Shown piece by piece: positions 1 to 64,000 of a DNA stretch of 64,000 nucleotides. Location: positions 434,001-498,000 of the forward strand of contig LLCB01000001.1 in NCBI GenBank assembly GCA_001414345.1, given 5' to 3'. How positions within the stretch are numbered: the stretch's first letter is position 1; each line of letters begins with the position of its first letter. The notes under the pieces are model-generated. The model was not told the DNA's origin, did not search any database, and worked only from the letters and a program-made list of their open reading frames with translations. Source of the DNA: Hymenoscyphus infarciens. Lineage: Eukaryota > Ascomycota > Leotiomycetes > Helotiales > Helotiaceae. A program made the position numbers and the translations under genes.

Positions 1-1044
1 CCAATGGCAGCTTTCACTTATTAAGATGATTAAGATGAACCCGAGGCGAGATGGCGAGCTGAAAGTTGACGCGGTTGACGAGGAAAATGAAGATCAAAGA
101 TCTCATGTGTAACCAGTCCCTCATGATGGCAAATGGCCACGTCAAGAGTCGTTGTAGGTACCTGAGCTAGAGAGGTTGTATTTGTTGCTCCTTTTACTCC
201 TTCTCGGCAATTTCATGGCAGGGCTTGTTCACCTTAGGCATGCACAGACACCCTGCCAAGGGTCGGATCTTTTCCGCATGGTCAAACGCAAAGTCTTGGG
301 GTGTGGCTTGGTATTTTAAAGCTGTGGCTGGGCTCATTACGAAATCCCGTCCCGACGCTAAATACCCGTCTTCCGTCTTTACAATATTCCAACACCCCTG
401 GTAAAAGCACTTTGAACAAAGGGGCCTTCCAAAAGGACCAATGATCTCTCCATCCTCGCACAAAAGTCAGAGATTTTATCAATAATGAAAGCTGACTTGA
501 ACCCCCGACCCAGATGAGGCTGGAAGAGGGAGTCGCGTGGAGCCTTTCCTAAACCGGAGCCACAGTGGGGTCCTGGCGCTAGCACACGACCAATGAGCCA
601 ATGAGGAGACTCTAACCTTCACCACTGCGCTGTCTCGCTGCTGCGCAAAGTCTTGGACCTTCTTGGACCTTCTTGGACTCCCACCTTCTCCTTCTCCTTC
701 ACCAGGTCGAGCTCTTGGGGCAAGTCGTTCGATGGAACTCTCCTCTCCCACCAAGCCGAATATGAAGCGATGCTGACCTGACTTGGAGTTTAAACTGAAC
801 AAGGTAGCCGTATCCTCCTCCCTCATCGCCTCTCCTACTATTACTATTACTATTACTATTATACAATATAGAATTTGCATTGCAGTACCACTACACTGAC
901 ATTGGATCACTCCATTTCTCTCTTACCAGAATAAGAGTCGCTCGTCTCGACGAGTTGATCCCTCCGAACCCTCTACCCTCTATCCGGACTGGCCCTTCTC
1001 CTCCTCAATCGTCTTCTTTCTCCTCCTTCTCCCCCCCTCCCGTC
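1..1044. other. Left-edge intergenic region and 5' flank of the PAP2 gene
   Basis: No convincing gene is seen in the first kilobase. Short open frames on the minus strand (for example 194-463) have no recognisable domain and no splice context. An ATT/ACT trinucleotide run lies at about 837-861, and a pyrimidine-rich stretch runs from about 990 to 1040 just before the chosen start codon of the phosphatase, as is usual for fungal promoters and leaders. Confidence 0.5.
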
Positions 1045-2467
1045 ATGCGCTACGGACTACGATCCCGAGGCCATTCAGGTCGAATATCCATTTCCCTCGT
1101 CCTCAGTTATGTCTTCGATTGGGTTATAATTTTTGCTGCTGCCGGCATTGGAGCATGGCTGGCCAACATAACGCCCAACAAACGCCCCTTCTCTCTCATC
1201 GACCCGAACATTAGTTTTCCCCATGTGGAAAAGGAGAAGGTCCCTACTGCTCTAATGGGCGTCTACGGATGCGCCGTTCCCATGGCCGTCATCTTTCTCG
1301 TCACATTCCTACTAGTCCCAGGACCGACAGTATCGAAAACAACACCAAAAGCTTTAATATGGAGAAGGAAGCTATGGGAGTGGCATACGGGATGGTTGGG
1401 ATTGGCGCTTTCACTGGCATCAGCGTTCCTCATTACCCAGGGCATGAAGAATCTATTTGGAAAACCTCGTCCGGATTTACTCTCTCGTTGCGATCCAGAC
1501 GTAGACAACATTAAAAACTATGTCCTGGGCTCGTCCGCCCATTACAGTGTCAGCAACCAAAACTACCCAATCCTAGTCTCAGCCGCAATTTGCCGGGCAA
1601 CTGGTGATGCCCTGGATGATGGATTCCGAAGCTTCCCATCTGGACATTCCTCCTTCTCTTCCGCCGGATTGATATATCTTAGTCTCTACCTTGCCTCCAA
1701 ATTGGCCATCAGTATTCCATATCTCTCTCCGCGAGCCTACAGTTCCGACGAGTCTCATTTATCTGCCTTCCCGTCTCGCGCCGAAAGAAGAGATACAGCA
1801 AGCACCAGTTCTCTCTCAGGAGGACCTACACCTCTCGAACATGATGAGCCAACTGGGCATAATGACCATATCATTGCAGCACGCAACGAAGCAGCTGCAC
1901 CACCAGTCTACCTCCTTGCAATTGCCATAGTGCCATGGTTTGCCTCCATCTACATATCCGCAACCCGATGGTCCGACTTCCGCCATCACGGATTCGACAT
2001 CCTATTCGGCTACACCATCGGACTCATCACAGCTATCTTCGCGTTCAGATATTACCACCTCCCAATCAGACAAGGCGCAGGCTGGTCATGGGGACCCCGA
2101 AGCAGAGATAGGAGTTTCTGGGCTGGAATCGGAGTTGGGAACTATGCGGGGGCCGGTAGCCGGGTGACGGAAGCTACGAGCAAGAAAGCGGATATCGAAG
2201 CGGGTGGAAGGAGTCCTCCAACGAGGAGAGCGACCAACGATGTGGGTGCCACCGAGGAGCCCAAAGCTCAAGATGTGTAATTAATCAAGGTTCGTATATG
2301 TATTAACACTTTATTTTTTTCGGTAGGATCACATCGAATTGCTCCCGATGGGACGAAGGCGGTCTATAGAGGGGACGGAAGATAACCCTATGGATCCGGG
2401 GAGTGAGGTGGAGGATATACGTAATGATGAACCGAGGAAACCCGGGGCGTCTACGAACAGCTTCTGA
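1045..2467 (+). CDS. PAP2-family lipid phosphate phosphatase (diacylglycerol pyrophosphate/phosphatidate phosphatase type)
   Basis: Predicted exons are 1045-2274 and 2327-2467, giving 456 residues. The protein is polytopic, with hydrophobic segments near residues 15-40, 70-92, 118-133, 205-225 and 288-305. The three PAP2 phosphatase motifs are visible: KNLFGKPRP (about 135-143), PSGH (198-201) and R308 followed by a histidine (314/315) and D318. Family members dephosphorylate phosphatidate, lysophosphatidate or diacylglycerol pyrophosphate in internal membranes, so a role in phospholipid turnover is expected; the exact substrate cannot be read here. The frame is open back to 880, but the start at 1045 puts the usual short basic N-terminus before the first membrane segment. 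Translation without the last intron would stop at 2280; splicing at GTGTAA/TAG (2275-2326) keeps frame and adds 46 residues of polar C-terminal tail, which I consider more likely. The acidic loop at about 230-285 is low-complexity. Confidence 0.9.
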
Positions 2468-3390
2468 GGGAGCTGTTTTAACCTATGTTTTTTCTTTGCA
2501 TGGAACTCCTTTATTTATATACTTGGAATTCGGTTGGGTTTGGGATTGGTGGCGGGCGTGAACTTTTTGTTTTCTTACTCAATTTTTGTCTGGATTTCCA
2601 ATACCTCTTTTGATACCGGGGATGTTTTTTTTTTTAAAAACTTCTGAGAGACTAGAGGAACACGAAGGTGTAGGAGGTGTACTGAGTATGTATGGTGATG
2701 GTGGAAAAGTATGGGGAAATTCAAAATACGATCTAATGTTTGTAACGTACTCGAGTATAGATAAGTGGATATTCAACACAAGGAGATACCTGGGTCGCTG
2801 TGTGGAATGATGGACCATAGCCCTTGAAGGTATATATGAATGACTTGCGGAACAACGCGCCCAAGCCTCGAGTCTCGGACTGATACACTGATATTAGGAT
2901 ACCTTCTGACTCTCAGGTGCTCGCGCAACTTTGGCCCCGGATTTACAACGGGGTTTTTTGACTTGACTCGACTCGACTCGGCTCGGCGCGGGTCGCCTTT
3001 TCTTAATACCACCACCTAGGTCAATTTTCTTTACCAGGGTTGTTGGTAGAGTAGGGAGAGTAGGTAGAGTAGGTACTCGAGAAGCAGAGAGAATCCAAGA
3101 TGTAAGAATGGGAAACAGGGAACAAGGAATAAGGAACAAGGAACAAGGAACAAGGAAGTAAATAGTATAAGAGTTGGATTTTCTTTTCTTTTTTTTTTTT
3201 TTTGCAAGATGAGGAGGAGAAACGAGAAACGAGAAACGAGAAACGAGAGTGAGGATGAGGATGAGGATGAGGATGAGGATGAGGATGAGGAAATAGGAAG
3301 AAAGGGGCGGGGAGAGAAGCAAAGATATTGTTTAAAAAAGGTTAAAGAATATGTCCAAGTTGGAATCGATTATTTGAGACATAGATTTAT
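2468..3390. repeat. Gene-free stretch with purine microsatellites
   Basis: No gene is supported. The stretch holds three neighbouring purine-rich simple repeats: GGAACAA-type units at about 3116-3160, GAAACGA units at about 3217-3249, and GAGGAT units at about 3250-3291. A T-run precedes them at about 3188-3203. The 5' half will include the 3' UTR of the phosphatase gene. Confidence 0.6.
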
Positions 3391-4100
3391 ATAACGTTCT
3401 AATTGAACAGAGCATAGAAGGCGACTTAGTATATAGCTATAACTTTGTATACGTGTATACATAACATCTCCACGTACTACTTTTTTGTTTTTATAAACTA
3501 GTTTAGTATAATATATTTGTCAATAATAATAGCTTATAAGACTATACCATTTTTTAAATTTCCAAAAGTATTCCAGTTAATAAAAGTTCTAATTAAATTA
3601 GTAGTATACTAATTTAGACAGAAATATATAAGTTTAGTTTTAGTATATACGACTTATTGACCGCAGTGTTATATTAGTTAATAGAGCTTTTATATCTATG
3701 GTGTGTATATGACTTATGTAAATCTGTGTTCTAAATAATCGATTCTCTTAAGTTGTGTTATCTTCTGATTATGTGAAGTCTATTCACGCGGAGAAAAAGA
3801 GTTAATTATAAAAAAACATATAGAAGTAGTCTTCGACAACTATACAATAGAAGCTTATCCCTTTCACTTGTTCATGTTGTGGGTTTATCTAGAATTCAAG
3901 ACAATTATTTGAGTGGTCAAAATAGAGACGTTTTTTTCTTTTTCGGTCCCCGTAGGTAGGTAGGTAGGTAGTGTCTACAGCGCAAGACTCGGTTGATAGG
4001 AGCGAAAATTCTTCGATGTAGTGAGCAACTAGTAACTACTATTTCTTCTTAAATTTTCCAAAGATTTTTTTTCTGGTTGTTTTTCTGTAGGACTTGGGAA
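3390..4100. other. AT-rich island
   Basis: This stretch is strongly AT-rich, full of TA steps and A/T homopolymers, and has no open frame of note. It ends near a TAGG tetranucleotide run at about 3954-3970. Such islands in Pezizomycotina are often relics of transposons mutated by RIP; that origin is an inference, as no element can be recognised here. Confidence 0.5.
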
Positions 4101-5973
4101 GTGTATTCTAGTTGTGGCTAACACATTCCGGGCTGGAGCGCTAAATATTTGGGCATCAACTTGAGGAGCTCACAAGTGAGAGACATCACGTTGAAGGTCG
4201 AGACGAGAATATCTCTCGGCAGTCTCTCCCTTTTATTGGTCCACAATTGGTGGAGGACCTTAGGAGGGAAGGAGCGAGTGAGTACTGGCAACCCCCTCTC
4301 TCAAACTGAAAATATTGTATTTCACAATTACATGGATTCAAGATTGCAGTCATAACGAGACGATGGGTTGTGAGCAACATAATCAATTTCATCAACTAAA
4401 ATTTCCCATATCCAACGCGCGCCACGGAAACTTTAGTAAGCTTGTACCTATTTAAGTTAGCTTTCAGGTCTTGACTGACGAAAAGGATGGTCAAGATCAA
4501 AAATTCGAGCAACTTTATCAGTTCTCCAAGGTGAAATAATTGTTTCGTCAAAGATTGACTCGGAAATACAGCATATATTTGGATTCATCAGAGAAAGAGA
4601 ACAGGAGGAATAAATGTTGAAGATGCTTACCTAGACAGTCAAAAGTGCAAATGAACTACGTGATCGAATACCTGAAAATGGGCTGAAGTGTTAGCTACAA
4701 CTCATAGAATGGTAGTCGAGAATATCGTGAGATTTGATAATCAAGGGCAAATTTCAGGCTGTAGTAGGTTAGCAAGGCTCGTAGATGGGTAAAGGATTGC
4801 GACATACCTCATTAAATCAGAATTTTTGTTATACGTTCAGCGATCCGAAGATCTCAAACAGTGTGAATAAGTTTCATCATTTGATGCCAAAGAACAAGTA
4901 AATGTGAAGAAAGTTGGTTACCTAACAGAAGGTATGTTAGCTAATGTTCGGATCGATGGCAATATTCGTAGATCCCAAAGACATCATGCAATGGATCAGC
5001 TGACGAGTTCTCAACATTCACTTCTCATCCGTCTACCCTCACAAGGTTTGTACGCCTTGCTTTGATGAGAAGTAGGGGCGAGAGTGCATAGTCTGTCCGC
5101 CCGTTCGTTCAAAGTTCGTCATAGTATGCATTTGAGGGAGAGGACCGAGGGGATGGATATGTACCTAATCATTGAAGCAATGTTAGCAATATGTCCTCGA
5201 CAATGTGAACATTTGATGCAAGAGACAAGTTAAGAAGGGTCAGACAAGGCTGAAACTTTTAAAAGACAGAATCTACATGATAACTTCGGAATGAGGAATT
5301 CCTATTGTGTCAATTCATCATCACACCCAGGCGGAGCGGCCGGTGCCGGCAGTAGAAGAAGAAAAAAATGTGCGAACGAACCTTTTAAGAAATATAGACT
5401 TAGGAAACCGGTGATGTGCGACGTGAGGCGAATTAATTGCGCGACCTTTTGATGCGTTAGCAGGGAGCTTGGCATTGTTGCGTGATGAAGCCCAAGGGGA
5501 TCGAGGTAGATAACTCAGAATAATAGACAAATCCCCATTGCGGTGTAAGAGTTGGATTGTTCAATTATGTGTTTGTCTCATCATTGAAGGAGTATGTGGA
5601 GAACTGGAATTGGGGGAGCTTACCACGACGCGCAAATGCTGGCAGCAGGACCTGGTTGCCAGGCCGTTAGCTGAGTCGGTTCTCAAGAGGCATTGAGCAT
5701 TGCCTCGACGTGTCGTTGTTGTTTGTGTTGGGGTGTGTTGAGGAATCGAAGGAAAGGAAAAGTTCACGATCTTTTTCAAAGGCTTGGTGGGGAGCTCCTT
5801 AGCGCGGGACTAATCCTCATCGGGCTAAGGTTAAAAAGGTCACCAGCCACACCTGCACGTGACTTCGGCGTCACCAAAGGTGGCAAACCTCCCATGCCTC
5901 GTCCCCTCCCTCTTGAAATTACAACCTCTTTGGACTTGTCTCAATAGATAACATCTTTGAGATTTTGTCAACC
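4100..5973. other. Long intergenic region, no gene recognised
   Basis: About 1.9 kb with only short, domain-free open frames on either strand. Base composition is closer to the genic average than in the AT-rich island to its left. The last 150-200 bases, with CCTCGTCCCCTCCCTC-type pyrimidine tracts, probably form the promoter and 5' leader of the next gene. Confidence 0.4.
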
Positions 5974-7357
5974 ATGGCACTCAGCGGAGGGGTTTGGGCT
6001 CCCATAGCCCTTAGGACCTTCAAGTAAGTCTATTCAGTATGCGAAGCGCAACCTCGCAGTTTCCAATCTGTTATGACTCCCGCCATTCCGATGTCCCAGT
6101 GGTACTAACTGTCACAATAGATACGCCTTCAAGAAGACTTCGAATCTTCTGAAAGCTCGACTTTCCAAAGTATCACAGCCATTAAATCACGAACTTCAAC
6201 CGATTCTTGTGCGAGCAACTCCTCGTCAGCCAATTCATCCTACTGCACTGCTTCGACAAAACAAGGGAAGATGGTATACAACACACAGCACTATCAATGC
6301 ATCCATTCGCCGATTCATGAGCAGTGGCCCACAATACGCTCCCAAATATAACCGCGCCTCATTCCCTTCGTCTGCGACTGCCAGAGCTGTCGGCCGATTG
6401 ACTACTCGGGCCCCATTTGCTTCAACCTTGCGACCCAACCTAACGGGAGGTGCCCTTCCTCGATCCGCAGGTGGTTATAGTTTAGGAAATGGAGGACGCA
6501 CCGGAGCTCGTTATTTTTCACACACACCTGCAGCCCCGGCTCACGTCATGAACGACGTCTCAATCGCAATTCGCGCTTTCTTTCTGTCAGGAAACAAGGC
6601 TCAGTATGATGGAACGACTCCACTAGGAGAGAAAAGATATCGTACTGTTTCGAACCTACAAGCAGAAACTGGACGTAAGATGCGATCGATCCCTAAACAC
6701 ACTCCAGGTTCATACATCGACTTTCAAGTCAACCCCACCATCACAGCACTCACCCCGCTTGGCAAAATGTTCTCAGCCGGCTCTACGATGGAAATCTCCA
6801 CTCCTCATTTGAACACGGAAGGCTTTCTGGATGTCCTTTCCGTTGATTTCGCTCGCGCTTTGAAGGATCTTGCGGCTACTTTGGGCGATTTGAAGCGACT
6901 CTCATCTCTTGGAGATTTACCTATAACATTAGAAGAGAAGTCCACCCTTCGAGTTCGATTTCCAGGATGCGACGCTGAAACCGCCGAGTGTCTTTGTGAC
7001 GAAGTTGGTGTCCAAAGAGGTATGATCTATCAAGACCAAGATTTTGATCAAAGTGTAGGAGGCAATATGGCTTTAATGTTTCCATTTGCCTCTACTTCCG
7101 AGAAGACTTTATCCTCCCCGGGGGGCTCTTTGCGATCACAGACTGGTCTCGATTTATTCGATGACAATGAAAGCATAGATGAAATCATTATGCAAAATCC
7201 ATGGCTCGAAGGATACGAGAGCATGGAGTCATCTAGCGAGCATGAATCAACTTATTTCAGCAAGCCTGGAGAATTACAAAACTCTTCCTCTGATTTTGAG
7301 GGCTTGGAAGGTATCTACCGATTTATTGAACAGTGCGACGATGCGCGTCGGAGATGA
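5974..7357 (+). CDS. Conserved ascomycete protein of unclear function (possibly the one often labelled casein kinase II beta 2 subunit)
   Basis: Predicted exons are 5974-6023 and 6121-7357 (intron with GTAAGT donor and AATAG acceptor), giving 428 residues. The N-terminus is basic and amphipathic (MALSGGVWAPIALRTFKYAF), with further arginine-rich, serine-rich sequence to about residue 120, which would suit a mitochondrial presequence. A more structured middle part (about 155-320) is followed by an acidic, serine-rich tail. I have a weak memory that orthologs carry the database name casein kinase II beta 2 subunit, but the paired CPxxC zinc finger of true CK2 beta is not visible, so that name should not be taken as function. 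The start at 5974 is chosen because it precedes a clean intron and gives the continuous conserved-looking N-terminus. Confidence 0.75.
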
Positions 7358-8079
7358 TCAACTTTTTTCATTTGTACATTACTTGGTTTGGGATTGGATT
7401 TATGATGCGGAGCATCTGCTTGTTGATATCACCTGGTGTTAAGGTGGTCCGGTATTGGTTCGGGGTTGGGGGGATAAGTTACACTCGCTCAACTGTATGT
7501 AACCAAATTTGATAACTTAATTGAGTCAATTGTTTTGAGATGGATACTTCCGAGTGAACTGTCGTTTCATCTTCCCTCGCGATAAATCTTGTTGTTCTAA
7601 CTTCAAAGGATAATGTAAGCTATTTACTTGATTTTCCCTCGCAGCTAGAACAATGAGTTATATCCAGTACCGCTGTTTCCTGTCGATTACGACCTCTTTG
7701 CAGTTGCTAGTCTGTTTTCTCTTGTTTGTGTGTGCCTTGATGCTGAAATATTTTGGTATATTGGCTTTCTTGAGTCTGTAATAGGCATTATTAGGAGTTT
7801 GTTTTTAATGATTTAAAATTTATTTTTCAGGCCCCCTCTTCACTTCCACCCCCCCCCATTGAGTTTAGACTAATTTCAAAACGAGGTTGACTACGGTTGG
7901 GATGACAGAGTGCACTGATTGTAAAATGACACACATGCTAATGAGGAAACATCATAATAACCTCATAATATATATACCATGCTATATGCAAGAAATTGGA
8001 ATTGAATATAGGAAAACATTAACCCTCACCCAAACCAGAGCCCCAACTCCGTGAAGCCAACACAAAAAATCCAAGCGCC
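7358..8079. other. Convergent intergenic region
   Basis: This separates the 3' ends of a plus-strand and a minus-strand gene. It has T-rich and AT-rich sequence, a run of nine C's at about 7849-7857, and no gene. It most likely contains the two 3' UTRs. Confidence 0.5.
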
Positions 8080-10308
8080 TTACTTTTTACAACAATCAGC
8101 CTCACCACCAGCAACCACCAACTTTGACATCTTGTCCGCAGCATCAAGCACCTTGCTCTTGCTCGCGATTTGAGAAGGGGTGCTGCAATAACTTGGTGGA
8201 ACATCCAATGCCGGATTTCTGACAAAGAAGTTTCTTGGTCGAAGTAAAAGTGACATTGGCTCGGCGGGCATTATTGGGAAGTCTTCCGGTGCGGGGAAAT
8301 GTGTGATACCAAAAGTGTGCCACAAAACAACGTCGGTGTTGTCAATAGACGCATCACCGTCGGCAATCCACTCCGGAATTCCCCGCGACGGCTCACCAGA
8401 TGTCTGGGGGACGTGGCGACCAGCTGGGTATAGTTGCTCGTCATCATCTGAGAATCGTTAGTGATATTCTGGAACATTGACAAGATTGCAACTTACATTG
8501 TGTGACATGAACAGCGTGTCTAGCAAAACCAGCTCGCTTCCAAACCAGAGATCCTTCCTTGGGAAGCAATCCAGGCACCTCTCTGCTGACAAGCTTATAA
8601 CTTACCGGCTTGTGACTGTGTGGGTTGAGTTTATTGGTGTTGCACATATCCCAAGTTCGAGAGGTAGCACCATTGTAGTCACTTGTGGCCTCCTTCACTT
8701 TGGTGTACTTGGTCCTTGCCGCATAAAAGGCGTTACCATGTGGGTTCTCTTTGCTTCCTACAGCGCCAGCTCCTGGAGTTGCGTCGACTTGGAAGATGGT
8801 GTTATTTGGCCCATCAATATTTGGATCGATTCGCAAGCAGAAGAGATGTTGATGGTTGTGTGCATTTACTCCCGGGTAAACTTCAGTGCCCCAACCCTTG
8901 GTATCCTCGCCTGGGTTCATGGCATAGGTGTTCAAGATACCTGTAAGCTTGATCTCCAGCTGAACAGTACCGTCCTGGTGGAAGATCCAGTATACACAGT
9001 ACTCGTAGTTGGCAGCTGTGAATATGTGGGAGATGATGAGCTTGCGTCCTCTGGTTACGATGCATGAATCGTCTCTGAAATCGGTATGCTTGAACAAGAT
9101 TCCTGCATCTTCTTCGTGAATGCAGATGGCGTTCTTGATGGTAGTACTACCTCCTGCGCGGTTGACGAATGCTGCATCCATGTAATGAATGGCGCCCTTG
9201 CAATCACAGCCTAGAGAAAGACTGTTTGTCATGTATCCCCCACCATATTCTCCGAGATCGAATGCATGTTTTCTCTGATGTGGGTGTTCTGGGTTGCCAT
9301 AAGGAACCACCATCTCAGCAAGGGAGAGTCTGTAAAATATTGGTCGAACCGTTCCCTTGTCGTTGTATGTAATGTTATTGAGCACAATTCCCTCCTTGTA
9401 ATTGAATCCGACGTGAACTTTCCAGTTTTGCCAATCAATAACTCGTCCCTCGACCTTGAACGAAACTCCCTCAGGTTGTGTAATATTGATGGGCTTAATA
9501 TCCGTTCGGTATCCTCCCTCCTTCTCGATTGCATCAACGTGGTAATTGTTGGGCTTTGCCTTGTTCACAGGCCGGCGAACTTCTGGGATATCGATGTGAA
9601 TGATTTCCTGCTTTCCAGCATCGAAAATTGGGCAGAAATCAAGAGGGAAGGAGTATTGACTGTCGTCCGCGTGTGGTCGATAGTACATGAGTGCTTGCTG
9701 TAATCGGACATCGGAGCCGAATCGGTGGTCATAACCAATTGTCCATGCTGCAATAGTTAGAACGAGCCTTGTTTGAAATTCCCGAGAACTTGAACAGCTT
9801 ACGATCACAGTAGACTTTGTGCATATCTTCTGCAGGTACACCACTGATCACACATTGCTCGATAACTTTGGGGTCTTTTCGGCAGACGTGCTCAACGATT
9901 TGCAAATCTTCCATTGTGATCTGCCAACGAGTTAGTAAGAAGCTGGTGATACCAAATTGTGCTATATAAACCCACCAAAGGCTGGACACCATCCAGAGAC
10001 TCCCACTTGATGAGTTTTCCAGTCTGCAGGTCAACCCATCCGTCTACTACCTTTCCGCCAGGCGCAATGACAACGACATCTGCGATCCGGACTGGTAGAG
10101 GTAACGATTGGTTCTCAAGCCATTTCAACATCTCCTTCTTCGGGGGTTCCTTGAGGGTGATGGCATTGTAATGAAGCTTGCCATGTTCCTTTCGGATTAT
10201 CGAAACCGCAGACTCGATTTCGGCATTGGTGAGGGGATCGAAAGGATGAGGGGGAGGAGTGTTGCCGGTGAAATGTTGGGTGACGGACTTGAGTCTGTCG
10301 AGAGCCAT
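8080..10308 (-). CDS. Copper/topaquinone-dependent primary amine oxidase
   Basis: Predicted exons in transcript order are 10308-9976, 9920-9803, 9747-8497 and 8447-8080, giving 689 residues, the usual length for fungal copper amine oxidases. The enzyme oxidises primary amines to aldehydes with release of ammonia and hydrogen peroxide. Family hallmarks are present: the YCDPWTIGYD block (about 147-156, rebuilt across an intron), the catalytic-base aspartate in FDLGEYGGG (D314), the cofactor tyrosine in the NYEY motif (Y398, which becomes topaquinone), the copper histidine pair in HNHQH (H449/H451), and the last copper histidine in the HTFGITHFP block of the final exon. N2/N3 domains lie before residue 230. 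No signal peptide is seen, and the C-terminus (CCKK) is not a standard peroxisomal PTS1. All three introns are 49-55 bp with canonical borders. In fungi such enzymes let amines serve as nitrogen source. Confidence 0.95.
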
Positions 10309-11536
10309 CTTGAGGTATGGATTGCAATTCGGAAAGTGGTGTTTGAAGAGGGGAATTGGATATGATGGTTAATAGGAGAGGAGGAGGTCAGCAGAGATAG
10401 ATATATAGATATATAGATATAGCAAAGGGGAGAGGGGGACTTGGTGTATCAATTGGGATAAGAGACAACCGCAACGATAAAGTGGGATAAAAGCGACGTC
10501 GACTCAATTCATTCTGTGAAGCTTTCAATGAGTCTACCTTACAGGAAACAGCTTCCATTTGGCGCCGCTTCCAGAGCAGTGTCACGGTCAAGCTTCGATG
10601 CTGTGTGTGGGAGATGGTCGGGTTGGCTGGATAAGGAGCTGATAAGCTGGGCCAGGTGCGAGACGGGACTTTTTCTTTGCATTGGGTCTAGCGCAGTCCG
10701 GGTTCTCCACGTTGTCCGCTTCAAGTATTACAATCCATCAGATACGAGAGGGAAAGAAGATATAGGTAATCCATTTCTATTCCAGGTCTGTGATGTTTAA
10801 ATTCCCGAATTTCTCAAACTGTATGAGTAACGTAAGTCTTACTATAAAGTTGGTTGGGGAAAAGGGAGAGATGAGGAGGTGGAAGGTGGGAACGAGGATG
10901 GACAGCGATGGTTTGGATCAAATCGGGTTTGGACTTGGAGAAGTGGGTGGTTGAAGGTTAGGCGGTTTTTGGTAGATGCTAGAGTGAAGGACAAGGTCCC
11001 TTTATAATGAGAGGACTGAGAAGTGTGCTGGGAAATTACTTCTTGATGATGAGGATGATGAGATGGTTGTGAGGAGAGAAGGGGTTTATTTAATGCCTAT
11101 TTTGTCTAGAATTGAGGGGATATAAGTTGGGATTGCTGGTATGGACTGTGAGTTATTTAGCCTTACTACGTACCAATCGAGATGACGGACAGGAAAAGAG
11201 GGATTTTATGATTGTTTAGTCATTAGAGAAGTCATACAAGTAAATTGCCATTTGCCGCTTGAAAGTTAAGGTTGTCGAGGTACGATCTTTGTGTAACTTG
11301 AGCTTGAAGAATACCCAGTAAGCAATTGAGAGCCACGTAAGCCAACAATCATTTGGGGGCCAAAAAGAATCACGTGTAAGCGGACTGCGCTCTACTTGGA
11401 GACTGTTCAAAGAACTCTCCGACTTAACTGTTTTTTATTGGGCCTCGCTTACTTTGAACCGATTCGATACTTGAGGGCTACATTTTTGAACGATATCTTC
11501 AACTACCTTTGACAATTCAACACCTATTGATTTGGT
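10309..11536. other. Intergenic region between amine oxidase and the mycosporine-type block
   Basis: No gene is supported. Near the amine-oxidase start there is a purine-rich stretch with an ATAGATAT tandem run (about 10398-10421), probably part of its promoter. The right half would hold the 3' UTR of the NRPS-like gene. Confidence 0.45.
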
Positions 11537-14500
11537 TTATACCTTCGTATCAGGAGAGTAATTTTCCATCACCCAGCTCCAAATCTTACAAACAAGTACT
11601 TTATCAACAGGCCCAACTCTCTGCATCGCCTCACTCTCAAAACGAGAATTGTTTGTGCAAAAGAGAACTTCCGAGGATTGGGGATCCGTATTTTCGTAAG
11701 CTGATTTCCAAAATCCTAAGAGTCTTTTAGCTGGGTGATCCCCTTTTTCCAATGCCCGTAACCACACTGCTGGTTCTACAATGTCAAACTTTTCTGGTGC
11801 CATTTCCCGCACCCACATAAGCAGGTCATTCCATGAGGAACTTTGAGTCTGGTTGACCAAATGATATACCATACAGCCATCAGTTTGTCTTTCGTTGAGG
11901 GTAATTTCAGTGACTGCCGCTGCGGCAATATCCAATGGTAGCCAGCTCAACCTTTGGTTGAGTGCCGGTAGGCATTCGAGTTGACCAACCGTACTCAAAA
12001 TGAGTGGAAATGCTTCGCTGGTGTTCCAAATCCCATGTTCCGTATCTCCTGTAAGTTGACCAATTCGTAAAATCTTTACCCTTCCTCTCATACTCTGGTT
12101 TTGAGAAGCATTGAAGCAGATAGCTTCAGCAACCCATTTGCTTTGAGAATATCCCAGACTGCCGCCATCTGCTGGAACGTGTGATATGTGTTCTTTAACA
12201 GAAGATGAATGAGCAGAATTACGAACGCTAGCTACGCTAGAGCAAAATATAAATTTTGCTGGATAATGACATGACTCCGTAAGAGTAATAAGATTTTTAA
12301 TACCGTGGATGTGATCGGGGACGAATGATTGTAGAGGGAGTGCGAAGTTTACTGCCCATGCGGCCTAATATAATTAGAAAACACAGAATATGATCGGAGA
12401 AATAAGTTCTTACATGGATTACATGAGTAGTCTCTTGTCTAATTTCATTCAAGCTTGAAGATGAGAGTCCCAAGTCCGGTTTCCCGAGCCATGAGGCTAG
12501 ACACACGACTGTGTCGTCCGAGTCAGACAATTGAGACTTGTGTCGCTGGCGCAGGCTTTCGGAAACTCTCAATCGCGCCTCATCATCATCTGCTGCTCTT
12601 ACCAAACAGATGATTTTACGTGTGTTTGGGTCACATCGTAGAAGATCCAATACGTGGGAACCCAATGCTCCAGTTGCCCCCGTGAGTAGCTGAGAAGAGT
12701 CAACTTGTGGTAATTGACTAGATTCAAGGAGCACGTACAATTCCATGTGAAGTAGGTCTTCCAAATTTCCCCCTGTTAGGAAGAAACTCGAAATTAGAGA
12801 ATCGCTTGACGATCTCCAACATTTCACCAGACTCCATCTCGAGACCAGATGAGGTACCATCACGTAAATCAAGTATGTAACGGGAAAGCCTAGCTGGTAA
12901 GCGACATGCAGGACCTGGCAGCAAAGAACTTACCTAGCAACATTTCCACAATCGTAGACAATATTCCAAGGAAGCGAGTCTGTTCCCCAACCAAGTTTCT
13001 ACAAATCTGTCAACATCTCGATAAAGGGAGTGTGTCAATAGTGGGTTGGGCATACCCTCTGTACGATGTTCTTGATTGCGATGGCCTTCGCTGAATCAAC
13101 ACCATGATGATAAAAGTCGGATTCTTTGCCGATATCGGACTCCTCGCCTAGTGTTTCTCCAACAATACTACTAATGAGTGATACCATGTCTTCGTAGGTG
13201 TAACGCGATATATCGTGTCTCTTAAAATTGGAACGGTACAGAGTTTCGATATCTTCTGAGAATCTTTGTTCCGCTGTAATTCGATTTATGGTCCCCTTGC
13301 TGCTCCTCTCAAGTGCGGGTGAGCTTCCAGACATAATCATAAGCATATCTCTCGTTATTTTGGCGTGGGCCTCTCCCTTCGTGTTTGCATTCCGAATCAC
13401 TTCCCAAATTTCGTCCTCAGAACTAGGTTCCTTGGAACCATCTACAGGGAATACGAGAGCCCCAGGAACCTGTCTTCCATTTCCAAATACAAGGACTTCT
13501 TTGATCAACGGCGATTTGGATCTGATGGATTCTTCCATGGGAGATGGGTCGAATTTCTTCCCTGTAATCAAGGTTATCTGACTATCACTTCTGCTGTGAT
13601 ATCTCCATGCTCCCTGGATTGTCGGGTGGGCTTCAAAAAGATCGCTTGTTGCAAAAGCGCCATCACTTCTATTTCTCTTTGCCATCTGAGGCCAATTATT
13701 CGGAACAACTAGTTCAAAGAGGTTAGGAGAATTGCTCGTTTTTTCGAATTGGAGCAGGCTGTTTCTTGGTGAGGCGCGAAGATATTCCCAGTTTTTGTCT
13801 GTCTCATATGTTCGGTGAGAGGAAAGGAGAAAACCACATTCGGAAGAGCCGTACCTCGAGACGAGGTTCACACCTTCAGTAACAAAGGTGTCTCCAATGT
13901 TGGTAGGAAGTGCCGCTCCCCCAACACCGACAAGAGTCATTTCTCTAAGCATTTGCATTCCCATCGATTCTTGAGCGAGAAGCTGGAGGACATAAGGAAC
14001 ACTGGTGAAGTACTCAATCTTTTGGTGCGGTACTTGGGAGGAGACAGTGACACAAGAAATGATATTTTTGGCGGTGATTGGCACCTCAGCAGTGGGAAAA
14101 AGCCAGATGAGGGCCTTGCTTGTCCATGCTCGTAGACAATCCGTCACACCTGCGTGATATAAAGGAGTTGTTGAAAGTGTAGCAGAGGGCTGGCCATCCA
14201 GGCATGGTAAAACTGCGACAGCACCATTGTGGGTCTGTGTGATTGGCTTTGGGAGTCCACTTGAAGTTCCAGACGTATGACGAAAAAAGGCTACCTCGCT
14301 TGTTGATTGTTTGCGCAAAGGTGTATATTCTATAAATTCCTCTCTTGGTCTGGTTACTTGTCGGAGATCTTTGTTTTGAGATTGCCAAAACAATAACTGG
14401 GTTTCAAGGTGCACATCAAGCTGGGCTGTTGTGTGCGCGAGTTCAGCATGCTCCTTGTCGTGGAATAATAATGAAACATTGCATGCCTTGCACAATTGTT

Positions 14501-15030
14501 CGATGGCCGGTGGCTTACACTGAGGTCTGGTGGAGAATTAGTTGAGGAACGATTTGATATCATATGAATAACACCTCTACAAAACAGCATCAACTTACGC
14601 AATTAATAGTACAGAAACTCCAGCTCTCATGAGGCCTAGCCAGGCAAACAGAAAATCCAGTGAGCTTGAACAGAGAAGTCCAACGCATACCACCTTGTCA
14701 CCCACCACTAGTTTTTTCAATATATCTGTAAATCCTGAAGCGATTGCCAAAGATCCCGTTTGTAATTCGCCAAATGCTGCCAGGTGTCAGAATATATTTC
14801 GAGACCCTCAAAAACAACCTACTGAAAATATCGTGACCCCATTCTCTACCCTTTCTCGGAACCGGAAAAGCAACAGCCCAGTTATTTGGAACCCGCTTTG
14901 CTTGTATATCCATGAGATCATTCATGGTCTTGAACTCTGACGGTTTTCTGGAATTTATCTCGGCTGCTTCGCCTAACGTGCAGGTGAAGTAGTTCGTCAT
15001 CGGAACCGCATTTTTGATATCCGTCGACAT
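11537..15030 (-). CDS. NRPS-like carboxylate reductase: adenylation - thiolation - thioester reductase
   Basis: Seven exons in transcript order (15030-14823, 14776-14599, 14526-13056, 12998-12934, 12889-12739, 12689-12414, 12364-11537) give 1058 residues with every phase closed. The adenylation domain covers about residues 20-520; core motif A3 is FRHTSGTSSGLPKPI (about 210-224), and the later RSDSQ..TGKKFDPSPME block is typical of adenylate-forming reductases. A carrier domain follows, with phosphopantetheine serine S607 in GVDSAKA. The C-terminal half is a Rossmann thioester reductase: TGATGALG (about 694-701) and the Y855-x3-K859 pair. There is no condensation or thioesterase domain. Family knowledge: such enzymes activate a carboxylic acid with ATP, load it as thioester and release it with NADPH as aldehyde (or alcohol). 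It stands head-to-head with an aldo/keto reductase and beside three mycosporine-type enzymes, so I infer it reduces the carboxyl of an amino acid or amino-acid mycosporine. Alternatives are an aryl-acid or aminoadipate-type reductase unrelated to the neighbours. The substrate pocket cannot be read by eye. Confidence 0.93.
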
Positions 15031-15448
15031 CGTTAGGTGTTCCTTGAAAGAAAACTTTTGTTTGGAAAGTCTCAGGATGCAGCTCGGTTTTTGGGGTTAT
15101 GCAATAGGGTACAATTCAACGGCGGTTACACGACCAATGTTGAGTACGTCATGGCCGTTAAGCAGACAATTTAAGCCAAGCCCTAAATTGGCATACCACC
15201 AACAGCGCACGCATAACCTTTAATGAAGTGACGATGAAAATGTTGTTGAGTGATGATAGGCGTGATGTAGAAGATGCTTGCAATTTTCTAGCAGTTCTGA
15301 CTTCAAGATGCGTCATGGATAAAGTGGTGGCGTCAACTGTCTTACCTTACATGGCTTGAGTTCCACAACACAACCCATCAAAGCTGCGACAGTAAACGTC
15401 TGTCAAGAACCTGGATCATATTCTTGTACATACCGGAAATCCTTCATC
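15031..15448. promoter_or_regulatory. Divergent promoter between NRPS-like reductase and aldo/keto reductase
   Basis: About 420 bp separate the two start codons. A CCAAT box at 15134-15138 lies next to TACGTCA at 15145-15151 (TGACGTA on the minus strand, a bZIP/CRE-like half site). The same pair of words occurs before the ATP-grasp gene. Shared control of the two reductases is an inference from the head-to-head layout. Confidence 0.5.
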
Positions 15449-16412
15449 ATGGCCTCAAAACTTTCCATCGACGACTGTTTTGTTCTACCCAATTCCTCAG
15501 TCAAGATTCCTCGTCTCGGCTTCGGGGTCTACAAAGCAGCTGGAACAAAATGTACTGAGGCGACTCTGGCAGCACTTAAGGCAGGCTATCGACATATAGA
15601 CTCAGCCGAGTAGGATATGACTCTTAACTTTTCGTCTGACCGACCTGCTGACTGCTTTTGAACTTTGTAGGGTATACGGCAATGAAAAAGAGGTGGGGGA
15701 TGCGGTGCGACAATCACAGCTAAAACGCTCTGAAGTTTTTATCACAACCAAGATTTACTTGGCAGCTGGTAGTGTGGAGAGCACGTACCAGAAGCTTCTG
15801 GAAAGTGTAAAGAACATCGATGGAGTTGATGGATATGTCGATTTGTTCCTTATCCACAACGCTAGCGTAGGGGAAAAGAATAGAAAGGAAATCTATTTGG
15901 CTATGGAAAAACTCCTTGATGAAGGAAAGACTAGGAGCATTGGGGTTAGCAACTGGGGAATTGGACATCTTGAGGAGCTCAAGACATACGCAAAGGTTTT
16001 TCCACCGCATGTTATTCAAATCGAGGTAAGTCATCTAAAATCCGAGAAAAATTATACTATCTAAATGATCGGGTAGCTTCACCCCTTTTGCCAGCAACGA
16101 GAAGTGGTGAATTATTGCCAGAAAATTGGGATTGTTGTAGAAGCATATTGCCCTATTGTTCGCAACCAAAAAGCTGAGGATCCAACTTTGAAAGAAGTGG
16201 CAAGAAAGCACGGAAAGACTGTTTCTCAAGTCTTGATTCGGTATTGTTTGCAGAAAAACTGGGTACCTCTACCAAAGAGCGAAACACCATCAAGAATTAC
16301 CGAAAACGCGGATGTCTTTGATTTCGACATGACAAAGAATGATATGTCGAAGATCGATGGACTGGACCAGGGGAAGGCTGGGGCTCTTGTACTAGCCGTA
16401 GACAACGAATAG
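15449..16412 (+). CDS. Aldo/keto reductase
   Basis: Predicted exons 15449-15609, 15671-16025 and 16077-16412 give 283 residues, normal for NADPH-dependent AKRs. The catalytic tetrad can be followed: Asp in GYRHIDSAE, Tyr in VYGNE, Lys in TTKIYL, and His in LFLIHNA. The C-terminal cofactor-binding block (LPKSETPSRITENADVFDF) is also present. Members reduce aldehydes and ketones to alcohols with NADPH. The gene begins about 420 bp from the NRPS-like reductase and points away from it, so it may take the aldehyde released by that enzyme to an alcohol; this partner role is inferred. An in-frame ATG at 15356 exists, but the start at 15449 gives the usual short N-terminus before the first strand. 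No targeting signal is seen. General AKR housekeeping detoxification is the main alternative. Confidence 0.92.
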
Positions 16413-16904
16413 GCCTTTGAACGTTGTCACTTTGTTGCTCGCCAGCGTTGCGTTTTCTGTTCTCGTTGGGGGGAGGGAGGAACAGAACAACTTCACTTTG
16501 CGGAATGTAGTATAGAGCTGAAAAGAAAGCTGCGAAGATAGGTGAATTCGAATTCAACTTCTTATAACTTCTGTCAGTTTAACAGAAAGTGCTGTTAGTT
16601 TAAAAGAAAGTGCTGTCAGACTTTTTCAACTCAACGGTAGTCTTCGAACTTTGCAGTACTAGGGGGGATAATGCGAGGATGACAGGCATAATAAAGATAT
16701 GACTGCTGGTGGGACATCGGCGATTTTACTTTTCCATGTTGTGCAGCTATATCAGACCATTGATTGAAAGAAAGGCTATGTTGACAAACTCGAGAAGCTT
16801 ATTGCTTGTGAAATAAAAAAGAGAGAAACCACTTTGATTTTGGATTTGGTTCATAGTAAAGAAAGAATAAGCATAACAAGCTCCTTCCCTCCACAGTAGC
16901 AAAT
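16413..16904. other. Convergent intergenic region inside the block
   Basis: This lies between the 3' ends of the aldo/keto reductase and the ATP-grasp gene. A short direct repeat of the type AACAGAAAGTGCTGT / TAAAAGAAAGTGCTGT is seen at about 16580-16618. No gene is present. Confidence 0.5.
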
Positions 16905-18383
16905 TTAACATTCATAAACCCTTGAAGTACTGACGTTGCAGAGACTCCACCACCTGCCTGTCACAATGCGCACCAATAAGGAAAGGGGCCAGTATCCGAT
17001 ATACAACCACCACGTTGGCCATGGGTCCCAAACTTCATATGTTCCGTCTTTCCAATATAGCAAATGCTCCCTCAACTCCCCCCACTTGGACAAAACCTCC
17101 GAAAAGCTGATCTTGAAAGCCATGAATTCCAGCAACGGAAGAATGAGGCAAGTCACGATTTCATGAGCGACCCAATACTGCCCTGAGCCCAGTGGCTTTG
17201 CAATAAGAGGCGTCCCGGAACCATCATCTCCATCCAGCACGCTCAAGTAGGCCTCCACCATCGTTTCCCTTTGATCTCTAAATAGAATGATAGCAGTATG
17301 AGTTCTGGGATTGCATTCAATGGGCCGCAATCTCTGAGTCCTCTTCTCCCCAGTCCCCACCTCATCTGCGAAAAAGTCGAGAGAGAAATGTCCTGTCAGT
17401 CCTTCTCCCATCTTCTGTACATATGTCTCCGTATATTCCAACATTCCCTTGAACAATTCCGACTCTGGCGATAAAGCTTGATATCTCATCAACAAGTCCG
17501 TTGAAGGACAGGCTGTAAATGCTCTGATTTTTCCACGCACAATCAATGCATGTGTACAGTATTCCTCCCCGCTAATGAATTCCTGTAACACAAATGGATG
17601 TTCGATACTAGGTCGTAAACTTGAGATATATTCGCTAGTGGACGCTTCGGAAGTCGAGGGAAGAAGTCGCATTTCAGTTCGGACGGAATCCTCGATGCCG
17701 ACACACTTCATGATATATCGGGTTTTGCTTGTGAAGGGGCTGAGTGGACGTAATACGCGCATGGCATCTTCAGTGGAAGTAACTGCATGTGTATCAGGAA
17801 CCGGGAGTCCTATTTTCCGCGTATTTTCGAGAAACGAATCTTTCTCATGCAAGATTTTGGTTGTATCAATGTTGAACTGAACGGCTTTGCATTTTGTCTC
17901 TTTTTCCAAACATTCTGCTGTCGTCGCATCTTCAAGGGGTGTAGCGCTTTTGGAGCAACTGATATACAAGTCCACATTCTCAGCCTTCACAATCTCGAGT
18001 ATTTTCTGGGTTGATGTTTTGGTGGAATTGCGCCCTGGGAGTCTATAAAATTTGGACAGACACTTGGAGAACCTTGCACATACTGGAATCCCAAAGGGTT
18101 CCAAATCAGCTCCAATTACTTTGTGACCTGACAAGTAAAACGAGCGGGCTATCGTGAGTCCCTTGCTCATTCCAACACCCGTTACGAGCACTGTACGGCG
18201 GCGAAATGTTGGTGAAGCTTGTTTCTCGCGTATCTTGGTGGACTGGAGGTCGTTGTCTCGTGAGAGGATTGAGCTGAAAAATGCAAAAAGAGTACATAAT
18301 GGCGCAAAAAGAATACAGAGGGCTATTAAAGAGAAGCTCTGCAAAAAGTGCAAATAAACCGGAGAAGACGCATTGAGAGGCAT
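16905..18383 (-). CDS. ATP-grasp ligase, MysC-like (mycosporine synthesis)
   Basis: A single exon encodes 492 residues. An N-terminal hydrophobic segment (about 10-40) suggests a membrane anchor. A preATP-grasp Rossmann-like part follows (TGVGMSKGLTIARSF, about 68-82), then the ATP-grasp fold with the HPFVLQEFISGEEYCTH strand (about 262-278) and the metal-binding RPIECNPRTHTA block (about 353-364; Glu356 and Asn358 as ligands). The C-terminal region (about 405-490) has two further tryptophan-rich hydrophobic stretches. ATP-grasp enzymes join a carboxylate or phosphorylated enol to an amine; in mycosporine synthesis MysC couples 4-deoxygadusol with an amino acid. I assign that role because an O-methyltransferase and a dehydroquinate-synthase-like cyclase lie directly upstream. 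The amino acid used cannot be read. Membrane anchoring is unlike the soluble cyanobacterial enzyme and would place product formation at a membrane. Another ATP-grasp amide ligase function is possible but less fitting to the context. Confidence 0.88.
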   Translation of the reverse strand: MPLNASSPVYLHFLQSFSLIALCILFAPLCTLFAFFSSILSRDNDLQSTKIREKQASPTFRRRTVLVTGVGMSKGLTIARSFYLSGHKVIGADLEPFGIPVCARFSKCLSKFYRLPGRNSTKTSTQKILEIVKAENVDLYISCSKSATPLEDATTAECLEKETKCKAVQFNIDTTKILHEKDSFLENTRKIGLPVPDTHAVTSTEDAMRVLRPLSPFTSKTRYIMKCVGIEDSVRTEMRLLPSTSEASTSEYISSLRPSIEHPFVLQEFISGEEYCTHALIVRGKIRAFTACPSTDLLMRYQALSPESELFKGMLEYTETYVQKMGEGLTGHFSLDFFADEVGTGEKRTQRLRPIECNPRTHTAIILFRDQRETMVEAYLSVLDGDDGSGTPLIAKPLGSGQYWVAHEIVTCLILPLLEFMAFKISFSEVLSKWGELREHLLYWKDGTYEVWDPWPTWWLYIGYWPLSLLVRIVTGRWWSLCNVSTSRVYEC

Positions 18384-19022
18384 GATTTCGATGCAGAAAT
18401 AGTCAGAAGTTGGAAGCTTCCAACTTTTGGAGTGATATATATAATGATATTTAGAGAGGGGCTTGTCCTACGCATAGCTTTCGCACTGACGTAACCAATC
18501 ACCTCGAGGGCGTCATCATGACATTTTAGCCATCAGGACTCTTTAGCCGCTTGCCGCTGCTGATTTTGTCATGCAGTAATAACGCCATCATGACACCTTT
18601 AGATAGAGTGTTCACTTCGAGTGTATCGGCTCACCACATGGGTTAGGTAGTGTGATCAAGTGAGGCGCGCATCGAATATCCGACGTGTTCTATTAGTCCT
18701 GTCCTAGGAAGGCACTGTTCTAGTAGTCCTTCTTATTGGTGTGATATACTAGTCTTGCTGTCATCTCCCTTCGTTTTGCACTGGAGTCACTGACGCGTAC
18801 ACGTGATACGTATGGAGAGCCGCCAGATATTCGCTTATTTTTACATGTCAAAAGTAGGGAAATAAAGAGGTGGCGATTAATTGAGGATTTCGTCATTCTT
18901 CGAGTTCTGACGAGGAAAATATAGACAATAAACAAAATCACAGAAGGTCACAAAGTTTCTTGCTCGATGGTTGGTCATATCTCTTGGTTTTATCACTGCC
19001 TTCCAACACCGGGTTCTGGCAT
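18384..19022. promoter_or_regulatory. Upstream region of the ATP-grasp gene
   Basis: This holds the promoter of the ATP-grasp gene and the 3' end of the O-methyltransferase transcript. TGACGTA (18487-18493) lies next to CCAAT (18495-18499), as in the divergent promoter at 15.1 kb. CATCATGACA-type words occur twice nearby (about 18514 and 18587). No gene is present. Confidence 0.45.
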
Positions 19023-20021
19023 CAGTTACCACCATCCGTTTCGTCCCCCACACAAACAGTGATCTCAACACCATCCTGTTCTGAATTAGCTTCCCATAAT
19101 AAAAATATAATGGCAAATAAAACTCACAGGCTCTCCAGAGGGCTCAAAACTTTCTCTCAACTCGCTTTTGTACTTGAGGTTGGGATTACCCTTGTGGCTG
19201 TCTTCCTCTCCCCGAGAAAATGCGTCCCTCTTCTCCTCGACACTACTTCGTACATATTTCAAGTACGGTGGGTTGCCAGGATAAATAACATTATCGGCTA
19301 CGAGTACTGTACCCTCGCTAATCAAACCCAAAGACTCGCAAATTTTGAGATCTTGTGTATACAGCGGCTTGTGATGATCAAGAAAAATCATGTCCAGTTT
19401 GTTGCGCTGCGTTTGAGTGCCAAACAAAGTCTTAATACTTTCACTGCTTTGCCCTAAAATCACTTCGACAACATCATCTAGGCCTGCAAGTGCCACCTAA
19501 TATCGGGGTCAGTGTTGCCTTTTCAAGGAGTACGCCTAGGAAGAAAACAAGTAGTAAGAAGGAAACAAGGGGGGGAAATAACACGGAGAATTCCCACCAC
19601 CTACCAAAGTTTTGATATTCTTAGCGAATTTAGGATTCATTTCCAGACAAAAGTACTTTCCCCCACCAGCCGCTCGCCTCATTGCGTCGGAAAAAAGCAA
19701 TGTGGAGTATCCACAGTACCCTCCTAATTCCAGCATGATTTTCGGTTTGGTATTTTGGATGACTTCGGTTACTATCTTGCCCTTGTCTTCACCGATATTC
19801 ATAAGGTACTTCGTTCGTGCGAATTCGTCGATGGCTCCGAGAATCTTTGAAGGAGAGCCATGTAGTCCAGGCTGTTTCTGAATGAAGGCCACGAGTTCTT
19901 CCTCTCGTCCGTCATCATACTGTGAAAGCGTCAGTTGAATCATGGGCGCATTTCATTGCCTGCTCACATAGATGCCTTCGTCCTTGGCTTTATAAGCTTT
20001 GCTTTCATCAAAAGAAGGCAT
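19023..20021 (-). CDS. SAM-dependent O-methyltransferase, MysB-like
   Basis: Exons in transcript order (20021-19968, 19919-19605, 19496-19128, 19076-19023) give 263 residues with all phases closed. This is a class I methyltransferase of the catechol-O-methyltransferase type: SAM-binding motif I MLELGGYCGYST (about 80-91), the acidic end of strand 2 in YFCLEMN, and the metal/active-site block MIFLDHHKPLY (about 159-169). In mycosporine synthesis the equivalent enzyme methylates demethyl-4-deoxygadusol to 4-deoxygadusol. The gene starts about 520 bp from the cyclase gene, pointing away from it, which fits co-regulation. The last exon is only 54 bp and the first 54 bp; both are supported by frame and GT-AG borders. 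A general catechol or phenol methyltransferase would look alike, so the pathway role rests mostly on the neighbours. Confidence 0.9.
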
Positions 20022-20540
20022 ATTGAAGAATTCCCTTTGTTGTGCCTGTAGATATCTCTGAGTGTGTAACTTACACGTTCGAGAAAGTTTAGATATGAAG
20101 GTTGGTCACACGAAACATGTCATTGGTAATTTAGCTTTGGGAGCGGCCCAGGACCGGCTGGCTATCCAACCCCTAGTATTCGTATCGCAATCATGATTTC
20201 ATGTTGCAAGTGCATGAGAAATCCATCGCTTTTCATACGGGAAAGTATGCTGATGTCATTGACTCCCGATGTTGATGTCATAGTAGCTCATTGTTCAAGC
20301 TGTCAAGAACACACCACGGGCAATTCGAATTTTAACCGAGAGCCTTTGGACCAATCAGCTTCGATAGCCGGGAAACGCGCGAATGTCCGGTTTGATCGAA
20401 GGTAGGTTGCGGGAGCATAGTGTAAGTTGATATGATCATGAACAGAATCGCTCTCCCTAGAAATAGAGACTCATATCCTTCTTTCCTTTTACTTCCTGTC
20501 TACCTTTTTTTATATACTTCTCAGATCCCATTCCTCCACC
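20022..20540. promoter_or_regulatory. Divergent promoter between O-methyltransferase and sugar phosphate cyclase
   Basis: About 520 bp lie between the two start codons. TGATGTCA occurs twice (20251-20258 and 20273-20280), 22 bp apart, close to two helical turns, and CCAAT lies at 20351-20355. A pyrimidine-rich leader (about 20475-20540) precedes the cyclase ATG. The bZIP reading of the TGATGTCA words is an inference. Confidence 0.5.
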
Positions 20541-22208
20541 ATGTCAGACCTCAAAGCATCAGTCGCCGAGACAAAAACCACTTCGGGTCACAACGGCTTC
20601 CACGTAGAAGGCTACGAGAAGATCGAATATGACTTCACATTCATTGATGGAGTCTTCAACATCGAGAACAACAACTTGGCTTCCTGCTACAAGAAATGGG
20701 GAAGATGCTTGGCCGTCACTGACATGAATATCCATGATGTTTATGGCAAGAAAATGGAGGCATACTTCAAACACCATGATATCAAACTTACTATTCATCA
20801 AACCAAGATTGGAGAGAAGGCCAAGACGATGCCGACTCTGTTGAGCATTGTTGATTCGATGAATGAGTTCGGAATTTTCCGCAAGGTTCGTACTATGACC
20901 ATACAGGTCAGCCTAAAAGCCTCTTACTTATAGTCTTGTAGGAGCCAGTTTTGGTCGTTGGTGGAGGACTAGTGACAGATGTTGCTGGGTGAGTTTCCAA
21001 TGCCCCTTTATCACTTCCCTCGTTGACATGGAAAAGGTTCGCTTGCGCTGCATACAAGCGAAATACAAACTTCATTCGAGTTCCCACCACCGTCATTGGA
21101 CTTATCGATGCATCTGTCTCCATCAAAGTTGCCGTCAACTATGGCAACTACAAGAATAGACTGGGTGCTTATCACGCCCCAATTCATACCTTCTTGGATT
21201 TCACCTTTTTGCGAACGCTTCCCACAGCCCAAATTCGAAATGGCTTTGCTGAGTTGATCAAGATTTCAACTTGTGCCCACCTGGACACTTTCAACCTTTT
21301 GGACAAATACGTGAGCATCCCGCATCCTGCTCGGTTCATCAATCTTGCTAATTGGAAGACAGTGCGAGCAACTCATCGAGAAATCATTCGGCCGGGCTGA
21401 CGGCTCATCCCAAGAACTTATCAACGCCGCCGATGCCATCAACCGCGAAGGTATCCACGTCATGTTGAAACTCGAAACTCCAAATCTGCACGAGATTGAT
21501 CTCGATCGAGTAATCGCCTACGGTCACACCTGGTCACCACTCCATGAGCTCGTCCCGGAGACCCCACTTCGTCACGGCCATGCTATCAGTATCGATATGG
21601 CATATTCTGCCACCTTGGCCAACAACCGAAAACTCATTACCGACGAGGAACACCGACGTCTACTCAATCTCTTCTCCCGAGCTGGTCTCTCAATGGATCA
21701 TCATCAATTCAATGAGGAAATCTTAGAGAAAGCCACCAGTGCAATCTTGAGAACCCGAGATGGACAACTCCGCGCTGCCGTACCAAACCCAATTGGCTCT
21801 TGCACCTTCTTGAACGATGTTTCAGCAAAGGAGATGAATGAGGCATTGAGAAGACACAAGGAGCTCATGAAGGAGTATCCCAGAAATGGAGAGGGTTTGG
21901 AGGCCTATGTCGATGCCTCCGACACTGGATACACTGAAAACGCGAAGTTGGAAGAGGAGGTAATTTTGGAGAAGGCAGCAAAGAAGGCGGGTAATATGAA
22001 TGGAAGCAACGGACACACAAACGGACACTCCAACGGAGCCAACGGGCATTCCAACGGAACCAATGGACACTCCAACGGCATCAAGGGGCACTCTAACGGA
22101 ACCAATGGACACTCTAACGGTACTAATGGACACGCAAATGGGGAAAAGAAGGTTACCAATGGTAATAGCATCGAAACCAACCCGATCAAGAACGGAAACG
22201 GTGCCTAA
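20541..22208 (+). CDS. Dehydroquinate synthase-like sugar phosphate cyclase (demethyl-4-deoxygadusol synthase, MysA-like)
   Basis: Exons 20541-20885, 20942-20988, 21037-21310 and 21363-22208 give 503 residues. The fold is that of dehydroquinate synthase: NAD-binding [12 protein letters not shown] (about 120-131), and zinc ligands expected at E203 in GFAELIK, H277 in AYGHTWSP and H293/H295 in LRHGHAIS. The [18 protein letters not shown] block is typical of the sedoheptulose 7-phosphate cyclases rather than of AroB. Family reaction: sedoheptulose 7-phosphate to demethyl-4-deoxygadusol (DDGS) or to 2-epi-5-epi-valiolone (EEVS). DDGS is favoured because the methyltransferase and ATP-grasp partners are next door, but EEVS cannot be excluded without alignment. 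The third exon uses an AAG acceptor (21034-21036). The C-terminal 70 residues, after about 432, are a low-complexity Asn-Gly-His-Ser repeat not needed for the fold. Confidence 0.92.
22002..22142 (+). repeat. Minisatellite coding an Asn-Gly-His-Ser tail in the cyclase gene
   Basis: About six 21-bp units encode heptapeptides of the form GHSNGTN (residues about 436-482), with A, I or T and N or K varying. The unit is in frame, so copy-number changes in multiples of 21 bp keep the reading frame. It follows the end of the catalytic fold. Confidence 0.9.
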
Positions 22209-22430
22209 ACCAAACCCGAGAGGACCAGCTAATCAGGGACAATGTGAGAGCGCAACAGCAGGGACGGATGAAGAATCGATCGAGAAGACTGCTGTCAAAG
22301 TAGGGTCATTTCTACAGGGAATGCTGAAAATGGGTCAGCAAAGTTGTAATCTAATGGTTGTTGAAGATGAATAGAATAAACGCGGGTTGGCCTGCAAGAG
22401 ATAGATAGAGTACCTGGTATCGTTATAAAT

Positions 22431-24696
22431 TCAAATCAAAGTAATGATATATCGATCCGGATCATCAGAACCAAGCAAAGTCCCGGAGTACGCCTCAGCC
22501 ATTCTCGCTCCATATTCTTTCAAAACCCGTAAAAATGGTTCGTAGGTTTCCTCGGTGTTCGCAAGTTTCCCTGGGAAATTAACCTTATCTTTGTAAAAGT
22601 TGAAGCTTCCAATCCTAATAAATTCACCTTTGGTGACAGTGGCCCGAAGGACAATACCTTCAACCATTATCTCTGAAATTAGAGCGCCGTCTTTGCCGAG
22701 CATACCACTACCAGTTCTGTCGCTAAGAATTGGCAAAAGATGGACGCGGTCATTCTCCTCAACTTCATTTAGACAGTCCATCTGAATAGAAAACTCTTCC
22801 TTGTCACCAATTTCAAGCGAAACGATGGCGGCTTCTGGCTTATCGGGATTCAGACGTACCAAGCCAGTTGCCAAAGCAGAACATGCAAGGCGGATGACTC
22901 CACTGGTAACCTGCCCAAAAGGATCATTGCCATGTTTTCTTGTGCTAGCATCCAAAATGCGAATGTGCTTAGTTTCGAGAATTCCTTGCTGTGTGCTATG
23001 CCATATCACCTTTCCGTCGATGGAAGCCCAGCTCCAAGTGGGAGCGCGAAAACTTGTTCGCTTCAAAGGCTGGACATCCCACAAACGCCAGCACAACTGG
23101 CCTTCTAGGTTATTTCGCCACAGTCCAGCAAGGTATTGATCCCCTGTTTCGTTGTATCCAAGTCTGGCAACTCCAGAAAGTGCTGGCAGTTTATCCTTTC
23201 CAAAAGTCAAGTTCGCAGCAGAGTAAATTTGCACGATTTGAGGCCAATGCCATTCAAATTTTCCCTTTCGACGAACGATGGGACAGACTAGCTCTCTTGG
23301 AAATCCCTCTGGCAAGTGCTCAGATGCAATCAGAGTCTTGCATTCCCAGAAAGCACCTCGGTCGCTAAAGTGGATTGTTCGGGGTGGCAGAATTTTCTCC
23401 TGTAGTGCCCAGGCTCTTCTGCCTAAATGGGTTTCGAAAGTCGACAAGTTATAATTTTCGGAATTCCGAAAATCCTGCACTCTCTGTTTCCCACCATCGG
23501 TAATTCTAGCACGGAGCCCACCGCTGAAGTCAGGGGCAGTAACCAAACAACCTTCGGTACTGTTACGCGCAGAGGAAGCCGCTATCGTGATGGTTGAGCC
23601 GCCATAAACTGAGGTCATTAGAGCTGACTCCTTTTCCCAATCATCTTCATCATCCTGAATGATGCATAGGGTATCAATCCATATGAAATCAAGACCCAGT
23701 CGTTTTGTGATGGTTAAAGCCTCGGTAAAGGTTTTTGGGAGTCGATCGGCCGGTATTTCCTTCAGAAACGAATCCAAGTTCTTCGACGTGAGCTTGAAAA
23801 CATCTTGTGCGCCCCAACTATGTGATAACGTGGCATATCGCTGCCCTTTGGGAATCTCTGAGTTCAGAACCAATCGAGGTGATTCGCCGGTTATCGAAAT
23901 CAACCTCGTTGGTAGGATGAAATCATTGTTGACTTTGCAGAGTTCGTGGCTTTCGGAACAGGTAGACAGCCAGTTGCTGGCGGTATCCAATACATCAAGG
24001 GGCTCATCATAGCAGTCAGCTGGCAATTGTCAGTAAACTGCGACCGCTTTGCTGGCAGGATTTTCACGCACCTGATCTTGGAAGAAAAGCCGAACTGAAC
24101 TTTCCCTCTAAAGCAATGCCGGAATTACAGGAAGTGCAGATCTTTCCAGGGAGGTTCAACCATAAAATTTGGATTGGATTAGTCCCCCAGTTCTGAATGG
24201 ACAAAGAGAGCGTAGAATCCTCGCCTAGTTGGTATAGGCGGGATTCAACCTTTCGAGAGGTTTCCAGAAGTTTGCAATCCTTGAGGGTTTGTAGCATGAA
24301 GGCACAGAATCTGCACCCAGCTCGAGTAGAGGCTTCCAATTCAAAAGTGCTGATGGAGCGAGCGACTGTCTTTTCCCATCCCTTTTCAACTGGGTTGGGT
24401 TTCGAATCATGCTTTCTGTTTGATGAATCGCCGAGTGTTGGCCAGTTGTTGAACAATTCCTGACATTGGATGCAGAACCCTTTCCCAACAATCGATTTTG
24501 GTGTCGATTCTTGTATTCGTTGTTCAACAAAATCAAGATCCAGTTCATCAGCTTCCACGGCCTTGATGGGGCTGGAAGTCAGAAACAGGTCGTTGGCATC
24601 CAACGCTGTATATTCCTCGAACCATTGTCTCAAATCCATCTCTATGGGTTGGTTCGAAGTAGAGCTTTTGTTTTGAGAAACTGGAAAAGTGGCCAT
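22431..24696 (-). CDS. HET-domain protein (heterokaryon-incompatibility type)
   Basis: Exons in transcript order 24696-24072 and 24019-22431 give 737 residues. The N-terminal part has a cysteine-containing region (FCIQCQELF, CRFCAFML) seen before the HET domain in many family members. The HET domain covers about residues 270-415, with YATLSHSWG at its start, then LGLDFIWIDTLCIIQDD and YGGSTITIAASSA. The long C-terminal part includes APTWSWASIDG, also typical. HET proteins act in non-self recognition and can trigger cell death; the role of this one is unknown. An in-frame ATG at 24834 would add a hydrophobic stretch; I prefer 24696 (MATFPVSQNK). It is tail-to-tail with the cyclase gene, about 220 bp apart, and forms the right border of the mycosporine-type block. 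Confidence 0.92.
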
Positions 24697-25867
24697 ATAT
24701 ACAAGGATTGATACCCCCAGCAGAGGTAGCGTTAAACGAATATATGAAAAGCTGGTGGGCAAATGGGAAAGCAATCTTAAGAAGCTCGACCTGCAGCATG
24801 GGATGTTAAGTAAGGAGAATGTAAAGAAAGACAAGTACAGAAGATAATAATCACGTAAATGAGGGGTTATCCTACCCTGGGCCTGGTTGGGTGCCTAAAG
24901 GTGCTAATCGCGAGCTTGCTGTCGGGGAGTGGCGAGAATTTCAGGGGGCGATTGAGCTCTGTATTGCACCCGGTCGTCACCCGTCCATAGTTGCCTTCAG
25001 CAAGAGTAAATGGCATGTCTTCTCATCTTTAGTCCGTCGTCCTACAACTCTAGAACAACAGGTCTGAAATAAGACGGAAATACATTCTTCAAAACACACG
25101 GCTTGCGCCTGGTTTATCAAAACGAGGGTTTTTCTTGCGCTCGTCCTTTTTTCGAGGACGTGACTTGTGATCACACAGCCATTGACAGAGACTGCGGACG
25201 TTGGGTATCTGTTCGTAGCGCGTTTCTTCAGATAGCTCCATAGAAAGGGTAGGTCTCTTTCCCGATCGTTTAGGTGAAGATATGGAAGAAACCTAGAAAA
25301 GCAACAAAACCTAGAAATCCGCAAGGAAGGATGCCCCCGCACAGAGCCAGAGCGAGCGAGCCTGGAGTGATATTTGAAAATTTCAAGGGCTGATAAAGGT
25401 ACCGCGTATCCAGCCAGAGCTCACTCACTTGAGAACCTCAAACTGGACCTTCAACCTTGGAATAGCTTCAAGTGCGGAGCAGGGAGCAGCAGCGATAGAA
25501 CTTAGATAGCAGTTTGATGAGAGACAAGTACTAGTATGGAGTGAGTACAGAGACTCGCAGACGGCTTCGTGCCTATGTTATGCCTCGGTAGTGCTGCGGT
25601 ACTGGAATTTGATGGTTGGAATTTGATGGTGTTGTAAGAGTAATCATGAGCTTGCTGGCAGGAGTGGCGAAAAGTTCCGGGGTCAAAAGCACTTCAGCGC
25701 GAAACCCAACGCGTCTCCCGAGCTTGCAAGCGCGTCGAGTCCATGTACCATTCATTACCAACACCAACACCAACATCAAATCCAATCAACACCGACCCAT
25801 TTGCTCAATTGCTGTGCGAATCAGAAAAAGGGGCTACTACAGATCCGATCCTGAGCATTGTATCGCC
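24697..25867. other. Divergent intergenic region
   Basis: This separates the HET gene (-) from the Mgs1/WRNIP1 gene (+). Only short frames without domains are seen. It must hold both promoters. A run of AACACCAACACCAACATC-type sequence lies at about 25761-25778, shortly before the right-hand start codon. Confidence 0.45.
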
Positions 25868-27664
25868 ATGGTCGATTGCCCAATCTGTGGTAAAGGCGTG
25901 AAAGGAAAAGAGTAGGCATTCTCCGACTTTATTCTCCCATCTGAGAGGGCTGAGACACTATTTCCTCCTCAGACTACTATGTTCCTCCCTCGGATATCCT
26001 TCTAGAAATGGCATACTGACTCCGAGATCAACCACAGTATTAATAATCATATCGACTCTGGCTGTGAGGATTTCCTTGACACCAACTCCAACACCCCGCC
26101 ACTCACCCAGCAAAACCCATCATCAACACAGAAGCCACCGAGCACGCAGAAACAAACCCCTTCTCTATCGAGCTTCTTCCAAACGCCTGCGGCAAAACGA
26201 GCAGCATCATATCCCACCCCCAAAATAGAAGCCAGCCCGAGTCTTACCTTCCAGCCCAAAGCGCCTCGCAATGGCACGAATATATCGACAACCCCAAGCC
26301 AACCCCAACGAAAACGGTCCTTCGAGGACGGTGTTCCAGATACAAATTCAAAGGAGACAGAAGAGTCGAAGAGCAGCGTAGAAGATCCTCCTGCAAAAAA
26401 ACCCAAGACCAATGCCTTTCAGAAAGCACAACCACTCGCAGAGCGGATGCGCCCTCGATCCCTCGACGAATGTATCGGACAAGATTTGGTAGGCCCGCAT
26501 GGTGTTCTGCGAGGCTTGATTGAAATGGACCGCATTCCCTCCATGATCTTGTGGGGAGGTGCTGGAACGGGAAAAACTACAATTGCGCGATGCATAGCAG
26601 CCATGGTTGGAAGTCGATTTGTCGAGATCAATTCAACTAGCTCTGGCGTTGCTGAGTGTAAGAAGATATTCGCAGAGGCCAGAGGGGAACTGGGATTGAC
26701 GGGGCGAAAAACTTTGTTATTTTGTGACGAAATCCATCGCTTCTCAAAAGCACAACAAGACTGTTTCCTAGGGCCTGTAGAGAGCGGACAAATCACGTTA
26801 ATTGGGGCCACGACAGAGAACCCCTCATTCAAAGTTCAGAACGCTTTGCTGTCACGCTGTCGGACATTTACGCTTCAAAAACTGACGGACGATGATATAT
26901 TCCAAATCTTAGAACGGGCGCTCAAGTTAGACGGGGGAAAAGTGCCAAAAGACCTCATAGACTCAGAATTTCTCAAATACCTTGCGGCCTTCTCAGATGG
27001 AGATGCTCGCACATCCCTCAACCTCCTCGAATTAGCAATGTCTCTATCCACAAGGCCCTCGATCACAAAAGAAGAAATTAAATCATCCCTCACGAAGACA
27101 CTTGTGTACGATAGAGCGGGAGATCAACATTACGATACCATATCCGCTTTTCACAAATCCGTTCGAGGAAGCGATCCAGACGCGGCTCTCTATTATCTCG
27201 CTCGAATGCTTCAGTCTGGCGAAGATCCACTTTACGTTGCTAGAAGAATGGTGGTAATTGCCTCTGAAGATGTTGGCCTTGCGGACAATAGCCTTCTCAC
27301 CCTCGCAACTAGCACATATACGGCAGCTGAGAAGATAGGCATGCCAGAGTGTCGTATATCGCTAGCACATTGCACAGTGGCGTTGTGTTTAGCTCCCAAG
27401 AGCACACGAGCATATCGAGGGCTAAATAACGCTTACGCTGCCTTGCGTGAACCAGGGGTAGCAAGCTTGCCCATTCCTATACATCTGCGGAATGCTCCGA
27501 CTAAATTAATGAAAGAATTGGGGTACGGCGACCAATACAAATACAATCCGAATTACAAGGAAGGGAAGGTTGTGCAAGAATACTTGCCAGATCACTTGCA
27601 AGGACGGACTTTTCTGGAAGAAAGGGATTTAGGGACAGAAATTGATCCTGGAGCTTGGAATTGA
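25868..27664 (+). CDS. MGS1: Mgs1/WRNIP1-type AAA+ ATPase with UBZ zinc finger
   Basis: Exons 25868-25911 and 26038-27664 give 556 residues. The N-terminus is a UBZ4-type ubiquitin-binding finger, with C4, C7, H19 and C24, rebuilt across the single intron. A disordered linker (about 25-140) contains TPSLSSFF (about 55-62), which resembles a PCNA-interacting box lacking the leading Gln, and basic KKPK stretches suitable for nuclear import. The AAA+ core has Walker A GGAGTGKTT (about 188-196), Walker B LLFCDEIH and sensor GATTENPSF, followed by the RarA/MgsA-type tetramerisation region (RMVVIASEDVGLADN). The family acts at stalled replication forks in DNA damage tolerance, with PCNA and polymerase delta. 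The gene is a conserved housekeeping gene and marks the right boundary of the accessory block. Confidence 0.95.
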
Positions 27665-28373
27665 AATTTCTTGGCGGAAGACCACTTGGAGATTGTATTT
27701 TGAGAGCGATTGGATTGTGCATGGCGATGGCGTTACGAGTACGGGGTTTGTAGGTATACCAATTTAGAAGTACAGCACAGTATATTTACGTCTAGGAAGC
27801 CCTTCCCGACGAAGAAGGAATAGGAGATAATTACAACTCAGTGTTTGATACACAACCGCCAGGTGATGGGCAGTGAAGCTGCAATAAATACATCAGGTTC
27901 GTGAACCTCGTTGCTCCAAATTTCTAGGATAATCTAAGTAATTGTTCTAAAAGTTTAGGAGAATCTGGAATGTTACCCTATCTCTTCTGGAACAATCATC
28001 TTAAATTGTACTAGAAAGTTGAGGCAACACTATTTGCTACCACTTTTACTATCAATTGCGAGCCTCCATTTAATCTTCATGGCTCATATTTTCAAGGTCC
28101 GTCACTTCAATCTCACATATCACAGAATCTTTCATTGTTTCAACAGAGCTTTATTAATCAAGTTAACTTACTAGAAACCGCTGTAGAGAAAAGAAGCAAC
28201 GTCAAAATCATAACACGTCCCAGATCAAATTATGAAAGCAAGAAGTCTGTATCTTTGTATCGAGTGTAAAATGCTGATCTCCAGAGAAGAGCAAGAAAGA
28301 GGACAAAACGAAAGCCAAGCGAAAAGTTGAGTAGAGAAATCGGCATCTCTGGCAATGTTTGTCTTTCGTGTAG
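27665..28373. other. Convergent intergenic region with one dispersed element
   Basis: AT-rich 3' flank of the Mgs1 and terpene synthase genes. At about 27927-27997 lies a diverged copy of the dispersed GGAACAA element described elsewhere in this window. No gene is present. Confidence 0.5.
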
Positions 28374-30414
28374 TCATGAGACCACTGGGATTTCATTGTT
28401 TTTGATAAGGTCGTTGGTCTTGACTTGGAGTTCGTCGACGAGACCGTTTATGATGCCGTTGACGGGGTCCGTTGGCTTGCCTTCGAGACCGTTCGAGATG
28501 CCGTTGACAGTTTCCTCTGGCTTGTCGTCGGCGAAATGTACTTGAGCACCACCGTTGCTCTTGACAATATCGTCCTGCTTTTCCTCCTCCGAGTCGGTGA
28601 CACTCGCAACTTCATTAATCTCGACAATGTCCTCATGTTTTTCCTCCACAACATCGACACTGACAATTTCTCCGGTCTTCTTGACCGGTAAGGCAGTGTC
28701 CCGATGGCAGTACCTCTTGCTAACCATCATCCACAGCGCCATAGAATCACAGAACGAAACCAGAACTTTGACATACATACTCCCACCATCGGAAGCTCCA
28801 TTCAGAGAGGCGCCAAGTTCAGCAAATGCCAGCAATGCTCGAACAATCTCATTATGTGCATCCAGAGTTTCAGCAAAGGCCTCCTCTAAGCCCTTGCCAT
28901 CCCGGATCAATATCTCAACACAACACATTGGGTTACCCTCGACATGATCCTTCTGCCATCCCAAAATATCGTTCTGTAATCCTAGGATTGATTGAACCAG
29001 TACCTGCATCTGCGAGATTCGCGACGAAACTCCAGAAGTATCAGAGAGACTGGTAGGCAATCCCAGGCCTGCTCTCGCCATGACCATAAAAGGCCGTGCC
29101 GAAATTGTGAGAATTCGAAGACGAATCCATTCACTCATCGCAAAGTTTCTACCGTGAAGAGGCTTCTCATCCTGGAGGGCCTTGACAACGATTCCAACTT
29201 CGTGCCAGAAGTGAAGCTTCCAGTCTTCATTCTCATTTGGGTTATCGGGGACGAGTTGGGTGGTGCAGACAGCGTGGTGGAAAGCGGTGATGACAATCTT
29301 TGTGTCTTTTAATTTCGGATTCTCGGCCTCATCTCGAGACCAGATGTTCTTGACTCTAAGTGAAAGTTCTTGGAGTGAGTTGGCTGATGCGAAGGCATCC
29401 ATGCAGGTGTCAATGCAATCAGCGCATTTTCCATCTTCGGTGATGTCTAGTGGCATTGTCAGTATATATGGTCCCTTTTTTCCTTTTGTGAGTTGGCTTA
29501 CCGTCGATGGCGCAGAGGAAGGCCCAGAAACATGCCACAACGAAACGAGCGCCCGGGGGAAGGACTTCTGCTGGTAGCATACGCCGAGCCAAGTCTTCCG
29601 GGTTGGCCTTCCTGATAATCTTGTGAGCTGTATCATTGTGGTCAGTACGATATCTGATTGAAAAGGATGGGATTGACAAACCCCATGTAGGCATAAATGC
29701 CATGAAAGCCGAAGCTTCGAAATCAGATCTCGGTGCCTTGATCGATGAGCCAGAATCATTCAATTCTACTTTTCCCTTCTCTTCGGTGCCTACTTCGCCG
29801 TTGAAGGACACGGGTAAAACAAGACCAAATTCCTTGCCCAACAATCCAACGTAAACGTTGTGAGCGATGGCAGGGAATGAAGTCCATGTATTGGCTGCTT
29901 GCTCAAGCTGGCTGTAAGACATTCCGGCATGGTGGCAGACGATGGCTTGAATAGATTCCGGGTCTACAAAAGCTCTCGGTCCAGGGTATAATGAAGGGGA
30001 ATTCTCCAAGCGGATCACTCTCAAAGCTGTGTAGTCGAATTCCAATTCCGAAGTTACCCAGGCCTTCTTTGTGGGATATGTGAGGGCCAAGGGCGCAGCG
30101 TTGGTGATTTCAGCAACCTCATTTTCCATGGTGGGTTTGACGACGCAGGCGACCTTTGTAAGAATATATTGATATTGGACGTCCTCGTCGACTAATTTCA
30201 TTGTATCGCCTCCGACTGGGATAGAGTACACGACTTCGACAGATCTGGGAATTTGGCTTTGGGGAGTTTTTGTGGATGGTAAATCGACACGAAGTTGAAT
30301 GAATTGCTGAATCTCATCCTTGTTGAAGTCCTGATCGGGTTGGTGTACCTGCTATTCTTAGCTGTTGATCTCGGGAAAGGCTGTTGGGAAAAGGAAATAT
30401 CATACAAGCGCCAT
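28374..30414 (-). CDS. Class I terpene synthase (sesquiterpene-cyclase-like)
   Basis: Exons in transcript order 30414-30406, 30348-29502 and 29446-28374 give 642 residues; the 9-bp first exon is the least certain part. The aspartate-rich metal motif DDITED (about 285-290) is created by splicing, with the intron falling between its first two aspartates. An NSE-like triad NDILGWQKD (about 444-452) has Gly for Ser and Asp for Glu, and is followed by EGNP. The effector arginine region (MSEWIRLRILTISARPF) and the RY pair (about 530-531) are present. Such enzymes ionise a prenyl diphosphate (farnesyl or similar) and cyclise it; the product cannot be predicted. The N-terminal half (about 1-230) lacks motifs I know. 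A C-terminal tail of about 100 residues is acidic with imperfect VNGISNGL/VNGIINGL repeats. No tailoring enzymes such as P450s lie beside it within this window. Confidence 0.85.
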
Positions 30415-31910
30415 GATGTCGGCCTTTATGTACTTGAGATTCACTTGAGGGTTGTTGAGGATGCGTGTTTTGTTCTTATTTCTAGTTTCTGCTATGCGCC
30501 CTAAAAGAAGTCTGCAGGCTTGTCGTTTTTATGACAGAAATATTTCTTGGTGTGGAGTTTTTATTTATGCAAAGGATGGACACGTTATTCACTCCTGTTT
30601 GCTGGCTTCTCACCCATTAGCGGTTATCTAGTCTGCCACTCACTGGTCCCCCAAGCTATTCGCTGAAATCTTCAGTAACTCTATATTAACGCTAATAACA
30701 ACAAACATGTGGCGTTTGCGCTAGTGACGCCCAACATGGGTTCCAGCGGCAGATAGTTGACATTGTGGCACTCTCGCTAAAGAGTAGGCACAACAAGTGT
30801 CACAAACTGTGTTCTCAAAGCTGCTTCAAAGCTGCCAAGCTTACTTTATTGGTTCAAGCTCTCGATGCTCTCACTTCTACTCAATCGAAGTTTATTTGTT
30901 GCTAGAGTTTTACGCTCGGCTCGATAGGATCTTCGCTGTCAGCCGTCAATTGCTCTCTAACTCGAGAGTTACTTTCACATGGTATTTCTCAATCTCCTCA
31001 AGTAAAAATGACGTGTCATCTTATCATTATCACTTTCCAGCGTACATTGCCATATATTCACCGCAGGGATGAGGCTTCAATTCTATGGATAATTATACGA
31101 CAACAATGAATTGTTTTCTCTTCCCGCCTTGTATCAACGCCACAATTCCACAACCCGGGTTAAGTTACACTAGTGTTGTTCTGCATATGCAATTGCATCA
31201 ATCAATCGATCGCTAGTACGTTTCCCTGAAAGTCGGTTCAAGTCAATTTCCGGTAATGATGTTCGTGGGTGGCTTTCCAGACCGTTTTTCTGCGGGTGAT
31301 AGATCGTAATACTGAGATCTAGAACACTCCGGAACAAGCAGGATGCCGAACTCGGGATGTGGGTTGGTGGCTTTGAGTCAGTTCGGCATTCTGAATCGGA
31401 GCTTGTGTGAGTTGATATCGCCCGTTATATACACGTGGCTTGCTGGGAAGTTGATGCGGTCTGGAAGTCCGAATACAAATGGGAGCGAAGGATTTGATTC
31501 AACAGGCGGTGTAGTATGTATGGAATCAATTTTGTATGCGCCATGTCTAGGATTTGTCGCTTGCAACTAAATGTAACTGGTTGCCTCGATTTTCAACCCG
31601 TTCGGCAGACTTCCCGCAGACTTCATATTGCTGTAGCCGAGAGCTTGAGAAGCATGCCTCCGTAAAATCAGATGACTGATATGCTTTGCATACAGATTAT
31701 GCAACAAATCTTGCAGAGAGTGTGATTGGCATTACTTACAGACTGTTCTCCTAATTCACCGTAAAAGGATAAATGAGCACTGATTTTACGCTAACCTAAA
31801 CTTACTTGAAACCATCATTTTTGTGACAAAAGTTTATTATAACTGTAAAAAATCCCTACAACTTCAAACAGGGGTAATATACTTTTGCGGTGAATTGACC
31901 TAACAGTTTG
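30415..31910. other. Intergenic region upstream of the terpene synthase
   Basis: About 1.5 kb with no gene I can support. The left few hundred bases should be the promoter of the terpene synthase. Short frames at 31343-31570 show no domain. Confidence 0.45.
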
Positions 31911-32006
31911 TACTTCGTCCCAGGCGAATCAGTCCATAGCGGGACCCAGCAAAGCAGGGTTTATTTAGGAGGCCCCGTTATGGACTGTTACGCCTGGGAC
32001 GAAGTA
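31911..32006. mobile_element. MITE-like palindrome, copy 1
   Basis: A 96-bp element whose two arms (31911-31947 and 31971-32006) are near-perfect reverse complements over about 36 bp. It begins TACTTCGTCCCAGGC and ends GCCTGGGACGAAGTA. If the outer TA is a target duplication, the terminal inverted repeat starts CTTCGTCCCAGGC, which fits a Tc1/mariner-type non-autonomous element. Confidence 0.75.
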
Positions 32007-32032
32007 CCTACATACTCCCTCAACCCCCTAAA

Positions 32033-32140
32033 TACTTCGTCCCAGGCATAACAATTACGGCAGAAGCGAAAGGAACCCCCATGAAAATCGGCCTGGTAGC
32101 CCACAAAATCTGTAGTAATTGTTATGCCTGGGACGAAGTA
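32033..32140. mobile_element. MITE-like palindrome, copy 2
   Basis: A 108-bp element with a perfect 26-bp terminal inverted repeat (32033-32058 and 32115-32140). The outer 15 bases are the same as in copy 1, but the inner sequence differs (ATAACAATTAC). It lies 26 bp from copy 1, also flanked by TA. It has no coding capacity. Confidence 0.8.
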
Positions 32141-33474
32141 AACGTTAAACCCGAACCTTCTTTTTTTGGTGCAACTCCCGCACAATTCTAAAGTTCCCAG
32201 CTGTCAGAAATAACATTTAATTAAGGGGGAGCGAGTATTAAGTCTAGCAATCTCAATCCAATAACACATGATCTACCTTCTTCGCCTCACAAAACAGCTA
32301 TGTGGCAAAATCAAAAGGAGAAGAGTCTCGTTTACGACTCGGGCTTCGTTGACTATAAACCGAACTGAGAGACCATGAGGCCTTACCATGTGTACGGGTT
32401 CACCCCGGCTGCAAATCAACACGAGAAATCGAAACCATCCTTGAGTATAAATATCAAACAGGGGCAAACTCTAAATCGAGACGAATGCGGAGACCTTTAA
32501 AAACGTGACTCAGCTGGCAGTCTTTGGCGGGGTCCTTCTCAACCCTATTTTTAATTCAATCTCGACGTCTGTTTATTCATCAGGGGCTATATTTTCCATC
32601 CATCGCTTCCATTTTTCACCTCCTTTTAGACACTTGCAAACATTTGTAGAATTCTTGTACTTGTGCTTGTGCTTGTACACCTTTCACGGCTCCCACGGGC
32701 TATCGTTTTCACCGCAGCCGGCCGATCATCACTAACCTCATTGTGGCTTGTGTGGGTTTGAGATAAAAATATACACCAGAACCATTGGATCCGAAGCCTG
32801 GGTCCCCTCCCCAGCAGGCGTCTCTCTCCAGAATATGCGTTCTAGAAGTAAGTGGCCTCGTGGCCTTATGCTGAGCAACTCTCCTGGCCCCTGGGGAACT
32901 GCTAACCAGGTATTTGGCCTCCCAAAATATATCTCCAAGCCTCGAAGGAGAAGGATGGGCGTTTGACTTTGCCCCACCATGGTGGGTAACAATATCTGTG
33001 TTTCGTCCTTTTTATCCACCCGGCACCTGCTTTGGGAAGGATTTTGTACAATACGCCAAAACCCTCGCTCAATGAGGTTGCTGCAAACAATTAAGGTACA
33101 ATCGTATAATTCTGCTGAAGGATGGGCACGCGCTGCAGTGGCACACTCCACTCAAAAATCAAAATGAATCTCCGCAGCCAGGACCTTGGTTACTAAGGTT
33201 TTTGACTTTCGGAGAAGGCGAGCGATTTTGATTAAAGCTTTCTGGTACAACTGCGGGATCTCCATGATGAGACCCCGTATCTCATGGGAGTTCGTGAAGT
33301 CGTGAAGCAACAAGTACTGAGTGAGATCCCATTTTTTCCGTTCGTTGTCGATCTTGCGCCGGCTATTCATTCTTTTCTAGAATCAGATCGCTGAGTTTAC
33401 CAAACTCTTGGACTGGTTCCACTCCTGCCGCTTGTTCTATTTATGATCAGTTTTGAATTTTCTGTTCTTTCGAG
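32141..33474. other. Intergenic region upstream of the lipase
   Basis: No gene is supported. Minus-strand frames at 32738-33151 and 33152-33370 are open but lack domains, start context and splice sites. The right end should hold the lipase promoter. Confidence 0.4.
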
Positions 33475-34595
33475 ATGCGTATCTCTATAGCAGACATACT
33501 TTTGCTGTGTGTAACAGGTGCACTTGCGGCTCCTGCCTTGGTTTTGAATGTTCTCTCTGGTAGAGGTTTGTTTGGATCACATTATCTACTGCTCGTACTA
33601 ATTTCTTCTAGCTGTTGCTGATGACCTGTTCCAACATCTCGAACTTTTCTCTCAGTTTGCTGCAGCAGCTTATTGTTTTGGGAATGTCAATGGGCAAGGA
33701 CAAAATCTAAGCTGTACAGCTGGAAAAGGAAGTTGTCCCAAGGTTGAAGCACTTAAAACAAATGTCACTTCATCCTTCGAAGCGTAAGTCATCATTCACT
33801 TCCAATCAAATAAGCCTCTAACACTTTACTAGTGGTGACTCGAAAACAAGAGGTTATGTTGCCGTCGATGATACCAACAAAGTAATCGTAGCTTCATTTC
33901 AAGGGACAGAACTTGACGATTCGAATATTCAAGACGTCCTGTCGGATGTAAATATCAATCGAGTAACCACCGACCTCTGCGGCACTGCCAACACAAGCGA
34001 TGGCTGCAAAATCCACGAAGGATTTTTCGAAGCAGCAAAAGATGCCCGAGGTCCAGTCACAACAGCAGTCAAGGCTGCATTGGTGAAAAATCCGACATAT
34101 CGAGTCGTCATGGCGGGCCATTCTCTCGGGGCAGCCATTGCCGCAATCGTCGGAACATTTATGCGAAACGATGGAATGATTGTAGACATTGTAAGCTCCT
34201 CGTTCGCAATCCACCGCAGCCCTTCTAACAATCCATAGTATACCTACGGCCAACCCCATCTCGGAACAGCAGATATCTCCAACTTCATACAATCCCAAGC
34301 TCCCGCCAAAGGAAACAACTTCCGGGTAACTCACTTCGATGATGCTGTGCCAAAGCTACCGCCTCACGACATAGGTGATTGGGATCACTACTTCCCAGAA
34401 TATTTTATCAGTCTCAATGAAGGCACGCCAGCAGCTTCAAACCTCGAGAGGGTGGATGGAAATTTGTTTTCGAAAGATGGGAATGAAGGGGCAGGCAAGA
34501 GTTTGTTTGGTGCGGTTGGGGTTTTGATTGGTGGGATTGATGCTCATAAACAATATTTTGGACCGATCTCTTCTTGTAGTTCTGCGAAGCCTTAG
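33475..34595 (+). CDS. Secreted class 3 (fungal type) lipase
   Basis: Exons 33475-33559, 33612-33783, 33833-34190 and 34239-34595 give 323 residues. Residues 1-20 form a signal peptide (ISIADILLLCVTGALAAPA). The alpha/beta hydrolase nucleophile lies in GHSLGAA (S183), the probable acid is Asp in FDDAVPKLP, and the histidine lies near the C-terminus in AHKQYFG. FQGT after the first strand is the usual oxyanion-side element. The family hydrolyses triacylglycerols or, in the feruloyl-esterase branch, esters of plant cell walls; the exact substrate is not readable. Even cysteine spacing (C in AYCFG, NLSC, GSC, LCGT, GCK) suits extracellular disulfides. Introns are 48-52 bp. Confidence 0.93.
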
Positions 34596-34985
34596 GAGGG
34601 GCGAAGGGCCGTCTTGAGTTATGATACCCTTTTATTTTTTCTGTGAATTGATTTCGTCGTATATACATTAGGAGGTAGGCAGTACATATAATTGACATGA
34701 AAGTATTCAAGTGAAGTCAATATGTAAACCCACCCTAGTTATGTCGTGTCTCAATGAACGAACTATACCATGTATTGCTTCTCAAGTTCAGAATTACTCT
34801 AGTGATAACCACGTTGAAGATAGGATAATACTATATATTTCCCAAGCACCACGTTCTTATACCATGCAAACTATCTTCCCAGCGCAAATCACAAGTCAGA
34901 TGGATGAAATCAATCGCCACCAACAACAAAAAATACAAGACAAATTCCCATATCAACCCTCTCCAATAAATCTTGAAACCCAATT

Positions 34986-36429
34986 TCAACCTATGTGAGG
35001 TATGTTTGATGCCATCGTTGCAATATATGCATCAGGCGGTAGGAAAAGCAAGCATCGAAACATTTCCACTATGATAAACAGTCTACAAAAGACATACAAA
35101 ATTGGCCAGCCAATTGCTGAATAGTACCCTAAGTTGCCAATGAAAAAACTTGTTTTATGCCAACCGTTTTTGTCTGCCTTGTCATTCGCGGCAGTCAATG
35201 CCACTATACCCCCAAACATCAAGACGAAGGAAAGAGCCAAATAAATACTCGCACCTCGCCAAAAGAAAAGTTCGAATAGTGTAGGAAAACTAAAATCCCA
35301 AGCAACAAGGTGAATTGCCCCAAAAACGACAGTACTTAGAATTAATGTCATCGGCAGTATACCGTACCCCTCATCTCCACCACCAGCACTGCCTAGATTA
35401 GAAATTCGGCTAGGCTTAGCTCGGGGAATTATGTCAAAAACCGACAATGCTATATCACTCAACTCAAAGAGCAGCCCCCCCTCCTTTTTTTCTGCTTGAA
35501 TAATACTCATGACAGTTTCCGGAAGCGCATGATCATATGATCGAAGGGTGACTGGGGACTGTACACCTTGTGGCTTCTTCCAATTGACAACATAGATGAC
35601 CACCGCAAATACCGCAAACCCGAGGACGGAAATCTCGAGCTGAGAAATTGCTAAATGTTTTACTGCTCGCAGCACAACCTGCAGTACTATCCAGAGAATC
35701 TGGACAATGGCAATAAATCGGACGAAAGAATCACTTTTGCTTTTATCGCGTAATTCTTCTGTTTCACGTTGTTTGGTTAGATTTTCCCCGAAAATTGCAA
35801 TCGAATGCTGGCATACCTATGCTAATATCAGGCAACTTATTATCAAGTAGGTGGCCTTGCTCTCGTAGTAGAAAAATGTCCCGAGACAAAAGCGCATACA
35901 CCATTGGTTCCTGCTGGTTTTGGGGGGTAGGGCTTCGAGAATTTTCCGCATCATTCCCCTCTGTCTTCATCATGTTCGATCTTAGTACAAACCCACCCAT
36001 ATTTGCAAAGAGGTCATGGGTTTTACTCCATTCTACTCCATCCGCTTCCGCATACCTCTTGAGTTTCTTGACACCTGCATCGGCCGTAGAAAGATCACCA
36101 AGGTTCTTGGAAAGGATAATTTCGGGCGCAAAGATCGTTATAATCATCCATTTGAATTTGCTCCAAACCCCTTTAATCGCCCACTTGACATCCCCTTTCC
36201 AGCCCCGATCGCGGCCGTTCCGCTGCTCTGGGACATTGAGGTGTAAAACGGTCCACGTACACGCAAAGAGGGTAAAGAGACAGCTCCAGAGTATATCCAA
36301 AGTTCCTCGGGTATCGGGAGATGAAACGTAGTTGAGAGTCGCGTTTGGTTTGGTGCATTCAGTGCTAAATGTCGTGTAACCATACGCAAGAGGTGTAGAA
36401 AGCACGATGAGGCTTGCTCTTGAGAACAT
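34986..36429 (-). CDS. Fungal integral membrane protein of unknown function
   Basis: Exons 36429-35817 and 35758-34986 (transcript order) give 461 residues. The N-terminus (MFSRASLIVLSTPLAYGYTT) reads as a signal peptide. It is followed by a short cysteine-containing ectodomain and the block TRGTLDILWSCLFTLFAC, then TWTVLHLNVPEQ, which I know from a large family of uncharacterised fungal membrane proteins. Two or more further membrane segments follow the intron (VQILWIVLQVV, ISVLGFAVFAVVIYVV, LILSTVVFGAIHLV, ASIYLALSFVLMFGGIVAL, YYSAIGWPILYVFCRLFIIVEMF). The middle loop contains a coiled, charged region (KKLKRYAEADGVEW). No enzymatic motif is visible. The frame is open to 36645, but the signal-peptide start is preferred. 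Confidence 0.82.
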
Positions 36430-36533
36430 TTTCGCGATGATGTGAACAAGCGAAACGAGGAGAAGACTGTATACGAAAGATTCGGACTCGAGAAGTGTCG
36501 CGGAGAGAAGTTGCTGAATTTGAAAACAAATCG

Positions 36534-38362
36534 TCAGGAAGACTGCCAGTATATATGTTTTTGGAGAACAAGGCTGAGCTGAGCGGTTCGGAACCTCCAT
36601 GGCCAATGGGATGAGGTTATAACAACCAAGCCTCCACCAATACATCGTATTTGCATGGAAGACAAGACATCATCTAGTCTCACATGATTCCCTATCCAAT
36701 AACAGAAGCGCCACAGTAACACCAATGAGGCAATGCACACAGCTAATGCAACAGGGAAATTCGAGCTCTTGACGAGTGATTCCAATGTCTCCCCAAGTGC
36801 TCGTCGAAGAATATAAAGGTAGGTATCCACAAGAGTCCCAAGCAAAAGATACTCCGATAACAGCAATTCAAAAGAGAGTATCTCGTATGAGTGTTCGATA
36901 CCTCGTACATCGGCGTCCAGTATGATCCAATTAACCGACATAAATCCTTACGAGGCTCGCAACAGATACTGAGTACCCTAACCACAAAAGCTTTGAATAC
37001 CATGGGTTGGCATACAGATCGGGCTTCTTTACCGTACGGGAATGAGGTCTTTGATGCTCGACATGTGCTTCACGGGAAGGATAGAAAAGAATGTTATCAA
37101 TCGAAAGCCGGCGTGGTTGGTATCCACTAGGCGTCAATTCCGTCGCAATGAGTACTTCTTTCCATGAAAAAAAAGGGCCTATGAATGGTTAGCCTTGAAA
37201 CGATTCAAGATTGATTGGAAAATACCGAAGAAAGTAGTGCTAACGGGATAACCTGGCCAAACCCCCGAGAATCTTGCGCTTTTCCAACTTCTTCATCATG
37301 ATTCGAATCGAACTTGATTTAGGAGGGAATCTGGTCGACACAAGCTCGAGTCGTGAAAAGCCGTATAGTTCCCCATTCGAGCGCCGCAACCCGAGGAATA
37401 TCCAGTCTCAACCCATCTTATCCAAAACCCTGATAGGTGTATATACCTCCCAAAGTCTCGAGTAATTTAAATCATGACCCACCACGAGCAAAACGTAAAG
37501 GGTGCGAAGTAGTTTGCAGGTCCTGCATGCCGTGATTTTGCTCAGGGTGTTTTAATCTCCGTTTTGTCGTCGCTCCTGTCTGGAAATTGTTGATTCCATT
37601 ACTTACCAAGGCTGGTGAGCGGGAAGTCTGAGGATATAATGGCAGATGCTGAGTTCGCTGCTCAATGCATATACTACACTCAAAAAGCTGAAGATGAGGA
37701 TTCCCACAATAGAAACGACGTCGGTATCAGTTTTGGTGGTGACATCAACCCCTCAGCAGTAGAGGAAAGGTAGGGAGAAACTCGATATCAAGGAAGGCGT
37801 GGTTGGTAAAGACACCAGGCTGGGAATTTTAGAGGAGGAGCATCGCTTGATACAAGGTAACCAACAGGTTCAAGGACACAAGTCAACACTATGATAAGCA
37901 ATCCCGTACCAATGATGCGGAAAACTCTGATGACTCTGTTAGCGCGCACTTTTCCTCATAATATCGTGAAGGTAACTAGGTGTGTATGGGCAACAGCTTG
38001 CCAATGGTATACCTGTATCCCTAACTGCAACCGATAGAGCGCTGCGAGCAAGATAGATATACCCGTAACTACTTGCTGATCACTAAGGTTGATGATAATG
38101 ACTCCAAGGGCAAAAGACCAACGGTCCAATGTTGGAGTGATTCCCCGGTCGAATCTCTTGCGTTCAATTACCTATGGCCTGTAATACGCAACAAATGAGT
38201 GTGCGGTACGCAGATCCAACGAACGATGATAAAACCTGCGATAGAACTTATGAGAAGACGACAGCAAATGGCAAACTTCAAATTCACACCTATGCCTGCC
38301 ACATCGGAACCTAATTGGAGTTCTGGGTAGTGTGTACAATTGAAGGGAAGGACAGGCTGCAT
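36534..38362 (-). pseudogene. Broken polytopic membrane protein gene (fungal integral membrane family)
   Basis: Read on the minus strand, blocks typical of another large fungal membrane-protein family occur in the right order but not in one frame: HYPELQLGSDVAGIG (from the start at 38362), SDQQVVTGISILLAA, a shortened VYHWQ...THLVTFTIL, then a membrane segment GLLIIVLTCVLEPVGYL, FPAWCLYQP, VVSIVGILIFSFLSVVYAL, GFGQVIPLALLSS and finally a C-terminal part with three membrane stretches (about 37137-36600). An in-frame TGA (37956-37958) interrupts the block after THLVTFTIL, a segment of about nine residues seems missing after VYHWQ, and a frame change falls near an A-run at 37167-37174 (T-run on the coding strand). 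Ordinary introns explain some but not all breaks. A functional gene with unusual splicing or a sequencing error in the homopolymer is possible. It lies in tandem with the intact membrane protein at 34.9-36.4 kb, which belongs to a different family. Confidence 0.6.
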
Positions 38363-38997
38363 AGCAAAACAAAGAAGACTTTGGCGGCTGTTGGATCTGG
38401 ACAGTGCAACACTCCACAAAGATAGAGTTGATATAGTCCTCGTCGAGTTTGATGAATTGAAAGCAGTAGAGAGAGTACTCGTGTCTAGCTCAACAATGAT
38501 TGGGAGGGGATGGAATCTTTGACTCGAAATATTTTGGAGGGAGAAAAGGGGGGTTGAATGATGTCCATATATATTACGTGCAAATAGGTAGACCATTTTC
38601 CATATATAGGCTTTCTATCGCGGGTGGTGGGGTAACTCGCAGAACTTTCTGCAATGGCTCCCGCCCAGAGTACCTCATGCAAACCATGGTGATGCCAATG
38701 ACCTCGAGGAGTCGTCGTCAGTGATTTGTGTAAGAAGTAAGAAAGATTGAAGGCATTCAGGGTTTGCACGGAAACCACCGGCCCGGTGTCTGAATCTGAA
38801 TCGGCTTGATAGCGGCATTTGATGTAACCACCTGCACATGTGGAAATGCACCTCGGCATCGATCGTATCGCTAAGCTGACAGGTGAGGTGCCAGTGATTC
38901 TTGATGTTACCAGTATCATATCCCCGTTCAACCTCTAGATTCAATCAATGATCGCCTCTTGATCTTAATTCCCACCAACCTCGACCACGCTGCCATC
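38363..38997. other. Divergent intergenic region
   Basis: This lies between the broken membrane-protein gene and the sphingosine-1-phosphate lyase gene. No gene is seen. It should contain the lyase promoter. Confidence 0.45.
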
Positions 38998-40826
38998 ATG
39001 CCAGGTAGTTCGCGAATGCCAGTCAGTTTGCGCAATTCCTTCACCATCAAGAAGGGCGGTTCTAGCAGCCAATGGCTCTCTTTGAACATTGACTTGTGAG
39101 TGGTGTTGCCCCCCACTTCCACTTCCACTTCCACTTCCCCAGCTGTCGAAATGGCTAATTGAAGCTCTCTGCAGATTTCGTAATATCATCTTCTTCCTCT
39201 TCCTCCTACGATGGACCAGAAAGAGTCTATTGAAGCTCAAGGGACGAGGCCTCTTTGGCACCTTCGCAGACGCCTATATATCCATTCGACGAACCCTCTA
39301 TGGCCTCTTCCTTCGCGCACCGGGTGTGCGGTCACAGGTTCAGAAGCAGGTCAGCGAAGCCATCACAAAATTACAAGCAAAGCTAGTGCCATCCGGTCCC
39401 GGCATTGTACGGTACTTGACATTACCAAAGGAAGGATGGTCGGATGAGACGGTCTTGAAGGAATTGGAGGCTCTTGCCACCATGGATCACACCCGGTGGG
39501 AGGACGGTTTCGTATCTGGTGCCGTGTATCACGGCGGGGACAATCTCATCAAATTGCAAACGGAGGCCTTTGGGAAATTTACCGTCGCAAACCCAATTCA
39601 TCCGGATGTTTTCCCTGGAGTAAGGAAGATGGAGGCGGAGGTCGTTGCGATGGTTTTGGCCATGTTCAACGCACCTGCTGGGGCAGCCGGAGTGTCTACC
39701 AGTGGTGGTACAGAATCCATCTTGATGGCCTGCTTGAGCGCGAGACAAAAGGGATATGCCGAGAGGGGTATTACAGAACCGGAAATGTAAGAATGTCGAA
39801 CCCCAACGTTTGCATATACTAACAATTTGTAGGATCCTTCCAGAAACTGCTCACACTGCATTTCGAAAGGCTGGAGAATACTTTGGCATCAAAATTCACC
39901 TCGTTGCCTGCCCGGCTCCAAATTATCAGGTCCACGTTCCTTCAGTATCACGTCTCGTAAACAGCAACACGGTTCTTCTGGTCGGTTCATCACCAAACTT
40001 TCCCCATGGAATCATTGATGATATCACGGTCCTTTCCAAGGTAGCACTCAAGAAGAAGATTCCACTACACGTTGATTGCTGTCTTGGTTCTTTCCTCGTC
40101 CCATTCCTCGAAAAGGCTGGTTTTGAAACCGAGCTCTTCGATTTCCGCCTGAAGGGAGTCACCAGTATCAGTTGTGATACCCACAAATATGGGTTCGCAC
40201 CAAAAGGAAACAGTACAGTTCTCTACCGAACCGCAGCATTACGTCAATACCAATATTTTATCTCTCCAGACTGGTCCGGAGGAGTGTATGCCTCCCCTTC
40301 GATTGCAGGATCAAGACCCGGGGCTTTGATTGCTGGCTGCTGGGCAAGTCTTATGAGCGTTGGTGAGACAGGCTACATCAAATCATGTAACGAAATTGTC
40401 GGAGCCGCCAAGAAGATCAATGAAGCTATATCAACTAACCCAGGTCTCTGTAATGATCTTGAGGTTATGGGAAAACCACTCGTCTCTGTCATTGCTTTCA
40501 CATCCAAGACTCTCGATATTTACGATATCGCGGATGCCATGTCTGGAAAGGGATGGCATCTCAACTCCCTACAAGATCCTCCTGCTATCCATGTAGCAGT
40601 CACTCTCCCCATTACCAAGGTTTGGGAGAAGTTGATTGCGGATCTTGAAGCTGTCGTTGAGGGAGAGAAGGAGAAGGAAAGAGTGAGGATTGTGGAGGGT
40701 AAGGGTGCCAAGGGGAAGAGTCTTGGTGATAGTGCGGCTTTATATGGTGTTGCAGGGAGCTTGCCCAATAAGAGTGTGGTTGTGGAATTGGCAAGTGGGT
40801 TCTTGGACACCTTGTATAAGGCTTAA
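38998..40826 (+). CDS. DPL1: Sphinganine/sphingosine-1-phosphate lyase
   Basis: Exons 38998-39095, 39175-39786 and 39833-40826 give 567 residues, typical for this family. The enzyme is PLP-dependent and splits long-chain base phosphates into a long-chain aldehyde and phosphoethanolamine, the exit step of sphingolipid breakdown, in the ER membrane. One hydrophobic anchor (NIIFFLFLLRW) lies at about 35-45. The group II decarboxylase fold is visible: STSGGTESILMA for phosphate binding of PLP, HVDCCLGSF with the PLP-pyridine aspartate, and SCDTHKYGFAPKG with the Schiff-base lysine K355. The first intron removes a CTTCCA-rich tandem run. Conserved housekeeping gene, clear identity. Confidence 0.97.
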
Positions 40827-41774
40827 ACTATTCTTTGTGTGAATATGATATGTAGAAATGAGATTGTATGAAATTTGGGAGTTGAGAAATATGGAATTTC
40901 TTGGGTGAAATGGTTAGGTTGGTAATGTAATTATGTTGCACTTTACGATGGTTTGGAGCTCCAGACGAGCTAGCTATGTTTTCTATGTTTTGAAATCTGT
41001 ACACCCCCTCTCTCCAAAAGTCGTTGGACAATCTGTACCTAGGTAGTAACAACAAGAGCGGGTATTTGGAGGACAGGTGGAATGTCGAGGTGTAGAGAGG
41101 GAAGGCGCGAGCGACCCTTGGTGTGCGTTGATGGAGGTCAAGGAAGGAGCGACCTCAAGCTCACCTGACAGTCCTCGACCCACCACGGTACCTCCCAGAA
41201 CAGGTTAGCTTCGAGTATAAACCCCTCCCCTCGGATTCAATCTTTCGTGTTCTCGTTTTCTCTACTCAAGGTCGTGTGGCACGCCCAGAATCGATGGTGC
41301 CATAGGGCTGTAGAAGAAGATTCTTGGCTCGCGCTTGGCGACGGTGTGCTTCTTCTAATCGTCTAATATGTATCAAAAGTACCTAGGTGAACAATGGTTA
41401 TATTTTTCCTACCTACCTACCTACCTACGTTTGTTCGCTGTTGAAAACCTGTCCCGTCAATTCACATCGCCCCTTCGGGTGAGATCACCTGGTGAGATAT
41501 CTTGATGCTTCTTCCAACCACCTCCTAGAGCTACGTTCTCCTGTAGGTATGTTGGCATCCTCAACCACAAGTACCCATGATCGATCCTTCCCAATTACTT
41601 AAACTTCACCAGTGCAAAAAATAGACATCGGGAAGGCACGACACCCACTCCATCTGTGAACTTCCTTCTCTTCTCATCTCCCCAGCACTCAAAACCAAAA
41701 CCCGAACTTCTTCATTCCCCCCCCCCCATTATCCATGAAACCCAGAGCAAAGATTAAGAACTCCCCATTGAAAG
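40827..41774. other. Intergenic region
   Basis: No gene. A CTAC tetranucleotide run lies at about 41409-41430, and the last 150 bases before the next ATG are C-rich with a run of ten C's at about 41718-41727, like a fungal promoter/leader. Confidence 0.5.
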
Positions 41775-43084
41775 ATGATCCTCCCCCGACCAACACCCTC
41801 CAGGTCCCCAGACCGAACTGTCTTCTTCAAACACCCATTCATTTCTCTGCTTTACCGTTTAGTACTTGGTGCGATATTTGGGTGGGTGTGTGCGTCTTAT
41901 TTTGGGGGTCATCGGATTTTTCCTGTGAGGGCATTGAGGGATATGAGTAAGGTTTATGGGTATGTGGTTTTTCTCTTCGTTGCAAAGGGACCTGTTTGAG
42001 ATCTCAGCTGACTATGAGTAGAGATGCCTTTCCAGAATTCCTTATAAAGGGAGATTGTGGTATTGACATCGATATTTTGAAAAGCATGGTTGGGTTTGGA
42101 GGTGGTGGGGAAAGTCGGGGGAAAGAATGTCATAGGAGGAAAGATCTTTTGGGGTCTGTTAATGATGGGGATTCAAGAGGTGCGAGTCCCGCCTCTTTTT
42201 ATCGGAGGAGCACTTTGTTGTCCCAAATCCTCTAGCAAAATACTTTATCATTTCCGTCCTTTGAAGGGGAAATTACTAATGAGAAGCTATAAATAGGATG
42301 TCAACTCCCCTACTACCCAACGGAAAGAATCTGCATAATTCTCGAACGTTTCCCAACAATCCTTTTCGTCGGTGACGAGGTTGCTCGGTCTTTATACACG
42401 ACATTCAATATTCTCCTACGTGAAGACCTGGAATACGGTGGTTTGAGAACTTGGGAAATGAATGAAGAGGAGAAGAAGAAATGCAGTTGCGGTGAACAAT
42501 TCAGCAACCTCAGTACTTGTGAGAAATTCCGAGTTGAAGAGGTGGATGCGGTAACAAAATGGTCCAGCAATAGGGAAAAGAGGGGAGGATTTATGTGCTC
42601 AAGTAAGTCCGCAATCGGATTTTGATGAGGCCAATAGCTGATAAACTACGAAGAAACACCACAAACCCACATCCCCTCCCTGACCGCACCTCTAACCCCC
42701 GAAACCATTGAGAAATTCAAAAACCTAACATCCAACTCGCAGAACCCCTGGCAACCAACTCCTCTCCTTCTTTCCCTGCCTGCAAACCTCACACTAGAGG
42801 AAACCACGACGGCGTTGGAGGAATGGACAAGCTTGGCCAGGGAAGCGTGGAGGAACATTCCGATTTTGTATTTACCACCTCCTTCTGCAAAATATGGAAA
42901 GGGGGAGGAGAGATGGCAGTACGAAAGAGAGGTTAAGGTGCTAGCTAGACGGTTGGGGTTTGAGATCTTGAACTTCGTCGGTTTGAGTGGTGGAAGGGAG
43001 GGGCAGACAAACGGGGTTATGAGGAGGGAGTTGCAGAGGGCGATGGTTGTTATTGGGTGGTTAACTTTTTTGGAGAGTTCTTGA
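41775..43084 (+). CDS. SGNH/PC-esterase-like type II membrane protein, catalytic residues apparently replaced
   Basis: A model with exons 41775-41946, 42297-42602 and 42654-43084 closes all phases and gives 302 residues; the first intron (350 bp) is long for this genome and may hide a further exon. An N-terminal segment (about 20-45, SLLYRLVLGAIFGWVCASYF) is a signal anchor. After it comes ERICIILERFPTILFVGDEVARSLY, which resembles block I (GDSxxR) of the PC-esterase/CAS1-like SGNH family but has Glu where the nucleophile Ser is expected. The C-terminal QTNGVMRRELQRAMVVIGWL matches the position of the usual DGxH block, with Met instead of His. Related active proteins O-acetylate or deacetylate glycans. 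If the replacements are real, the protein is not a normal esterase. The last intron uses an AAG acceptor. The family link is by pattern memory and moderately sure. Confidence 0.6.
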
Positions 43085-44386
43085 TGAGTTGGCGGGGCTC
43101 TTTATGGGCAAGAGAAATTATGGAATATGAATGTGGGCTCATGATATCAGAAAGCTTTTGGTGAAAGGGGTCGACTTTTAAAAATCAACTTTCACATCAA
43201 TATTGAGTGAGCATCCACCAGATTGTTTTCACAAAACGTCCATTCGAAAAGTAGTTTCCCTTGGTATCATTGGTGGAAACAATGGCATGAGAGGTAATCA
43301 AGTAAAGGTGGTGGTTGGGAACAGTAAGTAAGATAAAATAGGCTTTTGCTCCGAGTACTCTACACCCGCCTTTAGAAATATATTATGCGAAACTTTAAGG
43401 AACGCGCCTGGAAAAACGAGATGTCATTCTCTGAGAAAGTTTTTTTTTTTTTTAGAAAAAGAGGGAATTTGATTTCTCCTTTCTATTCTCCTAGATGCTT
43501 TCGCATAATAGTTGCTATTTTGTGTCAAGTTTCTAGGGTAATGGGTTTCTAAGATAATGGAGAGAGGGGGTATAAGTAGTCAGAGCAAAGCTCGGGATTC
43601 GTACCCCTCTTTTCATCGAATTGTACCCGTTGAGGTGTTTTCCTTTAGAGTAGTGGAAAATAGAGAGGCTGGGTGGGGGTTATAAGGTTAGGTTTGAGAG
43701 TTAAAGATAAATTCAAGCCTTAGAAATGTCAAATTCAGCATATATGAAGGCTCTTATTCTACCCGGGTTTAAAGGTAGGCTGTTCTTGTACGTTTAATAT
43801 CGTATCTTATAATCGCGATGTATATTTCCTTATATTAAACTATTTTCACTATGAAATATATATCTTTAAAAATACAAGGTACTCCTCAATGCTCGGGGGT
43901 ATTTCTTCAGGTCCTCAGCTCCCGATGGCTCGTCTATTTATTATCTTACAGTAGCCAACTTGTCAAGTATCTCAATCCAAGAAACACTTCAAGGAATACC
44001 TTTTAACTATACTAAATGTTCGAGATAGTAACTTAAACTCTAAATAAAACATTATAAGAAGTGTAAGAATAGCGTTTTATTATCTTAATAAAATCTGTGA
44101 ATAATAGCTCAAACTACCGCTCGTCGTCCTCTACTACGGCATCGTGAATACACTAAAAAGTCGGATTAACTAAATCCGATTTATATACGTTTACAATACT
44201 ATATATATCTAAGACGCTCTACTATAAAGCAAAAAATAAGAAGTCAAGTAAGTATACTCTACTCTATAGAATAATCTTCTTACTCTTAAGAAAGTAAGAA
44301 AAACCATAAAAACCAAAAAAAAACAACAACCAAAAAAACAACAACCAAAAAAAAAAAGAAAGAAAACAAAAAAACAAATAAATTTT
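43085..44386. other. Intergenic region with AT-rich island
   Basis: The first 700 bases are ordinary intergenic sequence with a T-run at about 43440-43453. From about 43780 the sequence becomes strongly AT-rich, with many TA steps, and then A-rich (44290-44380). No gene. The AT-rich part looks like a RIP-type or otherwise decayed relic, but no element can be named. Confidence 0.5.
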
Positions 44387-44500
44387 CCATCTATCCATCC
44401 ATCCATCCATCCATCTATCCATCCATCCATCCATCCATCCATCCATCTATCCATCCATCCATCTATCCATCCATCCATCCATCCATCCATCCATCCATCC
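44387..44500. repeat. (CCAT)n microsatellite with CTAT interruptions
   Basis: About 114 bp of CCAT tetranucleotide units, broken four times by a CTAT unit at 44391, 44415, 44447 and 44463. The longest pure block is the last one. It ends the AT-rich island. Confidence 0.95.
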
Positions 44501-44640
44501 TTACTAATATCCACTGACTAATCAACTCTTTTTCTTAAAAGGCACTGTTAAGTGAAAGATTTTAATCGTTTATTTACCTAGGTCTTGAAGATAAATCATA
44601 TAGTGGTGGATGTTATATTTCCAGGCGGTCTTTCCCGGAT

Positions 44641-44810
44641 GTTTGTGAGGAAGCTGCGCTGCGAGTTACTCGTAAGTCCGCTATAAGTTACTTATAGGTG
44701 GCTGAGCCATTGGATGACTTCCGAGTAAGCCACAAGTTACTCGTGAGGAAGCTATAAGTAACTAGCGCGTGAATTACAGCTGCGAGTGACTGGCCAGTAA
44801 GCCAGATGAA
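44641..44810. repeat. Degenerate tandem repeat of about 20-bp units
   Basis: Words of the type AAGTTACTCGT, GAGGAAGCTATAAGT and GTAAGCCA recur several times in about 170 bp, for example GTGAGGAAGCT at about 44645 and again at about 44744. The units are too diverged to give an exact period. A similar array lies upstream of the next gene at about 48950 in the other orientation. Confidence 0.55.
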
Positions 44811-45234
44811 CGACTAAGATGTACGCAGATGAGTCAAAAACGGGAAGCGACAACTTTTTCAGTTCAGATTTTCATTTCATTTCACCACCAACAAATATTA
44901 CTACAAAATCGATAATCATTCTATCTCAACGGGCTAGAGACCATCCTCATCAAAGTTAAAAAGATGAAAAATAAAAAAAGCTTTCTATTGATTTTTTCGT
45001 ATAAAACAGACGAGACTTATATCCTTGTCACTCCATCCAATACCAAGGCAGAAGGCAAAGGTAAAAAAAAACACACCGGGGTAACAACAAAAAAAAAACA
45101 CATCCTTCACACAGAATTACGAAGGAGATCCAGGACTCATTCCTTGACCATCACCTCGATAATTTCTTTCAACAATCCATGAGCTCCATTCATTATGCTG
45201 GAAACCATATGTACACCACAAAATCAATCATTAC
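44811..45234. other. 3' flank of the glucanosyltransferase gene
   Basis: A-rich sequence with no gene. It includes the probable 3' UTR of the GH72 gene. Confidence 0.4.
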
Positions 45235-46693
45235 TTAAAGCAAAACAGCACCGAGGAAGGTGAATGCAACAACAATGCTACCCATGACTAATGGTTGAGT
45301 GCTTGCTGGTCCTTGGAGGGAGGAAGCGCTGCTCTTCTTGGTGGATGAGGCACCGGCAGTGGCAACAGCAGTGACGGATCCAGATCCCTTGGTGGCAGTT
45401 CCGGTGGAAGTTCCACCCGCGTTTTGAGAACCCTTTCCAGCAAGACCGACACCAGTTCCGGCACCCTTCTTCATGTAATCAGCGGCGGCACTTGGGATGG
45501 CTGGGAGATCATCGTTGGAAACATCCCAGTTGGCAGACTTGGCTGGGCAGTTGGAAGCACCACCGGTAGAGTTGTATCCTCCGTCACCAGATGGGTTGGA
45601 GGTCTTGGCGAATGCGGCCTTCAAGGTGGTGTAGTCGGGGAGTTCGGAAACGGTTCCTCCGCTGATGGAAACGAGACCATATTTGCTTCCCTCCTCAGAG
45701 TACTCGTAGACGAGACCACCAGAGTAGACTGGGGTCATTTGGGTGCTGTAAAGAGCGCCAACCTCTTCCCACTGACGGGTGTTGGTGTTGCAACCATACT
45801 CAGACAAGCTGAGACTATTAGCGGGTATCTCAAAGAATTGGGTGTTTTAAAAACTTACAAGAGGGGGAGACCGTAACCAGTGAAGTTCTTGACCTTTTGA
45901 TCCCATCCAGAGGTGGTGAAGGAGGAAGGATCACACCAAGAGTAATCGTTGAAGGCAAAGAAATCACTTCGCTCATCATCGGTACCACAGTTCATGTATT
46001 GTGCCATCTCGAGACGGTTGGAGTTGACATCGGCGGCAGAGTAACCGACTGGGATTTGACGGTAACCACGGCTTCCAAGGTATTGTCTCATGTCACGAGT
46101 GACAGCCTTGACGTATGGGGCACAGTTGGTGGTGGAATCATCGTTGATCACCTCGTTGCCAGAGAAGAAAGCCAACACGTTGCTGTACCCGGCAAAAGCA
46201 TCAATGGTAGCAAAGATGTTTTGGAGGTAGGCGGCGTTGTACGAAGGAGCTGGGGTAGCTCGGTTGATGGAGTACAATGGGGTGTTGACATCGAGCACCA
46301 AGTAGATGCCAGCATCTGCCAGGGCTTGCATGCACGTATCGTGGTTGACCGAGTTATCGACCGTGTAGATACGGACGGTGTTGAGGCCCAAATCCTTGAA
46401 CTTGGCGATATCACGGGCGCAGGTGGTGGCATCTGCGAGAGGGTCGACCAATTTGGACGATCCACCAGGTTGCCAATCAACACCACGCATGTAGAATCTG
46501 CTGGTTCCTTGGAAGAAAGCTGTAGTCTGTTAGTCATTGGGTCCATTCAGAGTAGATCTGAGGATGGCATACCATTTCCCTTCTTGGTGATGGCCTCCAG
46601 GGTCGCTCTTGGTTTGATGGTGGGCTCGGTAGGAGTAGGAGTGGCGAGGACAGAGGCGACAGCAAATGCTGCCATGGCGGTAAAGGTCTTCAT
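45235..46693 (-). CDS. gel: GPI-anchored beta-1,3-glucanosyltransferase, GH72 (Gel/Gas/Phr family)
   Basis: Exons in transcript order 46693-46573, 46519-45859 and 45808-45235 give 451 residues. The signal peptide is MKTFTAMAAFAVASVLA. The GH72 domain spans about 35-340: FYMRGVDWQPGG at the start, acid/base Glu163 in FFSGNEVIND and nucleophile Glu264 in LFLSEYGCN, the latter rebuilt across an intron. The serine/threonine/glycine-rich stalk (about 375-430) ends in a hydrophobic C-terminus (MGSIVVAFTFLGAVLL), the signal for GPI attachment. There is no cysteine-rich CBM43 module, so it belongs to the Gel1-like short subgroup. It elongates beta-1,3-glucan at the outer face of the plasma membrane and cell wall. 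Codon use is strongly biased to C-ending codons, a sign of high expression. Confidence 0.97.
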
Positions 46694-48948
46694 CTTGAAG
46701 AGGTGTTTTTAATTGATCTGTAGACGGACGGAAGTATTGTATTTGGGGTGGGAGAAAAGGTTGCGGGAGGGTCGGGAGAGGGGGTTGAAATGGGACGTCA
46801 ATAAAAAGGTGAACGTCTCGAGAGAGTGAGAGAGCGTTCGTGAAGGGGTCAATTAGAATTGGTATTAGAAAGGCAACTACAAACGAATGGTTGTGCCGTT
46901 AAGAGGAGAAGAAGGTTGTCGATGAAATGGGTTGAATCAAGCAGAGGAAAGAGCGAGAGGGCAGGAGAAAAGGGATGCTGGAAATCGAAGTGGCAGGGGG
47001 GGCTGGATTGGGGGGGGGGTGAGACTAGTCGAGTCTAAAGTCTTGAATGACAGGGGCTGTGGCGGGATGAGTGGATGAGTGGCGGAAGAGGCAGTAGTGG
47101 GCCCCCCAGAATCCTTGGCATCCACTTTTGCAAAGGGCTCTAAAGTGGAGACTGGGCTCGTCTGCCAGTTAGAGGAAGCCGTACTTTGTCTTGCTATTTT
47201 AGGTGCAGACATTGGTACGAGCAAGAAAACACGAGCTGTCATCAACTGCCTCGATTCTCCGTACTTGACCTCCCCTCCTCAATATCTCCTCAATTGCCTG
47301 CTTTCTATATTTCTTAGCCTTCTTCACCACCGTTGATTTAGACTTCTTCTATTATGTCAACATACAGGTCAACGCAACACTCTCCCAACCCCATCTTCAA
47401 CCTCCCAGCAGGGCCAGCACCCGCCAGCATCCACCGCTCGGCGCAATTAAAGCGAGATTTGATGGCACTTTGGCATGGAGCTACTACTTTTTTATTAGTA
47501 GACTTAGGATTGCCCCCCCAAGAGTGTCCGTATCCTCCTCTGCTCCTGCCACACCGGACTCTCTACGCACACGTTGGGGGATTCTCCTGGAAAAAGGGGT
47601 CCTAGACTCCTAGTCCTGGAGCGACTGTAAGTCCCCGGGCTTTTCAGGGGACTGCTAATTGAGGATCATCAGCGTCACGACTCACCACACAATTGTGGGT
47701 TTCAACCAAGAATCAGCGTCATCTGTCTATCCATCTTTGGCCAAAGTTGATCGCAGGTTGATCGGATCCATTGATAAACCCTCCCACAATCCCTCCTTCT
47801 CCATCTTCAATCTCTCCTAGTCTCCTAGAGCCCTTCCTCTGCAGAATCTATTTTCGTTCTCTGTTTGCTGTTCGCAGTTCGCAGTTCTTTGCATTATCGT
47901 CTGCACAATTCCCTGATTTTTGAACATATTTTATGCGAGTCTACATCCCCGCTGCATGAATTTTCAGGGGCTCATTCCAAGAAAATCGGTCCCAAGTGAA
48001 AGATTTCTTGCCACCGCTGCCAATTCTTGGTTTCAACTTGGGACAGAAAATTGGGGTATTGGCATACAATTGGCGACCATTTTTCCATTTCATCATCTTC
48101 CACTCAATCATCCCTCGCCGCAGTCTTTTCCAAATTTAGATGTCATGTCTCTCCATGTCTTGACGCTGGACATTATGGGCCCTTATATCATCAGCATCTA
48201 CTGCGCAAAGCTTCACCGAATCTCTTCTGTCTGCACGGAATGAAAGATTCGTGTGCATCTTGTAATCCTGCCGTTTCGAGGGCTGCTATTGGGCGAATAT
48301 ACGATCTGCTTATTCTATTTCAGCTGGATTCGGGTATCTATAATGTTCCTTCTCTCGTGGAGGTGCATCATTATTCCATCTGAATCCTACCCAAGGAATC
48401 ACGAGATTTGTTATTGTCAGAATATACGACTCAATTCATAGAGTATTTGACCTCTGTTAACCCTCGATTTTTGCTCGGAATATCTACGACCAAGTGCATC
48501 ACTCCTGTGTTCACTTCTTCGGGTTCAATCCCAGGGCAGGCATGTCCCTTCATCGTCACAGGGCAAAAAATCAAGGCCAACAAGTCCGCAATACCAAAAG
48601 CCTAGAACGAAATGCCGGGATCTCCCAGATTTCAGCATTTCCAATTGTTCGTCGCAAGTTTGATGGAAAGTCAAGTGACACCTGTCACCAAGCATGGACC
48701 TGGATTGAGCATCGCATTTTCTTTCATCTGAAGCAGGGTTCGCGACAGGTTCATCGTGTCTATTTCACGATTTATTCTTGTCACGAGACGACTTCTTACG
48801 AAATTCCAATATAGTTTAACCACGTGATTCAAGTCATAATGCCTTTCTCAGTTTGAGCAAAAGTTTAAATAGCCAGATAGTTAATTTGTAAGTCGTCCCT
48901 TGATGATTTATCCATTTTGCAAGATTTTCAAACGATTTTCATTTCAGT
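46694..48948. other. Long upstream region of the glucanosyltransferase gene
   Basis: About 2.2 kb without a supported gene. Close to the gene it is G-rich on the plus strand (C/T-rich on the coding strand, including a run of ten G's near 47011-47020), like leaders of highly expressed fungal genes. Frames at 47354-47605 and 47920-48243 have no domain. Confidence 0.45.
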
Positions 48949-49042
48949 AGCTTACTAGCTCGTCGAGGGTTTACTTGCTCGTCGATAGCTTACTGGCTTA
49001 TTCACAGCTTATGCGTTGGTCCACAGCTCACGCACCAAGCCC
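48949..49042. repeat. Tandem array of about 19-20-bp units
   Basis: Four to five units beginning AGCTTAC or a close variant follow each other (AGCTTACTAGCTCGTCGA, GGTTTACTTGCTCGTCGA, AGCTTACTGGCTTATTCA, AGCTTATGCGTTGGTCCA). The reverse complement shares GTAAGC words with the array at 44.6-44.8 kb. Confidence 0.65.
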
Positions 49043-49175
49043 GAGAACATGTAGATAGATCTATTTGAAAAGCGACACAAACAGAGGCATTGCAACCATG
49101 GGATCTTTAAATACAGCTTTTTTATTATTCATGTTTTCAATTTCCTCATCTCCAACCAACCTACTCTACCTCGAA

Positions 49176-52100
49176 TTATACTTCAAGTCTTTGCCTATTA
49201 GGATACATTTCCTGAATCAATTGTTCCAACTCAAAAAGGCCTTTCTCATTTTTGGCTTTCAGTTCCGCTACTACTGCTTTCAAGAACAGCTCGGTGAGTA
49301 GCCGGTCATTCTTTGCCTCAACAGCCTTTGAGAACTCTAGGTCGGTGGAAGGATCGAGAACCGCGCCATGTTCTAGAAGCAATACGACGAGATCGGTAGG
49401 GGGCTTCTGATGGGATTTTTTTTTTGTGATGCCTTGCAGAGAGGACCAGACCAGCGTTTATTGCCGGGAGGATGGATGTATGTGCCCCCTATCTAGCAAG
49501 AGTGTGACCTGTTTCAGGGCCTCTTCGCGATGGGCCTGCATTGCTTGTTACATAATTTCCATTATAAGAAATGCTTAATGTGAGGGTATCTTATATCGTC
49601 GAAGAACTTCTATTTTCTCTAGCAAGATTACTTGTAGACGTGTTTTTGCCTCGGGTGCAGGCACGGGTCTTTTCGTCGATATATTGAATCTTTGGATTTT
49701 CTCCATAGTGGAGAAGTCGCTTCATGTTCCCTATTTTCTACGGGGTCGAGTATATTGATGCTGCTTCTTTTTGTAAGGCGCTTGCTTGCTTCCAGTCCAC
49801 CCACCACGGGCATCAGCATCAGCGCCAAGCTCCAGGAGGAACTTGAACTTGAACATGGTAGTTTTTAAAAGCAGCCCTTTCCAAAGCACCTTCAACTTTC
49901 AAGCAGCGAGCGCACTTTTTACCTTCGCTCCGGTATCAAGTAGGTCTTTGGAGACTCCCCGATTACCTTTGAGGGCTGTGCTTCGGAGTGCGGGAGTTGA
50001 GTCTGTATCTTGTCCTTTATCTATCTTTATTTTGAGGATGCCTTATCGTTTGGTTTTGATCGTTTGGCTGCTGCTGCTGCTGCTGCTGCTGCTTTAAGTG
50101 TGGTTTTTCTTCTCTACCTTTTGTTTGACTTTGGGGATTTTGTGCTTGTGTAGCTAGCTGTCTTTATACCACTCCTGCTTCTGTAGGTAGTAAGAGTGAG
50201 AGTAAGAGTAAGAGTAAGAGTGAGAGTAAGAGTAAGAGTGAGAGTAAGAGTAAGAGTAAGAGTAAGCTGCATGAGCTCTATCTTGCTAACGTTCATGATG
50301 AAATAATGCGACTGGGGGTTATTTACTTATCACGGTAACAGATTCCTGGATTTATATCACGGTTAGTAGTAATTAAAAGCTTTGTAATCTTATTGTTTCT
50401 AAGTTTTATGACGTGTTTGTTCAAGAATCGCCTTCATCAAAGCACTCCGCATTATATCTCTCTGGGGATGTGTATATACGCGTTAGTCTAGATCCGTGCT
50501 AGTGTTAAGTACTAAGTAGCATAGAATAGACAGTGGTTTATTGGGTAAGTCGAGAAAACCGTTGTCGGAAGGGGACAGTCGGAGGCTTTTGGCAGGTTAG
50601 AGTTTACCGAGCTGTAATAAAAGGCGTTTGGATCCCATAGTAACACCCACGAGTGAGAAACCGACATTTCGAAAATCACGTTGTTATACTTGGTATCTAG
50701 CACGCAACCTCTTTCATGTCTTACCCATTAGTCCCGAGAATCTCTCAAAAGGGGAAACTTGCCTTCTTGACGATCGAAAATTAAATTTTTGTTGGCTACT
50801 GTGAAAGTTCTTCGTATGATCCGTGATTTGCTTTTCCAGAGTGGATTTCTTAGCTAGTACCAGAATTAGATTCAGAATCAGAATCAGAATCAGAATCTCT
50901 ATCTAACTAGATAATTAGGTGGGAGCTTAGGAGCTATCACCAATATCTCTCAAAAATCTTGTTCTTGCTCGGAAAAGTGCTTGAGATCATTCGATATAGT
51001 ACTAAGGTTAGAAAAATCTAGCTTGATCCCTATACTGTAAGCGGTAAGCGGTACGTATCTGAGGACTCTGAGGAATTTTGAGCTTTGTCTAAGGACGTTA
51101 GAGTGGAGGCATGATACCAAAGACTACTTCCTAGCAAGAATCTATCTCCGTAGTCGGGATGCTTGGTAAATTCCGGACTCCGGTGCCGTGGAGCGGTGAT
51201 GGTTGGAAATTGGAGATCCTTTTGTGGAGAAGTGGGCGAGGAGAAGGCGGTTGTTTGTATCGGGCTCCCCGGCCATGACACTTTTTCCCCATCGTTGTTT
51301 TCTGGATCTTCTGGATTATAACGTAATGAGACTTGATGGAATTCTTATGATATTGGAAGGATCCGAGATGTGGGTGGTGTTTTTGAACGTGGGTTCCTCC
51401 GAGGGGTTTATTGTCGCTGTCTCGGCTGGCTTTTTTTATGGTGGGTTGGGGGGGGGGGGGGGGGGGGGAAAAGGGGGGGAGGGAGGGGGGGGGTGTTGTT
51501 TTCTTTTTTGTGTTGGGGTTTTGGGTTTTTTGGTGTTTTTTTTTTTTTTTTTTTTTAATAAGCGGGTGGTATGGAGAGTAACTGGCAGACTTGCGGACGT
51601 GTCGTGAACTTCCTTAAGTTTGTGGTTTGTGGCATGACTTTTTGAATGTTTTGAGTTGGCAAAGGGCTCGGCTGAACTTGCTCGTATTGTTAGTGGGCTT
51701 GACAGGGAACCAATACAGTGGTTAAAGGCGGTTTCAGTATTACTTGCATTCCGTGGGATCTATTCTCAAGAGTTTACTGGATAGCATCTCTGACTTTGGA
51801 TAGCCTCTTCATTCTTCGAAACGTCGGAGTGTTGTACATTCCAGATTGGAAGTATAGCCGTATCTCGTGGTCCCACATCTGAAATGCGGATCGGCATCGA
51901 AAATAGACCTTCACTTCCAGTTAACCCGTCCTCTATATCTGCTTCTTTACGACCAGTAGCCAGTAGATGGAGTCTTTTGGAACTGGGGAGATCCTCGAGA
52001 CGTTCACAAAGCCCATCCCATTCGCTGTCTTGTATGGAACACTAGTCTAAAGTGTCGATAACAACAAATTTCTCCCTAGGAAACTGCAGCATGTCATTGG

Positions 52101-52700
52101 GCGCTGAAAATAGTGCTTCGACTGGAGGTGTGCTATCCCGGTGTGTTTTGTAAGGATCTTTGAGCACTGTGGGTGTCCATGCCTTCTGATGGACAAATTG
52201 CCCAAGGATAGATCTCATGAAATTTGACCCATTCTGCTATTTGACATCGGTAAAGGAAAAGTAAAATTAAGCGGGTGCTTTTTTTGGGATCCCTATGCAA
52301 TGCTGTGAGGGTGGAAGAACTGGCGGCATATAATCAGTGATAAGATACAGCTTGGTTGAGATATGATATAAGAGAAGCAGGCTTTCTTCCGAGTACCCTT
52401 GCCTTATTAGGAACGTGAGTTCAGACCTTCTAGAACAATTGCAGATATTGTTTGAGAAGATTTAGAAGAATGAGAATGGTGAGCAATGTAGATTGTTGAG
52501 CGATTGGACTCGATAGAGGCTTTTAGGAGTTCGCATGAAATTTGCAAGTCAATTAAGACCTTAACAAGCCTAGCAAGGTCTTGTTGCCCATGAGAGATAG
52601 GCCCAAGCTGATCGACCACTGGTTTGACAAAGTCTATAAGGCTAGCGATGGAGGCTACCAGACCTAAGGTCTCCCGGCGAAAAACTCAGCCATACTGAGA
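49176..52700 (-). pseudogene. Decayed NLR-like gene: N-terminal domain, NACHT remnant, ankyrin remnant
   Basis: Three separated blocks on the minus strand appear in the order of a fungal STAND/NLR protein. At about 52690-52407 lies an N-terminal domain (LGLVASIASLIDFVKPVV, then LARLVKVLIDLQISCELL). At about 52240-51840 lies a NACHT-like block ending in a Walker-B-like strand, EKFVVIDTLD, directly followed by a TAG stop (52042-52044), then LCERLEDLPSSKRLHLLATGR. At about 50060-49176 lie ankyrin-like pieces in changing frames (TALKGNRGV, FLLELGADADARGG, VTLLLDRG, VVLLLEHGAVLD). No Walker A motif is found. Stops, frame changes and inserted simple repeats (GCT at 50067-50093, AGAGTA-type at 50191-50265, AGAATC at 50873-50896, G21 at 51448-51468, T21 at 51536-51556) show that it is not functional. 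Family knowledge: intact relatives act in non-self recognition and cell death. Confidence 0.7.
51448..51556. repeat. G21 and T21 homopolymers within a G/T-only stretch
   Basis: A run of 21 G's (51448-51468) is followed by G-rich and TTTT/GGG sequence and a run of 21 T's (about 51536-51556). The plus strand here is almost free of A and C. It could form a G-quadruplex, or it may be the edge of a sequencing or assembly weakness. Confidence 0.8.
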
Positions 52701-53007
52701 ATTCAACCTCACAATGGATCACAGCCTCGCATCCTCGCCTCCAACCTTGGACATATGGTGCTTCTGCTGGGTGCGGTATGATAGGAGACCTGGAGCCATC
52801 TAACATAGTGTGGGAAAATGGCTTTCTTTGCTGGTTGTGAGGAAAGTGTTGTTGGCGGGTCGTATGAAGTGCCAGGCTACAGACTGCAGCACTCGAGCAC
52901 TCTACGAGACACCCTCCATGAGTGGCGAAAGGTGGCAGTAAACCGTTTAGGTTCGTACCTGCTTACCTAGCTTCTTGTTCCAGCTTTCTGGGGAAACTCA
53001 CGGAAAG

Positions 53008-53062
53008 TATCCTAAACACTTAGAACAACTTAAGATTGTTAGCCGAGATAGTTATAACAATC
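53008..53062 (+). repeat. Dispersed GGAACAA element, copy A
   Basis: About 55 bp: TATCCTAAACACT, then AGAACAA, a 33-bp step and ATAACAATC. Same layout as copies at 53694, 53761 and 58609. Confidence 0.6.
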
Positions 53063-53693
53063 AATTCCAACTCTCTCAAACCATTTAGTTGTTATAGAAA
53101 AACGAGACGTATTTACGGCCGCCTTTATTGTCCATCGCGACAGTGGCTGAGTTTCACCCCTACACTTTCCTGAACATCTGGCAAACCAGAAGAACACTAC
53201 GATAAAACCAACCACCTACTATTGATAACAGCTATCTTCTTCCCCAACTCCCTTTTATCCCCCCTTCTTTCCCATCAACTCCGCCACTACTACATTCCAA
53301 ACCGCATCCACGATTTACTCGCTAAATAGACCAAAGCCCGAAAAAGAAATCTTGATATTGAGAGCTTGAAGACTGTTACAGACTGAGACTTGTGGGATTG
53401 AAAACTTGAAGAATCTGAGATGATGAGGAATCATATCATTGTAAGACTCTTCTTACCTATCTCCATGTAAAGCCTCGAATCGTCAAAGTTAATTATGCGA
53501 ATTATCTAGAATAATCGATTCCTGTCAATTCTTGATATAGTAATATCGCGGCTAAGAGAATAGAAGGACCATTTGAGGAGAGGGATTCATTTTCTCAGGG
53601 AGTTTTCCTTCTGATGAAGTACAACTGAGATCATGGATTCATAGTCTTAGTTTTGCCTCTCCTAAAAGTAAAGAGCCCTTGCCGTCCCAGAAA

Positions 53694-53750
53694 ATTATCC
53701 TAAATACTTGGAACACTTTAAAAATTTAACCCAGATCAGCTGGAACAATC
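53694..53750 (+). repeat. Dispersed GGAACAA element, copy B
   Basis: TATCCTAAATACTT, GGAACA, then AACCCAGATCAGCT and GGAACAATC, with 32 bp from one GGAACA to the next. It lies directly before copy C in the same orientation. Confidence 0.65.
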
Positions 53751-53760
53751 AAAGAGAATT

Positions 53761-53815
53761 ACCCTGAATAGTGGACACAATTTCGAATATTGACCTAGAT
53801 CGTTTGGAACAATAT
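53761..53815 (+). repeat. Dispersed GGAACAA element, copy C
   Basis: ACCCTGAATAGT, GGACACAATTT, then GACCTAGATCGTTT and GGAACAAT, with about 33 bp between the two marked words. It forms a tandem pair with copy B. Confidence 0.65.
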
Positions 53816-54740
53816 TCGTCAACGGCAAGAGATACCTCACCTATTTCTTTTATCGTCCATCATGCGCTTGTAAAAAAAAAGAAATAGGGCTATCGATGCT
53901 GATATTTCACACATTCAAAGTCACAGCGCGTAAAGTCAAGATAAAAAACCCACAAGTCAAACGATACCTATCATTCATTACAATATCTCTATTAAGCTTC
54001 CTATCATTACAAATGCCATATCGAAAAAAAAAAGACGAACCACGAAGACCGGACCCCACCGCCAACACCATCAGGTCCTATGCTAGAATCAAAAAGTCAC
54101 ACCAACCAACCACCACAAAAAGCAGGCGCCATGAAGACATGCGTACAGGATGTACAAGGTTAGAAACAGGATGGACGGATGGAAAACACATTTCTCGTCC
54201 CCATCTCTTTTCTCTCGAAACGGTTTGAGGGTATGTATTTGTATGTTTGTGTCTTGGTATCAAAAAAGGCCGTTCTCCCTCCTGCTCCTATCTTCCTTCC
54301 TTCACCCCATCTGGAGAATCGTCTCCTGTCTGCCACCACGAAGAAGAAGAAAATGGTATCGCCGCCGTGAAGTTGACTGGAGAGGAAACTATGGAATCGG
54401 AAAATTCAAATGCGCGAAAAAACCAGAAAAAAACAAAGACGCTGCGTGAGTAAAATGTACAAGAGGTTGGGGGGGCGGTGTAGTAAGCAATATATCGATC
54501 GTGGGTATGGAGGTCGTGTGTTGTTCGGGAATGACTTTGGGGAAGGGTGCGTGAGGGGTCGTAGGAAGGTTGTTTGGTGTGGGTAATCGATCCCTTGAGT
54601 TGTAGCAAAAAATCCAACTACCATTTTGGTGTAACACTGGACAGCAGCCAGCTCATTTTTGGGCATATACTTCGTGGTTATGTGGACCGGGTGCGAGGGG
54701 GAATGTCGAAGGGTGGTATTGGAGGTGGTATTCGATTAAT

Positions 54741-55568
54741 TTACTTCTTTGAGACTGTGCCTTGGGGTGGTGATTTGACGTTATTGGAAAGCCATGCCTA
54801 TTGCAGAAAATGGAAATTAGCATTTAATATCAGGAAATTGGGAAATTCGGATTGGGATTCTTACCAAACCTTCCAATAATCCCTCTCCTGTAGTGGCACA
54901 ACTCGGTACCACGAACCAAATCTTGTCCTTCAGTGAGTTGAGCTTTAGCGCTTCTGTGACTTCTTGTGGTTTCATTGCTGCGTTATTTTGTTAGAAGTTG
55001 CCTTGGCACATGAGTGCAGAACGACAACGTACCTCCGGGAATATCTTGTTTGTTGGCGAATACAAGTAACAGTGATTCCTTCATTTCTCTGTCGTTGATA
55101 ATTCGGTGTAATTCTGATTTTGCCTCCTCTATGCGTGCCTTATCGCTCGAGTCGATGACGAAGATCAATCCTTGGGTGCCTGTAATTGAACAATCAGCGC
55201 TTGTCCTGAATCTGCCGCATTCAGGGTATGCCAATTCCCTCCCGGCCTATGTGGTGTATCATTTCCAAATAGTCTTGCGCCACGAGTTCAACAGCAAAAG
55301 TAGAGATTCCCAACATACCACTGAAATAATGTCTCCATAAAGGCCTGATCTTATCTTGTCCACCCACATCCCAGACATTGAACTTGACATTCTTATATGT
55401 GACCGTCTCCACGTTGAACCCTACCGTGGGAATAGTCGTAACATCTTGGTTGAGTTTCAGTTTGTAAAGAATCGTGGTCTTTCCCGCAGCATCCAATCCC
55501 AACATCAACAATCGCATTTCTTTCGATCCAAAGATCTTCCCCATCATTTTGGAGATCTGTCCCCCCAT
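54741..55568 (-). CDS. arf6: ADP-ribosylation factor small GTPase (Arf6/ArfB type)
   Basis: Exons in transcript order 55568-55319, 55179-55033, 54977-54865 and 54797-54741 give 188 residues. Gly2 (MGGQISKM) is the myristoylation site, and the amphipathic N-terminal helix follows. GTPase motifs are all present: P-loop GLDAAGKTT (24-32), switch [11 protein letters not shown], switch [19 protein letters not shown] and the SCAT loop. The [10 protein letters not shown] segment and the extra N-terminal residues are closer to Arf6-type than to Arf1-type proteins. Members control endocytosis, plasma-membrane traffic and polarity. The intact effector region argues for full function. The short C-terminal tail PPQGTVSKK comes from a 57-bp last exon. 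The exact subgroup should be settled by a tree. Confidence 0.95.
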
Positions 55569-56544
55569 TGTGTATAGCTTTTACGGACTCGTCTAGTTCG
55601 ATAGGAGAGGTGTGCTGGCGCAATTGAATGGGAGAATATTGCGATGACTTTGTCACGTCGTTCGACGAGGCTTCGAGAGGGATGGCGGGAAAGATGGTTC
55701 GGGATAACGTGTATTGTACGGATTGACGGCGAGGCTGAGACCACGGGTTGGCGGGCTTCGCTTTGCAGAAGAATTGCTCTTGGGGTGTTCCTTGACGGTG
55801 AGTAGGCGGTGATGGAGAGAATGGGCTGGCGTTGATCGCGGGGGATATCGCTGTCTAGATTGTTTGCGGAATCGATCGCAAAGGGTGTTTGTGGGTGATC
55901 GTGAAGGTGGAACTGAATAGTAAATTGTTCTTGTGCGAATGCTGGGAAAGGAGATTTGATACCGCGAACGCATCTGAGATTGGACGCGATGTTTCAGGGG
56001 TTTGTATGATCAGGTGACGCAGAATCCGCGTATCAATAAGCACTCTTCAGATTGGACTTTACAGACTGAGATGCGCGAACAATCAATATTCCCAATATTA
56101 CAATAGCAATTTTAAATTCTCGATATGACCTTGGACTCCTTACAAACACAAACCTCATTGCACCCAGGTTTGGTTAGTTGGAAGTAGCCCTGTTGGTTGA
56201 TCTAGTCTTTAGGGTTTAGAGTCAGAGTGCTCCTCCCTAATCATTGAAATCTGTATCAGAGCTTTAGCTCGCAGCACGCAAACTCACAAAAGGAGGTGAG
56301 TATAAACTGACATTGCGGTGTTGTGAAGGAGAATATGCTCCTTAAGCTTAATAACATAAACATGGGCTTGGCGAAGCGACCGCGGGGTAGTTTCCATTTT
56401 CCATTCATCAGTGACGTTGCACCAACCGAAACCAACCTGAGAACTGGTCATCCTGAATACCATTTCTCTCCTTCAACAACTCCAGATTTCAACTGTTGGA
56501 CCCTTTTCCCCAATACACACTCGCTCCTCCAAAGTTCCACCGCC
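55569..56544. other. Divergent intergenic region between Arf and mannose-6-phosphate isomerase genes
   Basis: About 1 kb that must hold both promoters and leaders. No further gene is seen. CT-rich sequence before 56545 and a purine-rich stretch after 55568 fit leaders in opposite directions. Confidence 0.5.
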
Positions 56545-57957
56545 ATGGTTCTTGCTGTACCGTTATTTCGACTCCAGTGCGGCGTCAACAGCTATGACTG
56601 GGGAAAAGTAGGAAAGGACTCTGCCGCTGCCAAATTCGCAGCTGCTACGCCCGCAAATGACTTCTCCATTCAAGAAGACAAGCCCTATGCAGAGGTATCT
56701 CGAAACATCCCAAAAGCTTCCGTACGTGGCTCACCGCAATAGCTGTGGATGGGCACACATCCTTCGAACCCCTCGAAAGACCTCACCACGAAACGAACCC
56801 TCCTCGACCTCGTCCAAGAAAACCAAGCCTTGATGTCTATCGAAATCAACGAGAAATACGAAAACAAATTACCCTTCCTCTTCAAGGTGCTGTCTATTGG
56901 AAAGGCATTGAGCATCCAGGCACATCCGAATAAGCAACTGGCTGAACAATTACACAAGAGGGATAGCAAGAACTATCCGGATGACAATCATAAGCCGGAG
57001 ATGACAATTGCTATTACTGCTTTTGATGGACTTTGTGGCTTCAGACCTCTGGCAGAGATTTCGCATTTCTTGTCTACGGTTCCAGCGTTGAGACAGCTCA
57101 TTGGAGAGACTGAAGCAAAGGAGTTCCAATCTGCCATCGCGGGAAAGGAAATCTCTGAAAAGAAAGAGGACGAGGACTCCAATAAGAAGGCCTTACAAAA
57201 AGTGTTCGGGTCGTTGATGAACTCGAAAAAGGAAGATATTGAGAGTGCCAGCAAAGATCTGGTAGCGTCAGCACGAAAGGAGGGGTCGGAATTTGCTGGT
57301 GGCGGAGGTCCAACAAACAGCGGGCAAGAGCTTGCAGACTTGGTCGTAAGACTGGACAAACAATTCCCTGGAGATGTTGGATTATTTGTCCTCTTCTTCC
57401 TCAACTATGTGAAGCTTGAGGTCGGAGAGGCAATGTTCCTGAAGGCCGACGATATTCATGCATATCTGAGTGGAGATATCATTGAGTGTATGGCTGCATC
57501 AGACAATGTTGTCCGAGCTGGATTTACTCCCAAATTCAAGGATGTTGACACTTTGATTACGATGTTGACTTACAACTATGCTCCTATCGAGGAGCAGAAG
57601 ATGGAGCCTGTCGATTATCCATATGTCACTCTTAACCGTGACGCATATTCTTCTGGGTCAGGAGCTATTCTGTACGACCCTCCAATCGAGGAATTCAGTG
57701 TTGTCAAGACAGACTTGAAGAAGAAAGGCGCGAAGGCTACTTTCGAGCAAATTTCTGGTCCTAGCATTTTCATCTGCACAACAGGCAGTGGGAAAATTAG
57801 TGTCGGACCCAAGGTAGAGGAAGTGAAGGCAGGATATGTTTACTTTGCTGGCGCCACTGCAGAGGTTGTTTTGGAGAGCGATGGCGATGAAGAATTTACG
57901 ACATTCAAGGCATTTTGTGAATTACAAGGGAAGGAGGATGGCAAGGAAAAGCTGTGA
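56545..57957 (+). CDS. PMI40: Mannose-6-phosphate isomerase, type I
   Basis: Exons 56545-56694 and 56743-57957 give 454 residues. The enzyme interconverts fructose 6-phosphate and mannose 6-phosphate in the cytosol and feeds GDP-mannose for glycosylation and cell-wall mannan. Type I hallmarks: [13 protein letters not shown] at the N-terminus, zinc ligands in SIQAHPNK (Q109, H111) and HKPEM (E136), the helical insert after about residue 160, and the active-site block [28 protein letters not shown] with the last zinc histidine. The loop at about 185-240 is charged and probably flexible. The single 48-bp intron is clean and in phase 0. Clear housekeeping gene. Confidence 0.97.
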
Positions 57958-58608
57958 GATGATTGATGATTGAAGGTTGATAGAAACAATAGCCCCGAAA
58001 GAAGTACTGATGACCATGTTTAAATTTCCCCTTTCTTGGTAGACAAGCAGCCTTGTCTCTCACCTACATCTTCCCTCGCGATTCGTTTTCGGCGACATGA
58101 ATTCATGTACCTATAGAATGGAGAGTGCGAGGGTGAGGGTTGCTCTGGGATGTGGTCCGAGTCGTGCCTTCGCTTCTTCGGTGGTAGCCCGATATTGTGG
58201 TCAAGTCTAAGGGAAGGACGACATTGACCTCAGATGAAACTCAACGAAAGGCAAGTGCCACTTGGTTTTGGTTTCGCCTTCCTTTTTCTTGGAGTCTTGG
58301 CTTGAATGGAAGAGACCAAACCATCGTTCTGCCACCCCCTTGGAGAGGATGTATGGATTGTAAGTTCTAGTAAAATAAAAGACTTGGGGTGACGAAAGTC
58401 AATTATCCCAATTGTTCGAGACTGTTTAGTATAATGTTTTTTTTTGTCACTCGGGTATACTTGGAACGATGAAAGAGACTTCCACTCATTTATAATCTAG
58501 ACTTCGTCGTAAAAACCATCCTCAGAGGGATATTAAATATATCTATCATGTTCGTACCTGCCTACCTGGCCCTCATTGTCCCAACCTCCCAGGGTAATTT
58601 AAGTAAAT

Positions 58609-58665
58609 TATCCTACGTACCTGGAACAATTTAGGACTATGAACCTAGGCGTTTTGGAACAATCA
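58609..58665 (+). repeat. Dispersed GGAACAA element, copy D
   Basis: TATCCTACGTACCT, GGAACAATTTA, then GAACCTAGGCGTTTT and GGAACAATC; 33 bp between the GGAACA words. This is the copy closest to the consensus. Confidence 0.65.
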
Positions 58666-59109
58666 AGTTCTGGCATAGTACCAGAAAGCTCGAACAATGG
58701 GTAACCTATTTACTGCCACGAGCCATCTTCACATTACTCGTAGATATCGCTATCAGTGTTTCACTCTAACCCCAAGACCCACGATTCGGAGGATTCGCTT
58801 CTCCACACCAGAACTACTCGTCATCAAAAACCTCTTGTTGCACATCGCAAATATACTTATTGAAGGTATTAAGTTCCCGAATGAATATCGGAAACATTGG
58901 ATTCCATATGAGCGGCCGTTGGCGGGGAGAAGAGAAATTGGTGAAATGAAAGCTTAAATGAACACGAGGAGCAACGAAACTCTGGACTTGGTTAGTCTGC
59001 TTGATATTTACATGGGTCGTTTGTTATTCAGGTGGCGCGAAAAGTTGTTCGAGACGTGCTTGTTCCGGGTTGGCTATCCATCCATGGCTTGAAGCTCAGA
59101 CATACGTTA

Positions 59110-59545
59110 CCTGTCCCAGCAGCGAAGTGCAACAAAACTCTCATAAGAAGCTGGATGGAGGAAAGATCCACTAGCTTCAGAGCTCATATAAACTTGAGCT
59201 TGGACTATGAACAGACGTTGTCCCAGAGGCGATGTGCAACAGGCAGTTTTGAAATGCCAGACGGGGTTAGAGTTTTGACAATCATGTGTTGTGAGGCTCG
59301 TGTTGGTTGATTTTGGGTTCTTGACGGGTCATTTTTCCAGAGCTCAGATGGTCCTCCATTTTAGCTCAGAAATAGCGATGTGCAACAAATGGCGGGTTAG
59401 GGCTACATTAGGGTTGGCACAGACTGTTTGGTGAGCTTGAATGGAGTTCTTGCCGGGGTTTTTGGAAACTCATTTCGGGGTCAGAGCATCCCACCTGACT
59501 CCAGTTGTTATCTCAGGAGCGACGTGCAACAATATCTTGCCAAAT
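59110..59545. repeat. Four spaced GCGAYGTGCAACA repeats
   Basis: GTGCAACA occurs at 59127, 59234, 59380 and 59524, each time preceded by a CAG-plus-purine-rich GCGA word (CAGCAGCGAA, CAGAGGCGAT, CAGAAATAGCGAT, CAGGAGCGAC). The spacing is 107, 146 and 144 bp. The rest of each unit is only faintly similar. The array is not inside any supported gene. Confidence 0.6.
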
Positions 59546-60056
59546 CTCTTATATCCAAATATAGACAGCGATAATTGTTTCTTGTATTTCAAAAGCATCT
59601 ACGCTACCGGTTGCAAGAACCCGACTGATATTTGGCATAGCAGCTGACAGCGGCAGGCCTCGTTCCCATCATCGTTCAGTGTTTGGGAGGGATCAGTAAC
59701 TAACAGGTCGTTCACAACTCCATGTTTTCTCGACTGCCATTACTCTTCTGTTCGAGTTTTTTTACTCGTCGACAGGAAATTATCTTGATCATGGGAGCAA
59801 TTTCTAAGCCACAAACCCGGTGTCATCAATTGGGTTCATTGGGGGCGAACATTGGGGGCCGCTGAGAAATTTCATTTACCCCCTTGCCTTTGCAGCTTTG
59901 TGACCGCGAACCACCCCGGCTCAGCCTCAACTCCTCCCTTCGACCAACTCGACTTCGTCTTCCTTTTTGTTGTCATGGCTTTAGACAATCCAAGACAATG
60001 GCCATAAACCCTCTACTGAGGACCCGTCGACGCTCTGGTCCTTCTGCAATCTGACC

Positions 60057-63000
60057 ATGGACCCGGTCACGATTCTTGGGGCTATCGGATCCGTTGTCGG
60101 AATCGCTTCATTCGGACTTCAGCTCGCCAAATTTCTAGACGAATTCATTGATGACTTTTCATCCGCCGACGAGAATTTAAGCGCCATATTCTACGGGGTT
60201 GATGCGACCAAAAACGCGCTTATTCAGGTTGAAGGACTCCTTCGAGAAGAAAGAAAGAATATTGTCGAACGGGGGAAACCTATGCTCTTTTCGGAAAAAG
60301 CACTCGACGACGTGCAAGAAACTGCAGATCAATGCCTCAAAATCTTTTGGAGAATCGAAGCCACAGTTCTCCGGAAAGACAGCGCGAAGGACCTGGAGTT
60401 GCAAATTCTGAGACGCCTGGCGAGATTTCATAAAGAAATTAGAAATACCCGGAATTTGGATGAGACTCCATCGGTGTTGAAGTTTGATAGGACTCAAAGG
60501 TTGTCGAAAAGACAGCAATTAACTTGGGCTTTCTCTACCGGGGACAAGTTGGAGAAATATAATAGGCAGTTATATCGGCTTCAAACTACGTTGATCTTGG
60601 TTTTCCAGGTTGTCCATCTTCGATATAATTTGACAAAACCGTAAGTAGGAGTTGATTATTCTTTTCATACTTTTGGACAGTCGTAACTGTTATTTGAGGG
60701 GGCTCGAAGAGTTGATCACCTGCTTTCTTACCTTCTTATCCCCCTAAAATAATAACTACAATTATTCTACCCTTTTACAGACTCATGATTGTTCCCTTTA
60801 TGTTATATACTAGGGATTATATATTGACATTTCTGGCTAGGAGACAACGCTTGGATGACATGCTTGATCTTCCTCAATCATATAAGAAGATCAAAAGCAT
60901 GGCTGCGGAATTGGGAATGATAGACGGCGAAAAGAGCCGGAGGTATGAAAGTTTAAGCATCAACCCTTTCAAACCTCGGAGAGGAGACAGCCAGAGTGAA
61001 GCGTTCGGGAGAAAAATTGATCGCAACAGAACCTTGAGTCGAAAGAGGGACACTCTAGATTCGTTGAGGAGCGAACCAAGAGGATCTAGAAGCCGTGATG
61101 GTAGGTATGATGATATGACTGAAAGAAGGAGGACCCCACGACAGACGTACGAGGAGCCAGCAGTTGAAGACAGGCGACGTCACCATGGGAATCGTCCATT
61201 AATTTCTAGGGTCACTCGACAAGACAGCGAGCTCAGTGCGACCCCTGAGACAAAGCTCGTTGCGAGCTACTTGCAAAAGGCCCAGTCATATATGGCGACA
61301 CACAACGAAGGCCAAAAAGAGCTTCCCCTCGGAACAGGTCCCAAAACCGAGAACAATGGCTTCGGAGACTTCCCCTTTTCGGTTTCGCCGACACCGCTAG
61401 AACACGATGAGATACATTCGGTGTTACCAGAACATGGTTCAACTCCAAGTCCTGAGCCCAGAATACCTCAAACGCCGAGTAATCCTCTCATTCCCCAAAC
61501 GAAAAAGCCCACTGTTTATCAGCAACCATCTGTAGTAAGTTTAAAGTAAATTTCATAAGAGAGGGGGAAGTTGCTCTCGGTCACCTACTTCGGTTGTGTG
61601 AAATGGTCTCGGGTAACCAAAACATTATTCGAGAAGGTTTAGAAGACTGAGAAACTCTATTTCCTCATACTCCTAAACCATTCGATTAATAGCTATACTT
61701 TTCCGAAAATATCTCACACAATAAGATAAAAGGGGGCTGAAGAGCAATGGCTTAATGAATTCGAATGCTGACCTATTATAGGCCGATCCACCGCTTGTCA
61801 CTGAAGATTCCGACAGCCATATTCGTCAAAAGTCTAAACCCCGTGCCGCGGATGTTCAATTCAATCTTGATCCAGCAACCAGACAACACCACCAACCACA
61901 GGGCAAAGGAACACCTGCTATTCCCAGACCTATTTTGAGACGAAGTCGACCAAGTCTCGATCGAAGCCAAAGACAAGATACATACGAAACTCTTTCGCCT
62001 CCATCTCCATTATCTGAAGAGAACCAAGATGACTGGGAGTCACTTGAATACCAAGATAATGACTATCAGAATTGGATAGAACCTCAGTTGAGACAAGAGC
62101 AAAAACTGCCTGTGGGTAAGAACAGGAGGTCAGTTCCGTTGCAGAAGCAACATGTCGAGCGGTTATCAGACAGCCCTTCGGGGGCTAGTAAGTTACCAAG
62201 ACAACCTAGGATTGAAGAAACAGAAAATGATGAAAGGGGAACGCAAGAACATCCACGCCAGTCGAAGAGGGCCATAGAACGGCCTCCGAAACAGACAATC
62301 AATACAAGTCCTAAAATGGTTTCTAACAATAGAAGACCCCCACCGAAAATTCGTCTGAATTCCGGAGCAGAGGAAGAAGTCACGACTGCCCCTCGTAAGG
62401 ATCCCCATCTTCACCCTTCATTATTTCAGTTTTTCTAGGACAAATATGTTCAATCTCCGAAAAGTTTTAGGACAACTTGAATTTCAAGTTTATATTCTTC
62501 TAGAAATTTTCGGAGAATGAATCTACTTGTTCCAGACCGTTTACACATTACTTACAAACTCAGGGGTACCTAAAGAAAAGCTTGATTATTTTCCGACGCC
62601 CGAAACTACGAAAGAATATAACAAGGCAGACCCACCAACCGCATTGAAATCGCTCTCCGAAAAACCAAAAACCCCACAGTCCAACTCAGCACAGGATTTC
62701 GAAGATGACAGCGGCCCTAATATTTTCCATGTTGTTCATCCAACCGATAGGATAGCAGGCTCCGATTCGAGGCCAATATCCAGTATCAGACCAACCCCAC
62801 AGTCCCTAGATTCCAATGATTCGCCGAATGACTGGCAAAAAATGTCTCACGTAGGAACGAATAGCAATGCATCCAATACAACTTCTGCATCAAAAAAGAA
62901 AGCAACAGTCTATAATGCGCTAAAGCGTATCACTCGCCGAGACTTTATGTCACAGGATGATCTTGAAAGTATGTTTGGAATCGGAGCTTTGGTAACAGCA

Positions 63001-64000
63001 TTCGTAATCCGAGGTCCAGAATATCACCAAATTCCCTGCGCTGGCCATTTTTCATTGAGAAAAGCGGATATGGCTAATTTGCGATCTTCTGGGTCGATAT
63101 CCTGGAAAGACTTCGCATTTCTAAGCCCAGAGGAAATCTCTACCCTATCGCAAATTCTAGAAACTGGAGATGAATACGCGAAAGCTTTGATACAGTTGAA
63201 ATGGCTTCGCAAAGAGAGGGGAATAAAGTTTTGGTCAAGTGGTGATCGGGCTTTGATTGCTATTATATATAATGAGAAATTTGAGTCTGAGAATGGTTCA
63301 GTTTCCCAACAGGATAGAAGGAATAGTGTGGCGAGTACTGAAGGGGGGTTTGCTTTGGATTCGATATCAAGGCCTCTTTTGCCTTCGAATTTGAAGTGGG
63401 CTTCCACTGATAAGCGAGTCCAAACTGTAACAGAAGATATCAAAGGTAAGAACTTCGCTCCATTTATGAGGACTCGGCGAACCGAGCAACCTGTTTTCTA
63501 TTCCTCATGTTATGACAGAATTGCTGACTCGCGAACCAAAACAGATACTGTTACACGTACATCGCATAACTATGCTGCATATACCATCCGAGTTTTCGAC
63601 CCCCGCAACACCTATGGAGATGCCAAACTGGTTCCTCCAACTCTCACTCGAGAAGGGTTTTCAGAAGAAGACATCCTCCGACGAATCCTGGAGCTGAATG
63701 TTAAAGGCCCAAGAACCATCAAGAAGAAGCAATCACTTCTCCTATCTCAGCAGGAGCAAATCTTACAAGCCGTTGCTGAATTGATGGCTCATGAGATAGA
63801 TTCTAGATATTCGTGGCATGTAGCTCAGCTCGAAAAACTTGATGACTCGTCTTCTGGACTTCGGTCCGTTACTGTTTATCTACGAAGAACCATGAAGGGT
63901 GCCATATCTTCTATCGCGCTGTCGAAAAGAGAGCCTTGGGGCATCGACTTGAATGACAAGAAAATAAGAAGCCGAGAGAGTTCGCCTGGCTCTCGTGATG
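60057..64000 (+). CDS. Protein with fungal STAND-type N-terminal domain (Fungal_N-like), 3' end outside the window
   Basis: Exons 60057-60640, 60781-61534, 61782-62394, 62564-63445 and 63545 to beyond 64000; the reading stays open at the edge, so the protein is partial (over 1,090 residues visible). The N-terminus MDPVTILGAIGSVVGIASFGLQLAK and the helical region to about 190 match the domain found at the start of many fungal NLR-like and signalling proteins, including VQETADQCLKIFWRIEATVL. A long disordered region rich in Arg, Pro, Ser and Glu follows (about 270-640). A second folded part (about 720-890) and an RVFDPRNTYGDAKLVPPTL block come after. No NACHT or repeat domain is seen before the edge. 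The last acceptor was moved to 63544 because the nearer AG breaks the frame. Function unknown. Confidence 0.8.
62451..62519. repeat. Hairpin-forming inverted repeat inside an intron
   Basis: The arms CAATCTCCGAAAAGTTTTAG (from 62451) and TTCTAGAAATTTTCGGAGAA (from 62498) are imperfect reverse complements, with a second small palindrome AACTTGAATTTCAAGTT in the loop. It lies in the intron 62395-62563 and looks like a very short MITE or a folded spacer. Confidence 0.65.

Follow-up and report, generated by a model that had tools for sequence, protein, structure and literature searches.

Mycosporines are sunscreen compounds, and those with an amino alcohol are characteristic of fungi. In cyanobacteria and actinobacteria, the mysA-B-C(-D/E) clusters encode relatives of the desmethyl-4-deoxygadusol synthase (DDGS), O-methyltransferase (OMT) and ATP-grasp ligase described here. 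The cyanobacterial NRPS-like partner MysE carries a thioesterase (A-T-thioesterase layout). The cluster of Phaffia rhodozyma, described as three genes (DDGS, OMT and ATPG), comprises the same three core activities as the present locus and is reported to yield mycosporine-glutaminol (PMC10057719). These three genes alone are reported to give this product in Saccharomyces cerevisiae; the passages on the cluster name no enzyme making glutaminol (PMC10057719), whereas an A-T-R enzyme is encoded here. In a third class, the Sordariomycetes, an NRPS-like gene of Hypoxylaceae is grouped with 'mycosporine-like' clusters and is mentioned directly after A-T-R enzymes; its reaction, its domain layout and an aldo/keto reductase (AKR) are not given in the relevant passages (PMC8403587). 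The fungal carboxylate reductases (CARs), divided into seven clades, have the A-T-R layout in common with the enzyme studied here, and clades IV and VII appear without known function in the passages on them (PMC9605436). No enzyme was assigned to the carboxyl-reduction step of mycosporines in the literature searched (titles, abstract starts and passages), in agreement with a preliminary description of this DNA.

Organization of the locus and its core genes

The window is a 64,000-nucleotide stretch of a Hymenoscyphus infarciens contig, and it contains five intact genes at positions 11537–22208 (Table 1), so that all five families earlier placed in one block are present. Each gene model has Met at the start, a single terminal stop and only GT..AG introns, which were placed by hand without transcript support. 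Promoter words common to both divergent intergenic regions and the region upstream of the ligase gene did not occur beyond chance (lowest p 0.1). A copper amine oxidase gene adjoins the cluster; it was weighed as a member and not adopted.

Table 1. Features of the gene block (positions in the window)
Feature	Position	Strand	Structure	Basis
A-T-R carboxylate-reductase-type (NRPS-like) gene	11537..15030	-	7 exons: 15030-14823, 14776-14599, 14526-13056, 12998-12934, 12889-12739, 12689-12414, 12364-11537; 1058 aa	gene model, domain search
Divergent intergenic region common to A-T-R and AKR	15031..15448		418 bp	gene models
AKR gene	15449..16412	+	3 exons: 15449-15609, 15671-16025, 16077-16412; 283 aa	gene model, Pfam, orthologue tree
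ATP-grasp ligase gene (MysC type)	16905..18383	-	1 exon; 492 aa	NCBIfam, alignment with bacterial ligases
OMT gene (MysB type)	19022..20021	-	4 exons: 20021-19968, 19919-19605, 19496-19128, 19075-19022; 263 aa	Pfam
Divergent intergenic region common to OMT and DDGS	20022..20540		519 bp	gene models
DDGS gene (MysA type)	20541..22208	+	4 exons: 20541-20885, 20942-20988, 21037-21310, 21363-22208; 503 aa	

The DDGS product contains the Pfam domains DHQ_synthase and DHQS_C and shares 52–60% identity with its bacterial relatives. Its best match in the PDB sequence comparison is 5tpr (488 bits), which we take to be the Anabaena DDGS, against 231 bits for 4p53, presumably an EEVS, and at most 106 bits for dehydroquinate synthases. 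The protein ends in a low-complexity tail (NGHSNG). In the host genome (65.6 Mb, 742 contigs) there are two DHQ_synthase matches, the DDGS gene and one within a 1611-aa open frame, which is presumably AROM; a scan of viral contigs found no relative of the DDGS. The OMT gene, divergent from the DDGS gene, encodes a Methyltransf_3 protein. The product of the ligase gene, which has a single match in the host genome, matches no Pfam family at E<=0.001 and scores 181 bits with the NCBIfam model PRK06849, below the model's own cut-off of 406. It shares 27–34% identity with nine bacterial ligases encoded near DDGS genes, and the motifs Q.F..G.EYCTH and IECNPRTH are invariant in the alignment. An N-terminal hydrophobic segment lies beyond the aligned stretch. 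Within up to 10 kb on each side of 80 bacterial DDGS genes, an OMT-type match was found in 74 cases and a ligase-type match in 79. These bacterial loci differ from the fungal block in having no regular A-T-R neighbour (reductase-domain match 5/80, adenylation-domain match 0/80). The sequence relationships of DDGS, OMT and ligase support the earlier assignment of the block to the mycosporine (mysA-B-C) type.

The two reductases and their linkage to DDGS

The A-T-R protein contains the Pfam domains AMP-binding, AMP-binding_C_3, PP-binding and NAD_binding_4. The residues K539, S607 of the carrier, S825/S826, Y855 and K859, which we take to be catalytic, are conserved. With its adenylation, carrier and NAD_binding_4 reductase domains the enzyme looks able to act as a carboxylate reductase. 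One adenylation-pocket motif is kept in all 121 A-T-R sequences compared. The best-scoring other A-T-R site in the host genome is 34% identical, and the A4 motif, PLYHGG-AD--RAW, differs from that of the closest in-genome paralogue. A fold search with the predicted model placed the reductase domain closest to Neurospora CAR; the same search does not discriminate between substrate classes.

According to protein lists, A-T-R and DDGS lie on one contig in 18 of 23 comparable species, against 0.6 expected. Co-location was judged by locus tags and equal 'longest contig' values in the protein tables, with rows assigned to Leotiomycetes, Dothideomycetes and other classes on our own assumption; Diplocarpon rosae, Hortaea werneckii, Bipolaris sorokiniana, Cryomyces antarcticus and Boeremia exigua were left out, as their entries seemingly come from different assemblies. 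The locus tags of the two genes adjoin in Claussenomyces, and both genes lie on short common contigs in Lachnellula as well as in Podosphaera, a powdery mildew; in lichens and Dothideomycetes the distance between the tags amounts to 23 to 263 genes. In the dothideomycete Venturia, both proteins fall outside their own class and near Leotiomycetes in trees of 32 and 33 of 120 listed homologues (hand-picked named subsets plus the query); two larger trees comprised 61 and 62 of 120, selected likewise. Venturia thus seems to have acquired both genes together, and the pair is linked across many fungi and has apparently moved together.

The AKR (Pfam Aldo_ket_red) has YvgN (3f7j, 200 bits) as its best solved relative. 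Other AKR stretches in the host genome are 31–47% identical, except for one 44-residue piece at 55%. In a tree of 34 of 120 listed homologues (a hand-picked named subset plus the query), it groups as an orthologue with an enzyme conserved in a broad range of fungi, powdery mildews and Aspergillus included. Co-location of the AKR gene with DDGS or A-T-R was found in none of nine comparable Leotiomycetes and in three of eight other species (Endocarpon, Xylographa trunciseda and Caeruleum), that is, in 3/17 overall; the entries of Drepanopeziza, Diplocarpon coronariae, D. rosae, Exophiala dermatitidis and Elasticomyces elasticus, seemingly of different assemblies, were left out. This pattern suggests an old neighbourhood, not a dedicated gene. 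A role as dedicated cluster enzyme was rejected as the likeliest reading for this broadly conserved and mostly unlinked orthologue, and the AKR is probably a general enzyme. The linkage of A-T-R with DDGS is well beyond chance and also beyond that of the AKR as internal control. Co-location in related fungi strengthens the A-T-R part of the dedicated carboxylate-reducing arm postulated earlier and weakens the AKR part, so that a dedicated arm of two enzymes is not supported.

Proposed pathway and alternative readings

By orthology with tested enzymes, DDGS and OMT would produce 4-deoxygadusol, to which the ATP-grasp ligase would join an amino acid. We propose that the A-T-R enzyme acts on this amino acid, most likely glutamine or glutamate, by activating its free alpha-carboxyl and transferring it to the enzyme's carrier domain, where NADPH-dependent reduction gives the aldehyde or directly the alcohol, perhaps unaided by a second enzyme. 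This step would take place slightly more likely on the attached amino acid than before attachment. The AKR may complete the conversion of the aldehyde into the alcohol, and the argument stands without it. The predicted product is mycosporine-glutaminol or -glutamicol. We consider it marginally favoured that the block is a mycosporine cluster in which the A-T-R enzyme reduces the amino-acid side chain in this way. The proposal builds on the intact genes, the conserved motifs, the non-random A-T-R/DDGS linkage and the joint displacement in Venturia; the reaction, the substrate and reduction after ligation are what we infer from them. Only tentatively do we suggest a further-reaching version: the enzyme would take the ligated mycosporine-amino acid, and not the free amino acid, as its substrate and so account for the amino-alcohol mycosporines of fungi; it would date back to the ancestors of much of the Pezizomycotina, and a Leotiomycete would have passed it on to the Venturia lineage along with the core genes. 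For the unassigned step the A-T-R enzyme makes a good candidate. As a linked and conserved candidate reductase it would close the carboxyl-reduction step of fungal mycosporines, give a group of fungal carboxylate reductases a function, account for one difference between fungal and bacterial clusters and open the designed production of mycosporine-glutaminol and -glutamicol. The 'complete route' to an amino-alcohol mycosporine suggested earlier goes beyond the evidence, since the substrate is inferred only and the Phaffia set is reported to yield mycosporine-glutaminol without a reductase (PMC10057719), which would argue against a need for the A-T-R enzyme.

Signs on the substrate in the adenylation domain are mixed. 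None of the seven PDB sequence matches of this part is an amino-acid adenylation domain, and Gly or Ala occupies, in 121/121 sequences, the position that we presume, from a weakly aligned mapping by eye, to correspond to the amine-binding Asp of such domains. Both findings speak against reduction of free glutamine, glutamate or serine, followed by an AKR forming the amino alcohol and by its ligation to 4-deoxygadusol. The best NCBIfam model, however, is TIGR01733 (amino-acid adenylation), with 66 bits far below its cut-off of 317; because it scored ahead of the acyl ligase models, the odds shift slightly from late to early reduction. The Phaffia ligase is also stated to incorporate glutaminol (PMC10057719), and free amino acids are reduced by other fungal A-T-R enzymes (clade I, PMC9605436). 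On this evidence early reduction appears rather doubtful.

It is unlikely, and more so than early reduction, that the A-T-R enzyme has an unrelated acid as its substrate and lies close to the mycosporine genes through old shared synteny. The wide tag distances in lichens and Dothideomycetes would fit such a history, as would the old linkage of the conserved AKR in three species, but the adjacency in Claussenomyces, the short common contigs, the joint displacement in Venturia and the far weaker linkage of the AKR control argue against it. A fungal counterpart of MysE, which would attach a further amino acid to the ring, is suggested by the cluster location, the A-T start of the protein and the NRPS-like nature of MysE itself. 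This reading is very improbable: the A-T-R enzyme departs from the MysE layout, with a reductase in place and no thioesterase domain found by Pfam, and fungal mycosporines are mono-substituted in the passages of PMC4665425. The NRPS-like gene g306 of Arthrobotrys was set aside on account of its adenylation domain, which the passage describing it annotates as NRPS type (PMC10373296).

Gene block and core enzymes

The source genome is assembled in 742 contigs totalling 65.6 Mb, and the window forms part of contig 1. Gene models revealed five intact genes within 10.7 kb, which confirms the observation in the preliminary description that all five families occur in one block. The genes encoding the NRPS-like adenylation/carrier/reductase enzyme (A-T-R, −) and the aldo/keto reductase (AKR, +) diverge from a 418-bp region, and the ATP-grasp ligase gene (−) stands tail to tail with the AKR gene. 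The O-methyltransferase (OMT, −) and desmethyl-4-deoxygadusol synthase (DDGS, +) genes diverge from a 519-bp region.

Features in and around the gene block (window positions)
Feature	Position	Strand	Remark
PAP2-family protein gene	808-2277	+	elsewhere in window
Copper amine oxidase gene	8444-9847	−	Cu_amine_oxid, 438 bits; probably longer at both ends; directly adjoins the cluster on one side
Ligase N-terminus	18260-18383	−	hydrophobic stretch
DDGS C-terminus	21990-22208	+	low-complexity tail (13 residues, letters not shown)
HET-domain protein gene	22431-24029	−	flank opposite the copper amine oxidase gene
MgsA-type AAA ATPase gene	26006-27664	+	same flank as HET-domain gene
Terpene synthase gene	28374-29759	−	Terpene_syn_C_2; same flank as HET-domain gene
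Pyridoxal-dependent decarboxylase gene	39738-40823	+	elsewhere in window
Phosphomannose isomerase gene	56743-57954	+	elsewhere in window

The cyclase is of the DDGS type, scoring 488 bits to 5tpr (labelled 3-dehydroquinate synthase in the match table; it is the Anabaena DDGS), 231 bits to the cyclase 4p53 (an EEVS) and at most 106 bits to dehydroquinate synthases. Among the best 120 of 3168 listed matches, the nearest are from Hymenoscyphus albidus (86%) and Botrytis (81-85%), so the source organism probably belongs to the Helotiales. A consensus built from 14 fungal DDGS likewise shows NG-rich C-terminal tails. The ligase shares 27-34% identity with nine bacterial ligases, with Q.F..G.EYCTH and IECNPRTH invariant. 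Its N-terminal stretch, perhaps a membrane anchor judging from sequence, lies outside the part aligned to the bacterial segments, which were trimmed to their match, so that the alignment says nothing on bacterial N-termini.

Linkage of A-T-R and AKR to DDGS

The linkage comparison covered organisms present both among the best 120 of 830 A-T-R matches and among the best 120 of 3168 DDGS matches. Genes were called linked when the contigs given for the two proteins were equal in length, supplemented by locus tags where shown. There were 28 such organisms; five with several mixed assemblies were left out and 23 counted. A-T-R and DDGS were linked in Lachnellula occidentalis (17 kb contig), Podosphaera aphanis (36 kb), Xylographa bjoerkii (126 kb, 23 tags apart), Phialocephala subalpina (167 kb), Decorospora (302 kb), Meristemomyces (308 kb, 69 tags), Venturia inaequalis (544 kb), Oleoguttula (553 kb, 76 tags), Lecanora helva (602 kb, 54 tags), Pycnora (650 kb), Claussenomyces (819 kb, adjacent tags), Neocucurbitaria and Parastagonospora (25 and 263 tags apart, if the tag step is ten), Rhexocercosporidium, Elsinoe ampelina, Coleophoma cylindrospora, Phlyctema and Cucurbitaria. 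The contigs were unequal in Xylographa soralifera, Lambiella, Sclerophora, Pseudocyphellaria and Circinaria. Chance would give 0.59 shared contigs with 40-Mb genomes or 0.94 with 25-Mb genomes, and 200,000 draws gave at most 6 and 7, respectively. In the subset of shared contigs below 0.7 Mb plus the five misses, 10 of 15 were linked against 0.10 expected. Because related species are non-independent draws, 18/23 shows that the linkage is conserved across the compared fungi, not 18 separate events.

The preliminary description had regarded A-T-R and AKR as a dedicated carboxyl-to-alcohol arm. The A-T-R part of this interpretation emerges stronger than sequence inspection could have made it, whereas the AKR part is weakened. 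One condition that the preliminary description itself named as refuting, separation from the core genes in related species, did not hold for A-T-R in the species open to comparison but did hold for AKR within Leotiomycetes. In the same comparison AKR, serving as a control, was linked to A-T-R or DDGS in 3 of 17 species: Endocarpon pusillum (AKR EPUS_06781, DDGS EPUS_06787), Xylographa trunciseda (AKR MMC11_003337, A-T-R MMC11_003339) and Caeruleum heppii (equal-length contigs), against 18/23 for A-T-R/DDGS (p 2.9e-4). AKR was linked in 0/9 comparable Leotiomycetes versus 7/7 for A-T-R/DDGS (Fisher p 8.7e-5), although a nearby AKR gene might go unnoticed on the Podosphaera contigs of only ~35 kb. 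The tree of 34 chosen AKR homologues, Blumeria, Erysiphe and Aspergillus included, broadly tracks taxonomy. No second close copy was seen in the genome holding the window. On these results AKR is probably a conserved general enzyme in an old neighbourhood; it may serve the pathway, but a role dedicated to it was rejected as the most likely reading.

A prokaryotic scan with one genome per species retained 80 DDGS loci, mostly Actinomycetota, fetched with up to 10 kb on each side. Within these stretches the window ligase was matched in 79/80, OMT in 74/80 and AKR in none. Five loci had R-domain matches nearby: L055, L061, L066 and, close to the margin of the locus, L042 and L063. Those of three Rhodococcoides are situated 3-4 kb upstream. 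At locus L055 (3649-7140 and 9989-11251) the match corresponds to a full-length ORF resembling a bacterial carboxylate reductase, and an OYE-like ORF stands between (names by eye). The A domain was matched in 0/80, a weak negative because the L055 ORF was detected by its R domain only.

Displacement of the Venturia genes

Taxonomy is broadly mirrored in the A-T-R tree and less closely in that of DDGS, where Exophiala and Fulvia stand together among Dothideomycetes and Endocarpon beside lichens. In both trees the Venturia proteins (P0012, P0014, P0178, P0189) fall outside the other Dothideomycetes, among or beside Leotiomycetes. Forcing them to group with other Dothideomycetes, a constraint chosen after sight of the first tree and involving long Venturia branches (0.55-0.6), cost 133.6 log units in the quick A-T-R tree (p-AU 1e-54) and 19.5 in the careful DDGS tree (p-AU 0.019). 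The latter gives the group of Leotiomycetes plus Venturia only weak support (83/61), and neither tree singles out a donor. Because both genes are displaced and both V. inaequalis genes lie on equal-length contigs, joint horizontal transfer is the simplest reading, and it further supports DDGS and A-T-R acting together.

Published evidence on the reductive step

The block as a complete route to an amino-alcohol mycosporine is unproved. According to the accessible text on Phaffia, its DDGS, OMT and ATP-grasp genes are required for mycosporines, and S. cerevisiae carrying these three produced mycosporine-glutaminol, reported through HPLC co-migration; that text names no glutaminol source (PMC10057719). 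This three-gene result is the main evidence against a required reductase. In open PMC text, the scope of the search, no enzyme was found assigned to the carboxyl-to-alcohol step. The accessible text on fungal carboxylate reductases describes seven clades, two of them without known function (PMC9605436). Most Hypoxylaceae genomes are described, in the text available, as containing NRPS-like clusters that the authors tie to mycosporines, so that such co-clustering was already known in Sordariomycetes, without the reaction (PMC8403587).

A-T-R and DDGS lie on equal-length contigs in Parastagonospora nodorum, the same fungus as Septoria nodorum. Reduced mycosporines are reported, in the accessible part of the source, from Botrytis, Ascochyta pisi, Cladosporium herbarum, Septoria nodorum, Pyronema and others (PMC4665425).
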